Shown in pieces: positions 1-61,563 of a DNA stretch of 61,563 nucleotides. Source of the DNA: Pyrodictiaceae archaeon (GTDB lineage Archaea > Thermoproteota > Thermoprotei_A > Sulfolobales > WANQ01); NCBI GenBank assembly GCA_015521735.1, contig WANQ01000041.1, positions 81,347 through 142,909 on the forward strand, given 5' to 3'. Each line of letters opens with the position of its first letter. Position 1 is the first letter of the stretch. Below the pieces are notes generated by a model that had not been told where the DNA came from, did no database searches, and was given only the letters and a program-made list of their open reading frames with translations. The position numbers and the translations under genes were made by a program.

Positions 1-305
1 ACCTTATATTTGTGTGGATGAGGTTCTATTCCTAGGTAACTGAAATACTTCTTTACGTCTAGTAGCTCCAGTATCTTGACTGTTATGTCGGGATAGTTCC
101 AGCTAGCAATAGCTACTGGTAGCCCCAGTTCCCATAGTTTCTCAAGAAACCATCTGGCATTTGGGTATAGTCTTAGGACTTCACCCTTACTATCAACCAC
201 GGTGTTGTGGTCTATTGCTTCTAGGGGTTCTAGTAGACTAGAAGCGTCCATGTGATCCCACAAGGTACCGTCAAGGTCTAGTACTACTAGTTTAACCTTC
301 AACAC
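1..305 (-). CDS. HAD-family magnesium-dependent phosphatase, N-terminal part (runs off the left edge)
   Basis: Translating the minus strand leftward from about 305 gives an open frame to the window edge. It opens with KLVVLDLDGTLWDH, the HAD motif I (DxDGT) with the nucleophile aspartate and the following TLW typical of small MDP-1-like phosphatases. About 60 residues later comes PVAIASWNYP, which fits motif II. HAD enzymes hydrolyse phosphomonoesters through an aspartyl-phosphate; the substrate cannot be told. The start is uncertain: in-frame TTG 314, GTG 311, GTG 305 and TTG 302 all lie just upstream of the conserved block, and I chose GTG 305. The C-terminal motifs III and IV lie outside the window. 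Confidence 0.75.
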   Translation of the reverse strand, partial: MLKVKLVVLDLDGTLWDHMDASSLLEPLEAIDHNTVVDSKGEVLRLYPNARWFLEKLWELGLPVAIASWNYPDITVKILELLDVKKYFSYLGIEPHPHKYK

Positions 306-530
306 GTACACCAAGGCTAAACCTGGTAAGGCATAGTAGATGAGTACTTATTCCAGTCATTTAGCGTTGAAACTTTATCGTTATTTAAACTTAAGCTCTA
401 GGGTAAACTAATAGCCTCTAAGCGGCATGGCTGTAAACACTATGTTGCCGTAGACGAAGACTACGTTTACTTGGCTGTGAAGAATTAATATCCTAACCTA
501 CTAGTATAGTTCCTTGAGGGTGCTAGTCTA

Positions 531-1067
531 ATGAGTGAGGTCTTGTATAAAGGTGTCCGTATACGTGTTGTTGAAGGAGATATAACTGAAATGGAGGTTG
601 ACGCTATAGTAAACCCTGCCAACAGTCTTATGATTATGGGTGGTGGTGTAGCTGGTGCTATTAAGAGGAAGGGTGGAGTAGAGATAGAAGATGAAGCACG
701 TAGGCATGCACCAGTACCAGTAGGTGAGGCAGTAGCAACAACTGCTGGGAGGTTAAAGGCTAAATACGTTATACATGCACCGACAATGGAGAGGCCTGCT
801 ATGAGGATAGGTTTAGAAAACGTTGAGAAGGCTACAAGAGCAGCACTAAAACTAGCAGATAAGCTTGGAGTAGAGACAATAGCTTTTCCGGGAATGGGTA
901 CAGGTGTTGGAGGAATACCATACTATGACTCAGCACGTAAAATGCTAGAGGTAATAAGAGAACACGTAGACGGGGGGACAAGGCTTAGGGAAATCATACT
1001 AGTAGCATGGGGAAGTGATGCCTACACAGAGTTTAAGAGAGCATTACAAGACGTGTTTAAGCAATAA
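531..1067 (+). CDS. Macro domain protein (ADP-ribose-binding / deacylase)
   Basis: A single macro domain of 178 residues. Visible motifs are GDIT (16-19), NPAN (28-31), the GGGVAGAI loop (37-44) and FPGMGTGVGG (119-128), which together form the ADP-ribose pocket. Family members remove ADP-ribose or O-acetyl groups from ADP-ribose derivatives. The NPAN asparagine and glycine-rich loop suggest an active hydrolase rather than only a reader. The ATG start has an SD-like GAGGGTG about 8 bases upstream, and an AT-rich element near 483-494 could be its TATA box. It appears to be transcribed alone; the next gene starts 115 bases downstream with its own SD. Confidence 0.9.
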   Translation: MSEVLYKGVRIRVVEGDITEMEVDAIVNPANSLMIMGGGVAGAIKRKGGVEIEDEARRHAPVPVGEAVATTAGRLKAKYVIHAPTMERPAMRIGLENVEKATRAALKLADKLGVETIAFPGMGTGVGGIPYYDSARKMLEVIREHVDGGTRLREIILVAWGSDAYTEFKRALQDVFKQ

Positions 1068-1182
1068 CGTCTTCTAGCTTAGATAAGTTTTTGGCTCTCC
1101 TACCTGGGTCTCCTCTATTCTCCAATTTCGCTTATTAGCTTTTTAACTAGGTTTAGTTAAGGATTGTGTTGAGGGGTTTTAG

Positions 1183-3024
1183 GTGAAGCGACGACTCTAT
1201 TCTATATTGTTGCTGGCACTGTTGGCTCAGTTCATGTTTGCTTCACTAAGTGTTAACGGTGGTAATGAGTATTTAGCCTACATTTACGTTCCCACAGTTA
1301 TTGATGAAGAGAAAGGTGAGGGCGGTATTGTTAAGGTTGGAGTATACGTTACAAAGTCCAATACTACTGATGTTGTTGTTGAAGGACCAGACTATGTTGC
1401 TGAAGATACATTATATGCTGCTAAACTAGCATTACTTGTAGCTGAGAAAGTCGTAGGAGTCAAACCTGGCTACACATACCATATAGTTATTGAAACTCAT
1501 GGAAGAATAGCTGGACCTAGTGCTGGAGCAGCTTTCGCTGTACTTATCATGGCAGCTGTCTTAGGCGATAAAATAAATCACAACTTATCCATGACCGGAG
1601 CACTATCAGGTGATGGCGGTGTTGAAGGTGTTGCAGGACTAGTTATCAAGGCCAATGCTACTAAACAATACGGTTTACTGGAAATAGTTGCACCCTACAA
1701 TATCCTTAGCCCACCAATAGAGGATAAAATAAAGGAGTTGAATATAACTATTAAGCCTGTGGCAAACATTCTTGAAGCATACTATGAGGCTACAGGTAGA
1801 AGGATAACTGCTTCTACAACAGCTAAAGTACCCTTACCCATTGCAAAGGATTTTCAATCCTATGCATACCATGTAATAAACACTGTTAAAGACTTAGAGA
1901 AGAAAATTGTTGATGAAGCTGTTAGTGCTGGAGTAGAGTTTAGGATAGTTAACTCTACAAGATCGTATGTCGAGAAGCAGGTTAGGAGAGCTCTTCAAGC
2001 ACTTAGTGAGGGAGCATTCTATTCAGCAGCAAGCCTAGCATTTACAGCATATGTTAACCTTACAAGCCTAGAAAAATACGCTGAACTACTTAAGGGTAAA
2101 ACCAGTATTAAAGACGAAGTAGAGAAGCTTAAAGAAAAACTTAGTCAGCTAAACAAAACACTGTTAAACACAACGTATTCTTGTCTAGGAGAGTTTGAGG
2201 TAGTATCAGCTGCATGGTATAGGTTCTATGACGCTTACCGTACACTAAGAAGCATAGGTAGAGTAGGCTCCACGTTAGCTGTAGCCCAGCTCATAGCCTA
2301 TATTAATGCACGTATTAGTACTGCTGAATACTGGTATAGCTTAAAGAAACTTGCATGTCTTGTAAGCCCATTAAAGATAAACAAGTCCTTGGTCGACAAG
2401 ATAGCGTTATATGCCTACGATTACGCTAAGCTTGCCTACAACTATGTTAGATCAATAGTATTAGAGGTAACAGGCTCGGCTCAAAACGTTAGAAGCCTCG
2501 ATGAAGCGTTTAGGGAACTTGAGGATGTTAATAGGCTAGGTATACCTGAGCTAACCTATGCTTTTGCAGCTGAATTAGCTTCACGTATCTATAGTCCACT
2601 AAAAATAGATATAACACTAACATCACTACTTAATAGAACTAATATTGAGAGGGTATTAGAGGGTTATCGTGAGACAGTATCGTATTATAATGAGAGGCTT
2701 GCTTCAAGGAATATTAGGTTAATTATGGCTACAGCATACCTAGAGTACTCTAGGTGGATAGGAGACCCCTATACCTCTGCTCAAATGATAGCTATGGCTG
2801 ATGCTTATCTCACACCAATACTACTAGCATTGTCTAAGACCAATATAAGTATTGAGAAAGCACCACTACCAGCAAAGAGTATTTCCACGGGATTACCCAT
2901 GACAACCTACTACTTCATGGTCACGGCCATGGGCTTAGGCATGGTACTAGCATTCACAGTAGGACTATACATTGGGTCAAAGATAGCTCTCCCCAAAGAC
3001 CTTGAAAGACTTAGGAAGTCCTAA
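1183..3024 (+). CDS. Membrane-anchored S16 (Lon-like) serine protease without an ATPase domain
   Basis: A 613-residue protein with an N-terminal hydrophobic signal/anchor (about 5-22), a Lon-type protease domain, a long helical region and a C-terminal membrane segment (about 575-600). The Ser-Lys dyad is visible: GPSAGAA gives Ser113, and GLVIKANAT after the GDGGVEGVAG stretch gives Lys156. No Walker A or B motif occurs, so it is not a complete Lon. It matches the archaeal protease group COG1750. The topology predicts an extracytoplasmic protease domain, suggesting turnover of surface or secreted proteins (inference). The GTG start follows GAGGGG. Its last 14 bases overlap the end of the convergent UDG gene. 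Confidence 0.88.
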   Translation: MKRRLYSILLLALLAQFMFASLSVNGGNEYLAYIYVPTVIDEEKGEGGIVKVGVYVTKSNTTDVVVEGPDYVAEDTLYAAKLALLVAEKVVGVKPGYTYHIVIETHGRIAGPSAGAAFAVLIMAAVLGDKINHNLSMTGALSGDGGVEGVAGLVIKANATKQYGLLEIVAPYNILSPPIEDKIKELNITIKPVANILEAYYEATGRRITASTTAKVPLPIAKDFQSYAYHVINTVKDLEKKIVDEAVSAGVEFRIVNSTRSYVEKQVRRALQALSEGAFYSAASLAFTAYVNLTSLEKYAELLKGKTSIKDEVEKLKEKLSQLNKTLLNTTYSCLGEFEVVSAAWYRFYDAYRTLRSIGRVGSTLAVAQLIAYINARISTAEYWYSLKKLACLVSPLKINKSLVDKIALYAYDYAKLAYNYVRSIVLEVTGSAQNVRSLDEAFRELEDVNRLGIPELTYAFAAELASRIYSPLKIDITLTSLLNRTNIERVLEGYRETVSYYNERLASRNIRLIMATAYLEYSRWIGDPYTSAQMIAMADAYLTPILLALSKTNISIEKAPLPAKSISTGLPMTTYYFMVTAMGLGMVLAFTVGLYIGSKIALPKDLERLRKS

Positions 3025-3652
3025 AATAGTCAAGTAAGCTTCTACCATGTCTACGCTTATCACTAGCCTTTACTGCTTCAAAGATTTTCTTAAAGTCTTC
3101 TTGTAGAGCACTCCTAAGCTTAGGATTGTATAGTGCTGCAGCAGGATGATATGTTACAGCTAATAGTACACGGTGACCATTAATAGAAGCTTCAACAACA
3201 CTACCATGCTTCTTAGACATATTAGTCCACTTAAGCCCAGCTTTAGCATAGAGTACACGAGCAGCATGTCTTCCAAGAGCTATTATCACCTTAGGCTTAA
3301 TCAACTCTATTTGTCTCCACAAATAAGGTGTACAAGCAACTATTTCATCCTCTCTTGGATCACGGTTTCCTGGTGGACGACACTTAAGAATATTAGTTAT
3401 ATAGACTTCCTCTCTCCTAAGCCCAACACTAGCTAATAATTGATCCAAGAACTTACCAGCAGCACCAACAAAAGGTCTACCAGTAGCATCTTCTCTTTCA
3501 CCAGGTGCTTCTCCAACAAACATTACCTCAGCATCAATACTCCCTTCACCGGGTACGGGGTTACGTCTAGTCTTATGTAGAGGACACTTGGTACAAGACT
3601 TTATCTCTTCAACTATCCTATTGTATTCAGAGTACTTAGAACTCAACACCAA
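3011..3652 (-). CDS. Family 4 uracil-DNA glycosylase (4Fe-4S)
   Basis: A 213-residue enzyme that excises uracil from DNA, important at high temperature where cytosine deaminates quickly. The glycosylase motif GEAPGEREDATGRPFVG (47-63) and the second motif YHPAAAL (about 167-173) are intact. Four cysteines placed as in family 4 enzymes, Cys20, Cys23, Cys91 (KCRPPGNRDP) and Cys107, would hold the iron-sulfur cluster. The C-terminal tail is basic and ends in SLLDYF, which could be a sliding-clamp contact, though it is not a clear PIP box. It is transcribed toward the S16 protease gene; the VapBC pair lies upstream on the same strand. Confidence 0.93.
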   Translation of the reverse strand: MVLSSKYSEYNRIVEEIKSCTKCPLHKTRRNPVPGEGSIDAEVMFVGEAPGEREDATGRPFVGAAGKFLDQLLASVGLRREEVYITNILKCRPPGNRDPREDEIVACTPYLWRQIELIKPKVIIALGRHAARVLYAKAGLKWTNMSKKHGSVVEASINGHRVLLAVTYHPAAALYNPKLRSALQEDFKKIFEAVKASDKRRHGRSLLDYFRTS

Positions 3653-3669
3653 CTACCCGTACACAAGCA

Positions 3670-4086
3670 TTATTCTTCTACAACAACTACGTCTAGCTTT
3701 AAGAAATGTTTGTCGAAGGTATATATTTCGTTTATATTGTTCTCCTTCATCTTAATGTAGGCTAAAGCATCGTTAACACTAACTTCTTTCTCCTCAGCTA
3801 GTAGTAGAGCCCTAACATAATCTTCAACTGTTACTGAGTAAACATGTATGTTTTCAGCAAATAATAGCTCCTTTAAGAACTCAATAGATTTAAGCAACCC
3901 TATTCTCGACTCAATAATGTTTGTTACCTCACTTAAATGTACTATAGTTGTAGCAACTTCTTCACCGCCCTGAACCCTTAATAATATCTTCTTAGCTTTC
4001 TCCTTTCTCTCAACAACTATCCTTGGTACTTCTCTTCTAGGCTTAATGAGAGCATACAAGAATACATTTGAGTCAATAAACCTCAT
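3670..4086 (-). CDS. vapC: VapC-type PIN-domain toxin (pair 1)
   Basis: A 138-residue PIN domain, the expected length for VapC ribonucleases. Acidic residues of the metal site are visible: Asp5 in MRFIDSNVF, the SVNDALAY aspartate and the TFDKHF aspartate near the C-terminus. VapC toxins cut tRNA or rRNA when released from their antitoxin. The start overlaps the upstream AbrB-type antitoxin by four bases, indicating translational coupling. The RNA target cannot be predicted from sequence. Confidence 0.9.
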   Translation of the reverse strand: MRFIDSNVFLYALIKPRREVPRIVVERKEKAKKILLRVQGGEEVATTIVHLSEVTNIIESRIGLLKSIEFLKELLFAENIHVYSVTVEDYVRALLLAEEKEVSVNDALAYIKMKENNINEIYTFDKHFLKLDVVVVEE

Positions 4087-4319
4087 TCCATAATGTCCTC
4101 TAAGAGCTTTTTCCTAACATCTTCTTCGCCTTCTAAATCCACTTCTACCATGTCAAAGAACTTGTCTAGCTTAGGCTTCTTCTTAGGTATAACCTCTATC
4201 CTATCGCCTAGATTAACTAATACGACCTCACCACCCCACCCTATACGCCATTCACTTGGCAGTACTATTCTACCTTGCCTATCCAGCTTCCTAACAATAA
4301 CACTAACCAAGTCTACCAC
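4083..4319 (-). CDS. vapB: AbrB/SpoVT-type antitoxin (VapB, pair 1)
   Basis: A 78-residue protein with an N-terminal swapped-hairpin AbrB DNA-binding domain: VIVRKLDRQGRIVLPSEWR then VVLVNLGDRIEVIPKKK. The acidic C-terminal tail (about 50-78) would wrap the VapC toxin. AbrB antitoxins normally bind their own promoter. A TATA-like TTATATTA on the minus strand (4351-4344) lies about 25-30 bases before the GTG start, so the transcript is probably nearly leaderless. Confidence 0.88.
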   Translation of the reverse strand: MVDLVSVIVRKLDRQGRIVLPSEWRIGWGGEVVLVNLGDRIEVIPKKKPKLDKFFDMVEVDLEGEEDVRKKLLEDIME

Positions 4320-4366
4320 TATGTATTAGTTCCTGGCAAAACCTAATATAACTATCCACTAACCAC

Positions 4367-5146
4367 TTACCTCTCCCCCGACATAATCTCCTCTGGTATC
4401 CTTAACTCTACTCTAGGTGAGGTAAGACTAAGCGTTAATGGTGTAATAGCTATGTGTTTTTCAACCAATACAGTGTAAACATCTGTTCCAGGCTCAGGTT
4501 CTAATTGCTCACCATAAAGCCAGTAGTAAACTCTACCTCTAGGATCAACTCTTTTATCCAACTTCTGCTTCCACCTTCTCTTAGCAGGTGGTACAACCCT
4601 TAACTTATAGGATATGGTTCTAGGGAAGTTAACACTTACTACATCAACTCCTCTGGGAAACCCTTCTTCAACAAAGAATTCTACAATAGCTCTAATTGAC
4701 TCAACAAGATATCTCCTATACCTTTCATCTAAGAACTGCTTCTCATCAGGCACATCAGCTGAGAAAGCTATAGCAGGAATACCCATAAAAGCTGCTTCAA
4801 ATGCTGCTCCAAGAGTACCAGATGCAAGTATATCCTGTAGGCTAAGATTTGCACCAACATTTACACCTGAAAGCAATAGGTCGAACTCGCCTACAACTAC
4901 ATCATAGGCTACGTGTACTGCATCACTAGGAGTACCATTTATACCATAAGCTCTAATACCATTAACTATTACCTCACTAACACGTATAGGCTTATGAAGA
5001 GTAAGTCCCAGGCCAATAGCAGACCTAGACTCCATAGGCGCTACAACATATACTTCACCAAAACCCCTAACAGCCTCATAGAGTAAGTGTAGTCCAGGAC
5101 TAAACAATCCATCATCATTAGTAACAACAATCTTCTTCACCGCCAC
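4367..5146 (-). CDS. surE: 5'/3'-nucleotidase SurE
   Basis: A 259-residue SurE family phosphatase that releases phosphate from nucleoside monophosphates using divalent metal. The metal motif VTNDDGLFSPGL is at residues 8-19 (Asp11-Asp12), and the second conserved segment LLSGVNVGANLS near residue 92 carries the metal-binding Ser/Asn. The HKPIRV and GTPSDAVHVAYD segments are also typical. The ATG start sits on the conserved KKIVVTNDDG start, so little or no N-terminal extension is likely. It is a single gene between VapBC and an intergenic region. Confidence 0.95.
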   Translation of the reverse strand: MAVKKIVVTNDDGLFSPGLHLLYEAVRGFGEVYVVAPMESRSAIGLGLTLHKPIRVSEVIVNGIRAYGINGTPSDAVHVAYDVVVGEFDLLLSGVNVGANLSLQDILASGTLGAAFEAAFMGIPAIAFSADVPDEKQFLDERYRRYLVESIRAIVEFFVEEGFPRGVDVVSVNFPRTISYKLRVVPPAKRRWKQKLDKRVDPRGRVYYWLYGEQLEPEPGTDVYTVLVEKHIAITPLTLSLTSPRVELRIPEEIMSGER

Positions 5147-5390
5147 TACACCTATGATTACAAATACTGCTAGGGACTAAGTATAGAAGTTCTGCGGTAG
5201 AACAATAAGCCATTAAACAATACAATCTCAGCAACTGTCTACAAAGTACTCGGAGTCTAATGAATAGGAAGTGAGGCTACTAAATAGTTAAATGAAGCAT
5301 TATGGAATCATGATATCCGTTGTAGGGCTGTAAAGCTAATGTAAATGTCTGCTTAGGAGGAATGCAAGTTTTCCGAAAAACAATAGAGCC

Positions 5391-5963
5391 CTAGAACTCT
5401 ACTTTATCTTCACTTACACCTAGTTTACTATTGACGTATAGTGCTAGGACGAATAGGTAATCACTTAAGCGGTTAACGTATTTTAAAGCTACTTCATCTA
5501 TGAAGCCTGGTAGAAGTCTTTTAAGAGACACTAGTCTACGTTCTAGGCGACGACATACACTCCTAGCTACGTGTAAAGCGGCTGCACTTGGATGTCCTCC
5601 AGGTATTATGAAGCCTTCCAAGGTAACAGTGTCCATCATCTCGTCGATAGCTTTTTCAAGCCATTCAACATCTTCATCTGTTACTCGTGCTTTACTACCA
5701 TAGCCTACTATTAGTGAACCTAGCCGAAATAGCGTATTCTGTATGTTTTTTAAATGCTCCTTAACCTTACGTAATTCTACGTTCTCTGTACCTGGTAGTA
5801 GGCTTCTTGCAAGCCCTATGAACGAGTTAAGTTCATCCAATGTACCTATAACTTCTAATACTATGTGATCCTTAGGCACCCATGCATTCTTGAATAACGG
5901 GAACAGTGTTTCCCCCTTATCTCCAACACGAGTATATATTCTAGGCTTCTTCTTACTCAACAA
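5391..5963 (-). CDS. pduO: ATP:cob(I)alamin adenosyltransferase (PduO type)
   Basis: A 190-residue all-helical corrinoid adenosyltransferase. Hallmarks are the ATP-binding YTRVGDKGETLFP near the N-terminus, LDELNSFIGLARSLL, the ARSVCRRLERRL arginine-rich helix and the C-terminal YVNRLSDYLFVLALYVN. It transfers the adenosyl group of ATP to Co(I) corrinoid to make coenzyme B12. No B12-dependent enzyme or other cobamide gene is visible nearby. The 244-base gap downstream (5147-5390) holds a short inverted repeat (GTTCT-GCGGT-AGAAC) and no supportable gene. Confidence 0.92.
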   Translation of the reverse strand: MLSKKKPRIYTRVGDKGETLFPLFKNAWVPKDHIVLEVIGTLDELNSFIGLARSLLPGTENVELRKVKEHLKNIQNTLFRLGSLIVGYGSKARVTDEDVEWLEKAIDEMMDTVTLEGFIIPGGHPSAAALHVARSVCRRLERRLVSLKRLLPGFIDEVALKYVNRLSDYLFVLALYVNSKLGVSEDKVEF

Positions 5964-6080
5964 TTACACCAGGATTCTAGGTAAGACTAAGACTCCAGGT
6001 TAAGTATAAGAGTTTAGCCCAGATACCCGGGCTTAATACCTACCTAGAATCCTAGCGAAGTGTTATGCTTGTCTCTTCAA

Positions 6081-6782
6081 CTACTTAGTAACTGCGCTTG
6101 GACATAAGCTTCTAACAGGGCATTGCTTGCATAGTGGTTTACGTGCTTTACAGTATCGTCTACCAAGTAGTATTAGGAGGAGATGAACTTTATAATAGTC
6201 CTTAGGGTCGAATAGCTCCATTAGCTTTCTTCTAACCTCCTCATACTTACGGGTTTTAGTAAATCCTAGCCTAACGGATACCCTTGATATATGGGTGTCA
6301 ACAGCTATTGTTGGCTTACCATACATGCTTAATACTACGTCAACAGTTTTCCACCCAACACCTGGAATGTTTTCAACAAGTATTTTCCTAGCTTCCTCAA
6401 CTGGTAATTCTAGTACCTTCTCTAATCTCCCACCCAGCTTTTCTACAATGAATTTAGCAGCACTTACAATAGCCTTAGCCTTCTGCTCCTGTAACCCAGC
6501 TGGACGAATTAGCTCAGCTATGGTCTTAGGGTCAGCTTTGGATAATGTGTAGGGATCTATCTTGAGCTTCGACTTAAGTCTTCTCCAAGCATTAAACGAG
6601 TTCTTTTCAGACGTGTTCTGAGAAATAATTGTTGCTACAAGAGCCTCAAAAATACCAGTACCTTCCTCACGAGCCTTAAGAGCTATGAACTCGTTTGGAT
6701 CTATGTTGAACTCTCTTTCAAGAACTTCTATAATCTTTTTAGCTCTCCACCTATCATTAGTCAATGTAGGTGCACCCAACAC
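6081..6782 (-). CDS. nth: Endonuclease III (DNA glycosylase/AP lyase)
   Basis: A 233-residue helix-hairpin-helix glycosylase for oxidised pyrimidines. The HhH motif IPGVGWKTVDVV carries the catalytic Lys145, and the VDTHISRV segment carries the catalytic Asp162. The C-terminal 4Fe-4S loop is complete: Cys211-X6-Cys218-X2-Cys221-X5-Cys227. The annotated ATG overlaps the upstream DHH gene by 26 bases; the first roughly 10 residues are not needed for the fold, so a later start is possible. It is the last gene of an apparent wHTH-MATE-DHH-nth operon. Confidence 0.94.
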   Translation of the reverse strand: MLGAPTLTNDRWRAKKIIEVLEREFNIDPNEFIALKAREEGTGIFEALVATIISQNTSEKNSFNAWRRLKSKLKIDPYTLSKADPKTIAELIRPAGLQEQKAKAIVSAAKFIVEKLGGRLEKVLELPVEEARKILVENIPGVGWKTVDVVLSMYGKPTIAVDTHISRVSVRLGFTKTRKYEEVRRKLMELFDPKDYYKVHLLLILLGRRYCKARKPLCKQCPVRSLCPSAVTK

Positions 6783-7722
6783 TCTTAACAGCTTCCACTA
6801 ACTTCTTCTTAATAGGGCCATAGAGTATTTTAGGGTAAATTCTCGATAAAAGTCTTCTAAGCCAAGAAGCTGGTAATGGTGCTCCACTAGCTTTTGGATG
6901 ACCTCCACCACCTAGCTCTAACGCTATCCTCCTTACATCTACTCTACGTGATCTAAGACTAATACCTCCCCACGGCCTTAGTATAACTGCTATATCAGCT
7001 TCATACCTTGATAAAAGGTATTGGGCTAAGAGACTACGATGGGGAGGGCCATCCCAGTACTTTACTGCTAACACTATCCTACAATTATCTAGCTCCAATA
7101 ACTCTACAATCCTATCTACTCTTGAATAATTCCTTAACTCCTTGTTTACAAAGTCCTCTACTATCCTATTAAATGAGTCATCCCATAACCTACCAGATGC
7201 AAAGAATACTGTAAGCCTGGTCAACAACTCCTTTTTCTCATCAACCCACATACCTATACGGTATAGGAATGGGGCAAGAGGATAATCCCATCTCCATAAA
7301 TCTATTGCACATATAGTTTTAACAAGCTTTAACGAGAACTCGTCGTCAAGGTTCAAGTACTTAGCTACTACGCCAGTAGCACAAGTAGTCGTATCAATGT
7401 ATAACTTAACACCTATACTAGTTAATGCTTTAACCCACCCACTATCCCATACATGGTGATCATACCATTCAACTTCTACGTTGCTCTTACTCAAGACCTC
7501 TACTACTTCATTTACTAGGCCAGGGTTTAAGCCTATATCAGCTATCATTATCCTTGAAGGCTTCTCCTTCAACGCTTTCCTAAGAGAATCTACTAGGATG
7601 TGAGGTTTAGTAAACCCTATAATTGTTTCAGCTATGCTTAACCCCTTAGCCCTAATATACAATGCTGCTGCTCCAACACCATCAAGGTCATCATGTGTTA
7701 TGATTACTGTTTTACTCGTCAA
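6757..7722 (-). CDS. DHH-family phosphoesterase
   Basis: A 321-residue protein with both halves of a DHH/DHHA1 phosphoesterase. The N-terminal metal motif is THDDLDGVGAA (9-19), the DHH signature is in EWYDHHVWD (about residues 87-95), and the C-terminal GGGGHPKASGAPLP (about 276-289) is the DHHA1 substrate loop. Relatives include RecJ-like nucleases and nano-RNA or cyclic dinucleotide phosphodiesterases; at this short length, without an OB domain, an oligonucleotide or nucleotide phosphodiesterase is more likely than RecJ. It starts four bases after the MATE gene stop and runs into nth, so an operon is likely. Confidence 0.85.
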   Translation of the reverse strand: MTSKTVIITHDDLDGVGAAALYIRAKGLSIAETIIGFTKPHILVDSLRKALKEKPSRIMIADIGLNPGLVNEVVEVLSKSNVEVEWYDHHVWDSGWVKALTSIGVKLYIDTTTCATGVVAKYLNLDDEFSLKLVKTICAIDLWRWDYPLAPFLYRIGMWVDEKKELLTRLTVFFASGRLWDDSFNRIVEDFVNKELRNYSRVDRIVELLELDNCRIVLAVKYWDGPPHRSLLAQYLLSRYEADIAVILRPWGGISLRSRRVDVRRIALELGGGGHPKASGAPLPASWLRRLLSRIYPKILYGPIKKKLVEAVKSVGCTYID

Positions 7723-7726
7723 CTCT

Positions 7727-9067
7727 TTATACTACCCTCCTAGCTAGCTTATGGAACCACTTCTTATATACTATTGTGAAGACTAGTGCCCTAATAAACA
7801 AGTCTAGGTCCATTGCAATCCATGCACCTATAGGGCATAGCCTAGCTGGTACTATAGATGTTAACCTATAAGCTAATAGTACTCTTACACCATACAGGCT
7901 ACATGCATTCACTATGGTTGGTACAATAGTGTTTCCTCCACCACGTATAGCATTAGCAATACTCATTACAACTCCTAGTGCTGGCTCACTAATAGCTGCT
8001 AGGATAAGGTATATCATTGCAAGCTCTCGTGTTAACTCATTTGACGTGAATACTAGTGGAGCATAGGGTGCAGCAACTATTAGGATAACAGCCATAGCTG
8101 TCATGAATAAGGCATTTGCCTTAGCTAGCTCCCATCCCATCCTCATAGCTTCATTAAAGTCTCCTCTACCTATTGTTTGCCCAACTATACTTGCAGTAGC
8201 AATACTAATAGCAAAAGCTGGTAGATAAGCAAAAGACTCAAACCTTATACCAATAGTATGTGCAGCTAACGGTACTTCACCACACCTAGTAATAGCTCCA
8301 ATATAGGCTAAACCACCCATAGAAAACACTAGTCTTTCAACCATAGCAGGTAATCCAAGCTTAAATGCATTCCAAGCTTCACGTCCAGGTAGTAGTGGCT
8401 TAATGGTAAAGGGGAGTCTTCTAGAATAAGCTATATATGAGGTAAGTGTAGCAATAGAAGCTATAAATGAAGCCCATGCAGCACCGACAACACCCATAGC
8501 AGGGAAACCAATTAACCCAAATATCATTATGGGGTCTAAAACTATGTTGACTACTGCACCAACAATAGTAGCAATCATTGAAGGCTTAGTATCACCTATA
8601 GCACGGAATCCAGCACTAATAACCATAGCTGTTGACAGTACTGGTAGTCCTAGTACCCTAACTCTAAGGTAATTGGCAGAGTCAACTAGTACATCTAAGC
8701 CTACACCTCCACCAGCAACAATGGATACGAGATCTTCTGCAATAACTAGTACAATGCCTACTGGAATTAACGAGAAGAATATAGACGACGTAATAGACTC
8801 ACCCATAGCTCTAGAAGCCTTATCTAAGAGTTTAGCACCAAAAGCTTGAGCAACAATGACAAGAGACCCCATGTAGAATAACTGTGTAAACACAAAGAAT
8901 ACCCATGAAGCATATCCTCCAAAGCCTACAGCAGCTACAGCTTTATCTCCAAGTCTTGAGACAAAGAAGGTATCAGTTATAGAGAGTATACTGTCAACTG
9001 CTTCAGCTACTATCAAAGGCCAAGCTATACTCCAAGCACGAGTAACAATTCTACGATCAATAATCAT
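7727..9067 (-). CDS. MATE-family multidrug/cation antiporter
   Basis: A 446-residue polytopic membrane protein with the two six-helix halves of MATE exporters. The N-terminal WSIAWPLIVAEAVDSILSI and the internal repeat EAWNAFKLGLPAMVERLVFSM are the typical half-starts, with FRAIGDTKPSM and AIRGGGNTIVPTI at the loop after the conserved helix of each half. MATE proteins export drugs or metabolites in exchange for Na+ or H+. The wHTH gene 42 bases upstream on the same strand could be its regulator (inference). Confidence 0.92.
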   Translation of the reverse strand: MIIDRRIVTRAWSIAWPLIVAEAVDSILSITDTFFVSRLGDKAVAAVGFGGYASWVFFVFTQLFYMGSLVIVAQAFGAKLLDKASRAMGESITSSIFFSLIPVGIVLVIAEDLVSIVAGGGVGLDVLVDSANYLRVRVLGLPVLSTAMVISAGFRAIGDTKPSMIATIVGAVVNIVLDPIMIFGLIGFPAMGVVGAAWASFIASIATLTSYIAYSRRLPFTIKPLLPGREAWNAFKLGLPAMVERLVFSMGGLAYIGAITRCGEVPLAAHTIGIRFESFAYLPAFAISIATASIVGQTIGRGDFNEAMRMGWELAKANALFMTAMAVILIVAAPYAPLVFTSNELTRELAMIYLILAAISEPALGVVMSIANAIRGGGNTIVPTIVNACSLYGVRVLLAYRLTSIVPARLCPIGAWIAMDLDLFIRALVFTIVYKKWFHKLARRVV

Positions 9068-9109
9068 CTTACTTCAGAACCGAATACGTGAAGAAAGAGG
9101 CTAATTAAA

Positions 9110-9625
9110 TTAATCCAGGTCTAACCCATCAAATCCCTCATCCACAGTGTTATCGGTATCAGAAACATCTACTTCATCGTAGTCTATACCGTGCTCATCG
9201 AGTAAGCTAGCTATCAACGGCAACTCTATTAGTGGTAGAAGTAGCATCAAGTCTAATAGATTCCAGTAGAGAAATAACGGTATGAAGGGAACATAGGGTT
9301 CAACCTCCTCTCTAACCCTATCACTTGGCATAACACCACTCCTAGCCTTCTCCAACAACTCTCTAACCTTCCTAGCAGATTCCGTAAGCCTCTCCTTAGC
9401 CTTAACAGCCTCTTCATAACCCTTACTAGTCAACTTATAGACCTTCTTCTTAAATATCCAGAAACCCTTCTCCTCACTACGAACAAGACCCTCAACTTCA
9501 AGACCTCGTAGAACCCTCTTAACCTCCTCAACATCAACTCTAAGAATACTTGCTATCTCCTCCGGTGTTTCAGCACCATCAAGTATTAACGCTAAGACAG
9601 CATCCTCTAAGCTAACTCTACTCAT
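9110..9625 (-). CDS. Winged-helix DNA-binding protein with acidic tail
   Basis: A 171-residue protein. Residues about 5-80 form a winged helix: EDAVLALILDGAETPEEIAS, the recognition region ILRVDVEEVKRVLRGLEVEGL, then the wing VRSEEKGFWIFKKKVYKLTSKGYE. After a helix comes a short hydrophobic stretch (about 117-143) and a strongly acidic C-terminus rich in Asp/Glu. I do not recognise the full-length family. It heads the operon leading to the MATE exporter and could regulate it, or it could be a general chromatin-associated protein; the sequence does not decide. Confidence 0.7.
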   Translation of the reverse strand: MSRVSLEDAVLALILDGAETPEEIASILRVDVEEVKRVLRGLEVEGLVRSEEKGFWIFKKKVYKLTSKGYEEAVKAKERLTESARKVRELLEKARSGVMPSDRVREEVEPYVPFIPLFLYWNLLDLMLLLPLIELPLIASLLDEHGIDYDEVDVSDTDNTVDEGFDGLDLD

Positions 9626-9741
9626 AGCCCCTCAACTCCAGTAGTAACTAGGAGGTAGGCTAGCTTATAAAAAAGGCTATGGCCAGGAATTGAGGGGAAA
9701 CACGTAGTGCTTGTACAACCCTTAGACTCCTTGAAACTATC

Positions 9742-9924
9742 TTAGTCCTGAACACTTACAGCTCCTTCAGGACACACTGACTCGCATACACGGCATCCAA
9801 TACACGATTCCTCGTTTACTACGACAGCCTTTCCACCCTGTAAATCAAGTACTCCTTGTGGGCAAGACGATACACATGTACCACAACCAGTACACTTATT
9901 TCCATCAATTAAGGGCCTAGGCAT
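9742..9924 (-). CDS. 2x[4Fe-4S] ferredoxin
   Basis: A 60-residue bacterial-type ferredoxin with two complete cluster motifs, CTGCGTCVSSCPQG and CIGCRVCESVCPEG, related by internal duplication. It would carry low-potential electrons between oxidoreductases in the cytoplasm. The ATG is preceded by GAGG 10 bases upstream and by a clear AT-rich TATA-like element at 9982-9999, suggesting a monocistronic transcript. Confidence 0.95.
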   Translation of the reverse strand: MPRPLIDGNKCTGCGTCVSSCPQGVLDLQGGKAVVVNEESCIGCRVCESVCPEGAVSVQD

Positions 9925-9981
9925 AGCACTTCAACCTCATAACATCCTCCTATACTAGGCCATTAATTCTACTCACATGTT

Positions 9982-9999
9982 AGCTAAAAATATTTTTGC
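9982..9999 (-). promoter_or_regulatory. Probable TATA box of the ferredoxin gene
   Basis: On the minus strand the sequence reads AAAAATATTTTTA inside an A/T-rich block. It is centred near 9991, which would place transcription start near 9965 and give a leader of about 40 bases with an SD. No protein-binding evidence is available. Confidence 0.5.
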
Positions 10000-10209
10000 A
10001 CGATAACATCGTTAATAAACTTCATCAATAATATTATAAAGTATAATCTACATAATAGTAGAGTTCAAGAGAAAACTCTATGATTTAAGCATGTTTTGTA
10101 TTAAATTTATTTTCTCTTTAACTAACGTTCATTATCCCACGCTTAAGCTATTAGTTTCATGGAAAGATTTTTCTTCTATACCTGGTTCAATTAGGTAGGG
10201 GATCTGGTA

Positions 10210-10437
10210 TTGGCTTCTATAGCTGGGGGCAAGAAGAATGCTTGGAAACTATATATTATTCTACTAGTACTAGCTTATATTCCATTCTTAGGCCTTCTTC
10301 TATCTAATAGTGCAGAGCCACGTATTGCTGGTATACCTCTTGTATGGTTTTATAGTATGGTATGGGTTCTCTTTGTCTTCACCTTAATCGTAATAGTATA
10401 CTTCATTGATAGAAAAGTAGGTGGTATAATTGAATGA
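10210..10437 (+). CDS. Small two-helix membrane protein paired with the symporter (DUF3311-like)
   Basis: A 75-residue protein with two membrane helices (about 12-31 and 43-66) separated by a short loop with PRIAGIPLVWFYSMVW. This layout and its position before a sodium:solute symporter match the small DUF3311/DUF997-type partners of SSS transporters. It probably assists or stabilises the large subunit (inference). The TTG start follows AGGTAGGGGAT. Its stop overlaps the symporter start by eight bases, so translation is likely coupled. Confidence 0.75.
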   Translation: MASIAGGKKNAWKLYIILLVLAYIPFLGLLLSNSAEPRIAGIPLVWFYSMVWVLFVFTLIVIVYFIDRKVGGIIE

Positions 10438-11911
10438 GGAGTACATAGCCATAAGCATAATATTTGGTTGGCTAGCATTAACAGCTGGTATAGGAGCAAT
10501 ACTAACTAGGAAGAGATTTTCAAAGTACTCAAGCGTAGAGTCATGGTTTGTAGCAGGACGTAGCCTAGGCCTCATAGTACTATGGCTTAGTCTTGGAGCA
10601 AATATCTATAGTGCATATACATTCCTAGGACTCCCGGGTCTTGCTGCAAGAGAGGGTGTTAAAGCATGGGGTATAACCCTCTACGGTATGATATCATTCC
10701 TAATAGGCTTCATCATAATACCAGTAATATGGTCTCATGCTAGAAAACACCGTTGGCTAACCATAGCCGATGCCTTCGAAGACCTCTACGACAGTAAGCT
10801 TCTAGGAGCATTTGTAGCTATTACAGGAGCTTTATGGAGTATACCTTATATTCAGCTACAAATACAGGGTATAGGCTATATAATAGAGGCAGCAACATAT
10901 GGACATATTGATCCACTATCAGCTAAATTATTAGCGTTTACACTCATAGCAGTATTCACCATAGTCGGAGGCCTGATGAGTGTTGCATTCATAAACATGT
11001 TGCAGGGTGCAATAATGCTTATATCCATATGGACTATAGGGATACTAGCTCCAATAATAGCCTTTGGTGGAATAGACAAGTTATTCAATATATTAAGTAA
11101 TTATGCTACTAGTCAGCCAGAGGGAGGTGTTTTTAGGTTAACGTTTACTGCTAAGGATTTATCATGGATGATAACCTTAATAGCAGTTGCACCTCTAGCA
11201 TTCTGGCTATGGCCTAATCGTGTACAGAACATATTTGGTGCAAGAGATGTTAATACTGTTAAACGTAACATGGTGTTAGTCGGCATATACCAAGTTAGCC
11301 AAATACCAGCAATACTTGTAGGCCTTACAGCTATTGCATTATTTGCTACTGGAACACTATCAATACCAGTATACAAGAAGCCTGAAAGTGACTACGCGTT
11401 TATGCTAGTTACACGCCAGCTATTCCCACCATGGATTGTAGGACTTGTAGGTGCAGGTGCTCTTGCAGCATCAATATCAACTGCTGCAGCAATACTACAT
11501 GTAGTAGGAGCACTATTTTCACGTAACGCGTACCAGCGTGTATTTAAGCCAAAGGCTAGTGAGAGAGAACTAGTTATGCTTGCTAGAGTATTCACAGCTA
11601 TAATAGCTGTTGCATCACTAGTACTAGCAATTTATGCACCAGGTATACTCATATACCTATTACTAGTAGGCTATGCTGGCATAGTCCAATTCTTCCCAGC
11701 ATACGTGTTAGGGACTTGGAGGAAGGGATTACTAACAAAATATGGTGCATTAACGGGTATGGCCGCTGGAATGTTAACAGTAGCCATAGTGAAGACATTC
11801 CTTGGCAGACCACTCGGCTTCTATGAAGGCTTTTGGGGGCTACTAGTAAATGTTCCACTAGCACTACTAGTAAGCTACATCGAGAAAAAATTGAGTAGAA
11901 GACAAGGCTAG
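10430..11911 (+). CDS. Sodium:solute symporter (SSS family)
   Basis: A 493-residue polytopic protein of the SSS family, with about 13 hydrophobic helices. Conserved parts include SVESWFVAGRSLGLIVLWLS near the N-terminus, ITGALWSIPYIQLQIQGIGY, and the helix-8-like stretch GLVGAGALAASISTAAAIL that normally forms part of the Na+ site. The fold imports a small organic solute with Na+; members take up pantothenate, proline, acetate or sugars, and the substrate here is unknown. The preceding 75-residue protein overlaps its start. It is convergent with the Liv transporter operon, whose last gene ends 17 bases away. Confidence 0.92.
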   Translation: MNEEYIAISIIFGWLALTAGIGAILTRKRFSKYSSVESWFVAGRSLGLIVLWLSLGANIYSAYTFLGLPGLAAREGVKAWGITLYGMISFLIGFIIIPVIWSHARKHRWLTIADAFEDLYDSKLLGAFVAITGALWSIPYIQLQIQGIGYIIEAATYGHIDPLSAKLLAFTLIAVFTIVGGLMSVAFINMLQGAIMLISIWTIGILAPIIAFGGIDKLFNILSNYATSQPEGGVFRLTFTAKDLSWMITLIAVAPLAFWLWPNRVQNIFGARDVNTVKRNMVLVGIYQVSQIPAILVGLTAIALFATGTLSIPVYKKPESDYAFMLVTRQLFPPWIVGLVGAGALAASISTAAAILHVVGALFSRNAYQRVFKPKASERELVMLARVFTAIIAVASLVLAIYAPGILIYLLLVGYAGIVQFFPAYVLGTWRKGLLTKYGALTGMAAGMLTVAIVKTFLGRPLGFYEGFWGLLVNVPLALLVSYIEKKLSRRQG

Positions 11912-11927
11912 AATAAGACTTAGAACA

Positions 11928-12641
11928 CTAGAATATCAGGTATGCTTTCTTTAGTCTTTCATCCTTCATAAGCTTTTGTGCTTCACCTTCAAGTACTATC
12001 CTTCCTTGCTCCAATACGTATGCGTAATCCGCTATCTCAAGGCTATGTTTTACGTGTTGCTCTACTAGTAGGATTGTTTTCTCTGCTTCATCTCTAAGTT
12101 TTTTGACTACATCGAATATCTGTATTACTATTTTTGGAGCTAGTCCTAGGCTTGGCTCATCAAGTAATAGTACGTCGGGTCTAGACATGAGTGCTCTAGC
12201 TATAGCAAGCATTTGTGCTTCACCACCAGATAATGTACCTGCTATTTGGTTACGTCTCTCCTTAAGCTTAGGGAATATATTGTAAACCATTTCCAGTGTA
12301 TCCTCTAGTTTCTCCCATGCACGCTTAGTAATAGCTCCTGCAACAAGATTCTCATACACAGTTAGCGTACGGAAGACTCTCCTTCCTTCAGGAACCATGC
12401 TTAATCCTAGCTCAACTCTCTTGTGAGTAGGCATACGTGTAATGCTTCTACCATTGAATACTATGTCTCCGGAGTAGAGTGTTGTCATACCCATGATTGT
12501 GCGTAGAGTAGTTGTTTTACCAGCACCATTAGGTCCTACAATTGCAACTATTTGTCCTCTCTCAACCTTAGCGCTTACATCAAATAGTACTCTGAATTCA
12601 CCATAACCTGCATTCACGTTCTTAAGCTCAAGTAAAGCCAT
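11928..12641 (-). CDS. livF: HAAT-type ABC transporter ATPase LivF
   Basis: An ABC ATPase of about 237 residues. Walker A is GPNGAGKTT, the signature is LSGGEAQMLAIARAL, and Walker B is VLLLDEPSLGLAP, with the switch histidine in LLVEQH. The reading frame can open at ATG 12659, but the strong SD GGGAGGTGG lies inside that extension and points to ATG 12641 (MALLELKNV). With LivG it would power the LivHM channel. It ends the eight-gene run that starts with the molybdenum hydroxylase large subunit. Confidence 0.93.
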   Translation of the reverse strand: MALLELKNVNAGYGEFRVLFDVSAKVERGQIVAIVGPNGAGKTTTLRTIMGMTTLYSGDIVFNGRSITRMPTHKRVELGLSMVPEGRRVFRTLTVYENLVAGAITKRAWEKLEDTLEMVYNIFPKLKERRNQIAGTLSGGEAQMLAIARALMSRPDVLLLDEPSLGLAPKIVIQIFDVVKKLRDEAEKTILLVEQHVKHSLEIADYAYVLEQGRIVLEGEAQKLMKDERLKKAYLIF

Positions 12642-12658
12642 ACACCATCCACCTCCCA

Positions 12659-13390
12659 TTACAATGGTTTTGTCCCGAGATAAGCCTCGATAACCTTAGG
12701 ATCACTTGCAACTTGTTGTGGTGAGCCTTCAGCGATTTTCCTTCCCTGATGCATTACTACTATTCTATCGCTTAACCCCATAACAAACCTCATCACATGC
12801 TCTACTACTATCATTGTTATCTTCTTCTCATCTCGTATCCTCAATAAGACCTTGGCTAGTCTATCCATTTCATGGGGCCTTAAACCAGCGGCAACCTCGT
12901 CTAGTAATAGTAGTTTAGGTTCTGTTGCAAGAGCTCTAGCTAGGTCTACTAGCTTATGTTCTATTAATGTTATTTCTGATCCAAGTCTACTCCACTTCTC
13001 CTTCTCTATTCCAACAAATTCTAGAACCTCCTTAGCCTTCTCTTGAGCAGAATCAACATCTGGGATTCTTAGTAATGCGCCAACAGTAACTGCGTCTAGT
13101 ACAGTTAGCTTCTTGAAAGGCCTAACTTTCTGCCATGTCCTAGCAATTCCCTTCTGTATTATTACGTGTGGTGGTAGACCAGTAATCTTCTCATCCATGA
13201 AGTATACATCTCCTTCATCTGGACGATACACACCAGTAATACAGTTGAATAAAGTAGTCTTACCAGCACCATTAGGTCCTATAAGACCTAGTATTTCATT
13301 CTCATATACCTCCATACTCATATGGTCTACTGCTACTATACCACCAAACCTCTTAACAACATCCACGACTCTTAAAACAGTTTTAGGCAT
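12659..13390 (-). CDS. livG: HAAT-type ABC transporter ATPase LivG
   Basis: A 243-residue ABC ATPase with Walker A GPNGAGKTT and Walker B LLLLDEVAAGLRP, plus a VVEHVM switch. The signature region reads LTLIEHKLVDLARAL in place of a canonical LSGGQ; LivG proteins are known to vary here, so this need not mean loss of function. The ATG start follows GGGGGTGA. It is separated from livM by 15 bases and abuts the extended livF frame. Confidence 0.93.
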   Translation of the reverse strand: MPKTVLRVVDVVKRFGGIVAVDHMSMEVYENEILGLIGPNGAGKTTLFNCITGVYRPDEGDVYFMDEKITGLPPHVIIQKGIARTWQKVRPFKKLTVLDAVTVGALLRIPDVDSAQEKAKEVLEFVGIEKEKWSRLGSEITLIEHKLVDLARALATEPKLLLLDEVAAGLRPHEMDRLAKVLLRIRDEKKITMIVVEHVMRFVMGLSDRIVVMHQGRKIAEGSPQQVASDPKVIEAYLGTKPL

Positions 13391-13405
13391 GGGTATTCAC
13401 CCCCA

Positions 13406-14395
13406 TTAGGATTTAAGCCATGGGATTCTCTTCTTTACATACTCTATTAGGCTAGCAAGTCCCTCGGGCTTGAGTACACCTACTACTATTAGTATAATAC
13501 CGTATACTAGTAGGTGTGATCCAGGATACTGTGAGCCTATAGTTCCTCTTAAATAGTCTTCAAGTGTTCTAAGAATCATACCCGACATTACTGCTCCTTC
13601 AACTGATCCTAAACCGCCCACTATACCCATTACAGCTGTTGTTATACCTAGCCATGGGTCAAAGTTGCGATAGCCTACTACACCAGTAATACACACGTAT
13701 ATTCCGCCTATGATACTTGCTAGTGTAGCATATATCATTAACGCGTACAATTTGTATCTTCTAACATCGATTCCTAGTGCTTCAGCTGCTAACTCGTCTT
13801 CACGTATAGCGTTGAGATAGTATCCTAGCTTTGAATGCCTTATCCTATAGTTAATCCATAACACTATTGCCAGCATTACTACTAGCATGTAGTAGAATGG
13901 CTCGTAGCGGTTAAATCTTAGGTAGAACCATGACCACTCATATGTTGGTAGATATGTTTCTGTTGAACCATAGATTAACCAGTATATTCTACTAAGTATT
14001 ACTACCAATGCTGCGGTTAGCAGTGCGTACCATACCTCCTTTATACCAAACCTAAATGTTGGGTAACCTACTGCTACAGCTACGCCAAGAGCAATTAGTA
14101 CTCCAATAGGAATTCCAAGCCATGGTGTTAACCCATAGAATGCTAGTAGGTTACCTGTAACAACTGCTCCAAGAGCCATGTAGGCTGATGCAGCTAGATC
14201 TAGTTGTCCAGCATACCCGCCGATAATGTTCCATGCAGCTACAAGTGATGCTATAAGTATTATGTCTGTTGCTAGGTAGACATAGTATGTGTTAAATCTT
14301 AGTAGTGCTGGTACAGTTGAAAGTATTAGCGCGAATACTATTATTCCGTAGAAGTTTCTACGAGGTATACCTAGGATTTTATTTGGTTTAGCCAT
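13406..14395 (-). CDS. livM: HAAT-type ABC transporter permease LivM
   Basis: A polytopic permease with the LivM core: IGGYAGQLDLAASAYMALGAV near the second helix, FRFGIKEVWYALLTAALVVIL, and the coupling-helix region YYLNAIREDELAAEALGIDVRRYKL facing the ATPase. Family substrates include branched-chain amino acids, urea and amides. The frame opens at ATG 14404, but GGAGGT lies one base before that codon and nine bases before ATG 14395, so I chose 14395. It forms the channel with LivH. Confidence 0.93.
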   Translation of the reverse strand: MAKPNKILGIPRRNFYGIIVFALILSTVPALLRFNTYYVYLATDIILIASLVAAWNIIGGYAGQLDLAASAYMALGAVVTGNLLAFYGLTPWLGIPIGVLIALGVAVAVGYPTFRFGIKEVWYALLTAALVVILSRIYWLIYGSTETYLPTYEWSWFYLRFNRYEPFYYMLVVMLAIVLWINYRIRHSKLGYYLNAIREDELAAEALGIDVRRYKLYALMIYATLASIIGGIYVCITGVVGYRNFDPWLGITTAVMGIVGGLGSVEGAVMSGMILRTLEDYLRGTIGSQYPGSHLLVYGIILIVVGVLKPEGLASLIEYVKKRIPWLKS

Positions 14396-14413
14396 GTCCC
14401 TCATACCTCCATG

Positions 14414-15289
14414 TCATCTTCTACCAAATAGTCCACGTGGCCTAAACCATAGGATTAGGAAGAATGTTAAGTAGATGAATAGTTCACGTGCACCAGCACT
14501 TACAACTGATATTCCTATAGCCTCTATTACACCTATTATTAGACCCGATGCTAGTACACCTATAACTCCTCCAAGACCACCCATAGCGACTATAACCCAT
14601 GATAGTAGACCGTATAGTAGTCCTAGGTAGGGGTCTGCACGACTAAACGTCATTATGAGTGCTGCAGCTAGAGCTGTAAGCGATATACCTAGGCCAAAGG
14701 TTACAGCATAGACTTTCTTTACGTTAATGCCCATTAGCTCAGCTACTTCACGGTCATCAGCAGTTGCCCTCATAGCTATACCCCACTTTGTCCTAGTTAG
14801 CAACATGTGTACTAGGAATAATGCTACTAAGCTAACAATACCAGCAACTAGTCTTGAAGCAGCAATAGTTATTGGGCCAACGTTTATTGGGAACCCGAAG
14901 ACAGTGAAGGGTACACCTCGTGGCTCAGCCTTAAATATCATTAATGCTAGGTTTCTTAAAACCATTAGCAAGCCTACTGTTACAGCTATCTGTATTAGTG
15001 GCTCAGCTCCCAGCACTCTCTCAATTATACCCTTATACACAGCAACACCTATAACAAAGAATAACGGCATTGTAATAAACGCTGTTAGTGTTGGGTCAAC
15101 TAGCAATGTTGTTGCTAGAAGAAATGTTAGATATGCTCCAATCATTACGAAGTCTCCGTGAGCAAAGTTTATAATATCCATGACGCCGAAGATTAATGCT
15201 AGCCCTAGTGCTACTAGAGAGTATATTAGCCCCATGAACACGCCATTAACTATGTTTTGTACTAATAGCATGGGCTCAACACTTATCAT
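14414..15289 (-). CDS. livH: HAAT-type ABC transporter permease LivH
   Basis: A 291-residue permease with the typical LivH N-terminus NGVFMGLIYSLVALGLALIF followed by GVMDIINFAHGDFVMIGAYL, and the coupling-helix segment AMRATADDREVAELMGINVKK. The ATG start has SD GGAGTGAT directly upstream. A T-rich region and TATA-like element lie between livK and this gene, so it may have both read-through and its own promoter. Confidence 0.93.
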   Translation of the reverse strand: MISVEPMLLVQNIVNGVFMGLIYSLVALGLALIFGVMDIINFAHGDFVMIGAYLTFLLATTLLVDPTLTAFITMPLFFVIGVAVYKGIIERVLGAEPLIQIAVTVGLLMVLRNLALMIFKAEPRGVPFTVFGFPINVGPITIAASRLVAGIVSLVALFLVHMLLTRTKWGIAMRATADDREVAELMGINVKKVYAVTFGLGISLTALAAALIMTFSRADPYLGLLYGLLSWVIVAMGGLGGVIGVLASGLIIGVIEAIGISVVSAGARELFIYLTFFLILWFRPRGLFGRR

Positions 15290-15390
15290 ATCACTCCTGC
15301 ACCTCTAAGTAAGACTAAGTACCTACTAGCACTGAATACGAGGCTTGCATGGAAGAGTGGTAGAACAGGTAAGAGGTTAGGGGAAGTGGT

Positions 15391-15397
15391 AAAAAAA
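15391..15397 (-). terminator. T7 tract between livK and livH (probable attenuator/terminator)
   Basis: After the livK stop the minus strand has a GTTTTTCTC run and then seven consecutive T (15397-15391). T-rich tracts end transcription in archaea. Placed after the binding-protein gene it would leave more livK than livHMGF message, the usual stoichiometry of such systems. A TATA-like GGTATAAACAA lies just before the T tract on the same strand. Confidence 0.5.
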
Positions 15398-15431
15398 GCA
15401 TTTGTTTATACCTTGAGAAAAACGTTAAGTT

Positions 15432-16796
15432 TTAGCCTCCGCCTTTCCAGTCAGGCCTTGGGAATACGGGTTCTATGCCTGGTTCTGGGTCAGGCCATAC
15501 TACGTGTGGTTCACCGTTAATTACCTGTATAATGGCTGTTCCAGCATATAGGTTGTCGCCGTTAGGTGCAAACTTTATACGTCCTGTCGGATATAGCTGT
15601 GCGGCAATACTGTTGTTGTCATTTAAGTCTAATGCTAGGAATGCTTCACGTAGGTGGTCTGGGTTTAATGGGTCGTCTGGATACATTTCAGCAGCTTTCT
15701 CTAATGCTTCTTTAACAACCATTAATGAGTAGAAGACTATTCCAGCAGCTTCTGTTGGTAGCTTACCGTAGCGTTTCTTGAACTCTTCTACAATCTTCTT
15801 ATTCCACTCTGTTGGTCTAGCTGGGTTGTAGCTATAGGTGTTAGTGTACCATTCAACTGCTTCTCCTGCTGCCTTAATTGATTCTGGATCAGTGTATCCA
15901 CAAGCTCCTGCACCAGCTATGAACATTGGGTGGAAGCCCATGGCCTTAATGGTCTTAGCTATTAGTACTGCATCGTGGAAGTATGGTACTGAGATAACAA
16001 TGTCTGGGTTAAGCTCCTTGAGCTTTGATACTAGTGGTGTAGCATCAGCTATATCGTATGGGTACTCGATGTGGTCTAGTATCTTTACACCATACTCCTT
16101 TAGCTTTAATATAGCACCTTGTGCAACATAGTGGCCGAATATTGAGTCTTCGTTCATTACTACAGCTGTTTTTATCTCAAGTCCCTTCTTCTTAGCCATC
16201 TCCATGACGAATTCAACAGCGGATTTACCGTGAGCACTAGCTTTTGGTGCTGCTCTAAAGACGTATTTCCATCCCTGCTCTGTTAGTGAGTCAACTAGAC
16301 CATCCATTATTAGTATTACTTTTTCTCTCTCAGTAACCTCAGCTACAGCAGCTGTAAGCCTGCTAATATATGCTCCTAGAATTATTGGTGGGTGTTCTTC
16401 AGCAATAAGCTTCTCAGCAGCAAGCTTAGCGCTTTCGGGAGTCTCGCCTGCATCAGCTACTACTAGCTTAAGCTTTGCTCCACCAAGGTTCTTTATACCG
16501 CCTAGCTCGTTGTTGATTATATCTATTATTAGCTCAGCTGCCTGCTTAGCTTCTTGTCCGAAGACAGCGTGTGTACCAGTCAATGGCTCTATGAGGCCTA
16601 TTTTAATTTCAGTAATCTTCGGCTTTGTAGGCGTTGGTGAAGGCGACGTAGTAGGTGATGGTGACGTCGGCGTGGTTGGTGCAGCTGGTTGTTGTGTTGC
16701 ATAATATGCTGCGATTCCTATAATTATAACGATAACAATTATTGCAATAGCTATGCTAGCAGTTTTTGATATACCTAAATTGAGTATTGCAGGCAT
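15432..16796 (-). CDS. livK: Membrane-tethered substrate-binding protein LivK
   Basis: A 454-residue type I periplasmic-binding protein. An N-terminal hydrophobic anchor (about 10-32) is followed by a Pro/Thr/Ser-rich linker (33-60) and then the two-lobed domain starting at EIKIGLIEPLTGTHAVFGQEA. This is the usual archaeal way to hold a binding protein outside the membrane. The HAAT family binds leucine-type amino acids, urea, amides or aromatic compounds. Its location directly after molybdenum hydroxylase genes suggests that the ligand could be the hydroxylase substrate (inference). It has its own promoter-like region and T tracts on both sides. Confidence 0.92.
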   Translation of the reverse strand: MPAILNLGISKTASIAIAIIVIVIIIGIAAYYATQQPAAPTTPTSPSPTTSPSPTPTKPKITEIKIGLIEPLTGTHAVFGQEAKQAAELIIDIINNELGGIKNLGGAKLKLVVADAGETPESAKLAAEKLIAEEHPPIILGAYISRLTAAVAEVTEREKVILIMDGLVDSLTEQGWKYVFRAAPKASAHGKSAVEFVMEMAKKKGLEIKTAVVMNEDSIFGHYVAQGAILKLKEYGVKILDHIEYPYDIADATPLVSKLKELNPDIVISVPYFHDAVLIAKTIKAMGFHPMFIAGAGACGYTDPESIKAAGEAVEWYTNTYSYNPARPTEWNKKIVEEFKKRYGKLPTEAAGIVFYSLMVVKEALEKAAEMYPDDPLNPDHLREAFLALDLNDNNSIAAQLYPTGRIKFAPNGDNLYAGTAIIQVINGEPHVVWPDPEPGIEPVFPRPDWKGGG

Positions 16797-16830
16797 AACT
16801 GATCCACACTTATATTTACTAATTAGGGGT

Positions 16831-16869
16831 TAAAAATAAGTTTTATTCTTTTCCCACAGCATATAAAAG
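16831..16869 (-). promoter_or_regulatory. Probable livK promoter region
   Basis: The minus strand has two TATA-like elements upstream of livK, CTTTTATATG (16869-16860) and AAACTTATTTTTA (about 16843-16831). Either would start transcription within the roughly 65 bases before the ATG at 16796. The second is better placed for a short leader. Confidence 0.45.
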
Positions 16870-16880
16870 TGTTATAGAGG

Positions 16881-16886
16881 AAAAAA
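16881..16886 (-). terminator. T6 tract after the [2Fe-2S] subunit gene
   Basis: Six consecutive T on the minus strand occur about 29 bases after the stop of the small hydroxylase subunit and before the livK promoter. It could partly separate the hydroxylase transcript from livK. No stable stem precedes it. Confidence 0.4.
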
Positions 16887-16914
16887 TGTTGGAGTGATTA
16901 TTACTCAGAAACTA

Positions 16915-17379
16915 TTATCTCTTGAAATGTTTTGCAGCTTCTAGTACTGCTTCAATAATCTTCTTATAACCTGTACACCTGCATAGATTACCTTCAAGAG
17001 CTTTTCTAACCTCTTCTTCACTGGGATTAGGGTTCTCTTTGAGTAGTGCGTAAGCTGTGAGTAGGAATCCTGGTGTACAGAATCCGCATTGTATAGCGGC
17101 TTTATCTACGAATGCTTTTATTAGTGAGTCTAGTTCTCCAGTTGATGCTAGGTATTCTACTGTTACTATTTCATGTCCATTAACTTGTGGTGCTAGTATA
17201 GTGCACGAGTAAACGGGTTTACCATCAAGTAGTACTGTGCATGCACCACATTCTGCTCTTTCACATCCACGTTTAACGCTCTTTACTCCCAGCTTTAACC
17301 TTAGTACATCTAATAGTATCTCGTTTGGCTTTACGTCAACTGTTACAGGTTTACCATTTAGTTTAAAGCTTATCCTCAC
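16915..17379 (-). CDS. Molybdenum hydroxylase small subunit, two [2Fe-2S] clusters (system 1)
   Basis: A 154-residue subunit of the xanthine dehydrogenase/CO dehydrogenase family. The plant-ferredoxin-like motif CERAECGACTVLLDGKPVYSC holds one cluster, and the C-terminal CGFCTPG plus CRCTGY hold the second. It passes electrons from the molybdopterin subunit to the FAD subunit. The GTG start follows GGGGTGA. It lies seven bases after the FAD subunit gene and ends before livK. Confidence 0.95.
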   Translation of the reverse strand: MRISFKLNGKPVTVDVKPNEILLDVLRLKLGVKSVKRGCERAECGACTVLLDGKPVYSCTILAPQVNGHEIVTVEYLASTGELDSLIKAFVDKAAIQCGFCTPGFLLTAYALLKENPNPSEEEVRKALEGNLCRCTGYKKIIEAVLEAAKHFKR

Positions 17380-17385
17380 GTGTAA

Positions 17386-18267
17386 TCACCCCTCAATCTT
17401 ATATCCTATTCTCTCAAGTGATTTTAGGAGGGAGTCACGTGTAAGAATAATTGACATTTCTCTACGGTATTCTGCTGAAGCTCTAACATCACTTATAGGC
17501 GATATATCGTTGACAACAAACTTGGAAGCCTCCTCTATAGCCTCCAAGGATACCTTTTTACCCTTCAATGCCTCCTCTACACTTCTAGCTCTCACAGGTT
17601 TAGGTGCAACTGAGTTTAAGGCTACCCTTACGTCCTTGAACTTTCCATTCTCTACCTTTACTAGTGTAGCAACAGCTACTATTGATAATGTGAAAGCAGA
17701 TCTCCTACCAAGCTTTATCATTGACGACCCAGCATCTTTCTCGTATGGTACTATGATTTCTGCTAATAACTCATTCTTCTTTAACACTGTTTTACGTGGT
17801 CCTAGGAAGAATTCTGTTACTGGTACAATTCTTTCACCATCCTTGCTTACGAGTTTAAGTTTTGCTTCAAGAACCATTAGTGGTGGTGCTGTATCTGCTG
17901 CTGGAGAAGCATTACAGAGATTACCGCCAATGGTTGCAACATTTCTTATCTGCCATGAAGCCATCTGGTATATTGCTTCTGCTAATACTGGAGCCTTAGT
18001 TCTAACTATTGGTGACTCCATTATGTTTTGTAGCTTTGCTAGTGCTCCTATCCTTACATAGTCTCCTTCATCTACTATGTAGTCTAGTTCCTTGATCTCA
18101 GATATATCTACTATATTCCTTGGCTTATACCTACCTATCCTTAAATCCATTACTAGGTCTGTTCCACCAGCAATTACCTTAAAGTCCTCTAACCTGTCTA
18201 CTAGTTCTAGTGCTTCCCTTAGAGTTGAAGCCTTATAGTAGTTGAATTCCGGTAACCTATAGAACAC
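17386..18267 (-). CDS. Molybdenum hydroxylase FAD subunit (system 1)
   Basis: A 293-residue FAD-binding subunit. Typical segments are FNYYKASTLREALELV, the FAD loop VIAGGTDLVMDLR and the second FAD motif NVATIGGNLCNASPAADTAPPL. The C-terminal domain ends in ASAEYRREM. It would hand electrons on to an acceptor such as ferredoxin or a quinone. The GTG start follows GGGGTGACC. It sits between the large and small subunit genes with gaps of seven and six bases. Confidence 0.95.
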   Translation of the reverse strand: MFYRLPEFNYYKASTLREALELVDRLEDFKVIAGGTDLVMDLRIGRYKPRNIVDISEIKELDYIVDEGDYVRIGALAKLQNIMESPIVRTKAPVLAEAIYQMASWQIRNVATIGGNLCNASPAADTAPPLMVLEAKLKLVSKDGERIVPVTEFFLGPRKTVLKKNELLAEIIVPYEKDAGSSMIKLGRRSAFTLSIVAVATLVKVENGKFKDVRVALNSVAPKPVRARSVEEALKGKKVSLEAIEEASKFVVNDISPISDVRASAEYRREMSIILTRDSLLKSLERIGYKIEG

Positions 18268-18274
18268 GATGAGG

Positions 18275-20620
18275 TCACCCCTTTCTACTCTTTATTAGGA
18301 AGAAGACGTTTTCAGGTGTAAGTGGTAGTTTTGTTACACGTACTCCTAGAGCATGTGAAACAGCATTTGCTATGGCAGCTGGTACAGGTATTAATGCCAT
18401 TTCACCTACACCTTTAGCTCCAAAGGGTCCGTAGCGGAACAGGTCTTCCACGTATACTGGCTTCTCTATCCTTGGTATATCGAGTGCTGTAGGTATGACG
18501 TAGTCTGTTAGATCAGCGTTAACTATCCTACCCTTCTCGTCAAAGACGAATTGCTCCATGAGCACATAGCCCATTCCCTGAACAATCGCACCCTCCATTT
18601 GTGCTTCAACTTGCACTGGATTAATTATTCTTCCAGCAGCTAGTGCCGGCCATGCTCTCAGCACCTTTACTATTCCAGTATGAGTGTCTACTTCAACTTC
18701 TACTGCAACCGCTACGTAGCTGTAAGCTGGGTAGGCGTAGCCTTGGCCTTTCACATCGTCAAATGTACCTTTGGGTAGGAAGAAGTATCCAGTAGCTGAT
18801 AGGTCTACTCCACGCGTATATGCTAGCTTTACTATTTCATCCCACGTCATTGATGGTTCTTTTCTTCCTCTCGGGTGAGCTACTCCATTCTCTATTACTA
18901 CTTCGTCTGGGCTAATCCTTAATGCTTCTGCTACTAACTTGTTAATTCTTTCTCTTATCCTAGCAGCTGCTACTAGTACGCCTATAGCACCAATACTTGT
19001 TCCACGAGAAGCATGTGTAGCACCAGTATCGGGTGCATCACTTGTACCGAATACCACTTTTACCTTGTCTAATGGTGCTCCCAGTATTTCAGCTGCTATT
19101 TGCCTATGACTACTATTAGGTGATCCCTGCCCCATCTCTATTATTCCGGTAAACACAGTGACGCTTCCATCCTTATCTATCTTTATGTAAGCATTGCTCC
19201 AGTCAGGTACTCCACGACTAGTACTTATACCGTGCCATCCAACACCAATTCCTATACCACGCTTGTATCTCTTACTCCTAGCATTGTATTCCTCTATCTC
19301 CTTCCTCCTCTTAGACCACTCCATGGTTTTAGCGAGCTTTTCTACTGCTTCAGCTATCCCGACTGAGTGGTCTAGTAGCTGGCTAGTAATGGTTAGTTGC
19401 CCTGGTCTTAGCAGATTCTTTAACCGGAACTCTACTGGATCCATGCCTAGCTTACGTGCTAGTTCATCCATTTGTGATTCTGCTGCAAACTGTACGCTTG
19501 GGTTACCGAATCCTCTAAATGAGCCTTGGGGTACCTTGTTAGTGTATACACAGTAGCCGTCAACTTTAGCGTTTGGTACATTGTATGGGCCAGAGGCATG
19601 GACTGTTGCTCTCCATAGTATGTATGGTCCACGGTTAGCGTATGCTCCAGTATCATGTATTATGGTTACTTCTATTGCAGTTAGCTTGCCATCCTTTGTA
19701 GCACCTGACTTATACTTTATTATAGTTGCTTCTCTCTTAGGATGCATTCTAATAGATTCTTCACGTGTGTACATTAAGAATACTGGTTTATGTGTATGGT
19801 ATGCTACTAGTGCTGCTTTAGCTGCAACTAGTGGTCCTTCATCGTCTTTACCACCAAAGCCTCCTCCAAGGTAGGGTATGATGACCTTTATGTTACTCAT
19901 AGGTATTCCTAGAACTCTTGATACAATTGACTGTACTAGATGTGGGTATTGGCCAGCTGTTATTAGGGTGAGTCTACCATCTAGTTCTGGTATTGCTATT
20001 GCACCCTCTGTTTCAAGGTATAAGTGCTCTTGGTGGTGTGTACGGTACTCGTTTTCTACCACTACATCTGCTTTAGCAAACCCCTCTTCAACATTGCCTT
20101 TCCTAACCTTTGTTCTAAAAGCAATGTTTGAGCCCATTTCATCGTGAACTAATACATCCTTACGTTTCATTGCTTCAAGTGGGTCTAAGAGTACTGGTAG
20201 AGGCTTGTACTTTATCCTTACAGCTTCAGCTGCCTTAAACGCTTTGTCTATGTCTTCTGCTACTACGAGTGCTATTGGTTCGCCATGGTATCTTACCTTT
20301 CTTTCAGCTAGTAGTGGTTGATCTGGTAGAGCGTATCCTACCTGGTTTTCTCCAGGAATATCCTTTGCCGTATATACTCCTACAACACCTGGAATCCTTA
20401 GTGCTTCACTAACATCTATTTCCTCTATTAGTGCGTGGGGCTCAGTACTCCATACTTGTTTAACGAATAGCATGTGTTCTTCAAAGTAGTCTTCAACGAA
20501 TTTCGCTCTACCTAGTGCTTTATCCAAGGAATCTGCTCTGGTAATCCCCTTACCTACTACTATGAACTCCTTAGCTTTAAGCCACTTCTCTATTAGAAAA
20601 TAGGGGTCCTCTACAGCCAA
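18275..20620 (-). CDS. Molybdenum hydroxylase molybdopterin subunit (system 1)
   Basis: A 781-residue catalytic subunit. The Mo-pocket motifs are canonical: HHQEHLYLE (195-203), GGGFGGKDDEG (252-262), the GSFRGFGNP arginine loop and the catalytic glutamate Glu740 in GAKGVGE. Lack of the AYRCSFR loop excludes form I CO dehydrogenase. Members hydroxylate purines, N-heteroaromatics or aldehydes with water as oxygen donor; archaeal relatives include glyceraldehyde oxidoreductase. The TTG start has SD GGAGGTGG six bases away. It heads the run L-M-S-livKHMGF. Confidence 0.94.
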   Translation of the reverse strand: MAVEDPYFLIEKWLKAKEFIVVGKGITRADSLDKALGRAKFVEDYFEEHMLFVKQVWSTEPHALIEEIDVSEALRIPGVVGVYTAKDIPGENQVGYALPDQPLLAERKVRYHGEPIALVVAEDIDKAFKAAEAVRIKYKPLPVLLDPLEAMKRKDVLVHDEMGSNIAFRTKVRKGNVEEGFAKADVVVENEYRTHHQEHLYLETEGAIAIPELDGRLTLITAGQYPHLVQSIVSRVLGIPMSNIKVIIPYLGGGFGGKDDEGPLVAAKAALVAYHTHKPVFLMYTREESIRMHPKREATIIKYKSGATKDGKLTAIEVTIIHDTGAYANRGPYILWRATVHASGPYNVPNAKVDGYCVYTNKVPQGSFRGFGNPSVQFAAESQMDELARKLGMDPVEFRLKNLLRPGQLTITSQLLDHSVGIAEAVEKLAKTMEWSKRRKEIEEYNARSKRYKRGIGIGVGWHGISTSRGVPDWSNAYIKIDKDGSVTVFTGIIEMGQGSPNSSHRQIAAEILGAPLDKVKVVFGTSDAPDTGATHASRGTSIGAIGVLVAAARIRERINKLVAEALRISPDEVVIENGVAHPRGRKEPSMTWDEIVKLAYTRGVDLSATGYFFLPKGTFDDVKGQGYAYPAYSYVAVAVEVEVDTHTGIVKVLRAWPALAAGRIINPVQVEAQMEGAIVQGMGYVLMEQFVFDEKGRIVNADLTDYVIPTALDIPRIEKPVYVEDLFRYGPFGAKGVGEMALIPVPAAIANAVSHALGVRVTKLPLTPENVFFLIKSRKG

Positions 20621-20731
20621 TAAACCACCTCCACTAAGTACACATTCCTATACTTAACTAGGGGGCTAAGATTAAAGCTTTCCCGTAAACGTATAATAAG
20701 GTTAGCAGACAAACTATCCGGTAAGCTCTGG

Positions 20732-20989
20732 GTGAAATCGTTGCATACTAGAAGTGAATATTTCTCAGATGTAAAGGTCTTTAAATTAAGTGAGCTTAAA
20801 CCTAGTGTAAGAGAAGAGATAGCTGAATTAGTGGTAGGCTTAAGTGAAGATGAAGTACGTGTCTACGTGCTCAACTATACTCCTATGAGGTTACAGAAGT
20901 TGTTTAGTGAGCTACGTAAGAGGGGCTGTAAAAGAGTGTTAGGATCAATTGTTGTTTCCGGGGAACTCTATGTTGTATGTGTAGTTTAA
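20732..20989 (+). CDS. Small protein of unknown function in the hydroxylase locus
   Basis: An 85-residue protein from GTG. Two strand-helix units are suggested by KVFKLSELKPSVREEIAEL then DEVRVYVLNYTPMRLQKLFSELRKRGCKRVLGSIVVSGELYVVCVV, a pattern that recalls small TusA/DUF2249-like alpha-beta folds; I do not claim the family. It lies in the divergent gap upstream of hydroxylase system 1 and its stop overlaps the end of the convergent amidohydrolase by four bases. It is probably a real gene, since no other frame explains this stretch. Confidence 0.55.
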   Translation: MKSLHTRSEYFSDVKVFKLSELKPSVREEIAELVVGLSEDEVRVYVLNYTPMRLQKLFSELRKRGCKRVLGSIVVSGELYVVCVV

Positions 20990-22353
20990 CTTGTTTTAGG
21001 AGTATACCTTATCCATTGACCTCTAGGTCCTCCAGTAACCTCGCCGTTTCTTGCAATTATTGCTCCACGAAGTATAGTGTACTCTATTCTACCCTTTAGC
21101 CTCCACCCTATGAATGGTGATAGTGGGTGTTTTGAGTGGAAGTCTTCTTCTCGAATAATTGTCTCTGATCGCGGGTCTACTACGACCATGTCTCCGTCGC
21201 TTCCAATAGTTATTGTGCCCTTCTTAGGGTATAGGTTGAAGAGTTTAGCAGGATTAGCTGATAGTAGTTCTGGGATCTTAGTTAATGGTATTTTACCTCT
21301 AAGTGCTTGGTCTATCATTAGTGGTAGTAGTGTTCTAACACCTGGGAAGCCTGCTGCAGCTTCCCATACATTCTTTTCCTTTTCTTCTCTAGCATGTGGT
21401 GCGTGGTCTGAGCCTATGTTTGTTATAGTACCATCTAGTACTGCTTTCCACAGTGCTTCTTGGTGTTCTCTTGACCTTATTGGTGGGTTAACCTTCATTA
21501 GTGTACCATACTTGTCGTAGTCATCGCTTGATAATAGCAGGTAGTGTGGATTTGTTTCACCCCAAATGTTTACTCCTTCACTTCTAGCCTTCCTCAACGC
21601 TTCTACTGCTTCAAGAGCGCTCATGTGGACTATTAGTGCTATCCCTCTTGTCTTCTTAGCGTAGTACGCTATGCGTATAGTTGCCTCTTCTTCACATATT
21701 GGTGGACGTGCATCCATGTGTGCTTTTGGATCCATTCTACCAGTAGCTTTAACTTTCTCGGTGAAGTATTTTACAAGGCTCCAGTTCTCGGCATGGAATG
21801 CTATTGGTGTTTTTAGTTTAGCTGACTTAAGTAGTGCTTCATATATTGTTGCATCACTTGGTGCTGGTATGTTACCAGTAGTTGGTCCTAGGAATATCTT
21901 GAAGCCTATAGCACCAGCATAGACCATTTCCTCGAACTCATCTATGTTCCCGTCATGGATTACACCGTAGAGTGCAAAGTCAACATATGCTTTACTTGCT
22001 AGTAGATGTGCCTTCTCCAACAATACTTTACGGTTTTCTACTGGTGGTAGAGTATTAGGCATTTCCAGAACTGTTGTAACGCCCCCGGAAGCTGCATCCA
22101 TTGTCCCATTAGTGAAGTTGTCCTTGTATTCTAGTCCAGGCTCCCTCATATGCACGTGTTCATCGACTACTCCAGGTAACACTAGTTTGCCTTCAACGTT
22201 GAGTACGTCGACTCCTCTAGGAGGTTCTAGTTCTCTACCAATCCTAGTAACTTTTCCATCTTCTACTAGTATGTCTACATCCTCTAATATGCCTTCAGGT
22301 AGAACTAGTCTTGCATTACGTATAAGTATGCTGTCACCTCCCATAATGTACAC
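20986..22353 (-). CDS. Cyclic amidohydrolase (dihydroorotase/allantoinase superfamily)
   Basis: A 455-residue metal-dependent amidohydrolase. It shows HVHMREPG for the first metal histidines and a substrate-carboxylate arginine, GFKIFLGPTTG with the lysine expected to be carboxylated, the HAEN and HMSALEAVEA histidines and the GSDHAPHAREEK aspartate. HMREPG and DHAPH resemble dihydroorotase, while the KIFLGPTTGN loop and HAEN resemble allantoinase/hydantoinase, so the ring opened cannot be named. No pyrimidine gene cluster surrounds it; it lies between two molybdenum hydroxylase operons. An SD-like GGGAGGTGA lies inside the frame, so the true start may be later. Confidence 0.88.
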   Translation of the reverse strand: MYIMGGDSILIRNARLVLPEGILEDVDILVEDGKVTRIGRELEPPRGVDVLNVEGKLVLPGVVDEHVHMREPGLEYKDNFTNGTMDAASGGVTTVLEMPNTLPPVENRKVLLEKAHLLASKAYVDFALYGVIHDGNIDEFEEMVYAGAIGFKIFLGPTTGNIPAPSDATIYEALLKSAKLKTPIAFHAENWSLVKYFTEKVKATGRMDPKAHMDARPPICEEEATIRIAYYAKKTRGIALIVHMSALEAVEALRKARSEGVNIWGETNPHYLLLSSDDYDKYGTLMKVNPPIRSREHQEALWKAVLDGTITNIGSDHAPHAREEKEKNVWEAAAGFPGVRTLLPLMIDQALRGKIPLTKIPELLSANPAKLFNLYPKKGTITIGSDGDMVVVDPRSETIIREEDFHSKHPLSPFIGWRLKGRIEYTILRGAIIARNGEVTGGPRGQWIRYTPKTS

Positions 22354-22587
22354 CGAGAAAGACTTGATTAACCTGGTCTTTGGATTAGCTATGCTTTACG
22401 TAGTTAATTATGGTTATTAAGTGCGTATTATACGGTTTCATCTTGTGTGATGGAAGGTTTATCTGAATACACTTCTAGTTGGAAAGGTTTTATCACTAAG
22501 ATTTCAGTTAGCTCAGGCATAAAGGTTTTTCTTCCACCCCCTTAACTATTAAGGAGTGTAAGGTTTTAGTGGAGGCGAGGTATCTAG

Positions 22588-24969
22588 TTGTCTAAGATAA
22601 TTCTGCCTAAGAGGCTTGAAAAATACCGTTACATAGGCAAGAACACTATTAGACATGACGGTATTGCCAAGGTTACTGGGAAGCTAAAGTACGCCTACGA
22701 TATCTATCTTCCAGGAATGCTTTATGGAAGAATACTTAAGAGCCCATACCCTCATGCTAGGGTTAAGAAGATTGATACTAGTGAAGCAGAGAAAATGGGT
22801 GCCGTAGTAGTAACGTTTAAGGATGTACCACGGAAGAAGTTCAATATAAGGCTTGTAAGCGTTGATGAAGTAAACTACAAGGATTGGGAGGTACTAACGG
22901 ATCACCCAAAATTTGTTGGAGAATACATTGCAGCTGTAGCAGCTGAAACCGAGGAGCTTGCTCAAAAGGCATTAGAAGCCATAAAGATTGAATGGGAGGT
23001 TTACGAGCCACTACTTGACCCATTAGAGTCTATGACTCCTGGTAAGCCTAAGATACATGATAAGATACTCTTTGGTCAGAGAGAAGTTGAGGTTAAAAAC
23101 AATATAGCTTGTACCAAGGAATACGTTGAAGGCGATCCTGATAGAGCTTTCAAGGAAGCAGACATCGTTATTGAGAGAGTGTTTAAGACTAATAGACGAT
23201 ACCATATGCAGTTAGAGCCTAAGGTTGCAGTAGTTAGACCTGAACCCGATGGAGGAGTAACTATTTGGACTACTACTCAGACAATCCATAATACTAAGAT
23301 CCTGGTATCACAGGTATTCGATATACCTATGAGTAAGGTCAACGTAATAAAACTACCCATAGGCGGTAGCTTTGGTTCAAGTATACAGACTAATCTCGTA
23401 GTACTTGTAGCTGTAGCCTTAGCACTTAAGGCTCGTAGACCTGTTAGAATAGCCTTAACTAGAGAAGAAGATATACTAGACCATCATTCTTATCAAATGA
23501 TATTTAAGGTTAGAGTTGCAGCTAAGAAGGATGGAACGATTATTGCAGGTGAGCTAGAGAATATTATGGATATTGGCGCTCACCAAATACAGGCTTATCC
23601 ATTGCTAGGTACGGCTTTAGGCTGGTTTGTATCGCTTTATAAGTGGAAGAATATTAGGTATAAGGGTATAGCTGTATATACTAATAAGACTCCTTCATGT
23701 GCGTTTAGGGGGTATGGTAATCCTCAGGTAACGTGGGCTGTTGAAACAGTTATTGATGAGTTAGCTGAGAAGCTTGGTATAGATCCATTAGAGCTTAGGC
23801 TTAAGAACTATGTTGGTCGTGGAGACATATTCTGGGGTCAAGGCCCAACGGTTAAGTCTGTTATACGTAGTGATGGTGTTCCAGAGCTGATTAGGAAGGG
23901 TGCAGAGCTAATAGGGTGGGATAAGAGGCCTAAGCCTGGTTCACAGAAGGGTAGGTATCGTAGAGGTATTGGTGTAGCAAGAGGATTCCATACTAGTGGT
24001 GCTGGTGGACCATTATCAGGTGAGGTCATAGATTATACTGGAGCTATAATTAAGGTTAACGAGGACGGCACAATAGACTACATAACAGCATTACAAGACC
24101 ATGGTGGTGGAACTCTTGATGCTCACGCCAAGATTATTGCTGAGGAGCTTGGAGTACCGTTGAAGAGTATTAATATTGTGTGGGCTGATACTAGGACAAC
24201 ACTATACGATGTATGTACGCATGCTTCACGTGGAGTATATGTTGGAGGTGAGGCTGCTAGACGTGCAGCTAGAATAGTTAAGCAGAAGCTTCTAGAATAT
24301 GCTGCCAGGATTCTAGGAGACATTGCTACTCCTGAAGGGCTTAGAATAGAACCTGACGAGGAACTTGGCCAAGGAGTAATATATGTTGAGGGAAGCCCTG
24401 AGAAGAGGATAACTGTTGGAGAAGTCGCTCGTATAGCTTGGCAAAGGAATTGGGGTAGTATTGCAGCTGCTGTAAGCTATAGATCCTATGCTGCTCCACC
24501 AGCATTCACAGTGTATTTCGTAGAAGTTGAGGTGGATACTGAGACAGGTATTGTTAGGCCTGTTAGAGTTGTTGCTGGAGCAGATATAGGTACAGTAGTT
24601 AATCCTGATTTAGCGGCAGGTCAAATACATGGAGGTTTTGCTCAAGGATGGGGTATGGCTACTCTAGAAGACCTACCTTATGATCCAGAGACTGGTGAGC
24701 TAATGAATAGAGGATTCATAACTGACTACAAGGTTGTTACTGCACCAGATATGCCTAAACTAGATGACTTCATAGTAATCTTTGCTGATACAGAAGAGCC
24801 TACGGGCCCACTAGGAGCTAAGGGTATTGGTGAAGCAGCTAAGAATCCTGTAGCAGCTGCTGTTGCAAATGCAATATACAATGCTATTGGTGTAAGGTTT
24901 TATGAGCTACCCATAACACCTGAGAAGATTTTGAAAGCATTGAAGGAGAAGGGTGAGATTAAGGAGTAG
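22588..24969 (+). CDS. Molybdenum hydroxylase molybdopterin subunit (system 2, divergent)
   Basis: A 793-residue catalytic subunit. The overall fold motifs are present, including AFRGYGNPQ and the catalytic glutamate Glu749 in GAKGIGE. The Mo-pocket loop, however, reads GGSFGSS (259-265) instead of GGGFGGK, and the QEHxYLE segment is replaced by RRYHMQLEP. A cysteine precedes the arginine loop (PSCAFRGYG). These changes surround the substrate, so it likely accepts a different compound from system 1. The TTG start follows GGAGGCGAGGT. It heads an L-M-S operon that continues toward the carbamoyltransferase. Confidence 0.92.
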   Translation: MSKIILPKRLEKYRYIGKNTIRHDGIAKVTGKLKYAYDIYLPGMLYGRILKSPYPHARVKKIDTSEAEKMGAVVVTFKDVPRKKFNIRLVSVDEVNYKDWEVLTDHPKFVGEYIAAVAAETEELAQKALEAIKIEWEVYEPLLDPLESMTPGKPKIHDKILFGQREVEVKNNIACTKEYVEGDPDRAFKEADIVIERVFKTNRRYHMQLEPKVAVVRPEPDGGVTIWTTTQTIHNTKILVSQVFDIPMSKVNVIKLPIGGSFGSSIQTNLVVLVAVALALKARRPVRIALTREEDILDHHSYQMIFKVRVAAKKDGTIIAGELENIMDIGAHQIQAYPLLGTALGWFVSLYKWKNIRYKGIAVYTNKTPSCAFRGYGNPQVTWAVETVIDELAEKLGIDPLELRLKNYVGRGDIFWGQGPTVKSVIRSDGVPELIRKGAELIGWDKRPKPGSQKGRYRRGIGVARGFHTSGAGGPLSGEVIDYTGAIIKVNEDGTIDYITALQDHGGGTLDAHAKIIAEELGVPLKSINIVWADTRTTLYDVCTHASRGVYVGGEAARRAARIVKQKLLEYAARILGDIATPEGLRIEPDEELGQGVIYVEGSPEKRITVGEVARIAWQRNWGSIAAAVSYRSYAAPPAFTVYFVEVEVDTETGIVRPVRVVAGADIGTVVNPDLAAGQIHGGFAQGWGMATLEDLPYDPETGELMNRGFITDYKVVTAPDMPKLDDFIVIFADTEEPTGPLGAKGIGEAAKNPVAAAVANAIYNAIGVRFYELPITPEKILKALKEKGEIKE

Positions 24970-24986
24970 TTGAGGGGTGTTATGTT

Positions 24987-25916
24987 ATGGTTAAAACAGT
25001 TGTAATTAAGCCTAAAGTTGATATTAATAAGGTTAATACACATATACTACCAGTAGACTTTGAGTACTATGAGCCTAGGACTCTAAGAGAACTAGTAGAA
25101 CTACTTGATAAGCTTGGCCCATCAGCCAAGATACTTGCTGGTGGAACAGATCTACTTGTTCAGATTAAGCAGAGAGCTGTAGAGCCCAAGTATGTTGTGA
25201 ATATTAAGAAGGTAAGGGAATTGGATTTCATAGAGGATCGTGGAGACTACTTAGCAATAGGTGCAGTTACAAGGCTTAGAGCTATTGAGAAGAACTCGTT
25301 GATAGCTGAAAAGTTTACTGCACTCCATGAAGCAGTAAGGGCCATGGCTGGTGTACAAATACGTAATATGGCTACTATTGGCGGTAACCTCTGTAATGCT
25401 TCTCCAGCAGCAGATACAGCACCACCACTAATGGTGTTTGATGCAGAGTTAAAGATAGTGGGACCTGGATACGAGAAGGTTATCCCTATTACACAGTTCT
25501 TTAAGGGGCCTAAGAAGACTGTGTTAAAGTATAATGAAGTATTAGCTGAGATAAGAATACCGTATCCTAAGCCTCCAACGGGTTCCGCTTTTATAAAGAT
25601 TGCTAGAACTGCTATGGATTTAGCTAAGGTTAACGTGGCTGTTGCGTTAAGAGTTGACGAAGACGACTATATTAGGTGGATTAGGGTTACATTAGGGTCT
25701 GTTGCTCCAACTCCAGTGAGGGCTAGGAGTGTAGAGGAAGAACTAATTGATAAGAGGTTTTCTGAGGAAATAGTTCGTAAGGCTTCAAGACTTGTTGTCA
25801 ACGATATATCGCCTATAACGGATATACGTTCTACTGCTGAGTATCGTAGAGAGGTGTCTAAGGTTATTGTACGTGATGCACTTTTAATAGCATATAAACG
25901 TGTAAGAGGGGTGTAA
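24987..25916 (+). CDS. Molybdenum hydroxylase FAD subunit (system 2)
   Basis: A 309-residue FAD subunit with KILAGGTDLLVQIK, RNMATIGGNLCNASPAADTAPPL and a C-terminal TAEYRREVSKVIVRDAL. It has about 20 more N-terminal residues than the system 1 subunit. The ATG follows GAGGGGTG closely. It is 17 bases from the large subunit and five from the small one, so the three are clearly one operon. Confidence 0.94.
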   Translation: MVKTVVIKPKVDINKVNTHILPVDFEYYEPRTLRELVELLDKLGPSAKILAGGTDLLVQIKQRAVEPKYVVNIKKVRELDFIEDRGDYLAIGAVTRLRAIEKNSLIAEKFTALHEAVRAMAGVQIRNMATIGGNLCNASPAADTAPPLMVFDAELKIVGPGYEKVIPITQFFKGPKKTVLKYNEVLAEIRIPYPKPPTGSAFIKIARTAMDLAKVNVAVALRVDEDDYIRWIRVTLGSVAPTPVRARSVEEELIDKRFSEEIVRKASRLVVNDISPITDIRSTAEYRREVSKVIVRDALLIAYKRVRGV

Positions 25917-25921
25917 TCTCG

Positions 25922-26410
25922 ATGGAGCGTAGGATTAGGTTTAGGCTTAATGGGGAATGGGTTGAGGTTACAGTTAAACCTAATGAGCTATTACTTAACG
26001 TGCTACGCGAGAAGTTCGGGTTAACTGGGCCTAAGTATGCTTGTGGTATAGGAGAGTGTGGTGCGTGTACAGTACTTGTTGATGGTGAACCAGTACTAGC
26101 ATGTCTTACGCTAGCAGTTGATGTTGATGGAAGAGATGTGGTTACAATAGAGGGTTTAGCTAGGGATGGTGAACTACATCCACTACAAAAGGCGTTCTTA
26201 GAGCATGGAGCAATTCAGTGTGGCTACTGTATACCAGGGTTCATAATGGTTGCTAAGAGATTGTTGGAGGAGAATCCTTATCCTAGTGAAGAAGAAATAC
26301 GCGAGTACATTAGAGGCAATATATGCCGTTGTACTGGGTATGTAAACATAGTTAAAGCCATAAAAGCAGCTGCTGAAAGCCTTAGAGCAGGAAGTAGCTC
26401 CCATACCTAA
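25922..26410 (+). CDS. Molybdenum hydroxylase small subunit, two [2Fe-2S] clusters (system 2)
   Basis: A 162-residue subunit with the first cluster motif CGIGECGACTVLVDGEPVLAC and the second cluster motifs CGYCIPG and CRCTGYV. It relays electrons from the Mo centre to FAD. The short Ser-rich C-terminal tail is unremarkable. The carbamoyltransferase starts about 80 bases later on the same strand, so co-transcription is plausible but not certain. Confidence 0.95.
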   Translation: MERRIRFRLNGEWVEVTVKPNELLLNVLREKFGLTGPKYACGIGECGACTVLVDGEPVLACLTLAVDVDGRDVVTIEGLARDGELHPLQKAFLEHGAIQCGYCIPGFIMVAKRLLEENPYPSEEEIREYIRGNICRCTGYVNIVKAIKAAAESLRAGSSSHT

Positions 26411-26491
26411 ACTTAAACATAGTTTTTCCTCCAATCAATTAAATATTTAAGCTTGCTCCTTAACCTTAAATCCATATGGTAGGTGTGGGAT

Positions 26492-27415
26492 ATGAGCCTT
26501 AAGGGTAAGGATATAATCTCAGCTCTACAGTTTACACGTGAAGAAGTAGAATACCTCTTCAGGTTAGCTGAGAAGCTTAGAAAGGAAATAGATGAGAAAG
26601 GAATACTAGACTACGCTAAAGGGAAGATAATGGTTACAGCATTCTTTGAGCCAAGTACAAGAACTAAGCTTAGCTTCCAGTTTGCTATGAAGAGGCTTGG
26701 GGGAGAAGTAATAGATTTTGAGGTAACTACGTCTAGTCTAGCTAAGGGCGAAACAGATATTGACACGTTAAGAATTATTGATGGATATAATCCAGACGTT
26801 ATAGTGTTGAGGCAGAAGAAGCCTCATTTCCCAGAGCAAATAGCGCCTATGATAAAGGCTCCAATAATAAATGGTGGTGATGGCTGGAATGAGCATCCAA
26901 CACAAGCACTATTAGACGTTTATACTATTTGGAGAGAGTTCGGCTATGTTGATGGATTAACTATTGGTATTATGGGTGACTTAAAGTATGGTAGAACACC
27001 TAGTAGTCTCTCCTACCTGTTATCGAAATTTAAGGATATAACGATATACTATATTGCACCACAACCCTTACAGATAAGAGATGAAGTAGTTGAGAAGATT
27101 GAGGGAAAGGTGACTTACTATAAGGTTGAGAAGCTTGAGGAGGTAATAGACAAGCTAGATGTACTGTATGTTACAAGGCTTCAAAAAGAAAGGCTACCGG
27201 ACCCGTCAATGTATGAGAAGCTTAAGGGTATATACAAGGTTGATTTACAAGTACTTGCTAAGGCAAAGAAGATACCAGTTATAATGCATCCACTACCCAG
27301 GACATGGGAGCTTGATGTAAGTGTTGATAACTTAAGGCAAGCTAGATACTTTGAGCAAGCACAAAATGGAATGTATATTAGAGCAGCATTACTTAAGGAG
27401 GTATTAGGAGTTTAA
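26492..27415 (+). CDS. Aspartate/ornithine-family carbamoyltransferase, divergent paralogue
   Basis: About 307 residues. Carbamoyl-phosphate motifs FFEPSTRT, SLAKGE, HPTQ and HPLPR are present, as are GDLKYGRT and TRLQKER of aspartate transcarbamylases. Differences stand out: the usual RHPxEGA is RQKKPHF, NQHPTQ is NEHPTQ, ESLADT is ETDIDT, and HPLPRVDEI is HPLPRTWEL. No pyrI regulatory subunit follows; a hairpin terminator does. It could be the biosynthetic PyrB, but the altered loops and the neighbours favour a catabolic transcarbamylase that makes carbamoyl phosphate (inference). I chose ATG 26492, downstream of GTG 26483, because GGTG precedes it. Confidence 0.85.
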   Translation: MSLKGKDIISALQFTREEVEYLFRLAEKLRKEIDEKGILDYAKGKIMVTAFFEPSTRTKLSFQFAMKRLGGEVIDFEVTTSSLAKGETDIDTLRIIDGYNPDVIVLRQKKPHFPEQIAPMIKAPIINGGDGWNEHPTQALLDVYTIWREFGYVDGLTIGIMGDLKYGRTPSSLSYLLSKFKDITIYYIAPQPLQIRDEVVEKIEGKVTYYKVEKLEEVIDKLDVLYVTRLQKERLPDPSMYEKLKGIYKVDLQVLAKAKKIPVIMHPLPRTWELDVSVDNLRQARYFEQAQNGMYIRAALLKEVLGV

Positions 27416-27425
27416 GAGATACAAT

Positions 27426-27449
27426 GTTCCATGGGAACTTATTTTTTAT
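27426..27449 (+). terminator. Hairpin-plus-T-tract terminator after the carbamoyltransferase
   Basis: A perfect 5-bp stem GTTCC-ATG-GGAAC (27426-27438) is followed by TTATTTTTTATA. This looks like an intrinsic terminator and ends the system 2 transcript 10 bases after the stop codon. A second T-rich run (CTATTTTTATT) follows at about 27454-27464. Confidence 0.6.
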
Positions 27450-27578
27450 ACCACTATTTTTATTAAGTTTCCATTAGCTAGAATGACAGTATACTGAGCA
27501 TATATGTTAGTTGACTAATATAGTATTTTGCTGGTAGAAGGTTTACTCTTGGGTCATTTTGTGTTCAAGAACCATGTC

Positions 27579-28715
27579 TTAGAGTCTTACTTCTAGTTTA
27601 TGTCCATGTCTTCTTATAGTGTATGCTAGTACTGGATCTGGTATACGGTATGCTCCATCGCTTGTTTTCTCTAGGAATCCTGCATCTACTAGGTTTCTTA
27701 GTAGTTGGGTGAATATGGAGTCACTTATCCTCTTGCCTTCAAGTATTTCAAGGTATCTTTTTATTCTTGACCACTCGTTGAAGCCTTCTGCTACGGCTTT
27801 TAGGATAGATGTATATCTTTTTGCTGCTAGTGGGCGTAGTTTTAGAAAGTTCATGTATTCTCTTAGCATTATTCTTGATGCTTTTTCTAGTACCCTATCT
27901 ATTATGTTTTTATTGTATTTTCTATTCTTTACTGCATAGTATCCGTACATTGTTAGCCATCCAGGTATACTGCCTAGCTTATCCACTACTTCTTTGAGTA
28001 CATTTCTAGGTGGATGCATGTTGTATTGTTTAAAGCCTTCTTCAAGGTATAGTAGGGCTTGTTCGTAGTTGAATGGTTTAAGGGTTATGTCTAGTGTTGC
28101 TCTACCATATAGTGGTGATTGAGGATTACTTATCTTTAGGAAGCGATGTAGGAATCCTACTTGGGAGCCAGTTATAATGAATGTAATGTTTTTGAGATAG
28201 TCGTATGCATGAGCTATTACTGGTAGTAGGTTTATTCCACGTAGTTTTACTAGTTCCTGTGCTTCGTCAAAGCCTATTACTATGCATGTATTGTTTTCAT
28301 ATGCCCACTGGTTAAGGGATTCTAGGATTTGCGTTAACATTACCTCTCCTAGCCTAGGTCCTCTTAACTTTACTTTAAATCCTGCTACTTCAACCCATCC
28401 TATACGTTCAATTATTTGCTGGATCATCCTATGCCTGGTTCTAAGCTTATTTACTTCGCGGAGAAAGTAGTTAATGAACTCCTTATAGCCTATACTATTC
28501 TTTTCCTCAAATACCCTGCAATCAATTATTATGCTGGTTACACCGGTTTCATTTAACGCTACGTTAAGTAGGCTTGTTTTACCAGTTCTACGTAGGCCAA
28601 GTACTAGAATTAATGGATTACACTCACGTATACCTCTTATAAGTACTCTGAGTTCCTCATCACGATTATATAGGTCTTCTCTCCTAGTCTTTGGCCTTAT
28701 ATCGAAGTATGTCAT
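27579..28715 (-). CDS. Archaeal AAA+ ATPase with C-terminal winged helix
   Basis: A 378-residue protein of the archaeal ATPase family (STAND-like, PF01637 type). It has Walker A GLRRTGKTSLLN near residue 40, Walker B IVIGFDEAQE near residue 146, and a sensor-like FIITGSQ. The last 80 residues form a winged helix ending in DPVLAYTIRRHG, typical of the DUF234-like module. The cellular role of the family is not established; DNA-linked or defence roles have been proposed. A pair of near-identical palindromic repeats overlaps its leader and SD (28717-28752). It is a single gene between convergent and tandem neighbours. Confidence 0.88.
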   Translation of the reverse strand: MTYFDIRPKTRREDLYNRDEELRVLIRGIRECNPLILVLGLRRTGKTSLLNVALNETGVTSIIIDCRVFEEKNSIGYKEFINYFLREVNKLRTRHRMIQQIIERIGWVEVAGFKVKLRGPRLGEVMLTQILESLNQWAYENNTCIVIGFDEAQELVKLRGINLLPVIAHAYDYLKNITFIITGSQVGFLHRFLKISNPQSPLYGRATLDITLKPFNYEQALLYLEEGFKQYNMHPPRNVLKEVVDKLGSIPGWLTMYGYYAVKNRKYNKNIIDRVLEKASRIMLREYMNFLKLRPLAAKRYTSILKAVAEGFNEWSRIKRYLEILEGKRISDSIFTQLLRNLVDAGFLEKTSDGAYRIPDPVLAYTIRRHGHKLEVRL

Positions 28716-28716
28716 T

Positions 28717-28752
28717 ACTTCTACCCCTGGAAGCCACTTCTACCTCTAGAAG
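28717..28752 (-). repeat. Two tandem 17-bp imperfect palindromes in the leader of the AAA ATPase
   Basis: On the plus strand ACTTCTACCCCTGGAAG (28717-28733) and ACTTCTACCTCTAGAAG (28736-28752) are identical at 15 of 17 positions and separated by two bases. Each is itself dyadic (CTTCTA-N4-TAGAAG in the second). They lie immediately upstream of the ATG at 28715, cover the SD-like AGGGGT, and sit downstream of a TATA-like element near 28773-28779. This arrangement fits an operator or an RNA element controlling translation. Confidence 0.6.
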
Positions 28753-28813
28753 TAATAAGTTTTATGTAACCGTATATTTCGATTATAAGCCACTAGTTCT
28801 ACTTAGAGCAAGG

Positions 28814-29683
28814 TCATGGATTAGTGAATAAGTACTCGTATTCTCTAGGTAAGCTACAGCATGCGTTTATTACGCGTAGATTATAGTCTTTAACTATACT
28901 TAGTGGTGGATTAGCTATTCTATCAACTAGTTTACTGCTAACAACTATTTTATCTAGTTCAAGCCTATATTTACCCCAAGGCCTCATACAGCCTAAACCT
29001 ACTTCTCCTTTAGAGACTCTTTTAAGGTACTTTAGAACACTTAATACGTAATCTACTCTGGGTTCTGGGTCTTTATGTGAGTGTGTACCTGGTGTAGGAG
29101 TATATATTAGTGCTACTATTAGGTAGGGGTTGTAGTCTCTTAGAAAATCTATCTCAGAGAACTCGTTGCCAAGAAGCCCTAGACTAGATCCTATAATTAT
29201 GTGGGGAGCAATGTATTCTGGGCCCTCAAGATATAATGCTTTAAGTGATTCAGCCATTTTATCAATAAATTTTTCTCCAAGACCCTTAACAACACTAGTA
29301 TAAGTAGGGTTCAAGGAGAACTCAAAGTCTACTACATCTACTCTAGCCTCTCTAAGCATACGAGCTTCACTAACATCCACTAGGCCTGAGTGAATGCTAA
29401 TAACTACCTCATACCTAGACTTAAACTCACGGATAACATCTAGGAAGCCATGGAATGGAAGCTTACCTTCTCGAGTAAACCCACCACTAATAAGAAAACC
29501 TCTAACACCTTCACGGTAAAGTCTCCTCATAAGCCAATATAGTTGTTGAGGAGTAAGAGCACTAGGCATGTGTTTTAGATAGGTTCTACTACAATACCTA
29601 CAATTAAGAGCACATCCAATACCAGTAATACTAATAGACACGTATTTAGGATAGGGTATGTAAGCAGTAACCATAAGCATCAA
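28814..29683 (-). CDS. Radical SAM protein, probable lipoyl synthase component (LipS1/LipS2 type)
   Basis: A 289-residue radical SAM enzyme with Cys24-X3-Cys28-X2-Cys31 (CALNCRYC) and an SGG SAM-contact motif at FLISGGFTREG. Extra cysteines near the C-terminus (GLGCMRPW and NACCSLP) could hold an auxiliary iron-sulfur cluster, which a sulfur-inserting enzyme needs. In Thermococcus two radical SAM proteins, LipS1 and LipS2, together make lipoyl groups and replace classical LipA. This gene is 13 bases from a second radical SAM gene and downstream of lplA/lplB, which strongly suggests that role. I cannot assign LipS1 versus LipS2. Confidence 0.75.
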   Translation of the reverse strand: MMLMVTAYIPYPKYVSISITGIGCALNCRYCSRTYLKHMPSALTPQQLYWLMRRLYREGVRGFLISGGFTREGKLPFHGFLDVIREFKSRYEVVISIHSGLVDVSEARMLREARVDVVDFEFSLNPTYTSVVKGLGEKFIDKMAESLKALYLEGPEYIAPHIIIGSSLGLLGNEFSEIDFLRDYNPYLIVALIYTPTPGTHSHKDPEPRVDYVLSVLKYLKRVSKGEVGLGCMRPWGKYRLELDKIVVSSKLVDRIANPPLSIVKDYNLRVINACCSLPREYEYLFTNP

Positions 29684-29696
29684 CTCAGGTAAAACA

Positions 29697-30680
29697 CTAA
29701 AATGTAGTTAACTCTAATATCTGTCTCCACAGGTAATCCCTATACTTGTCAATAAGGTTCTTTTCAGGATAATTGTATAGTATTCTACCAGGTTTCTCAT
29801 TATAATACGGCCTATTACAATACGGGCAACCAGAAGTCAATAACGCCTCAAGTAAATCCTCATTAAGCCAAGGCCCCTTCTTTATCCTCGGTAAAGGCCT
29901 ACTCCACTCTACAATTTCACTTAAACGATAACCCCTAGATAACAAGTAGTTAACTATCTGTGCAAGCCTATAATACTTTAACGATGGAGGCCTCTTATTC
30001 TCAAGCAATGTACCACGTATAGGTGTAAAAGCAAACAGTGAAACCCTACCACCAATAAGGTAAACCTTCTCCATAACCTCTAAAAGCTCTCTAGGCTCTT
30101 CACCTAAGCCTACAATTAAGTGAACATAAACATTACCTTTACCATAAACCTCTATAGCTTCCTCAATAAACCTCCAATAACTCTCCCAAGTACCAGGTCT
30201 AAGTACTTCACGGAAAACCCTTGGTGAAGCAGCATCAAGTCCTATGCCAAGCATATCACTATACCTATGATACTTTACTAGAATACTTCTAGGAACAATG
30301 TTAGTTGAAATACTAATAGGTATGCCAAGCGGGTATAAGGTCTTGGCTATCTCAACCAGCTCAACATGAAACCAAGGCTTAACAACACCTTGAACACAAA
30401 TCCTCTTAAAAACCTTCCCAACTTTAAGTCTATCAACAATAGTGTTTAATTCAACAAGAGGCCATAGAATTCGGCTAAGATAATTCCTTCTGCCCCTAGA
30501 ACTACGAGACTGAGGACAAAAACCACAATAAGCAAAACAACCATCCCTACTATACTGTAATAGATAAGCAGTAGTAGGCTTAGAATCCATCCTAATACTA
30601 GTAAGACCTAAAACAGCTAAAGTACCAATACTAGCTCTAACTAATAGCTTCCTACCCACCAACAACACCCCATGTACCAA
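29697..30680 (-). CDS. Radical SAM protein, probable lipoyl synthase component (LipS1/LipS2 type)
   Basis: A protein of up to 327 residues with the radical SAM motif Cys48-X3-Cys52-X2-Cys55 (CFAYCGFC) and the following PQSRSSRG. The C-terminal CPYCNRPYYNEKPGR carries a further Cys pair, suitable for an auxiliary cluster. Together with the adjacent radical SAM gene and the split lipoate ligase it forms a lipoyl synthesis and attachment module. The start is uncertain: TTG 30680 lies only a few bases from a TATA-like CATATAAAG (30695-30687), so a leaderless start at GTG/TTG around 30660-30668 is more likely. Confidence 0.75.
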   Translation of the reverse strand: MVHGVLLVGRKLLVRASIGTLAVLGLTSIRMDSKPTTAYLLQYSRDGCFAYCGFCPQSRSSRGRRNYLSRILWPLVELNTIVDRLKVGKVFKRICVQGVVKPWFHVELVEIAKTLYPLGIPISISTNIVPRSILVKYHRYSDMLGIGLDAASPRVFREVLRPGTWESYWRFIEEAIEVYGKGNVYVHLIVGLGEEPRELLEVMEKVYLIGGRVSLFAFTPIRGTLLENKRPPSLKYYRLAQIVNYLLSRGYRLSEIVEWSRPLPRIKKGPWLNEDLLEALLTSGCPYCNRPYYNEKPGRILYNYPEKNLIDKYRDYLWRQILELTTF

Positions 30681-30741
30681 GACTTTATATGCCTACAACA
30701 TATAGATCAAGTAATTAGATGTTGAACGGAGCCTCTCTGTG

Positions 30742-30770
30742 AGCCACCCGACCACTAGATGAAGGTGGCT
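30742..30770. other. GC-rich hairpin in the gap between lplB and the radical SAM gene
   Basis: AGCCACC (30742-30748) and GGTGGCT (30764-30770) form a perfect 7-bp stem with a 15-base loop, within about 60 unusually GC-rich bases (30724-30780) of an otherwise AT-rich gap. It could be a terminator/attenuator for the lplA-lplB transcript or part of a small RNA. No convincing C/D boxes or tRNA shape were found. Confidence 0.4.
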
Positions 30771-30780
30771 GTGATCGAGC

Positions 30781-31059
30781 TTAACTTCCCTGAAACACTC
30801 TATACGCATCCATTATTGCTTCAACTATATCATTCATGGTTACCCCTACCAGTACAACTCTACCTTCATGCCTCTTCAAGACGTCTCCTACTTCACTTAC
30901 TCTTTTATCTCTCAACTCTTCTTCTAGTTTCTCAACTACTTCCTCTGGATACGCGAAGAAGTCTCCACTAATCACTATACCCGCTATCCTATCCCCTACG
31001 AACTCTACATCTACTACTAGGGTTTTACCAGCCTTAGACCTCTTAACAACTCTTACCAT
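30781..31059 (-). CDS. lplB: Lipoate-protein ligase accessory subunit (LplB)
   Basis: A 92-residue protein equivalent to the C-terminal domain of bacterial LplA. Characteristic parts are KTLVVDVEFVGDRIAGIVISGDFFAYPEE and VGVTMNDIVEAIMDA. In archaea such as Thermoplasma the ligase is split into catalytic LplA and this accessory subunit, which is needed to activate lipoate. It begins six bases after lplA stops, so the two are co-translated. Confidence 0.88.
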   Translation of the reverse strand: MVRVVKRSKAGKTLVVDVEFVGDRIAGIVISGDFFAYPEEVVEKLEEELRDKRVSEVGDVLKRHEGRVVLVGVTMNDIVEAIMDAYRVFQGS

Positions 31060-31065
31060 GTATCC

Positions 31066-31773
31066 CTACCTCTTAAAATTCCATTCACGACTACGATATT
31101 TCTCTTCAAGCCTTCTAGCTAATTCTACTTCCTCTAAGCTAGGCTTTTCTTCAACAAATCTAACACCTAGTGCCTTCCTAAACCCCTCTATCAAGTAGGG
31201 TATAACTTCCTCTGGACTCATATGCTTGTTTTTCTCAATTGAAACTGTTGTCACCCTATCTCTTATCCTAACTACTCCATGGCTTTCAAGTTTTTGCCTA
31301 GGAACCCTTAACACCTTCTCCATTACATTAAGATCAGTGCTTACAAGCAGTGTTCCATGCTGTAATAGTGTATTCCTCCTACGTGTCTGAGCACTACCAG
31401 ATATCTTCTTACCACTAACTACTATGTCATTCACTGGCACAAACTCAGCCTTAAGACCCATTAACTCCAACGCCTTAACAAGACCAGAGCATATCAAGCG
31501 ATAGCTCTCCTGTACATCAGTTAAAACCCCCTTAACATCCAATACTATTGAATACGTAACTTCACCATAAGCATCATGGTATACAGCTCCACCACCAGTA
31601 ATTCTCCTAACAACTGGTATACCATGTTCTTCAGCATACTCTAAGTTTACTACATCTCTAATCCTCTGAAAATAACCTATGGTCACACTACTAGGATTCC
31701 ACATGTAAAGCCTAAGAGTAGGCGGAATCTCACCTCTATCCCTTAGGACTAGTAGAGCCTCATCAAAACCCAT
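31066..31773 (-). CDS. lplA: Lipoate-protein ligase catalytic subunit (LplA)
   Basis: A BirA/LplA-fold ligase with RRITGGGAVYHDAYGEVTYSIVL, the lipoyl-AMP binding segment, and the lysine in the VSGKKISGSAQTRRRNTLLQHGTLLV region. It attaches lipoate to E2 or GcvH proteins. The ATG at 31773 gives 235 residues, but conserved sequence continues upstream in frame (RLIVDSRNNPYFN before MGFDEAL), as in other LplA proteins. No ATG, GTG or TTG occurs before the upstream stop; a strong GGAGGGGAGGG precedes an ATT at 31842. The true start may therefore be non-canonical. Confidence 0.88.
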   Translation of the reverse strand: MGFDEALLVLRDRGEIPPTLRLYMWNPSSVTIGYFQRIRDVVNLEYAEEHGIPVVRRITGGGAVYHDAYGEVTYSIVLDVKGVLTDVQESYRLICSGLVKALELMGLKAEFVPVNDIVVSGKKISGSAQTRRRNTLLQHGTLLVSTDLNVMEKVLRVPRQKLESHGVVRIRDRVTTVSIEKNKHMSPEEVIPYLIEGFRKALGVRFVEEKPSLEEVELARRLEEKYRSREWNFKR

Positions 31774-31981
31774 GTTAAAGTACGGGTTATTCCTAGAATC
31801 AACTATTAGCCTAATCTCATCTACTACAAGTCTACCCTGAATAACCCTCCCCTCCCACTTACAAGCTATTTAACAGTGTTTAAATTCCTTACCTAAATAC
31901 CCTACCCTAGAACATAGCGTAGTAAGAATATTTAGTCTACACTAGCGATACCTATCTCGTAGAAGCCTCCACGCATAGAGC

Positions 31982-32467
31982 TTGAAGTGGAGACCTATTG
32001 TGCCTAGACTTAGACTAAACATTGAGTCAGAGGCCGTATACGACAAGCGTGTAGGTATCATTAGGATTATAGTACATAATAAGGAAGCAACAAGTATCTT
32101 CCTTGAAACAGTAAAGGTTTACTACACAAGACCATTAATGATAGCAATAGTAGTAATGGTATTACTGTCAATAGTAGTAGTTATAGGAGTAACATACCAT
32201 ACAGAAGACATAGTAGGCGTAGTAAATACACTATTAACAATGGGTGCTATAGTAGTAGGAGTACTTGGCAAGAAGATAGGTCAGAAAACAGTTGAAAAAC
32301 ACGTAAGAGCACTACTAGCATCAAATGAAACCTTCACAATAACCATACCCTCCAAGAAGAAGCCCAACTCAATAGAACTATACACAAATAAAGGCATAGT
32401 TAAACCCAGGCTACGAGAACTAATAGCTAGACCCAAACCCAAGCCCATAGGTAAGACCAAGAGGTAG
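31982..32467 (+). CDS. Two-helix membrane protein of unknown function
   Basis: A 161-residue protein. An N-terminal soluble part (about 1-50) is followed by two membrane segments (about 52-72 and 80-100) and a basic C-terminal part rich in Lys/Arg and Pro, which should be cytoplasmic. I do not recognise the family. It starts at TTG and ends six bases before the metzincin gene, so the two are probably co-transcribed, and it may act as membrane partner of the protease (inference). Confidence 0.65.
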   Translation: MKWRPIVPRLRLNIESEAVYDKRVGIIRIIVHNKEATSIFLETVKVYYTRPLMIAIVVMVLLSIVVVIGVTYHTEDIVGVVNTLLTMGAIVVGVLGKKIGQKTVEKHVRALLASNETFTITIPSKKKPNSIELYTNKGIVKPRLRELIARPKPKPIGKTKR

Positions 32468-32473
32468 TTATAA

Positions 32474-34423
32474 ATGAAGCATATAGTTTCAATAGCCATG
32501 ATAATACTTCTACTCATACAGGCAACAACAATAACCATAGACGTACAAGCAGAAACAATAACTCCACCATACACAATTAATACAAGAGTCCTAGTAATAG
32601 TCTATGGAGTAGACGAAAACCTAGCTAACATAGTACAAGGAATGGTTAAGAAAACATACACAGCCAACCTTGACCCCAATCTAGGCTTAGAGTTAATAGT
32701 AGACGTAGACTTGGAATGGATAAATAACAAGTCAACACTATACCCAGTCCTAGAAAACATAATCTCCAATACAATAAAAGAATACTCCAAGTACGTTAAC
32801 ACAAAGCCAGAGTTCATAAAAGAGTACATAGAGAATAAACACCCTGAATGGGCTAACTGGAGAATACAACTCGTTAAAGCAGATGGAGTAGAAGTTGAAC
32901 TATATCGTAGGCTAAACGAGATCCTAGATAAAATAGTAGACTATGAGCCAAACTACATCCTACTACTATACTATTACCCTGTTAAAGGAGTACTTAGAAC
33001 ATACTATGTAAGTAAATGCTACTGTGAACTAGGATTGAAAAGAAACTTTACAGGACTAATAGGATTTGGTGGAAACACAAAACTATACTTCATAGACCTT
33101 TCAGCAATACCTGGAAGTCACCCGAATAAAACACAACCTCTATATGGTAGAGGTAGAGTATTCAACTACACTAATAACCCTCCACTATGGGATCTCCTAG
33201 ACAACTATAGTAGGGCAAAGCAAATAGCATACTACATTAAAGGATACATAGGATTCCTAGTAATACGTGCATTATTTAGTGGTAGACTACCATTAAAGCC
33301 AAACTACATAGTTAATGTAAGCATAGTAGACTTCTCCAACGGTACTGGGCTTAACAAGCTATTGAAAATATTCTACAAGAATAGACTAGTAGGACTACTA
33401 AGTAGACTTGTACCATACACTAAATGGAACATTACGCTAAACATGGTTAACGGTAATGAAAGTATTTGGGCAAGAACATTATCGAGATCCCTAGTAGCTA
33501 ATGAGAGCAGGGTTATACTATACGATGAAGTCTACAATATACTATCACAACACCTTACACCAACAATAAAGATACTAGAAGACAAAGTAATCATACCAGT
33601 ATACGTATTCACCCATAACAAGCCATTATTCTTCACCTATGGCCCATGGAAACTCAACTTTACTGGTGCAGCACTACCAGGTTTAGGTATAATAGTATCG
33701 TTTCCTGGATACTATAATCGAGTATACGAGCAAGGATTAAGCATGGTCATAGCACACGAGGTAGGACATCTTCTAGGACTATCACATCCATTTGAAGGAT
33801 TATCCCTAGACACATACAACATCACCATGGACTGGACATTCGACTTCGTAGCAAGCGTTATGAGCTATGCTCCAACACTAGCTGGTTGGAGGGAAGGAGT
33901 ATTCTACTACGACTATAAGAGCCTTACACGATATCATGCAGTAGAACTCTTAGTAAGAATTAGTAGGAGTACTAGCATGGAGCCAGGTATACTCGAAGCA
34001 TTAAAGCTAATAGAAAGAGACGAGTGCAACAAAGCAATAGAATTGCTCAATCAAATAGCATTGAAGCTAAAGTATTCTTCAACAAAAACTATAACAATTA
34101 CCAAGACCACTACGACTACCTTAAAAGAGATTACAACACATACAAGAACTACAACTAAAACAGTCGTTAAGACAACAACTCTGACAGAAACACTGCAAAA
34201 ACAAGTACTTGTAAGAGAAACAGTAACCAAAACAAATACTTTAACTCTAACTAAAACTAAGACAACAACGCTAACCTACAAGACTACGGAAACAATTACC
34301 GAGACCTCAACAATAACAGTCTATTCAACACCAGCATACTTACATGCCTTAATCCTAGGCCTAACAGTATCACTGATCATTGCGATAGCATTAGCTATTA
34401 GAAGTAGAAGAGTAGGTACGTAG
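32474..34423 (+). CDS. Surface-anchored metzincin-type zinc metalloprotease
   Basis: A 649-residue protein with an N-terminal signal segment (about 6-24), a large extracellular domain with many N-glycosylation sequons, a Thr/Lys-rich linker (about 545-615) and a C-terminal membrane helix with a basic stop (about 620-642). The zinc motif HEVGHLLGLSH lies at 428-438, matching HExxHxxGxxH, and a Met-turn-like SVMSY follows near 460-464. This makes it a metzincin endopeptidase facing outside. A role in peptide foraging or surface-protein processing is inferred. The exact family (for example archaemetzincin) is not clear; it is much longer than archaemetzincins. Confidence 0.82.
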   Translation: MKHIVSIAMIILLLIQATTITIDVQAETITPPYTINTRVLVIVYGVDENLANIVQGMVKKTYTANLDPNLGLELIVDVDLEWINNKSTLYPVLENIISNTIKEYSKYVNTKPEFIKEYIENKHPEWANWRIQLVKADGVEVELYRRLNEILDKIVDYEPNYILLLYYYPVKGVLRTYYVSKCYCELGLKRNFTGLIGFGGNTKLYFIDLSAIPGSHPNKTQPLYGRGRVFNYTNNPPLWDLLDNYSRAKQIAYYIKGYIGFLVIRALFSGRLPLKPNYIVNVSIVDFSNGTGLNKLLKIFYKNRLVGLLSRLVPYTKWNITLNMVNGNESIWARTLSRSLVANESRVILYDEVYNILSQHLTPTIKILEDKVIIPVYVFTHNKPLFFTYGPWKLNFTGAALPGLGIIVSFPGYYNRVYEQGLSMVIAHEVGHLLGLSHPFEGLSLDTYNITMDWTFDFVASVMSYAPTLAGWREGVFYYDYKSLTRYHAVELLVRISRSTSMEPGILEALKLIERDECNKAIELLNQIALKLKYSSTKTITITKTTTTTLKEITTHTRTTTKTVVKTTTLTETLQKQVLVRETVTKTNTLTLTKTKTTTLTYKTTETITETSTITVYSTPAYLHALILGLTVSLIIAIALAIRSRRVGT

Positions 34424-34430
34424 TAGTGTT

Positions 34431-34442
34431 GAAAAGAAAAGG
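34431..34442 (-). terminator. T-rich terminator of gdhA (convergent with the metzincin gene)
   Basis: The minus strand reads CCTTTTCTTTTC about 55 bases after the gdhA stop, just before the end of the convergent gene. T-rich runs of this kind end archaeal transcripts. No stable stem is seen. Confidence 0.4.
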
Positions 34443-34494
34443 AATAGTAGCTGTTTTCCTTGAGGGGTTAGTGGAAGTATTTATGGTTTAAAGG

Positions 34495-35766
34495 TTATAT
34501 CCATCCTCTTAGCTTCATTGCTCTTACTACACGGTCTACTGCTATTACATAAGCTGCTGCTCTCATTGGATAGTCACTGTACTTCTTCTGCCATTCATTG
34601 TATACTTCGTGGAAGTTGTGGGTCATCTTCTTGTCTAGTCTTGATAATGCTTCTTCCTCTGTTAGCCAGCAACCCATTCTGTTGTGGCTCCACTCTATCC
34701 AGCTCATTGTTACTCCTCCAGCATTTGCTAGGATGTCTGGTATTACTATTGTTCCCTTCTTATGTAGTATCTTGTCGGCTTCTGGTGTTGTTGGACCATT
34801 TGCTCCCTCCGATATTATCTTGGCCTTTATTCTATCAGCGTTCTTCTCTGTTATTACGTTCTCTATTGCTGCTGGAACTAGTATGTCAACGTCTAGTTCT
34901 AGTAGTTCTTCATTGCTTATTTTCTTCTCAACATCTGGGTAGTTGACTACGCTACCGGTTTTGTCTTTTACTTCGAATAGCTTTGCTACATCAAGTCCCT
35001 TAGAGTTATAGATACCGCCCTTGCTGTCGCTTACAGCTACTATCTTTGCACCCCATTCTGCTAGGTACTTTGCAGCATATCTACCAACGTTTCCAAAACC
35101 TTGTACGGCTACGGTTTTTCCTTCAACTGTCCCCCATAGTATTTTTGCTGCTTCTCTTGCAACTAGTGCTACACCATATCCTGTCGAGATTTCTCTTACG
35201 TGTAGGCCTCCTACTAGAGGTGGCTTAGCTGTTACTACACCCCATGCTGGGTATCTCTTTATCTTACTGTACTCGTCAAAGTACCATGCCATTATCTGTG
35301 GGTTGGTGTAAACGTCTGGTGCTGGAATGTCTATGTCTTCACCTACTATGTCAGCTATTGCAGCAAAATACTTCCTCGATAGTTCTTCTAGTTCACGCTG
35401 GCTAAGCTTCTTGGGATCAACTTTTACGCCACCCTTACCTCCACCATAGGGTATTCCTGCTAATGCATTCTTCCACGTCATCCACATGGATAAGCTTACT
35501 ACTTCACCCATAGTTACGTTGGGATGATATCTTATACCACCCTTATATGGGCCTAAAGCACTGTTGTGCTGGCTTCTCCATCCAATGAATACAGCGATTT
35601 TACCATTATCTAGTTTAACTGGGATCTTAACCTGTAGAACTCTTTCAGGATGTCTTAGGACTTCAACCACATCGTCTGGTAAGCCGAGGATTTGAGCAGC
35701 CTCTTTTAACTGTTTAACAGCCATTTGATAAGTTGGGTCTGTTTCATAAGGTGCTCCGCTTGTCAA
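34495..35766 (-). CDS. gdhA: Glutamate dehydrogenase (NAD(P))
   Basis: A 423-residue Glu/Leu/Phe/Val dehydrogenase. The catalytic lysine region PYGGGKGGVKVDP and the nucleotide-binding VQGFGNVGRYAAKYLAEWG are intact. It converts glutamate to 2-oxoglutarate and ammonia, the main transamination sink when hyperthermophiles grow on peptides. The TTG start has GGAGG eight bases upstream. A TATA-like AAAATATTTTT lies at about 35810-35820, consistent with strong monocistronic expression. Confidence 0.96.
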   Translation of the reverse strand: MTSGAPYETDPTYQMAVKQLKEAAQILGLPDDVVEVLRHPERVLQVKIPVKLDNGKIAVFIGWRSQHNSALGPYKGGIRYHPNVTMGEVVSLSMWMTWKNALAGIPYGGGKGGVKVDPKKLSQRELEELSRKYFAAIADIVGEDIDIPAPDVYTNPQIMAWYFDEYSKIKRYPAWGVVTAKPPLVGGLHVREISTGYGVALVAREAAKILWGTVEGKTVAVQGFGNVGRYAAKYLAEWGAKIVAVSDSKGGIYNSKGLDVAKLFEVKDKTGSVVNYPDVEKKISNEELLELDVDILVPAAIENVITEKNADRIKAKIISEGANGPTTPEADKILHKKGTIVIPDILANAGGVTMSWIEWSHNRMGCWLTEEEALSRLDKKMTHNFHEVYNEWQKKYSDYPMRAAAYVIAVDRVVRAMKLRGWI

Positions 35767-35809
35767 GGTTTGAACCCTCCGCAGTCTATACTATTCTATT
35801 CCAGGCTAG

Positions 35810-35821
35810 AAAAATATTTTG
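35810..35821 (-). promoter_or_regulatory. Probable TATA box of gdhA
   Basis: On the minus strand ACAAAATATTTTT is centred near 35815. Transcription would start near 35789 and give a leader of about 23 bases containing the GGAGG site. The remaining 170 bases back to apgM hold no supportable gene. Confidence 0.5.
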
Positions 35822-35991
35822 TCTGTTATCAACTATGACGTGGTTATTAGAATAGTTTAGAGGAGCTTAATATTGTTAATAAGATAGTAAATTAACGAAA
35901 AGTAAACTTAAGAAGTAATACAGTCTTGGAACTAGTTTAAACAGTTACACGTTGATATAGCTTAACTTATAGTTCTAGATAATACCCTCTA

Positions 35992-37281
35992 CTAGGTACG
36001 CTCAACTTGGTCTAGTATTCTTAGAATTCTTGGTAGTAGCTCATATCCATGCTCTATTACTCCCAACCTACCCTTACTATAGCATTCCTTCTCAGTAAAT
36101 GCCTTCAAGCCGTCTGGCTCTAGTCTACCATATGCTAGTATTACGGGTACTGGGTCATCTGTATGGGCTTTAACACTTGGTGGTGTAGCGTGATCAGCTG
36201 TTACTAGTACTGCTACTTCATCTAAGCTTATGTTTTCTAGTAATGGTTCTACGTAGTACTTGTCTATTAGCTCTATTGACTTAACCTTACCCTCAATGCT
36301 ACCATCATGTCCAGGCTCATCTGGTCCTTTTAAGTGAACGTATACTACATCGTTATCTCTTAATGCCTTGAGTGTTGCCTCTAATCTAATCTTATAGTCT
36401 CTTGCCTTATCATTACTTGGTGGTGGTACTTCTACAATATTCATTTCTAGAAGTCTTGCAATTCCTTTTTCTACGGGCATTTCAACTATTGCTGCAAATT
36501 TTTTACTGAATAACTTGTCTATGGGTTTTACTTTTGGGAGTTTTCCTCCAGCATCTCTTAGTAGGATAGCGTTTGCTTTAAGTAGTCCTTTCTTTTCTCT
36601 TTCAATGTTTACTGGATGCCTATCTAGTATCTCTATTGCTTTCTGTGTAAAAGTGTTTGCTAGTTCTGCTGTACGTTTAGCTTCTACTGTATCGTCTAAG
36701 GGCCTGACTTGTTTAATGTAGGGTTCGTAGTGTTTTACTGCTATGCTAATCTTACCTTTCCTTGCATAAGCTGGATCACTGTTATCAACGTTGTCTGATA
36801 ATCTATGGGTACGGCTACCTATTACAACTACTGCTCTATGACCTATAGTTGATTTTACCAAGGCGTACCCATTGTATAGCTCTAGGTCTATTCCATCTAA
36901 TGCTTTAGCTAGCTCCTTGGCCTCACTTGTTGATAAGCTTCTTGCAACTCTCCTATCTATTATTCTAAGTGTTTTAGGGTCAATTGTAGCGAAATTAGCT
37001 CGGAATGCTACCTCGTATCCCTCTTTAATTCTTATTCCTGCTCCAAGAGCTTCAAGTGGTCCTCTACCAGTATAGTATTTCTCTGGATTATAGCCTAGAA
37101 TTGATAGGACTGCTACATCGCTTTCAGGTGCATAGCCTTTACCTACAGTGTACATTACTCCTCCAATTGCTTTACGTGCCAAGCTATCTAGGCCTGGTTT
37201 ATGGGCTAGTTCTAAGCTTGTTTTCTCATCAGTTATTCTATCGGCTACACCATCTAGTACAAGGTATATTAGCTTAACCAT
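35992..37281 (-). CDS. apgM: Cofactor-independent phosphoglycerate mutase (archaeal type)
   Basis: A 429-residue alkaline-phosphatase superfamily enzyme interconverting 3- and 2-phosphoglycerate. It starts with KLIYLVLDGVADR (metal aspartate), has the catalytic serine in APESDVAVLSILGYNPEKYYTGRGPLEALG-type sequence, and the C-terminal metal residues in HLKGPDEPGHDG and VTADHATPP. It serves glycolysis and gluconeogenesis and links to the glucan genes downstream in the window. A TrmB regulator lies 56 bases upstream on the same strand. Confidence 0.95.
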   Translation of the reverse strand: MVKLIYLVLDGVADRITDEKTSLELAHKPGLDSLARKAIGGVMYTVGKGYAPESDVAVLSILGYNPEKYYTGRGPLEALGAGIRIKEGYEVAFRANFATIDPKTLRIIDRRVARSLSTSEAKELAKALDGIDLELYNGYALVKSTIGHRAVVVIGSRTHRLSDNVDNSDPAYARKGKISIAVKHYEPYIKQVRPLDDTVEAKRTAELANTFTQKAIEILDRHPVNIEREKKGLLKANAILLRDAGGKLPKVKPIDKLFSKKFAAIVEMPVEKGIARLLEMNIVEVPPPSNDKARDYKIRLEATLKALRDNDVVYVHLKGPDEPGHDGSIEGKVKSIELIDKYYVEPLLENISLDEVAVLVTADHATPPSVKAHTDDPVPVILAYGRLEPDGLKAFTEKECYSKGRLGVIEHGYELLPRILRILDQVERT

Positions 37282-37337
37282 TACAATACGCCTAGCCTAA
37301 CAATATATTCTTTGGTTGAAAAACTTTACTGAAGATA

Positions 37338-38375
37338 CTATTTTGTAGGTGCTATTATGGGTTTTAGCTCTATTTTTGAAGCTGAAACGTTTTCAGCGAA
37401 TGCTCTAAAGCCTCCAATACTTACTAGTCCTCTTTCGCCGGAAAACACTAGTATGTGGTAAATGCTTTTTGCTGGTTTCTCAACTATACCGTATACTACT
37501 CCCTTAACTTCTACTGGTGTACGTGTTTCAACGTCTACTCCCTCTATCCTGGCTTCTAGCTCATATCCTCTTCTTAGAGCTTGCTTAGTAAACTCCATTG
37601 CTGCTAGTATGGTTCTAAACCTGTATACTCGGTTCTCTACTATACTATATCTTGAATATATTGCTGTAGGGACTATTCTCTGGTAGATGAACGATGATGT
37701 TATGTGTGCTATGTCGTTGTTTTCTACGTAAACTGCTTTTTCTAGTGGATTAATGTCTAGCTCCTTCATTGGTGCAACCATTACGCGGAAGCCATCGCTG
37801 ACCATTATCGTTCTAGTTACATGTCCTCTTACATCAATAAATGATTTCTCTACACAGTCTCTACACAGTCCTAGTATCTTCTTGGGATCACCTGATACTA
37901 TCATGTGTATGAATACGTTGTCGCATTTAGATTCAATGTATGGTACTAGTTGTCTAAACACATTGTAGTCAGTGAATAATAGTAGTTCGTCTTCAGTTAT
38001 CTCTATCAGATACTTCATCATTTCTACGACATCACTGCTTGTATCAAGTGTTGTACATAGTGTTTCTGGTCTACGCGTAGAGCTTACTAGTTGTATTATC
38101 TCTGTTAGTTTTCTGGTCTTGTCAACTAGTATTCTAGATTTCTCTTCTACTAGTCTGGTAAGCTTTGCTGGATCAGCCAACATGTATATTTTTGGCCTAG
38201 TAGCTGTTACCAGTATTAAACCGTGTCTATGTAGTTCTCCTAAAGCCTTATACACCATTGACATGCTTAGTCCAGAAGCCTTAGAGATATCTGTTGCTGT
38301 AGCTTTTCCTCCAAGTTTAATTAACGCTTGATACACTCTTATTGCTGATGAGTCAAGGCCTAGGTAGCTGAACAC
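37338..38375 (-). CDS. TrmB-family transcriptional regulator
   Basis: A 345-residue regulator. The N-terminal winged helix (about 1-70) contains ATDISKASGLSMSMVYKALGELHRHGLI, followed by a coiled-coil-like helix (about 72-100) and a C-terminal ligand-binding domain, as in the TrmB/TrmBL group that senses sugars. In Thermococcales such proteins control sugar transport and switch glycolysis and gluconeogenesis. Its position just upstream of apgM in the same direction suggests local control of central carbon metabolism (inference). The GTG start may be a few codons late, but no other standard start is available. Confidence 0.88.
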   Translation of the reverse strand: MFSYLGLDSSAIRVYQALIKLGGKATATDISKASGLSMSMVYKALGELHRHGLILVTATRPKIYMLADPAKLTRLVEEKSRILVDKTRKLTEIIQLVSSTRRPETLCTTLDTSSDVVEMMKYLIEITEDELLLFTDYNVFRQLVPYIESKCDNVFIHMIVSGDPKKILGLCRDCVEKSFIDVRGHVTRTIMVSDGFRVMVAPMKELDINPLEKAVYVENNDIAHITSSFIYQRIVPTAIYSRYSIVENRVYRFRTILAAMEFTKQALRRGYELEARIEGVDVETRTPVEVKGVVYGIVEKPAKSIYHILVFSGERGLVSIGGFRAFAENVSASKIELKPIIAPTK

Positions 38376-38481
38376 TTCTTCTACTAGTTCTTCATAGCCT
38401 TGCAGGTTTCTTCACCTACTATATTGTTGGTGTTCATGCTTAGCTACTAGTATTGTGTAATATACGTGTTGGTTATCTAGT

Positions 38482-38919
38482 TTAGGACTCCTTATACTTA
38501 TTCTTTAAGACCATGTACTTAAAGTCAAGTAGTCTGTACTTAGCAAATCCGTAGCCTTTTAGCCTGCACTTTACTTGCGGGAAACAGTTTTGTATGATTC
38601 TTGCAAGTGTTGCAAGACATAGTTTTACGGCTGTACCAATATCTACTCCAATAGCATTGGATAATGCTTCAAGGTATAGAGTATCTCTTGGTGAAAGCTT
38701 TAAGCATATCTCAATGGGTTTTCCTAGTACTGGTATATAGTAGTTACTACTAGAAGCTATTCTCCTTAAAACCTCTATACCTTTATCATCACCTGAAAGA
38801 AACTGGAACATCCTTATAAGATCTACTATGGCTTCCTCTACGCTCTTACCTACATGCTCTGAAAAGCATTTAACAAATAAGTATACGCCCTTGTCAAGCT
38901 GTACTCGTAGAGTTTTCAT
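38482..38919 (-). CDS. Hypothetical protein with two ribbon-helix-helix-like segments
   Basis: A 145-residue protein I do not recognise. Residues 3-38 (LRVQLDKGVYLFVKCFSEHVGKSVEEAI) and about 70-112 (EICLKLSPRDTLYLEALSNAIGVDIGTAVKLC) each show a strand followed by two helices, the pattern of an RHH half. A tandem RHH would bind DNA as a monomer. This is a fold guess. It is divergent from the radical SAM gene at 39079. Confidence 0.6.
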   Translation of the reverse strand: MKTLRVQLDKGVYLFVKCFSEHVGKSVEEAIVDLIRMFQFLSGDDKGIEVLRRIASSSNYYIPVLGKPIEICLKLSPRDTLYLEALSNAIGVDIGTAVKLCLATLARIIQNCFPQVKCRLKGYGFAKYRLLDFKYMVLKNKYKES

Positions 38920-39078
38920 AGGTTTTTCTATCCCCTTAGGGGCTATGAAAGCACTGTTATTAATACCTAGAATACCGATATATAAACCAGTACTCTTAGG
39001 TGAAGGACCTTAGCTTCCAAGGGCTATGATCCAGTAGAACTAGCTAGAAGAGTTGAGAAGATTGTTGTAAGAGGTAAT

Positions 39079-39756
39079 ATGAGGAAGTATTATCGTATAG
39101 CACGTCCTGGTCGATGGTATGGTGGTATATGTGCAGCTGATTGTGTAGGATGTAATCTTAAGTGCCTATTCTGTTGGAGTAATTTTCCACGAGATCACCC
39201 TGAAAGCACTGGTAAGTTCTATACTCCAGCTCAGGTATATAGTGCTCTTAAGGAATGTGCTTTAAGTCATGGGTATGATAGGATTAGGGTTAGTGGTAAT
39301 GAGCCAACTATTGGTAGAAGGCATTTACTGGAGCTATTAGAACTAGTTGAAGTTGACGGTAAATTATACTTTATCTTGGAGACAAACGGTATACTCATAG
39401 GCTATGATAAAAGCTATGCTAGAGACCTATCAAGGTATAGTAGACTACATGTAAGAGTATCCATTAAAGCATGTAACGAGGAGGAGTTCCATAGAATTAC
39501 TGGTGCTAAACCAGAAGCATTTAAGCTACAATTAAATGCTCTTAGAAACCTCTTAGACTATAATGTATCGTTTCACCCAGCTATAATGGTTTCATTCTGT
39601 AGTGATGAGTCTCTTAGAAATCTTATTGAAGTATTAGCTGAAATAGATTCAAGGCTTCCTAGCCTACTTGAACCAGAATACGTTATATTATACCCTCATG
39701 TTGTTGAGAGGTTGAGGAGGGCTGGGATAAAGCCTAGAATAAGTTATACTCCATAG
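39079..39756 (+). CDS. Radical SAM protein of unknown substrate (5' end doubtful)
   Basis: A 225-residue radical SAM enzyme with Cys25-X3-Cys29-X2-Cys32 (CNLKCLFC) preceded by two further cysteines at 18 and 22, and a conserved RVSGNEPTIGRRHLLELLEL stretch for SAM binding. It resembles archaeal PflA-like activases without a known target. The frame stays open upstream (FKGYDPVELARRVEKIVVRGN precedes the ATG), which resembles the N-terminus of relatives, but no standard in-frame start exists. A GTG at 39000 would supply MKDLSF if one base near 39018 were skipped. Confidence 0.75.
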   Translation: MRKYYRIARPGRWYGGICAADCVGCNLKCLFCWSNFPRDHPESTGKFYTPAQVYSALKECALSHGYDRIRVSGNEPTIGRRHLLELLELVEVDGKLYFILETNGILIGYDKSYARDLSRYSRLHVRVSIKACNEEEFHRITGAKPEAFKLQLNALRNLLDYNVSFHPAIMVSFCSDESLRNLIEVLAEIDSRLPSLLEPEYVILYPHVVERLRRAGIKPRISYTP

Positions 39757-39765
39757 CGAGTATTC

Positions 39766-40188
39766 TTAGATGCTGACTTTCTTTAGGGCTTCGTATTCCT
39801 CTATTATGGTTTTCGGGTCAACTAGTTCTAATCCTTCTATTCTATCGAAGTGGCTCCTATTCATTGTTGCTAGGGGTATGTTGTTTGCTATACATGAAGC
39901 AGCTATTAGTATATCTGGATCGGGTATTAGTTCACCTCTCTTACGTAGACTTAAGTATATTTCAACTGCTTTGACTAAGATACTATTAGTAGGGTATATT
40001 ATGTTAAACCTACTTTCTAGTTCATGTTTAACTAAACCTATATCTCTACCCAGATACGCTAGTCCTCTTATGTACTCGTATGCTACAATCCATGGTATGT
40101 ATAGTTGGTCTTCTCTATCAATGTATCTAATAAGCTTTCTACGTGCAAGCTCTATTAATACATTGGTGTCAAGACACGTTTTAGCCAA
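39766..40188 (-). CDS. vapC: VapC-type PIN-domain toxin (pair 2)
   Basis: A 140-residue PIN domain. Metal-site acids are seen in CLDTNVLIEL (Asp7), PDPDILIAAS and, less clearly, SHFDRI. The start overlaps the antitoxin gene by 34 bases, so translation is coupled. It would be an RNA endonuclease; the target is unknown. Confidence 0.9.
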   Translation of the reverse strand: MAKTCLDTNVLIELARRKLIRYIDREDQLYIPWIVAYEYIRGLAYLGRDIGLVKHELESRFNIIYPTNSILVKAVEIYLSLRKRGELIPDPDILIAASCIANNIPLATMNRSHFDRIEGLELVDPKTIIEEYEALKKVSI

Positions 40189-40421
40189 CTCCTTCTACCT
40201 TCCTCAACAAGTTTCAATAGTACTCTTGCTTCATTATCGTCTAGTTCTAGTAAGCTATGTTCACTATCCACTAGGTTGCCTTCGCCCATGAACCTGGATG
40301 CTAGTTCAAGTAGAAATTCATCCCATGTAGTAGTTTTACCTATTCTAGCCTCGTAGGTTTTCTTAGCTCTTTCCAGTATAGTCTTAGTTGTTCTACGAAT
40401 ACTAATAGTGCTTACAGCCAC
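40155..40421 (-). CDS. vapB: VapB-type antitoxin (pair 2)
   Basis: An 88-residue protein with an N-terminal RHH-like strand VSTISIRRTTKTILERAKKTYEAR and a second helix WDEFLLELASRFM, then an acidic, flexible C-terminus that would fill the toxin active site. The GTG start follows GGAGAT. Three tandem octamers between its TATA box and its start look like its own operator. Confidence 0.85.
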   Translation of the reverse strand: MAVSTISIRRTTKTILERAKKTYEARIGKTTTWDEFLLELASRFMGEGNLVDSEHSLLELDDNEARVLLKLVEEGRRSWLKRVLTPMY

Positions 40422-40432
40422 GTTTTATCTCC

Positions 40433-40462
40433 AAGTAATTAAGTAGTTAAGTAATTATATAA
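40433..40462 (-). promoter_or_regulatory. TATA box and three tandem octamer repeats upstream of vapB (pair 2)
   Basis: AAGTAATT (40433-40440), AAGTAGTT (40441-40448) and AAGTAATT (40449-40456) are contiguous direct repeats on the plus strand. They run from a TTATATAA box (40455-40462) to the expected transcription start on the minus strand. A repressor bound there would block polymerase, as expected for toxin-antitoxin autoregulation. Confidence 0.6.
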
Positions 40463-40464
40463 GC

Positions 40465-41406
40465 TTAACCATACTCGACTACTGTGATAACTTTCTGAGG
40501 CAAGCTCCCTACATGGGTAATTAGTGAAACATATCTTCTCCATACACGGAATCCTAGTTTACCGTAGAATGGTTCTAAGCCCTCAACACTTTCAAGGAAA
40601 ATTCTATCTACACCCATACTCCACAGCTTGTTTGCTATTAATGATAGTAGTGCTTTTCCTAATCCTTTACCTTGGTGCTTGGGTTTAACAGCTAATGTTG
40701 CTATTACTGCGTTTACTGATCCATCTATACTCTTCATGACTTCTCCGTCAACATAGCCTACTATACCCTCCTCTACATGTTCTGCAACAAATACTATGAC
40801 CTTACGCCTACTATACCATTTCCTTGCATCCTCAATATTCCACTCAATAAACCATTCATAGCGTGAAAATGCTTCATTATAAACTCTTACTATTCCCTCT
40901 AAGTCGCTAAGACCTCCCTCACGAACCCTATACTCTCCAGGTATGGTTTGCCTAGGTGGTTTTTCTAAGACCATTAAGGTAGCAGGATAGTCTTCAACAT
41001 AGTTGCCTACAATACTCTTCAATAGCCTATGTACTAGGCCATGCTCAAATAATGCTCTTAGCCTTACTACACTAACCTTCTCCTCTTCAAGTCTAAGCCT
41101 AGCCCAAGATAGTAAATCCTCTACTACAGTGTACTGTAAACTACTAGTCAATGCAGGGTCAATGCATATAAATGCCCTGCCAATATCTTTACTAATCCAA
41201 GCCCACCCATAACCTCTAACCTTACCATCAACTACTGATAACGCAAAATCCCTAGGATTATACCATGTAGATTCAAACCAAAGACTCCTAATATCATCTA
41301 CTGTTAAGGGTCTATGAGCCCATGCTTCATCAAAACTACTACAAGTATTAGCTAAACGTACTATATCCTCATCAAATACTCCTCCACGATAACCTGTAAC
41401 AATCAT
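40465..41406 (-). CDS. GNAT-family N-acetyltransferase, tandem domain
   Basis: A 313-residue protein. The C-terminal half is a complete GNAT domain with the acetyl-CoA loop PKHQGKGLGKALL and a following LESVEGLEPFYGKLGFR. The N-terminal half (about 1-140) has a degenerate GNAT-like outline (WSRARLRLEEEKVSVVRLR region) without the acetyl-CoA loop, suggesting a duplicated architecture with one active site. The acceptor substrate cannot be predicted. Confidence 0.85.
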   Translation of the reverse strand: MIVTGYRGGVFDEDIVRLANTCSSFDEAWAHRPLTVDDIRSLWFESTWYNPRDFALSVVDGKVRGYGWAWISKDIGRAFICIDPALTSSLQYTVVEDLLSWARLRLEEEKVSVVRLRALFEHGLVHRLLKSIVGNYVEDYPATLMVLEKPPRQTIPGEYRVREGGLSDLEGIVRVYNEAFSRYEWFIEWNIEDARKWYSRRKVIVFVAEHVEEGIVGYVDGEVMKSIDGSVNAVIATLAVKPKHQGKGLGKALLSLIANKLWSMGVDRIFLESVEGLEPFYGKLGFRVWRRYVSLITHVGSLPQKVITVVEYG

Positions 41407-41459
41407 AAGCTAACACCACTAAACCAGTACACTAGCTCCTAGCATCCCTACATCTTGGA

Positions 41460-42578
41460 TCATACTATTATTAGAGAACCAACGTATTTTCTAATACACT
41501 CCATTATCCTATCGTAAGCCTTCTCTAATAACCCTAAATCCTCTAATCCATGAACTCCTAGATCCACTATACCTGGGTTGTCAGCTAAGACCTTCGTAGT
41601 ACATGCTTGTACACTACTAGTAGTCTTAGCCATAGCAGTAGTACTAGTTAAGTCATCGTATACTTCATCTATGAAAAGCTCCATAACCTTACCCCCTTTG
41701 CCAGCTCTAACATACATTATAACTCTATCCTTAGTACACTCAGCAAGCTTTAACCCAAGAATACTCGCTGTAAAGTCAAGTACATCGGCTTCACATTCAC
41801 CTACACGAACACCCTTATAGTCGAGGAAGCCTAAATCCCTTAAAACCCTAATACGGTCTAAATGCCCTATATATCTAAGAGTATACTCGGCCATATTCAA
41901 TGCCAACTTCTTTGAAAGCATTGTTCTAAGCCCATCACTAACAAAGTATTCAAAAACACCTTTACCAGGAACCTCTACTCTACCAGTATAGTCGAGAGGG
42001 TCACGATACTCAACTCTACCGTTAACTACTACTCTTGCAGGCCTAATGTATTCTTCTAGTAGATCACGTATATTCCAAGTATAAGCAAGCCCTAAAGGAC
42101 AATTAGGGTTAAGTGCAAGTCCACCAACATATATTTCAGCATAATCTAGTAAGCCCATCTTAGAATAAGCATAGCCTATAAACAAGTTACTAAGCCCAGG
42201 AGCAAGTCCAGCATCAACTACAACTCTACTACCACTACTCTTAGCTAAACCATTAAGCATTAACGGGTCTTCAGCATAAAATGATACATCAACAATTAAT
42301 TCTACACCAGCTTCAACTAGCTTCTTCAAGCAATAGTAACCTATACTTCCAGGAAGAGCTAATACTCCTACACCAACACTCTTCACTAACCCAATTGCTT
42401 TACCAGATAACGCGTCAAGTCTAACAACACTAAACCCTCTATTCTCCAAGAACCTAGCTCTACCACTATCACGTTCAACTACTAGGACACTAAAACCCAT
42501 GTCCTCTAAGAACCTAGCAGTTACAGAACCTATACGTCCACCACCAATAACAACTACATCATAAGCCAAGTACAGCAC
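41460..42578 (-). CDS. Saccharopine dehydrogenase-like oxidoreductase
   Basis: A 372-residue protein with an N-terminal Rossmann fold (VVVIGGGRIGSVTARFLEDMGF), a DVSFYAEDPL segment and VVVDAGLAPGLSNLF, all typical of the saccharopine/lysine dehydrogenase-like family. It probably oxidises or reduces an amino acid or imine using NAD(P). Single-domain archaeal members are not well characterised, so the substrate is unknown. It shares a promoter region with the Lrp-like gene, divergently. Confidence 0.85.
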   Translation of the reverse strand: MLYLAYDVVVIGGGRIGSVTARFLEDMGFSVLVVERDSGRARFLENRGFSVVRLDALSGKAIGLVKSVGVGVLALPGSIGYYCLKKLVEAGVELIVDVSFYAEDPLMLNGLAKSSGSRVVVDAGLAPGLSNLFIGYAYSKMGLLDYAEIYVGGLALNPNCPLGLAYTWNIRDLLEEYIRPARVVVNGRVEYRDPLDYTGRVEVPGKGVFEYFVSDGLRTMLSKKLALNMAEYTLRYIGHLDRIRVLRDLGFLDYKGVRVGECEADVLDFTASILGLKLAECTKDRVIMYVRAGKGGKVMELFIDEVYDDLTSTTAMAKTTSSVQACTTKVLADNPGIVDLGVHGLEDLGLLEKAYDRIMECIRKYVGSLIIV

Positions 42579-42582
42579 CCTT

Positions 42583-42613
42583 AACTATAAAATACATGTA
42601 CTAAACTATAAAA
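42583..42613. promoter_or_regulatory. Bidirectional promoter with a 21-bp-spaced repeated TATA element
   Basis: AACTATAAAA occurs twice, at 42583-42592 and 42604-42613. The right copy, followed by GG, is well placed as the TATA box for the plus-strand Lrp-like gene. Its complement TTTTATAGTT is about 26 bases upstream of a leaderless start of the minus-strand dehydrogenase at 42578. The repeat spacing is two helical turns. Confidence 0.5.
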
Positions 42614-42670
42614 GGCTCTGAGAATTAGAATAGAGGTAAAGCTAGGTGCATAGTATTGGGTGGTAGAATA

Positions 42671-42910
42671 GTGGAAGCATACATACTCGTAACAGTTGAA
42701 CTAGGAAAAGAGTACGAGCTAGCCGAATCACTACTAGAAAAACCCTATGTTAAAGAAGTAGCAGTACTCTATGGAGTCTACGACCTATTAGTAAGAGTAG
42801 AAGCATCAAGTTTACCAGAACTAGATAAAATAGTATCAGAGCTAAGACAGGATAGGAGGATAAGACAAACAGTTACATTAATTGCAGCGAGCATATTATC
42901 AAAACACTAA
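42671..42910 (+). CDS. Stand-alone Lrp/AsnC ligand-binding (RAM) domain
   Basis: About 79 residues forming only the alpha-beta effector domain of Lrp/AsnC regulators: VEAYILVTVELGKEYELAESLLE then VAVLYGVYDLLVRVEASSLPELDKIVSEL. It lacks the helix-turn-helix, so it probably modulates another protein by oligomerising and binding an amino acid. The frame opens at TTG 42656, but homologues begin at VEAY and GTG 42671 follows a GGTGGT, so I prefer that start. Confidence 0.88.
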   Translation: MEAYILVTVELGKEYELAESLLEKPYVKEVAVLYGVYDLLVRVEASSLPELDKIVSELRQDRRIRQTVTLIAASILSKH

Positions 42911-42955
42911 GCTAGGAAACCAGTACTAGCCATAATCCCGTTGGGAGCCGTAATT

Positions 42956-44506
42956 ATGCCCGACATAGTATTCATGTTCGAAGTACACCAGCCATATAGG
43001 TTGAGGAAGAATATACCACTCCAACTACTACGTAAAGCATTGGAAGGAACAATAACTCCAGCTAAACTAGTAGAAGTATTCTTTGACAACGAGTTAAATA
43101 AATACGTATTAGAGAGAGCAACAAGGAGATGCTATGTACCAGCCACCAAGATACTATTGGAGAACGTAGAGTATTTCAAGAATACTGGTAAGCCCTTCAA
43201 GTTCTCTCTAAGCATAAGTGGAGTATTCATAGAGCAGGCAAGAAAGTGGGCTCCAGAAGTAATAGAACTTTTCCAAGAACTAGCTAGTACTGGAATGGTT
43301 GAATTCATAGAGCAAACATACTACCATAGCCTAGTAAGCCTCTATCCAGATAAAGAGGAATTCATAGAACAACTAGGCATGCATAACCAGGTAATAAGAG
43401 ATGAAATAGGCTACAACCCCACTAGTATTGAAAATACAGAATTCATATACAATAACGAAATAGCATGCTTCCTAGAAAACCTTGGCTACAAGGTAGTATT
43501 AACTGAAGGAGTAGACCAAGTACTAGGATGGAGAAGCCCCAACTACGTTTATAGGCCATGGGGTTGTAGTATAAGGGTTTTAACAAGGAATTATAGGTTA
43601 AGCGACGACGTAGGCTATAGATTCTCAGATAAGAACTGGGATCAATACCCATTAACAGCAGATAAATATGCAGCATGGCTTGCAGCTACTCCAGGAGACG
43701 TAGTATTCATAGCAATGGACTATGAAACCTTTGGTGAACACCACTGGCCTGAAACAGGCATACATGAATTCCTTAAATGGCTTCCAGGAGAAATACTAAA
43801 ATATGATAACCTATCAACAGAAACACCTAGCATAGCAGCCTACAAGTACCCTGTAAGAGACGTATACGATGTACCTGGATGGGCAACTATTAGCTGGGCT
43901 GATGAAAGAGATCTTTCAGCATGGCTTGGAAACGACTTCCAAAAACTAGCATTCCAACTACACATGAGCATAGAACCATATGTTAAAGCATTAGATGACC
44001 CCGAAATAACACGTCTTTGGAGAATGCTTGGTATAAGTGACCACTACTACTACATGGCAACTAAGCCAGGTAGTGTAGGAGAAGTTCACGCATATTTTTC
44101 ACCATACAAGAACCTTGCACTATCATTCAAAGTACTACTAGATGCTATGGACATACTAGTAGGCTATATAGTTAAAACTATATCAGAGAACCCTAGAAAA
44201 TATGCTATTAGGATAAAGCTTCCATGGGATAAAGCATTCCACTTCCACCTAGGAATAGGTAGGCCTCTAGGAATAGTAGCTAGAAGTATAGAGGAGCTAG
44301 TAAAACTAGTAGACAAGGTACCAGTAGAGTCAATAGCATTCCATATACGTAGAGGAGATCTAGCAAACTGGATTAGAAACATGTTCTACTGGGAAGAACT
44401 TGCAAGAGAAATAGAAGAATTAGGCAAGAAGCCTTTAAGCGTAGAAGAACTAGTCAAGGAGCTTAAGAGAATACTCCTATCCCACACTAGTAGGATAACT
44501 AAATAG
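42956..44506 (+). CDS. GH57 alpha-amylase-type glycoside hydrolase
   Basis: About 516 residues. Family 57 features are FMFEVHQPYRL at the N-terminus (motif 1 histidine), FIEQTYYHSLVSL, the IENTEFIYN segment with the probable nucleophile glutamate, and MDYETFGEHHW with the acidic partner. It is cytoplasmic because no signal peptide is present. It likely acts on alpha-1,4-glucans such as stored glycogen. The frame opens at TTG 42941, but ATG 42956 (MPDIVFMFEVHQP) fits family N-termini. First gene of a glucan cluster. Confidence 0.92.
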   Translation: MPDIVFMFEVHQPYRLRKNIPLQLLRKALEGTITPAKLVEVFFDNELNKYVLERATRRCYVPATKILLENVEYFKNTGKPFKFSLSISGVFIEQARKWAPEVIELFQELASTGMVEFIEQTYYHSLVSLYPDKEEFIEQLGMHNQVIRDEIGYNPTSIENTEFIYNNEIACFLENLGYKVVLTEGVDQVLGWRSPNYVYRPWGCSIRVLTRNYRLSDDVGYRFSDKNWDQYPLTADKYAAWLAATPGDVVFIAMDYETFGEHHWPETGIHEFLKWLPGEILKYDNLSTETPSIAAYKYPVRDVYDVPGWATISWADERDLSAWLGNDFQKLAFQLHMSIEPYVKALDDPEITRLWRMLGISDHYYYMATKPGSVGEVHAYFSPYKNLALSFKVLLDAMDILVGYIVKTISENPRKYAIRIKLPWDKAFHFHLGIGRPLGIVARSIEELVKLVDKVPVESIAFHIRRGDLANWIRNMFYWEELAREIEELGKKPLSVEELVKELKRILLSHTSRITK

Positions 44507-44579
44507 GACATAACACTCTTTATCACCTAAAATCAAACCCACGATGTAGGAGGTAGTCTATTCCTAGAGGAGAATATTA

Positions 44580-46505
44580 TTGAAGACAACATTCATATTC
44601 ACCATACACTTCCACCAACCAGTAGGCCAAGTTAAATGGGTTCTAGATAGAGTAAACGAGAACTCATACAAAACGCTAATGAGAATACTAGAGGAGAACA
44701 AGGACATACCGTTAACACTACACTTTAGTGGACCACTACTAATGCAGTGGAGAGAATACTATCCAGATCTCCTAGAAAGAACTAGGAAACTCTTAGAAAA
44801 CAGCCAGTTCGAGGTTATGGGTGGAACTTTTTCTGAAAGCATTTTAACGATAATACCATGGGAGGATAGACTTGACCAACTAGTTAAGGGTAGAAGACTT
44901 GTAGAAGAATTACTAGGAGTTACACCTAGAGGCCTATGGCTACCCGAAAGAGTTTGGGATCCCACTCTTCCATTGCTTATAGAGAAAGCTGGCTACGACT
45001 ACGTGTTAGTAGACGATACCGTAGGCTATAAAGCTGGTTTATGGGAAGGAGATATACATAGAGCATGGATAACAGAGTATAGTGGAGGCAAAATCAATGT
45101 ACTGTTCATAGATGCTAACATAAGATACCTACTACCATGGAGAAGCTATGACGAAGTAATAGGATACTTGTGGAGACGCCGTAGTCCACGTGGAGAAAAC
45201 TATGTACTATGGGGTAGTGATGCAGAAAAATTCGGTGAATGGTGGGATAAAGACCAAGCAGAGCAATGGCTAAGAGGGTTTTTTGAGAAAATAAGAGGTA
45301 TTGAATGGCTCCAAATAGAAACACCAACAAGTTACCTACGCAAACACGGTGTTGTTGGACTAGTATACCTTCCACCAGGAAGCTATGATAAGATGATGGA
45401 GTGGAGTGGAGGATACTTCCCAATATTCCTTAGAAAATACGTTGAATCAAACAATATGCATAAGAAGATGCTGTATGTTAGAAGTAAGCTTAAGTCAATG
45501 AAAGCCAATAGCAGAGCGTGGGAAGAGTACTATAAAGCTCAATGCAATGATGCATACTGGCATGGATTATTCGGTGGAGTATACATACCAGTTCTACGGC
45601 AAACAGTATACGAGCACCTTATAAGAGCTGAAAGAATAGCCGAAGGAGATACCTTTGGAGATAACGAGGTAATCGTAAGAGAAATAGACTTCGACTACGA
45701 TGGAAGACTAGAAGTCCTAGTTGAATCAAAAACCTTGAACGCCTACATTAAGCCAAGTGATGGTGGAACACTATTTGAACTAGATGTTAAAGTCGAAGGC
45801 CTAGAACATAACCTCCTAAACACTATGACTAGAATAATGGAGCCATACCTTGAGGGTACAGGGTTTAGGCCAGACTGGTATCGTAGAGTAAGCTTTAGAG
45901 AACACCTATGGAAACATAATACAAGCATAGATGACTGGGTAAACAATACACCATTCATAGATGTAAGCGACTTTGCACTAGCAGAATACATATACATGAT
46001 AAAACCAGACAACACCATAAGACTAGTATTCACGGGTAGAGATTGGAGGAATAGAGAAAACCCTAAAAGAATAATGGTAGAGAAAACATACACGCTCAAG
46101 CCAAGAGAAAAATCCATTATAGTAAATATTAAGTGGAGAAACATGGAAGACGAAGAACTAGACACAGTACTATCAGAAGAATTAACAATAGCTCCAAAAC
46201 ACCCAGTTAAAACACCCATAATGCCCAGATACATTGTAGACGATGAATACGTCAAACAAGTACTAGAAAAACACGTATCACCTTGGTCATACAAGGTTGT
46301 TATAGAGTCACCAGAGTACCCGAGAATAATAGTTGAACAAGACAAGAGAAGTCAATTATGGGTAGCACCAATTAACAGCTATTCTAGAACCGAGAAGGGA
46401 TTAAAGGAAATGTTCCAAGCTATAGGAATAGTATTCAATCACCCCATAACATTAAAGCCTAGAGAAACCTTTACCACAAAAATAAGAATAGGAATAGAGG
46501 AGTGA
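44580..46505 (+). CDS. GH57 4-alpha-glucanotransferase (amylase)
   Basis: A 641-residue enzyme with the GH57 catalytic barrel and C-terminal beta domains (DUF1925/DUF1926-like). The nucleophile is in LWLPERVWD (Glu123) and the acid in WGSDAEKFGEW (Asp214), the same positions known for the Thermococcus litoralis 4-alpha-glucanotransferase as I recall them. The IHFHQPVGQ N-terminus is also typical. It transfers malto-oligosaccharides between glucan chains. The glycogen synthase gene follows after seven bases, so they form an operon. Confidence 0.92.
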   Translation: MKTTFIFTIHFHQPVGQVKWVLDRVNENSYKTLMRILEENKDIPLTLHFSGPLLMQWREYYPDLLERTRKLLENSQFEVMGGTFSESILTIIPWEDRLDQLVKGRRLVEELLGVTPRGLWLPERVWDPTLPLLIEKAGYDYVLVDDTVGYKAGLWEGDIHRAWITEYSGGKINVLFIDANIRYLLPWRSYDEVIGYLWRRRSPRGENYVLWGSDAEKFGEWWDKDQAEQWLRGFFEKIRGIEWLQIETPTSYLRKHGVVGLVYLPPGSYDKMMEWSGGYFPIFLRKYVESNNMHKKMLYVRSKLKSMKANSRAWEEYYKAQCNDAYWHGLFGGVYIPVLRQTVYEHLIRAERIAEGDTFGDNEVIVREIDFDYDGRLEVLVESKTLNAYIKPSDGGTLFELDVKVEGLEHNLLNTMTRIMEPYLEGTGFRPDWYRRVSFREHLWKHNTSIDDWVNNTPFIDVSDFALAEYIYMIKPDNTIRLVFTGRDWRNRENPKRIMVEKTYTLKPREKSIIVNIKWRNMEDEELDTVLSEELTIAPKHPVKTPIMPRYIVDDEYVKQVLEKHVSPWSYKVVIESPEYPRIIVEQDKRSQLWVAPINSYSRTEKGLKEMFQAIGIVFNHPITLKPRETFTTKIRIGIEE

Positions 46506-46512
46506 ACTATAC

Positions 46513-48150
46513 ATGGAAGCTAAAACCGTATGGATGCTAGCATTTGAGTCAAAGCCATTAGTAAAAATAGGTGGACTAGGTGAAGTACCACCAAGTATCT
46601 CAAGAGAACTAGTCAAGCTAGGATACAAGGTATACATAGCTATACCAAGCCATGGAATAATACTTAAAGGTAAGGTTAAGGAAGTAGAAGAAGTAGAAGA
46701 TGTAAAGATAGGATTATATCGTTGGGGTAAAGTAGACTTTATAGTTATTGGTGGAGGAGTACTAGAAGACGAAGAAGTATACGGTCCTAGACTAGTAGAT
46801 AAAGTAGTGGCATACGCTAGGTCTATCAGAAACATATTAGATAAGATAAGCAAGCTTAAGATAAGAGAACCAGATATAATACATGCTCATGACTGGCATA
46901 GTGTTCTAGCACTAGTAGCTACTAAGACATATTATGAGGAAAAAGGCTCTAATGACAAGAAGTATGTATATCAGATTCATTTAACAAGTAACTTCACGTA
47001 TACTAGAGAGTTATTCGAGAAAGCTGGTATAAGCTTAGACACTGTTCATAAAGTACTATTGCCGGAAGGCTATGCTAAGATTACAGTAGAAGAGGTACTA
47101 AAACATAGTAATGGACTAGCAGATAGACTAGGAGCACTAGAAGCAGATAGACTAGTTACCGTAAGCAATGCCTACCTCTACGATAGTGTTAGAGGTGTTA
47201 AGGGTGTTGTTGGGGAAGAACTATTGTTTAAGGCAAGGATAGTATATAATGGGACAGATTGGAGATATAATAGAATACTAGCTAGTGTGTTCAAGAACTA
47301 TGGTGAGAAAATAAGAGAGTTTACTGGCAAGGATAAGCCTAGTAGAAGTGATATGCGTAGATACCTCCTACTAAAAGTACTAGGAGAATTAGGAGAAAAT
47401 GAACCAATAATACCTGACCCTAAAGCTAAAGAGTATATTGCAAGTATAGTTAGGCCACCATTCAAGAAGGACTTAAAGATAGATCCATTCTATGAGGATG
47501 GAGTACTAGTTCTAAATACTGGTAGAATAGCTACTCAGAAAGGAGTAGACATACTAGTAGAAGCTATTAAGATAGCTATTAAGAGGAATGGTTACCTAAG
47601 ATTCCTATTATTCGAACTACCTGTTTGGAGTCAAAGAGAGTATATAGACGAGCTAGTAAAAGTAGCCCATAACTACCCAGATAACGTTAGAGTAGTATTC
47701 GGTTATGCTCCAAGTATATACCAGTTTGCACACATAGCAGCTGATATATACGTAGCACCATCTAGATGGGAGCCATTTGGTATAACAGCACTAGAAGCAA
47801 TGGTTACAGGTAATCCAGTAGTAGCTTCAAGAGTCGGTGGTTTTACTGAAACAATACTGGACATAAGAGAGCATGGCGTTAAAGGTACTGGAATCCTAGT
47901 AGAACCTGAAAACCCCTATGAGCTAGCATCATATATTAATGATTTAGCTAGAATGGTTTTAGCCTATGAGCACCCTAATCCATGGATGCATATTGATAGA
48001 ATAGAAGACTACAAGTTAAGGAGAATAGTAGAGGAAAACCCTAAGGCTATTAAGAGGATTAGAGGCTCATGTATTCATAGAGTAGAGTCATTGTTTACTT
48101 GGAGGAATTCTGCACAACAACTAGACAATGTGTATAGAGAATTATTCTAG
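46513..48150 (+). CDS. glgA: Glycogen synthase (GT5)
   Basis: A 545-residue GT-B glycosyltransferase. Motifs are KIGGLGEVPPSIS (sugar nucleotide loop), IHAHDWHSVLAL, LNTGRIATQKGVDILVEAI and FGITALEAMVTGNPVVAS with the catalytic EX7E glutamates. It elongates alpha-1,4-glucan from ADP- or UDP-glucose. Surrounding GH57 enzymes imply a complete glycogen building and remodelling set. No branching enzyme of family GH13 is visible; one GH57 member could serve. Confidence 0.93.
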   Translation: MEAKTVWMLAFESKPLVKIGGLGEVPPSISRELVKLGYKVYIAIPSHGIILKGKVKEVEEVEDVKIGLYRWGKVDFIVIGGGVLEDEEVYGPRLVDKVVAYARSIRNILDKISKLKIREPDIIHAHDWHSVLALVATKTYYEEKGSNDKKYVYQIHLTSNFTYTRELFEKAGISLDTVHKVLLPEGYAKITVEEVLKHSNGLADRLGALEADRLVTVSNAYLYDSVRGVKGVVGEELLFKARIVYNGTDWRYNRILASVFKNYGEKIREFTGKDKPSRSDMRRYLLLKVLGELGENEPIIPDPKAKEYIASIVRPPFKKDLKIDPFYEDGVLVLNTGRIATQKGVDILVEAIKIAIKRNGYLRFLLFELPVWSQREYIDELVKVAHNYPDNVRVVFGYAPSIYQFAHIAADIYVAPSRWEPFGITALEAMVTGNPVVASRVGGFTETILDIREHGVKGTGILVEPENPYELASYINDLARMVLAYEHPNPWMHIDRIEDYKLRRIVEENPKAIKRIRGSCIHRVESLFTWRNSAQQLDNVYRELF

Positions 48151-48164
48151 AGAGTGCATGGGCC

Positions 48165-50042
48165 TTGAGCACACGCTTATACGTTGAAACAGATTCACCA
48201 GTATACGTTGAAGGAGATAGTGCTGTTATTAGAGTTAAAGCATCCAATACTAGTAATAGGATTATCGGTGTAGACTATAGGTTATCAATGATAGTCTACG
48301 AGAACGGTATTGGTAGGGAAATTGGTGAGGAAAAAGGTAATGTTAGGCTAGCTCCAGGTGAGTTAAAGACAATAGAATACCATACTAAGACTCTTAGCCC
48401 TGGTAGACTAGTTGTAATACTTGAGGCTTCCTGGGATAATATTAAACTAGTTGACAGTGTTGAATCCATTGTAGTTAAACCGGTTGAACATAAGAACTAT
48501 GTGGCAATAGTATGGCATAATCATCAAGCACCAAACTACTTACCAGATAACACTTATCACGCAGACTGGGCTTTTAGATGGGTATGGTATGATTTATTTA
48601 AACCCTTTACTACTGGTGGACCATACTACGTACACTATAAGCTCTTACTAAAACATGATAAGGTAAAGGTTGTCCAACACTTATCTCCAAGCCTCTTAAA
48701 GCAATGGATTGATGCAGTAGAACACGGTTACCGCATGATTACTGGAGAATACTATCCATCAGATAGTAGAGAAGTATCAATGGTTAAAGAGGTACTTGAA
48801 GGATTTAAGACTATAGCATCTACTAGTAGAGTAGAGTTTCTATCAAGTGTATATGCTCATACAATACTAGGCTACATTTTATCCAAGATGGGTATGGAGG
48901 ATATTGTTAGAGATGAACTAGAATTAGGGCTAAGTATAACTGAGGAGGTACTAGGAGTTAGAGTTCGTGGAGTATGGACACCTGAGATGGCTTGGGATCA
49001 GAGGTTAGCAAAGATATATGATGACTATGGCGTAGAATACACTATTCTATGCGGTAAAAACCATTTCCCAGCTTCAACGGGTAAGGTTAAGAAAGACATA
49101 TACATGCCCTACCTAGTAGAGGGATCCAACGTCAAGGTATTCTTTAGGAATCAGAGGTTAAGCGATATAATAGGCTTTGAAAACTATTTCCCTGATGAGA
49201 AAGCTGCTGAGAGAACTGCTAGGCGGATACTAGTTGAAGCTGTAAGAATACTCTACGGTAGAAGAGAGAGCGGGGTACTAGTCCTAGCACTTGATGGAGA
49301 AAACTGGATGATATTCTCTAAGACACCTGCAGGTACCTATCTATTCCTAGACAAGTTCTACGAGTACTTAGAGCTACTTGAATCTAAGAACATATTGTTC
49401 ACTACAACACTATCAAACATTATATCTGGTAAGGAGGTAGGCCTCGGAGTACTCAACTATATTCCAACAACTTCTTGGCTAGGAGGATTCCATAAGTGGG
49501 ATGGAGAAATAGAAGAACATAGACACTACTGGGTTAAGGTTAATAGAGGGTATAGGCTCATAAAAGCATATGAGTCAATGATAACTGGTAGAGATAACTA
49601 CTCTCTTAGAGCTAGATGGGCACTATACCATGCAATTGACAGTGACTACTGGTGGGCTGAGTTCTGGAACAAAAAGGTAATAGATACATGGCTGAACGAG
49701 GTAGATAGGATTCTAGGGCAAGGGTTTAGGAAGATAAGAGTTGATGTAGAGGAAAACATTGTAGAAGGCATTGTAGGAGAAGACATGTGTATGAACATAG
49801 TGGTAGTAAACGATTTAGGTAGACCAGTTAAAGCAAACATACTCGTATCAAAACCGTTCGTTGAGACACAGTGGGCTAGTATTGAAGCACCACAGGGAAC
49901 ATCAAAGTACCGAGTATGCACTAAGCCTAGGCTGTGGGGCGAATACAGGATACCAGTTCTCCTAGTAGTAGATGGCTACATAGTATCATACACTATGGTT
50001 AATGCTAGGATAAACCCTAGAGTAGACAACATATTCTCTTAA
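48165..50042 (+). CDS. GH57 glycoside hydrolase with N- and C-terminal beta domains
   Basis: A 625-residue protein. A beta-sandwich-like segment (about 1-105) precedes the GH57 barrel, which starts at YVAIVWHNHQAPNY and shows GVWTPEMAWDQ (nucleophile glutamate) and LALDGENWM (acid). A C-terminal beta domain (about 530-620) follows. No signal peptide is seen, so it probably works on intracellular glucan. Specificity (amylase, branching or pullulanase-like) cannot be read with confidence. It begins 15 bases after glgA from TTG. Confidence 0.9.
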   Translation: MSTRLYVETDSPVYVEGDSAVIRVKASNTSNRIIGVDYRLSMIVYENGIGREIGEEKGNVRLAPGELKTIEYHTKTLSPGRLVVILEASWDNIKLVDSVESIVVKPVEHKNYVAIVWHNHQAPNYLPDNTYHADWAFRWVWYDLFKPFTTGGPYYVHYKLLLKHDKVKVVQHLSPSLLKQWIDAVEHGYRMITGEYYPSDSREVSMVKEVLEGFKTIASTSRVEFLSSVYAHTILGYILSKMGMEDIVRDELELGLSITEEVLGVRVRGVWTPEMAWDQRLAKIYDDYGVEYTILCGKNHFPASTGKVKKDIYMPYLVEGSNVKVFFRNQRLSDIIGFENYFPDEKAAERTARRILVEAVRILYGRRESGVLVLALDGENWMIFSKTPAGTYLFLDKFYEYLELLESKNILFTTTLSNIISGKEVGLGVLNYIPTTSWLGGFHKWDGEIEEHRHYWVKVNRGYRLIKAYESMITGRDNYSLRARWALYHAIDSDYWWAEFWNKKVIDTWLNEVDRILGQGFRKIRVDVEENIVEGIVGEDMCMNIVVVNDLGRPVKANILVSKPFVETQWASIEAPQGTSKYRVCTKPRLWGEYRIPVLLVVDGYIVSYTMVNARINPRVDNIFS

Positions 50043-50054
50043 ACACGCTAAGCA

Positions 50055-50098
50055 TTTATATAGCTATGAAGGAATAGTATACGTAGATGGTATACTAT
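50055..50098 (+). promoter_or_regulatory. TATA box and 9-bp inverted-repeat operator of vapBC (pair 3)
   Basis: TTTATATAG (50055-50063) is a TATA box. It is followed by a perfect inverted repeat, ATAGTATAC (50074-50082) and GTATACTAT (50090-50098), with a 7-base spacer. The second arm ends on the first two bases of the vapB ATG and the repeat spans the expected transcription start. This is the classical layout for an autorepressing RHH antitoxin. Confidence 0.75.
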
Positions 50099-50351
50099 GA
50101 GCGTAGTCATAAGTATTAGAGTTAAGAAAGAGGTACTAGAAGTAGTTAACGAGATGATAAGGTACGGGCTAGCATCAACTAGAAATGAGGCATTAAATAA
50201 AATAATTTCAAGAGGATTAAAAGAGGTGGAAAAAGAAGTTAAACGTAAAAGAAAGATAAGAGAGCTAGTAGAGTTCTTTGAGAAACAAGGTGGAATAGAG
50301 TTTACAAAGCCATCTGATGTTGTTAGAGAATTAGAGGAGTTGAGATCTTAG
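50097..50351 (+). CDS. vapB: RHH-type antitoxin (VapB, pair 3)
   Basis: An 84-residue protein with an N-terminal ribbon-helix-helix: VVISIRVKKEVLEVVNEMIRYGLASTRNEALNKIISRG. The charged C-terminal half would cover the VapC toxin. It overlaps the toxin start by one base. The palindrome at its start codon is the likely binding site. Confidence 0.9.
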   Translation: MSVVISIRVKKEVLEVVNEMIRYGLASTRNEALNKIISRGLKEVEKEVKRKRKIRELVEFFEKQGGIEFTKPSDVVRELEELRS

Positions 50352-50809
50352 TGGAATACCTTGATACAAGCTATATAATAGCATTATCTGTTCTAACAGA
50401 CGTAAACCATGAACTTGCCCTAAAGCTAGAACAATTCGTAAAAGAGCCAGTAATATCAATACTAGTAGTATTAGAGCTCTACACCTACTATTCTAGGAAA
50501 ACCAGTGAGTTAAAGAGGGCTTTTAGCGGAGACGTAGATGCTAGTTCAATAGTAGATGCTATGGTTGAATACTCGCTTAAGAGGTCTAGGGCTAGGCAAG
50601 TAGATGTGGAGATTAATAGTGTAGTTGAAATAGCATTAAAGTATGCCCCCATAATACCATTAAAGACTCTTGACCTACTACACCTTATGCTAGCATACTC
50701 TATGGGTGCTGAGAAACTAGTAACACTGGACAAGGAGTATGCTAGGTATAGTAGTGTAATAGAGAGGGAGTTGTCTATAGAAATAGTACATCCGTGGTCT
50801 AAGGGCTAG
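50351..50809 (+). CDS. vapC: VapC-type PIN-domain toxin (pair 3)
   Basis: A 152-residue PIN domain with Asp5 in MEYLDTSYIIAL, TLDLLHLMLAY (internal aspartate) and VTLDKEYAR near the C-terminus. It is the third toxin-antitoxin pair in the window and lies directly after the glucan genes. Its last four bases overlap the end of the convergent maltokinase-like gene. Confidence 0.9.
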   Translation: MEYLDTSYIIALSVLTDVNHELALKLEQFVKEPVISILVVLELYTYYSRKTSELKRAFSGDVDASSIVDAMVEYSLKRSRARQVDVEINSVVEIALKYAPIIPLKTLDLLHLMLAYSMGAEKLVTLDKEYARYSSVIERELSIEIVHPWSKG

Positions 50810-52245
50810 GGTAGTATTCCTGCTAACCCGAGCAATGGTATAATGGAGTAGCCTGTACGGAAGTTCAACTCGTACATGTACTCATATAGTGCTCTCTCAA
50901 CAATCCATGCATTAATTGCTTCCTCAGCCCATTCAAGTAGCATAGACCCACCTATACCATGAATCATTATACCTACACCCATAACCTTCTCCAAGTACCC
51001 TTTAAGAAACATTGAAGCTGTCTCTCTAGCCCACTTCTTAGCTATCCTAGCTTCATCCGTATCGTCTAGGAGAGCTCTAGCTGTTTCAATAAAGTCCTTG
51101 TTTAAGTGGTCTCTGAGCCCAAATACTGCTATATAACCTATACTACGTATAATACATGCTAAATCCCTTAAAGCTGGCTCAAGAGCTAATCTCTCATTCT
51201 CACCTCTACCTGGCTCACCTTCAAAGTCTATTAGATAGAACTTGCCGTCACGAGTATATAGTGTTTGACCTAAGTGTAGGTCCTGGTGGTTACGTATCTT
51301 GGTCTTACCCTTAAACTCCTTCATAAGCTTCATAGCCTCTTCTACTCTAGGCTGAGCATCCATTAATAGGCTTAGTGAAAGCCTTCTCAACTCACCTCTA
51401 AGCTTATGAGTACGTGCTTTAGCTTTCTCATAATACGACTTGATTCTACGAGCCCACCTATCAACATCACTACTAGTAATACGTGATTTACCACACCACC
51501 AACTCCTACACCTACCCATTTCCTCATGGAATAACGCTACAGTTAAGGTAAGCCTACCTATATCCTCTACTGGTACCACAACCTCCCTTTCATCAAGACT
51601 CTTACGAATAGATAAATAGAACGGGTACCCACCATCACCTACAGCATCAAGGTACTTCATAGCAATAGTCACATAGTTATCCTTAACAATAGCTGAAGCA
51701 TAAAGTGATGGAACAACACTTCTACCCGAGAGATACTTAAGGAATAATGGTTCAAGATTATACCTTGACAAACTTCTATAGGATTTCAAGACATAGCTAC
51801 CATTACTAGTCAATACCTTAACCAACGTATTAGTAGAATTAGTTTCAATAGCCTCAATACACTTAATACTAGAACCTCTAAGCCTATCATCAAATACGTC
51901 AACTTTAATACCACTTAGCCTTGACTCAAAGAATAATTCATGGTACCTAGGATCAAATTCAGCTTCATACACATAGTATCCATTAGCTCTCTCATACCTT
52001 TCAGGAGATAAATTACTTGGTGGAGGAACATCAGATATACTTATCGGCAGAAATAACTTAATGCTACCAACCCTCAATATAGCAGCATATATACTGCAAC
52101 CCATACGCCACGCATCAAGTACAGTATATTCTCCAAGACCTCGAGGATACCATCTCTGCTTATTAATCCAAGGCCTAGCTCTCTCATATACCTCGAATGG
52201 ATCTAGACATGGGTAAACCTTAAGCAGACCGGTGCACCCTAACAA
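50806..52245 (-). CDS. mak: Maltokinase-like phosphotransferase
   Basis: A 479-residue kinase of the aminoglycoside-phosphotransferase/maltokinase group. The N-cap has RPWINKQRWYPRG, as in maltokinases. The catalytic loop is NHQDLHLGQT, the metal site LIDFEGEPGRGENERLALEPALRDLACIIRS, and the end ERALYEYMYELNFRTGYSIIPLLGL matches Mak. Maltokinase makes maltose 1-phosphate from ATP and maltose, used in bacteria by GlgE. Here it converges on the glucan cluster, but no TreS or GlgE is in the window. Substrate identity in archaea is inferred. Confidence 0.82.
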   Translation of the reverse strand: MLGCTGLLKVYPCLDPFEVYERARPWINKQRWYPRGLGEYTVLDAWRMGCSIYAAILRVGSIKLFLPISISDVPPPSNLSPERYERANGYYVYEAEFDPRYHELFFESRLSGIKVDVFDDRLRGSSIKCIEAIETNSTNTLVKVLTSNGSYVLKSYRSLSRYNLEPLFLKYLSGRSVVPSLYASAIVKDNYVTIAMKYLDAVGDGGYPFYLSIRKSLDEREVVVPVEDIGRLTLTVALFHEEMGRCRSWWCGKSRITSSDVDRWARRIKSYYEKAKARTHKLRGELRRLSLSLLMDAQPRVEEAMKLMKEFKGKTKIRNHQDLHLGQTLYTRDGKFYLIDFEGEPGRGENERLALEPALRDLACIIRSIGYIAVFGLRDHLNKDFIETARALLDDTDEARIAKKWARETASMFLKGYLEKVMGVGIMIHGIGGSMLLEWAEEAINAWIVERALYEYMYELNFRTGYSIIPLLGLAGILP

Positions 52246-52461
52246 CTAATACTAAAGAGTAGAGCATACCTCCATGGACCTACAACCTAACGTAAACTCC
52301 CATTAGAGCAAGTCTAAGGTTAAAGCTAGAGTGAGAGTACTCTTTTACCAGGAAGCATATTTTAGAAGATAGGTATAAAAAGGTGTGCCAAAATAACGGT
52401 TGAAACTGTAACACATAGTATTCTATCTATATAGGATAGTGTTAAAGAAGGTGCACGTACG

Positions 52462-54744
52462 GTGAATAGAACAATACTTAGCTTGCTATCAGTCATGACC
52501 ATATCCATAATATTAGCTTCCATAATTTTAGCTCCTATACCCTCTATAGCTGAAGAATCAAATTGGGATAGTAAAAGAAGTAATTGCACATTAATACTTA
52601 CACCATCTAACTGGTTACTACTAGGATTGAAAGGTGAAAATACTTCACAGCTAACAATAACAGTTGTCTCCAAGGGTACAGCACTGAAAATAACAATTCC
52701 AAAAATAAATGAGTCTTGGAGTAGACTTGAAGGAAGCTTCATTGACAAGACACTAGCGTATAGTGTGAACTCAAATATTACTATGATTAGGAATGGATTT
52801 AGAGTTCAAGGCTACTTACAAGATGTTCTAAGAAATATAGCTAGTTCAGCTAAGATATTGTCTACTAAGACAATTACAGTTAACCTAACATTAGAGCCAA
52901 ACTCTACGAGGAAAATAACATTATTTAAAGGATACAGAGAACTCATAAGCAATAGAAGTGGTATTGGCTTAATAGTAGAGTTATGGGTAAATAGCTTTAA
53001 TGGAAGCATTAACTCTATTACAACTAGAGTTTATAGTGGAAATACTAGCTTCATGCAATCAACACCGCTAACAAGCAATTACACTATACTAAACATACCA
53101 TTAACACCTCTACTAACAATAGGTTACAGTAATGTGACTAGAATAGACTTAGACCTCAAGGCATCAAGTAATGGATTCAAAGGTGTAGTAACTATAGCAT
53201 TCTACATACTAGAATACAGTTCACCCATAGCCAACGTGAAGTTAACTAATAAAACATATTCATGCAGGACTTTCATAGATATGGCTCCCCCACTACACTT
53301 AATAGCATTAAACAATGCCGTTAAAGCCTACACTAGTAAACTAGTACGAGACATACCCGTACCCTCACCAAACATAAATGTAGGAGACTACCTAGAATTC
53401 ACTCATACATATAAGGCTAAGATAAAAGCCATCAATGAAAAAGCATTAGAAGAATACAATATGTCTAAACTAGTAAGTGATATTAAGAGTATCTTCGGGG
53501 TAGCAAACATATCGTTTTCGTGGAATACATCTCTACTATTCAAGTTAGTAGAGGTAAGGCTAAGAGAAGTAGACTACGCCATAAAAGTACACTACCTATA
53601 CGTCAACTATACACCACAGCCAATATATGGTGGAGTACCCATATGCGGTGATGGAGTAATAGGATTATGCCTAATATCCTACTTGAACAGGCTTAGTGGT
53701 GGAAGAATAGCTGTACAACTACTACAACCAGGTCTATCATATACAGGTAAGGCTCAGTGGAATACATTTCCATGGGGAGTTGACCCAGGTGCTTCAGGAT
53801 ATACTCCTAAACTCCAAGACATAGTGTATAATCCAATAACGATAACCCAAGTATACCTAGGCTACCCCTTCTCAAGCCTCTCACCAACACTAATAGCATA
53901 CTGGTTCCATGGAATAGGAGAAGTAGTAAACTACGATATAGGAGTAGCTGGCCCCATACCAGTAGTCTACGTCAAGTTCGAGGGAGAAGACTATGAAGGC
54001 GAACTAGCAGTAGACACATACTACCTAATACCACTTAAAGCCTACTTTAACGGAACCAGTAGCCCATGGAGAACTATTGGAGTAGAATACAATACATCAT
54101 ATAGTTTAAGGCTAACCAGCTACAAGGGATTCTGGAGAAACATTAAAGCCTATGCCATACCAGTAAACATAACACTTAGAAACAACTACACGTACAAAGG
54201 CTACATAATACTATCCCAGCCCGAACTAGAAAACACTAGTGCAGTATACAATGGTAGAGGAGTTATCTGGTTAAAAGTCAAACCCCATCAACCTGTAAGA
54301 ATACTCCTACTAGGAAACCCCTCACTCATAAGAGGGCTAGGCGAGCTGTTCACCTTATCACTAATAGGTACTGTTAAAGTATTAGCTCCAGCAAGACTAT
54401 TACTAGTACCAAGTAGCTATGGTGAACTACTAGTATTCCACACATACTACCCGGTAAATAGTAGCGTTGGAATAGTACTACTTAGCGGAAAATACTGGGA
54501 TATAGATAGAGTTGAACTAGGTAAGCCAATACCATTAAACACTAGAGAGCTAAGCTTAAACCTAGGAATAGAGAAAACGAGTACGCATACAGCATCAAAG
54601 ACAAGTACTATAGAGGAAGGTGTAGAGGCTACAAGACCCAGTATTGAGAGAACGCTAATAATAGGTATTACATCTATAGCGTTAATAGCCATAGCATTAC
54701 TAGTACACTTCATGAGAACTAAGTTGAGGAAGACTAAGAGTTGA
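52462..54744 (+). CDS. Large surface glycoprotein candidate, membrane anchored
   Basis: A 760-residue protein with an N-terminal signal segment (about 5-28), a long extracellular part with very many Asn-X-Ser/Thr sequons, a Ser/Thr-rich stretch (KTSTHTASKTST) and a C-terminal membrane helix (about 729-752) with a basic end. No enzymatic motif is seen. It is probably a secreted or S-layer-associated protein. The GTG start fits a TATA-like TCTATATAGG about 30 bases upstream. A small gene overlaps its end. Confidence 0.75.
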   Translation: MNRTILSLLSVMTISIILASIILAPIPSIAEESNWDSKRSNCTLILTPSNWLLLGLKGENTSQLTITVVSKGTALKITIPKINESWSRLEGSFIDKTLAYSVNSNITMIRNGFRVQGYLQDVLRNIASSAKILSTKTITVNLTLEPNSTRKITLFKGYRELISNRSGIGLIVELWVNSFNGSINSITTRVYSGNTSFMQSTPLTSNYTILNIPLTPLLTIGYSNVTRIDLDLKASSNGFKGVVTIAFYILEYSSPIANVKLTNKTYSCRTFIDMAPPLHLIALNNAVKAYTSKLVRDIPVPSPNINVGDYLEFTHTYKAKIKAINEKALEEYNMSKLVSDIKSIFGVANISFSWNTSLLFKLVEVRLREVDYAIKVHYLYVNYTPQPIYGGVPICGDGVIGLCLISYLNRLSGGRIAVQLLQPGLSYTGKAQWNTFPWGVDPGASGYTPKLQDIVYNPITITQVYLGYPFSSLSPTLIAYWFHGIGEVVNYDIGVAGPIPVVYVKFEGEDYEGELAVDTYYLIPLKAYFNGTSSPWRTIGVEYNTSYSLRLTSYKGFWRNIKAYAIPVNITLRNNYTYKGYIILSQPELENTSAVYNGRGVIWLKVKPHQPVRILLLGNPSLIRGLGELFTLSLIGTVKVLAPARLLLVPSSYGELLVFHTYYPVNSSVGIVLLSGKYWDIDRVELGKPIPLNTRELSLNLGIEKTSTHTASKTSTIEEGVEATRPSIERTLIIGITSIALIAIALLVHFMRTKLRKTKS

Positions 54745-54962
54745 AGAATAACTGGCTTCGCGAATACCTATCACGTAGAACACCTAACGGCTACTACGTC
54801 ATAGTAGCTAGAATTGAAGCTAAACAACTTCTAGAAAAACTAGGACTAGATAAATCCAGTTTCGAGGAAGCAGGAAACACCGTAATCGTTAAAGTTAGGT
54901 CTAGGAGTCTTGCTGAGAAAATACTATGCATACTATATAAGAGAAGACTACTGGAATCATAG
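54741..54962 (+). CDS. Small protein of unknown function
   Basis: A 73-residue basic protein (RRTPNGYYVIVARIEAKQLLEKL then VIVKVRSRSLAEKILCIL). Its start overlaps the preceding glycoprotein gene by four bases, so translation is coupled. The strand-helix-strand-helix pattern suggests a small alpha-beta domain; no family is recognised. Confidence 0.55.
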   Translation: MKNNWLREYLSRRTPNGYYVIVARIEAKQLLEKLGLDKSSFEEAGNTVIVKVRSRSLAEKILCILYKRRLLES

Positions 54963-55037
54963 AGTAGACTAGCTTTAGTATCCTAAGCAATCCTTATAGG
55001 GTTAGCTAGATGCCTATTATTTTCGGGGCTATTTAGT

Positions 55038-56312
55038 ATGGGCTTTAACCCCTATGAAATTCGTAAAGATTTCCCAGTACTCGAGAGAGTTATTGATGGC
55101 AAGAGAATAGTATACCTCGACAATGCTGCTACATCTCAAAAGCCTAAGCAGGTTATAGAAGCTATTAGAGAATTCTATGAGAAATACAATGCTAACGTTC
55201 ATAGAGGACTACATACCCTTAGCCAAGAAGCTAGTGAAGCCTACGAGAAAGCTCATGAAGTAGTAGCACACTTCATAAACGCGTATAGCTGGGAAGAAGT
55301 AGTATTCACATACAATAGCACAGACTCGTTGAATAAGATAGCATTTCAGTGGGGGTTAAAGAACCTTAGAGAAGGCGATGAAATAATACTAACCGTTATG
55401 GAGCACCACAGCAATATGCTTCCTTGGAGAGCTGTAGCTAGGTTAAAGGGTGCTAAAATAAAGTACGTTGACATAACCGATGATGGGCTACTAAGATATG
55501 ATCAACTAGAAGAAATGGTTACTGAGAGAACAAGAGTTATAGCAGTAACACTTATGAGCAATGTCCTTGGAACAATAAACGATGTACGTAGAATAGCTAG
55601 ACTAGCACATAGCGTAGATGCAATAATAGTTGTTGATGGAGCACAAGGAGTACCACACCTACCAGTAGATGTTAGAAGCCTTGAAATAGACTTCCTAGCA
55701 TTTAGTGGCCACAAAATGCTTGGTCCTACAGGTATAGGTGTACTATGGGGTAGGAGGGATAGATTAGAGGAAATGGACCCACTAATTTCTGGTGGTGGTG
55801 CAATAAAAGATGTAACACTTGAAGGAGTTGAATGGCAGGATCTACCATGGAGATTTGAGCCAGGTACACCCAATATTGCTGGAGGCATAGGCTTAGCTGC
55901 TGCTGTAGAGTACTTGATTAGGGTTGGAATGGAGAATATACGTAGACATGAAGAAGAATTAACAGCCTATACTTTGAAGAGGTTCTTTGAGGAGCTAGGA
56001 GAAGAGATAGAATACTATGGGCCAAGAGATGCTAGGTTAAAGGGAGGTGTAATAGCATTCAATGTCAAGGGACTAAACCACCACATAGTAGGTAAGAGCC
56101 TAGACATGTTCGGTATAGCAGTACGTACTGGAATGCACTGTGCTCACCCACTACACTATAGGCTTGGTATTAAGGGGACAGTTAGAGCAAGCTACTACCT
56201 ATACAATGTAAAAGAGGACGTTGACGCATTAATAGAAGCACTAAAAACCATTAGTAAGCTTAAATCAGCACTTAGCTCTGGTGAAGCACCTGAGACATGT
56301 ACCGGTACATAG
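55038..56312 (+). CDS. sufS: Cysteine desulfurase SufS
   Basis: A 424-residue class V aminotransferase-fold, PLP-dependent enzyme. The PLP lysine is Lys226 in FSGHKMLGPTGIG, with MEHHSN (121-126) and VVDGAQGVPH nearby. The sulfur-carrying cysteine lies in RTGMHCAHPL near residue 377, typical of the SufS group. It supplies persulfide sulfur for iron-sulfur clusters, which many enzymes in this window need. No SufBCD or SufU gene is adjacent. Its 3' end overlaps the convergent gene by 41 bases. Confidence 0.95.
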   Translation: MGFNPYEIRKDFPVLERVIDGKRIVYLDNAATSQKPKQVIEAIREFYEKYNANVHRGLHTLSQEASEAYEKAHEVVAHFINAYSWEEVVFTYNSTDSLNKIAFQWGLKNLREGDEIILTVMEHHSNMLPWRAVARLKGAKIKYVDITDDGLLRYDQLEEMVTERTRVIAVTLMSNVLGTINDVRRIARLAHSVDAIIVVDGAQGVPHLPVDVRSLEIDFLAFSGHKMLGPTGIGVLWGRRDRLEEMDPLISGGGAIKDVTLEGVEWQDLPWRFEPGTPNIAGGIGLAAAVEYLIRVGMENIRRHEEELTAYTLKRFFEELGEEIEYYGPRDARLKGGVIAFNVKGLNHHIVGKSLDMFGIAVRTGMHCAHPLHYRLGIKGTVRASYYLYNVKEDVDALIEALKTISKLKSALSSGEAPETCTGT

Positions 56313-56859
56313 ACTCGTTGAGCTCAGAGTAAATGCCGAACGGGTCAGTTGGACCAGGATACTTTGGTACAATCAAGTCTACGAAAACTATACTACTACC
56401 ATTATTGTATACTAGTACTAGGGATGGAGGATAAGCTAAGCCTCCACCAATAGCCTGGTAAACTAGTAGCTCATAGAAAACCATAGTATTCTTAGCAGTC
56501 TCCTCCTTACACCCCTCTGGATTATTGTATATAAAGTCACTACACGTTACACGAGCAACATATAGGTTAGATACATTCTCTGAGTACAATAGTTGTAGAA
56601 AACTCCTCCACGTTGACTCACGAAACCTAGTTGAATCACCATAGGATACAGCATCTATGAACACTAGGCCAAAACTACCATTAGGTGGAGTCCAAGGCTT
56701 CCTAGAAACATAGTGCTGGTTTACCGGGTACTCAACATATACACCATCGGGTACGGTACCCCATGAAATCCATATCATTAAACCAGTAGCAATTGTTCCA
56801 ACAACAACAATCAACCCTATAATAATAGACGCTGTTCTAAGCACACGCTTCCTAGCCAA
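56272..56859 (-). CDS. Membrane-anchored extracytoplasmic protein of unknown function
   Basis: A 195-residue protein with one N-terminal membrane segment (about 9-32) and an outward domain with sequons and a Cys pair (TCSDFIYNNPEGCKEE). VYVEYPVN and FGLVFIDAV together with the Cys pair loosely recall thioredoxin-like surface proteins, but no CXXC active site is present. Function unknown. Convergent with sufS. Confidence 0.65.
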   Translation of the reverse strand: MARKRVLRTASIIIGLIVVVGTIATGLMIWISWGTVPDGVYVEYPVNQHYVSRKPWTPPNGSFGLVFIDAVSYGDSTRFRESTWRSFLQLLYSENVSNLYVARVTCSDFIYNNPEGCKEETAKNTMVFYELLVYQAIGGGLAYPPSLVLVYNNGSSIVFVDLIVPKYPGPTDPFGIYSELNESMYRYMSQVLHQS

Positions 56860-56916
56860 AGACCAACACCATAAAAGCTAGCACTGATATCCTCACGCAA
56901 TCATTGCATCCAAAGC

Positions 56917-56930
56917 TAAAATATTTATAG
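56917..56930 (+). promoter_or_regulatory. Possible TATA box upstream of the EamA transporter
   Basis: AAAATATTTATAG lies in the 145-base divergent gap. It would start transcription near 56950, leaving a leader of about 55 bases before the TTG at 57005. It is the best AT-rich element in the gap. Confidence 0.35.
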
Positions 56931-57004
56931 GGCTTCTCCATGTATCCCCGAAGGCTTAAACACCCAAAATACAAAGCCTTCAACTACTACGGTGTAAGCT
57001 AACC

Positions 57005-57874
57005 TTGATTATAGGGATACTCGCTGCTCTAACAGCATCACTTATATGGGGGATTGCACCAGCTATTATCAGGCTTGGTGTTAGAGAAGAATCCTCTAGT
57101 ACTTCTAGTGCAATAGTATTCAATACCATTAGAGTTATAGTTGCTATCCCTACAACTTTAGCAATAATGTTAGCTCTAAGAGAACCACTAGTACACCCAG
57201 TTAGCCTTATTGGATGGATAGCGGTCTTCGCTGCAGGTACTATAGGTCCTGGTATAGGTGATGTAGCATACATTTACGCTATACGTGAAATAGGTGGTGG
57301 TAGAGCTGTAACCATAGGCTACACCTACATACTAATATCACAGTTTCTAGCAGTACTACTACTAGGAGAAGAATACACGCTAAACCTTATGGCTGGTAGC
57401 CTACTAGCTATTACTGGTATATGGCTTGTAGCAACAGAGGCTAAAGAGAAAGCATATAGTGTTAAAGGCGTAGTAGCTTCATGTATATCAGCTACAGCAT
57501 GGGGTTTCGGTAGCATCGCCAATAAGTGGGCTCTAGAATACACTACACCATTAAGTCTAGCAGTACTTAGAATGACGCTACTACTACCAATACTACTAGC
57601 TTTATCCTGGAAGAGTTTTAGAAGCCTTAATAGAAAACTAGTATACTCATCAATTTTCACTGGTGCTACAAGTTACGGTATAGCTATGCCATTATTCCTA
57701 TACGCATTAAATATTGTTGGAGTATCAGTTACAGTACTAGTAACTGCTTTATCACCAGTACTAGGTAGGATTACGTCAAGAATATTAGCTAGTGAGGAGG
57801 TTACAATTAAAGGAATAGCTGGTACACTTATAACAATAGTAGGACTAGTAATTGGAACCATGGGTATGGGGTAA
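57005..57874 (+). CDS. EamA/DMT-family transporter
   Basis: A 289-residue membrane protein with about ten helices formed by two EamA repeats. GILAALTASLIWGIAPAIIR opens the first and GVVASCISATAWGFGSIANKWAL the second, each with the conserved AxxWG and following P/N residues. It exports or exchanges a small metabolite, substrate unknown. The next gene starts directly at its stop, so an operon of four or five genes follows. Confidence 0.9.
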   Translation: MIIGILAALTASLIWGIAPAIIRLGVREESSSTSSAIVFNTIRVIVAIPTTLAIMLALREPLVHPVSLIGWIAVFAAGTIGPGIGDVAYIYAIREIGGGRAVTIGYTYILISQFLAVLLLGEEYTLNLMAGSLLAITGIWLVATEAKEKAYSVKGVVASCISATAWGFGSIANKWALEYTTPLSLAVLRMTLLLPILLALSWKSFRSLNRKLVYSSIFTGATSYGIAMPLFLYALNIVGVSVTVLVTALSPVLGRITSRILASEEVTIKGIAGTLITIVGLVIGTMGMG

Positions 57875-59248
57875 ATGAGCAGTAGTAGAGATGAGAGTAG
57901 GCTAGCCGACTTAATCCTAATACTATTCCTATTCTCCACGACATTCACAATACAACTACTAGTACACTTCAAGAACCCTCTACCCTATGGCATAGATGGA
58001 CCATTCTATGTCTACGAGTCTAAGTGCATACTATCAATGCTTAAACCATGTACACCCGACTCACCTCTCCCACTCTACATTATCGCAGTACTATCATCTA
58101 TACTAGGCTATTATCTAGGAGTAAAGGTATTCTTAGCCACCATTACATCATTAATAACAATACCATTATACTATACTTTAAGGAAAATCACCTTAAATAA
58201 AGCCCTATCAGCAATAATAGTGTTCGCAGCCTACACGTTTAATCCATTCACACTTAGACTTAGCTTAGAGTTCGCCAAGAACATCCTAGGACTCTTATTT
58301 ACTGCATTAATGCTCTACTATCTCTACGACACTGTTATAGAGGGTGTGAATAAGCGTAGAGGAGCTATTCTAGTACTCCTAGTAGTCTTAGTAGCGTTTA
58401 CCCACATACTAGTATTTACTATAACATATTTTGCACTCCTAGTCATACTAGTATATGCTGTTGCGTCAAAGAATAGAATGTTGGGTAGTGTAGTAGCATT
58501 GTTTGCTATTGCTAACGTTATGTTAGTGCTTGGCCTCATGACTCCTCTTTTAGGCTGGGAGCCTTACATGGAGTCATTAGGATTGAAAGGCGTAAGCATA
58601 GGTAACTATAGTGTCAGCAAGCTTACTAGACTAGAATACCCTCAGCTAAGCATTGAATTCCTAGTTCTCCTCCTAGTACTAGTTCTACAAGTATACTTTT
58701 TCTTCAAGAGCAGTACTGCTAGACCATACACGCTATTCCTCATAGCATACACTATTACACCACTACTACCACTACCAAGTATTGCTGGACTACACTGGAG
58801 GACTACCCTACTAAACTCAGTAATCATACCCGTAACCTTAGCACTAGCCTATAGAATCATAGGTAAAGCAGTAGTAGTCCTACTAGCCATGATAGTACTA
58901 GCATTAACACCCTCCTTCATGGAGATAGCCGTAGTAGAATCAAAGCCTTCTCTACCACAACAAGTACTCTTAGAACTAGGGCAAGCACTAAACAGTACTT
59001 CCAATAACTGCAACTACTACTACATACCAGATAAACCACTACTATACTGGACTAGAGTATACATTAACCCATTAATAGCATACAATGATGTAGAGAAAAT
59101 ACTCGAGGAAACCCGTGGAAACAACACTATATGCATAATAGTCTACACCGTTAACCCATTGATAAAGCCTCCTAAACCAAGTATGGCTTCAAGCCTACTC
59201 TACCATGGAGACTACGTCTACGTATACAGGTATGGAGGTACAGAGTAG
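57875..59248 (+). CDS. Polytopic membrane protein, possible GT-C glycosyltransferase
   Basis: A 457-residue protein with about ten membrane helices. After the first helix a periplasm-facing segment KNPLPYGIDGPFYVYES resembles the acidic first loop of GT-C enzymes, which use lipid-linked sugars. No full GT39/GT66 signature is present, so this is a suggestion only. Co-transcription with a nucleotide-sugar epimerase supports a role in glycan assembly. Confidence 0.65.
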   Translation: MSSSRDESRLADLILILFLFSTTFTIQLLVHFKNPLPYGIDGPFYVYESKCILSMLKPCTPDSPLPLYIIAVLSSILGYYLGVKVFLATITSLITIPLYYTLRKITLNKALSAIIVFAAYTFNPFTLRLSLEFAKNILGLLFTALMLYYLYDTVIEGVNKRRGAILVLLVVLVAFTHILVFTITYFALLVILVYAVASKNRMLGSVVALFAIANVMLVLGLMTPLLGWEPYMESLGLKGVSIGNYSVSKLTRLEYPQLSIEFLVLLLVLVLQVYFFFKSSTARPYTLFLIAYTITPLLPLPSIAGLHWRTTLLNSVIIPVTLALAYRIIGKAVVVLLAMIVLALTPSFMEIAVVESKPSLPQQVLLELGQALNSTSNNCNYYYIPDKPLLYWTRVYINPLIAYNDVEKILEETRGNNTICIIVYTVNPLIKPPKPSMASSLLYHGDYVYVYRYGGTE

Positions 59249-59250
59249 AA

Positions 59251-60189
59251 TTGAAGGTACTAGTTACAGGTGCTTTAGGCTTCATAGGACACCACCTATG
59301 CCTACACCTATCAAGTAAGGGGTACGATGTAGTAGGAGTAGATAATCTAAGTAGAGGTGTACGTAAAAGAATAAGGCTACTAGAAGAAAACAATGTTAAG
59401 GTAGTAGTAGCTGATGTAAGAGACACTGAGCTAATGTACAAGATACTTAGCCAGTACAGGGTTAACGCAGTAGTCCACTTAGCAGCACTCATAAGCGTTG
59501 AGGAGAGCTTTGAGAAACCACTACTATATGAAGACGTTAACGCTAAGGGCACCATATCACTAGTACTAGCAGCTAACAAGGCAGGAGTTGAAAGAATAGT
59601 CTATGCTAGTTCTGCAGCAGTCTACGGTAACCCAGTAAAGCTACCAATAGATGAAGACCATCCACTTAAACCTCTATCACCTTATGGTGCATCTAAGCTT
59701 GTAGGAGAATTCTATACTAAAACACTGTTTAAGGGTAACCGAGGAGTTATAGTGCTAAGACTATTCAACGTATATGGCCCTGGCCAAAACCCTGAATACG
59801 CTGGAGTTATAACAAGGTTCATGGAGAGGCTTAGTCAGGGTAAACCACCAGTAATATATGGTAGTGGTGAGCAGACAAGAGACTTCATCCACGTACTAGA
59901 CGTAGTTGAAGCAGTTGAGAAGACCTTAACAACTAGTTACTCAGGCTACGTATTAAACATTGGTACTGGTAAGCCAACTAGGATAAAGGACCTAGCCTAC
60001 ACAATGATTAAATTGTACGGCTTAGAGCTAGAACCAGTATATGCACCACCTAGGAAAGGAGATATAATGCATAGCTATGCCGACATATCACTAGCTAAGA
60101 GGATACTTAAGTGGAGTCCTAGGATAAGCTTAGAAGAAGGATTAAGAATGCTAGTAGAGTCTTCTAGGGTTAAGAATATAAGTGGCTAG
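59251..60189 (+). CDS. galE: NAD-dependent nucleotide-sugar epimerase (GalE-like)
   Basis: A 312-residue extended SDR. The NAD motif GALGFIGHH is at 7-15, with the catalytic Tyr145-X3-Lys149 (YGASK) and Ser121 in YASSAAVYG. The substrate region RLFNVYGPGQNPEYAGVI is typical of UDP-glucose 4-epimerases. It likely interconverts UDP-glucose and UDP-galactose for surface glycans. It starts two bases after the membrane protein gene. Confidence 0.92.
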   Translation: MKVLVTGALGFIGHHLCLHLSSKGYDVVGVDNLSRGVRKRIRLLEENNVKVVVADVRDTELMYKILSQYRVNAVVHLAALISVEESFEKPLLYEDVNAKGTISLVLAANKAGVERIVYASSAAVYGNPVKLPIDEDHPLKPLSPYGASKLVGEFYTKTLFKGNRGVIVLRLFNVYGPGQNPEYAGVITRFMERLSQGKPPVIYGSGEQTRDFIHVLDVVEAVEKTLTTSYSGYVLNIGTGKPTRIKDLAYTMIKLYGLELEPVYAPPRKGDIMHSYADISLAKRILKWSPRISLEEGLRMLVESSRVKNISG

Positions 60190-60238
60190 GATAAAGCATT
60201 AATTAGATTTAATTAATGAGCTCTAAGGGTGCAACCCC

Positions 60239-60790
60239 ATGAAATGCATTGACAAAGGATTCGTCCTATGGCTTACAGGCCTACCTGGAAGCGGTAAAAC
60301 AACTATTGCATCAAAAGTAGCTGAAATCCTAAGAAAACGTGGATACCGTGTAGAACTACTCGACGGAGACTGGGTAAGAAAGACAATAAACCCTGATGCA
60401 GGCTTTACACGTGAGGAAAGAAACCGCCACCTATACCGTGTTGCATGGATAGCAAGACTACTAGCCCGTAACGGCGTAATAGTACTATGTAGCTTTGTAT
60501 CACCATACCGTGATACACGTGCAAAGATAAGAGAGATCATAAGCGAAGAAGTACCATTCATAGAAGTATACGTTAAATGTAGCCTAGAAGAAGTCATACG
60601 CCGTGACCCTAAAGGACTATACAAGAAAGCTCTACGAGGAGAAATAAAGCACATGACAGGCATAGACGACCCATACGAAGAACCACTAAACCCAGAGATA
60701 ACAGTAGACTCTGAACACAATAGCGTAGAAGAAAACGCTTCAAAAATAATAAGCTACCTAGAAGAAAACAACCTCATAGAAAAAGCCTAA
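60239..60790 (+). CDS. cysC: Adenylylsulfate (APS) kinase
   Basis: A 183-residue kinase with the P-loop GLPGSGKTT (14-22), ELLDGDWVRK, FTREERNRHL and GIDDPYEEPLNPEI, all typical of CysC. It makes PAPS from APS and ATP, for sulfation or sulfate reduction. The gene before it is a nucleotide-sugar epimerase, so sulfated surface glycans are one possible use. A small GGGT-GCA-ACCC hairpin lies just before the ATG. Confidence 0.95.
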   Translation: MKCIDKGFVLWLTGLPGSGKTTIASKVAEILRKRGYRVELLDGDWVRKTINPDAGFTREERNRHLYRVAWIARLLARNGVIVLCSFVSPYRDTRAKIREIISEEVPFIEVYVKCSLEEVIRRDPKGLYKKALRGEIKHMTGIDDPYEEPLNPEITVDSEHNSVEENASKIISYLEENNLIEKA

Positions 60791-60827
60791 GCAACACTTA
60801 TTTCCCATAGAAACACGTCTAAACCTG

Positions 60828-61055
60828 GTGAACAAGGCTTTGAGTGAAGAAAAAATACAGGTAAGCATATCAAAGAAACTGTACGAGAAGGCTAAAGAGT
60901 ACATAGAGAAATACGGTGGCTTCAACAGCGTTGACGAACTAGTAGAATTTCTACTGGAGGAAGCGTTAAAAGAGGAAAGCGGAGAAGCTCAACCCTATAC
61001 CAAAGAAGAGGAAGAGAAAGTTAAAGAAAGGCTAAGAGCGCTAGGATATATATGA
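60828..61055 (+). CDS. Small RHH-like protein downstream of cysC
   Basis: A 75-residue protein: a strand QVSISKKLYEKAKEYIEKYG, then SVDELVEFLLEEALKEE and a charged tail ending in KERLRALGYI. The strand-helix-helix pattern resembles CopG/RHH domains. It may be a regulator. The start could be GTG 60828 or TTG 60840, the latter behind GGTGA. Confidence 0.65.
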   Translation: MNKALSEEKIQVSISKKLYEKAKEYIEKYGGFNSVDELVEFLLEEALKEESGEAQPYTKEEEEKVKERLRALGYI

Positions 61056-61073
61056 ATATCCTGGCACAAATGT

Positions 61074-61563
61074 TTACGTAGAAATATAGTCATTTAATGT
61101 TTTCTGGTTATTTAGTGCTTTTTCTAAGTATCGTACTAGTAAGCTTAACACCTCTGATCTTTTCGCTATATTTCCAGCATGTATCACTAACGCCTTTACA
61201 TTATTAAAATTCTTTACTGATAATAGCTTTACTGATGAAGTTATTATTATTGCCTTAGGGTTTCCTAGTAGTTTTGGTAAAAGTTCTCTTATAGCGCTAA
61301 GATACCCTCGTGGCAAGTTTACTATTATTAGGTCATAGTTATTATTCGATATAATTTGTCTTAACTTGTTTACAATATCTCTGGATTTTTTCCATTCCCT
61401 TAGCCTATCAGCTTTCAATGAATTTAAAGTAGCCTCATATGGTATTATGGGAGTATCCGCAGTTATCAAGCCGTATCTAGCACTCACTATTATAACATCA
61501 ACTTTGACTCCGTTTTTTCTTAGTATATTTTCTATTCTTCTAATATATCTAAATGTACCACTA
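61074..61563 (-). CDS. Partial gene, protein with SARYGL motif (DUF6884-like)
   Basis: The frame is open from the right window edge to the stop at 61074. It reads VKVDVIIVSARYGLITADTPIIPYE followed by a helical C-terminal part. SARYGL and the DTPIIPYE loop resemble the archaeal/bacterial proteins called DUF6884, of unknown function. The N-terminus lies outside the window. Confidence 0.6.
   Translation of the reverse strand, partial: SGTFRYIRRIENILRKNGVKVDVIIVSARYGLITADTPIIPYEATLNSLKADRLREWKKSRDIVNKLRQIISNNNYDLIIVNLPRGYLSAIRELLPKLLGNPKAIIITSSVKLLSVKNFNNVKALVIHAGNIAKRSEVLSLLVRYLEKALNNQKTLNDYIST

Follow-up and report, generated by a model that had tools for sequence, protein, structure and literature searches.

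In textbooks, aspartate carbamoyltransferase (ATCase, PyrB) is the enzyme of the committed step in pyrimidine biosynthesis; its equilibrium strongly favours N-carbamoyl-aspartate. In the Escherichia coli enzyme, E109 bonds N111 of the regulatory chain and D271 bonds Y240 in the T state (PMC6056424). Genuine ATCases are recognised by an HPLP motif together with R-x-Q, and ureidoglycine carbamoyltransferases by H(T/S)LP (PMC4016543, PMC4581275). Catabolic, phosphorolytic transcarbamylases are also known, for example YgeW of the bacterial reductive uric acid pathway, in a report whose main text does not mention archaea (PMC12507026). In Thermococcus kodakarensis, carbamoyl phosphate is obtained from arginine via ornithine carbamoyltransferase (PMC13260591). 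The literature searched holds no description of an ATCase recruited to catabolism, and nothing relevant on carboxymethylhydantoin pathways, catabolic ATCase or PyrI-less Desulfurococcales.

The locus described here lies in a stretch of 61,563 nucleotides, called the window, on contig C41 of a Pyrodictiaceae archaeon genome (2.03 Mb, 44 contigs, estimated completeness 100%). Genomes are denoted by G-numbers, with G000 for the window's own genome, stretches or loci by L-numbers and families by f-numbers. The reading preferred here, held with moderate confidence and drawn from sequence comparison, is that a PyrI-less archaeal ATCase works catabolically beside a dihydroorotase-type amidohydrolase in genomes that have lost the pyrimidine pathway (pyr-minus), and biosynthetically in relatives that possess PyrD, PyrE and PyrF.

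The carbamoyltransferase and its active site

An intact open reading frame on the forward strand (26492..27415) encodes a 307-residue, ATCase-type carbamoyltransferase, as judged from domain matches, alignment and tree. It starts with the ATG at 26492, an alternative GTG being located at 26483. The product matches both transcarbamylase Pfam domains and scores 336 bits against TIGR00670 (aspartate carbamoyltransferase; cut-off 237), and its nearest solved proteins are ATCases (PDB 1ml4 and 2rgw). Fold family and length are those of PyrB, as are the DLKYGRT, TRxQKER and HPLPR motifs.

Residues were compared with E. coli PyrB (L090) as reference. All carbamoyl phosphate contacts (S52, T53, R54, T55, S80, K84, R105, H134 and Q137) are kept, as the original prediction had stated for the core residues, and so are all aspartate contacts (R167, R229, Q231, L267 and P268). 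Both sets are unchanged across the whole clade described below, in which one member's sequence ends before position 267. This complete set of contacts leaves unsupported the suggestion, made when the gene was initially read, that a different amino-group acceptor is used. The protein also reads HPLP and TRLQKER, the pattern of genuine ATCases rather than of pseudo-ATCases; together with the aspartate contacts, these motifs speak against a ureidoglycine carbamoyltransferase or other pseudo-ATCase.

That suggestion had been based on four altered motifs, and each of them reads as reported: RHPxEGA has become RQKKPHF, NQHPTQ is NEHPTQ, ESLADT is ETDIDT and RVDEI is RTWEL. The changes are not due to chance, because they are kept in close relatives. 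Sequences outside the PyrBI group normally carry the Glu133 of NEHPTQ, which was present in 80 of 80 homologues from the genome_contigs collection, ruling this motif out as a change of specificity. The positions that are unusual in the window protein are 88, 106-113 (QKKPHFPE), where E109 is replaced by proline, and 271, where tryptophan replaces aspartate. Trp271 was found in none of the inspected sequences from outside the clade, and both it and F111 are confined to the 19 clade members from the window's own order, a subclade marked also by P109. Deeper members mostly carry RHREPG or RSREVG, and RVDEL, the latter retained by most members of families f21, f25 and f37; Trp271 therefore arose within the clade.

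With P109 and W271, both the PyrI contact and the T-state partner are lost. Because E109 and D271 serve the PyrI contact and the T state, the altered positions are most simply read as a loss of PyrI-dependent allostery, which would fit these residues better than a new acceptor and is consistent with the lack of PyrI. W271 and P109-x-F111 may nonetheless adjust the pocket.

The gene had been described as directly followed by a terminator. A terminator-like stem with a T-tract does lie just 3' of it on the same strand (27426..27438), one of 2 such sites in the stretch against 0.6 expected, and it is a weak one with a stem of 5 bp.

Phylogeny and the pyrimidine pathway

In a tree obtained by a quick search, in which the deeper branching is provisional, 29 archaeal proteins form one clade (SH-aLRT 100) beside the canonical PyrBI-type PyrB of related archaea. 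The comparison covered 59 relatives and 398 genomes of the phylum. Homologues within the clade are 56-83% identical, and an identity gap divides them from canonical PyrB (52% or less). A scan of genome_contigs returned a single clade member, L093 (Candidatus Benthortus lauensis), which is the same locus as G261; all other matches were ordinary bacterial and archaeal ATCase relatives. Nearly all genomes with a canonical PyrB have an adjoining PyrI, in agreement with the original prediction, and the absence of PyrI noted for the window holds for the entire genome, the gene not being that of an ordinary PyrBI enzyme. Among the 59 relatives, PyrI was likewise absent from all 15 genomes that carry a clade member. 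A separate pyrB or pyrBI was sought in the window's genome and none was found, the other OTCace_N gene being ArgF (ornithine carbamoyltransferase). Both this result and the grouping of the clade with archaeal PyrB speak against a different amino-group acceptor.

Family-model searches of the whole G000 genome detected no CarB, PyrI, PyrD, PyrE or PyrF, while the models for CarB, PyrD, PyrE and PyrF do detect these proteins in relatives. The PyrD search gave only a distant match of 25 bits, and the sole OMPdecase-family gene encodes hexulose-6-phosphate synthase, not PyrF. The amidohydrolase discussed below is the only dihydroorotase-family match and hence the only PyrC candidate. Since PyrD, PyrE, PyrF and CarB are undetected, the carbamoyltransferase cannot be serving standard UMP synthesis in this genome. 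A carbamate kinase is present (439 bits), encoded outside the cluster. Its gene (L058:9525-14471) lies two genes from an NCS2 xanthine/uracil-type permease and adjoins an arylformamidase/cyclase-like gene.

Elsewhere in the clade the pathway is often present. Of the clade genomes checked, more than half have PyrE, namely seven of the first set (G011, G014, G030, G033, G040, G048 and G050) and a further 13 (G253, G336, G403, G377, G148, G114, G195, G169, G189, G073, G101, G212 and G266). All seven of the first set also possess PyrD, and PyrF was confirmed as such in G014, G030, G040 and G253. The seven have no PyrB candidate besides the clade gene, which is therefore probably their working ATCase; in the other PyrE-positive genomes, too, it is probably the biosynthetic enzyme. 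Those without CarB could obtain carbamoyl phosphate from arginine via ornithine carbamoyltransferase, by analogy with the Thermococcus route. In G253 the clade gene stands beside pyrF-pyrE in divergent orientation. Near its start, the G011 clade gene (L046:9813-10760) is interrupted by an in-frame TAG (SRSDI*EFF), and a single TAG likewise occurs in that genome's ArgF; these codons may reflect sequencing error, decay or TAG read-through.

PyrE was absent in G000, G002, G003, G024, G020, G047, G056, G057 and G261. Four of these genomes (G002, G003, G047 and G056) are only 63-87% complete, and in G024 PyrF was left unclassified. G020 and G057, both 99% complete, lack PyrE, PyrF and a convincing PyrD. 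PyrD-like matches of about 140-150 bits in G001/G002, G020 and G047, and PreA/UacX-like matches in G024 and G057, were not counted as PyrD. On the clade tree the distribution of PyrE needs 5 changes, of which at least 4 are forced by supported branches, giving four or five losses. Between G000 and G002, both pyr-minus, dN is 0.13 and dS is 2.3 (dN/dS about 0.055); the gene is thus under purifying selection despite the lost pathway. The repeated loss of PyrE, together with this low ratio, indicates that the gene has a use beyond UMP in pyr-minus genomes.

Gene neighbourhood

The window gene is located among molybdenum hydroxylases rather than beside pyrI, pyrD, pyrE or pyrF. The order in the window is an ABC transporter (11928-16796), hydroxylase 1 (16915-20620), the amidohydrolase (20986-22353), hydroxylase 2 (22588-26410) and the carbamoyltransferase. 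The transporter, of the branched-chain/urea type, is encoded on the reverse strand by two ATPases (11928..12659 and 12659..13390), two permeases (13406..14404 and 14414..15289) and a substrate-binding protein (15432..16796). On the same strand follow the [2Fe-2S] (16915..17379), FAD (17386..18267) and molybdopterin (18275..20620) subunits of hydroxylase 1 and the cyclic amidohydrolase (20986..22353). Hydroxylase 2 is encoded on the forward strand as molybdopterin (22588..24969), FAD (24987..25916) and [2Fe-2S] (25922..26410) subunits. Downstream of the carbamoyltransferase, at 28814-30680 on the reverse strand, are two radical SAM proteins, homologues of which also follow the gene in f1 relatives (L033, L035). 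A third molybdenum hydroxylase set is encoded elsewhere in the genome (L088:13-3820), its large subunit being about 36-38% identical to those of the window's two.

The cluster was found across many related genera. With rearrangements, the set of hydroxylase 1, amidohydrolase, hydroxylase 2 and carbamoyltransferase recurs at L039, L040, L041, L043, L044 and L045, and it is partly kept at L033, L034, L042, L195, L199, L200, L202 and L203. In three pyr-minus genomes (L039-L041) the stop codon of the hydroxylase 2 Fe-S gene overlaps the start of the carbamoyltransferase gene by ATGA, and the hydroxylase genes were present in every pyr-minus clade genome examined. Two genomes separate the parts: G011 has the amidohydrolase-carbamoyltransferase pair without hydroxylases, and G042 (L077:6066-18439) has the amidohydrolase and both hydroxylases but lacks the carbamoyltransferase, its canonical PyrBI being encoded elsewhere. 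Next to the G042 cluster is a gene of the ornithine cyclodeaminase family.

In G001 an orthologue of the window's ABC transporter adjoins hydroxylase 1, as it does here, and in G020 the five-gene orthologous set (50-68% identity) adjoins carbamate kinase. By context, this placement would tie uptake, oxidation and the use of carbamoyl phosphate together. At G266 (L207:2514-10809), the clade gene is adjoined by a EutA/arylmalonate decarboxylase-like gene and a caprolactamase/hydantoinase A-B-like pair, neighbours that hint at hydantoin or lactam chemistry.

Specificity of the amidohydrolase and the hydroxylases

The best NCBIfam equivalog of the amidohydrolase is allantoinase (TIGR03178, 369 bits against a cut-off of 358), and it scores 347 bits against the dihydroorotase-family cut-off of 279. 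Despite the allantoinase score, its carboxylate triad (HVHMREPG, PNT, SDHAPH) is of the dihydroorotase type, as far as motifs can tell. The Arg, Asn and His of HxHxR, PNT and DHxPH, which we take to hold the carboxylate of dihydroorotate, are kept in 24 of 24 cluster amidohydrolases (the last motif as DHAPH). The full set is missing from AllB and HyuA of E. coli, and the AllB-like pattern (HxHxS, SDHSPC) is not found in the window protein. The cluster enzyme differs from dihydroorotase in being only about 30% identical to the canonical PyrC of relatives. The dihydroorotase triad and the ATCase residues together point to N-carbamoyl-aspartate as a shared intermediate.

Both hydroxylases resemble xanthine dehydrogenase in their three-subunit (Mo, FAD, 2Fe-2S) architecture, catalytic Glu and Arg880-type Arg, and both score below every NCBIfam equivalog cut-off. 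They differ at the position of the purine-anchoring Glu802, which is Asp in hydroxylase 1 (FGGKD) and has no counterpart in hydroxylase 2, where FGSSI replaces FGGKE. Hydroxylase 2 in addition has DHGGGT where EMGQG is expected. The roles of the purine-anchoring Glu and of the EMGQG-site residues are presumed here to be those of the xanthine dehydrogenase family.

The surroundings recall two described systems. As with the Rubrobacter pseudo-ATCase, a ureidoglycine carbamoyltransferase, a PyrB-like gene stands near a hydroxylase and a cyclic amidohydrolase, with carbamate kinase in the genome (PMC4016543); the window protein differs in carrying the HPLP and RxQ of a true ATCase, and neither uricase nor 5-HIU hydrolase was recognised among the window ORFs. 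The logic proposed below, of hydroxylase, cyclic amidohydrolase, phosphorolysis, carbamate kinase and ATP, is shared with the YgeW pathway (PMC12507026), but YgeW is of the AOTC/SOTC type, and the window protein scores 37 bits against the TIGR03316 (ygeW) cut-off of 500.

A separate cluster with AOTC/YgeW-like carbamoyltransferases was observed in archaea of two families (L051:3197-10762, L052:8360-15835, L073:5575-13755 and L076:8614-15982). It comprises one or two carbamoyltransferases, carbamate kinase, an SsnA-type aminohydrolase and a PreA/UacX-like flavoprotein, in some cases with a threonine-synthase-like PLP enzyme, and is similar to the reductive uric acid cluster of bacteria. A second transcarbamylase sometimes occupies the place of YgeY, so that two carbamoyl phosphates might be yielded.

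Proposed pathway and alternatives

We infer the following pathway, its substrate and the direction of its reactions. The two molybdenum hydroxylases would convert an N-heterocycle to a carboxylated cyclic ureide such as dihydroorotate or 5-carboxymethylhydantoin, the ring of which the amidohydrolase would open to give N-carbamoyl-aspartate. The carbamoyltransferase would then carry out phosphorolysis, forming aspartate and carbamoyl phosphate from carbamoyl-aspartate and phosphate, and carbamate kinase, encoded elsewhere in the genome, would turn carbamoyl phosphate into ATP, NH3 and CO2. Because the ATCase equilibrium lies so far towards carbamoyl-aspartate, carbamate kinase must draw the reaction backwards, and the location of its gene outside the cluster in G000 is a point against the model. 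Where a relative has PyrD, PyrE and PyrF, the amidohydrolase and the carbamoyltransferase could run forward to UMP. That the whole amounts to an anaerobic, energy-yielding heterocycle pathway in hyperthermophilic archaea, with two hydroxylases, a dihydroorotase-type enzyme and a reversed ATCase feeding carbamate kinase, is put forward tentatively. A specific form of it, from histidine through imidazole-4-acetate, 5-carboxymethylhydantoin and carbamoyl-aspartate to aspartate and carbamoyl phosphate, is a long shot. An ADP-forming acyl-CoA synthetase is encoded beside the amidohydrolase in f21 genomes, and two f25 genomes have a 2-oxoacid:ferredoxin oxidoreductase and an acyl-CoA synthetase near the clade gene; imidazole-4-acetate is a known archaeal histidine product, on which an acyl-CoA synthetase of Pyrococcus/Thermococcus is active (PMC3942289).

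The catabolic reading has to be weighed against roles in which the pair would still run forward. It is rather unlikely that the enzyme is a plain, unregulated biosynthetic ATCase, with UMP made through PyrD, PyrE and PyrF functions missed by the family models and the hydroxylases being incidental. The two genes are the only PyrB and PyrC candidates of the genome, many clade genomes have PyrD, PyrE and PyrF with no other PyrB or PyrC, and the position beside pyrF-pyrE in G253 and the hydroxylase-free pair in G011 fit such a role. It is opposed by a genome estimated as complete in which four pathway proteins escape models that succeed in relatives, by the same gaps in G020 and G057, and by the retention of the hydroxylase cluster across many genera. 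Quite improbable is an anabolic role outside UMP synthesis, in which the pair would make N-carbamoyl-aspartate or dihydroorotate and the hydroxylases would complete the product. The same genes would suffice, and the equilibrium, as general knowledge, favours synthesis. Carbamoyl phosphate could be supplied by ornithine carbamoyltransferase and carbamate kinase (PMC13260591), yet uptake and breakdown fit better with a solute-binding ABC importer linked to both the cluster and carbamate kinase.

Two further explanations depart from aspartate or from function altogether. It is unlikely that the enzyme serves to break down purines or ureides with a carbamoyl acceptor other than aspartate, be it ureidoglycine, oxamate or some other ureido acid. 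The neighbours are annotated as xanthine dehydrogenase-like molybdenum hydroxylases and as allantoinase, W271 and P109-x-F111 are unusual, and bacterial pseudo-ATCases have been proposed for allantoate (PMC4016543), but the aspartate contacts are all kept and HPLP with RxQ is of ATCase type rather than H(T/S)LP. Purine or urate breakdown by the cluster is disfavoured by the dihydroorotase triad, by the lack of the purine-anchoring Glu in both hydroxylases and by the separate SsnA/ArcC/transcarbamylase (YgeW-type) cluster of several relatives. Finally, the remaining pathway genes are gone, as they would be in an auxotroph whose carbamoyltransferase gene is a decaying remnant of the pyrimidine pathway, a notion that is very improbable indeed: the dN and dS between the two pyr-minus genomes rule out a simple relic, and catalytic residues are intact in pyr-minus genomes that represent four or five independent losses.

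Implications

If the catabolic reading is true, the presence of pyrB would no longer imply pyrimidine synthesis, and the annotation of PyrB- and PyrC-like proteins would change in many archaeal genomes. The clade would offer a simple test case for the conversion of an allosteric enzyme of biosynthesis into a catabolic one, through the loss of PyrI and the exchanges E109P and D271W. It would also mean that a heterocycle is used by hyperthermophiles for energy.
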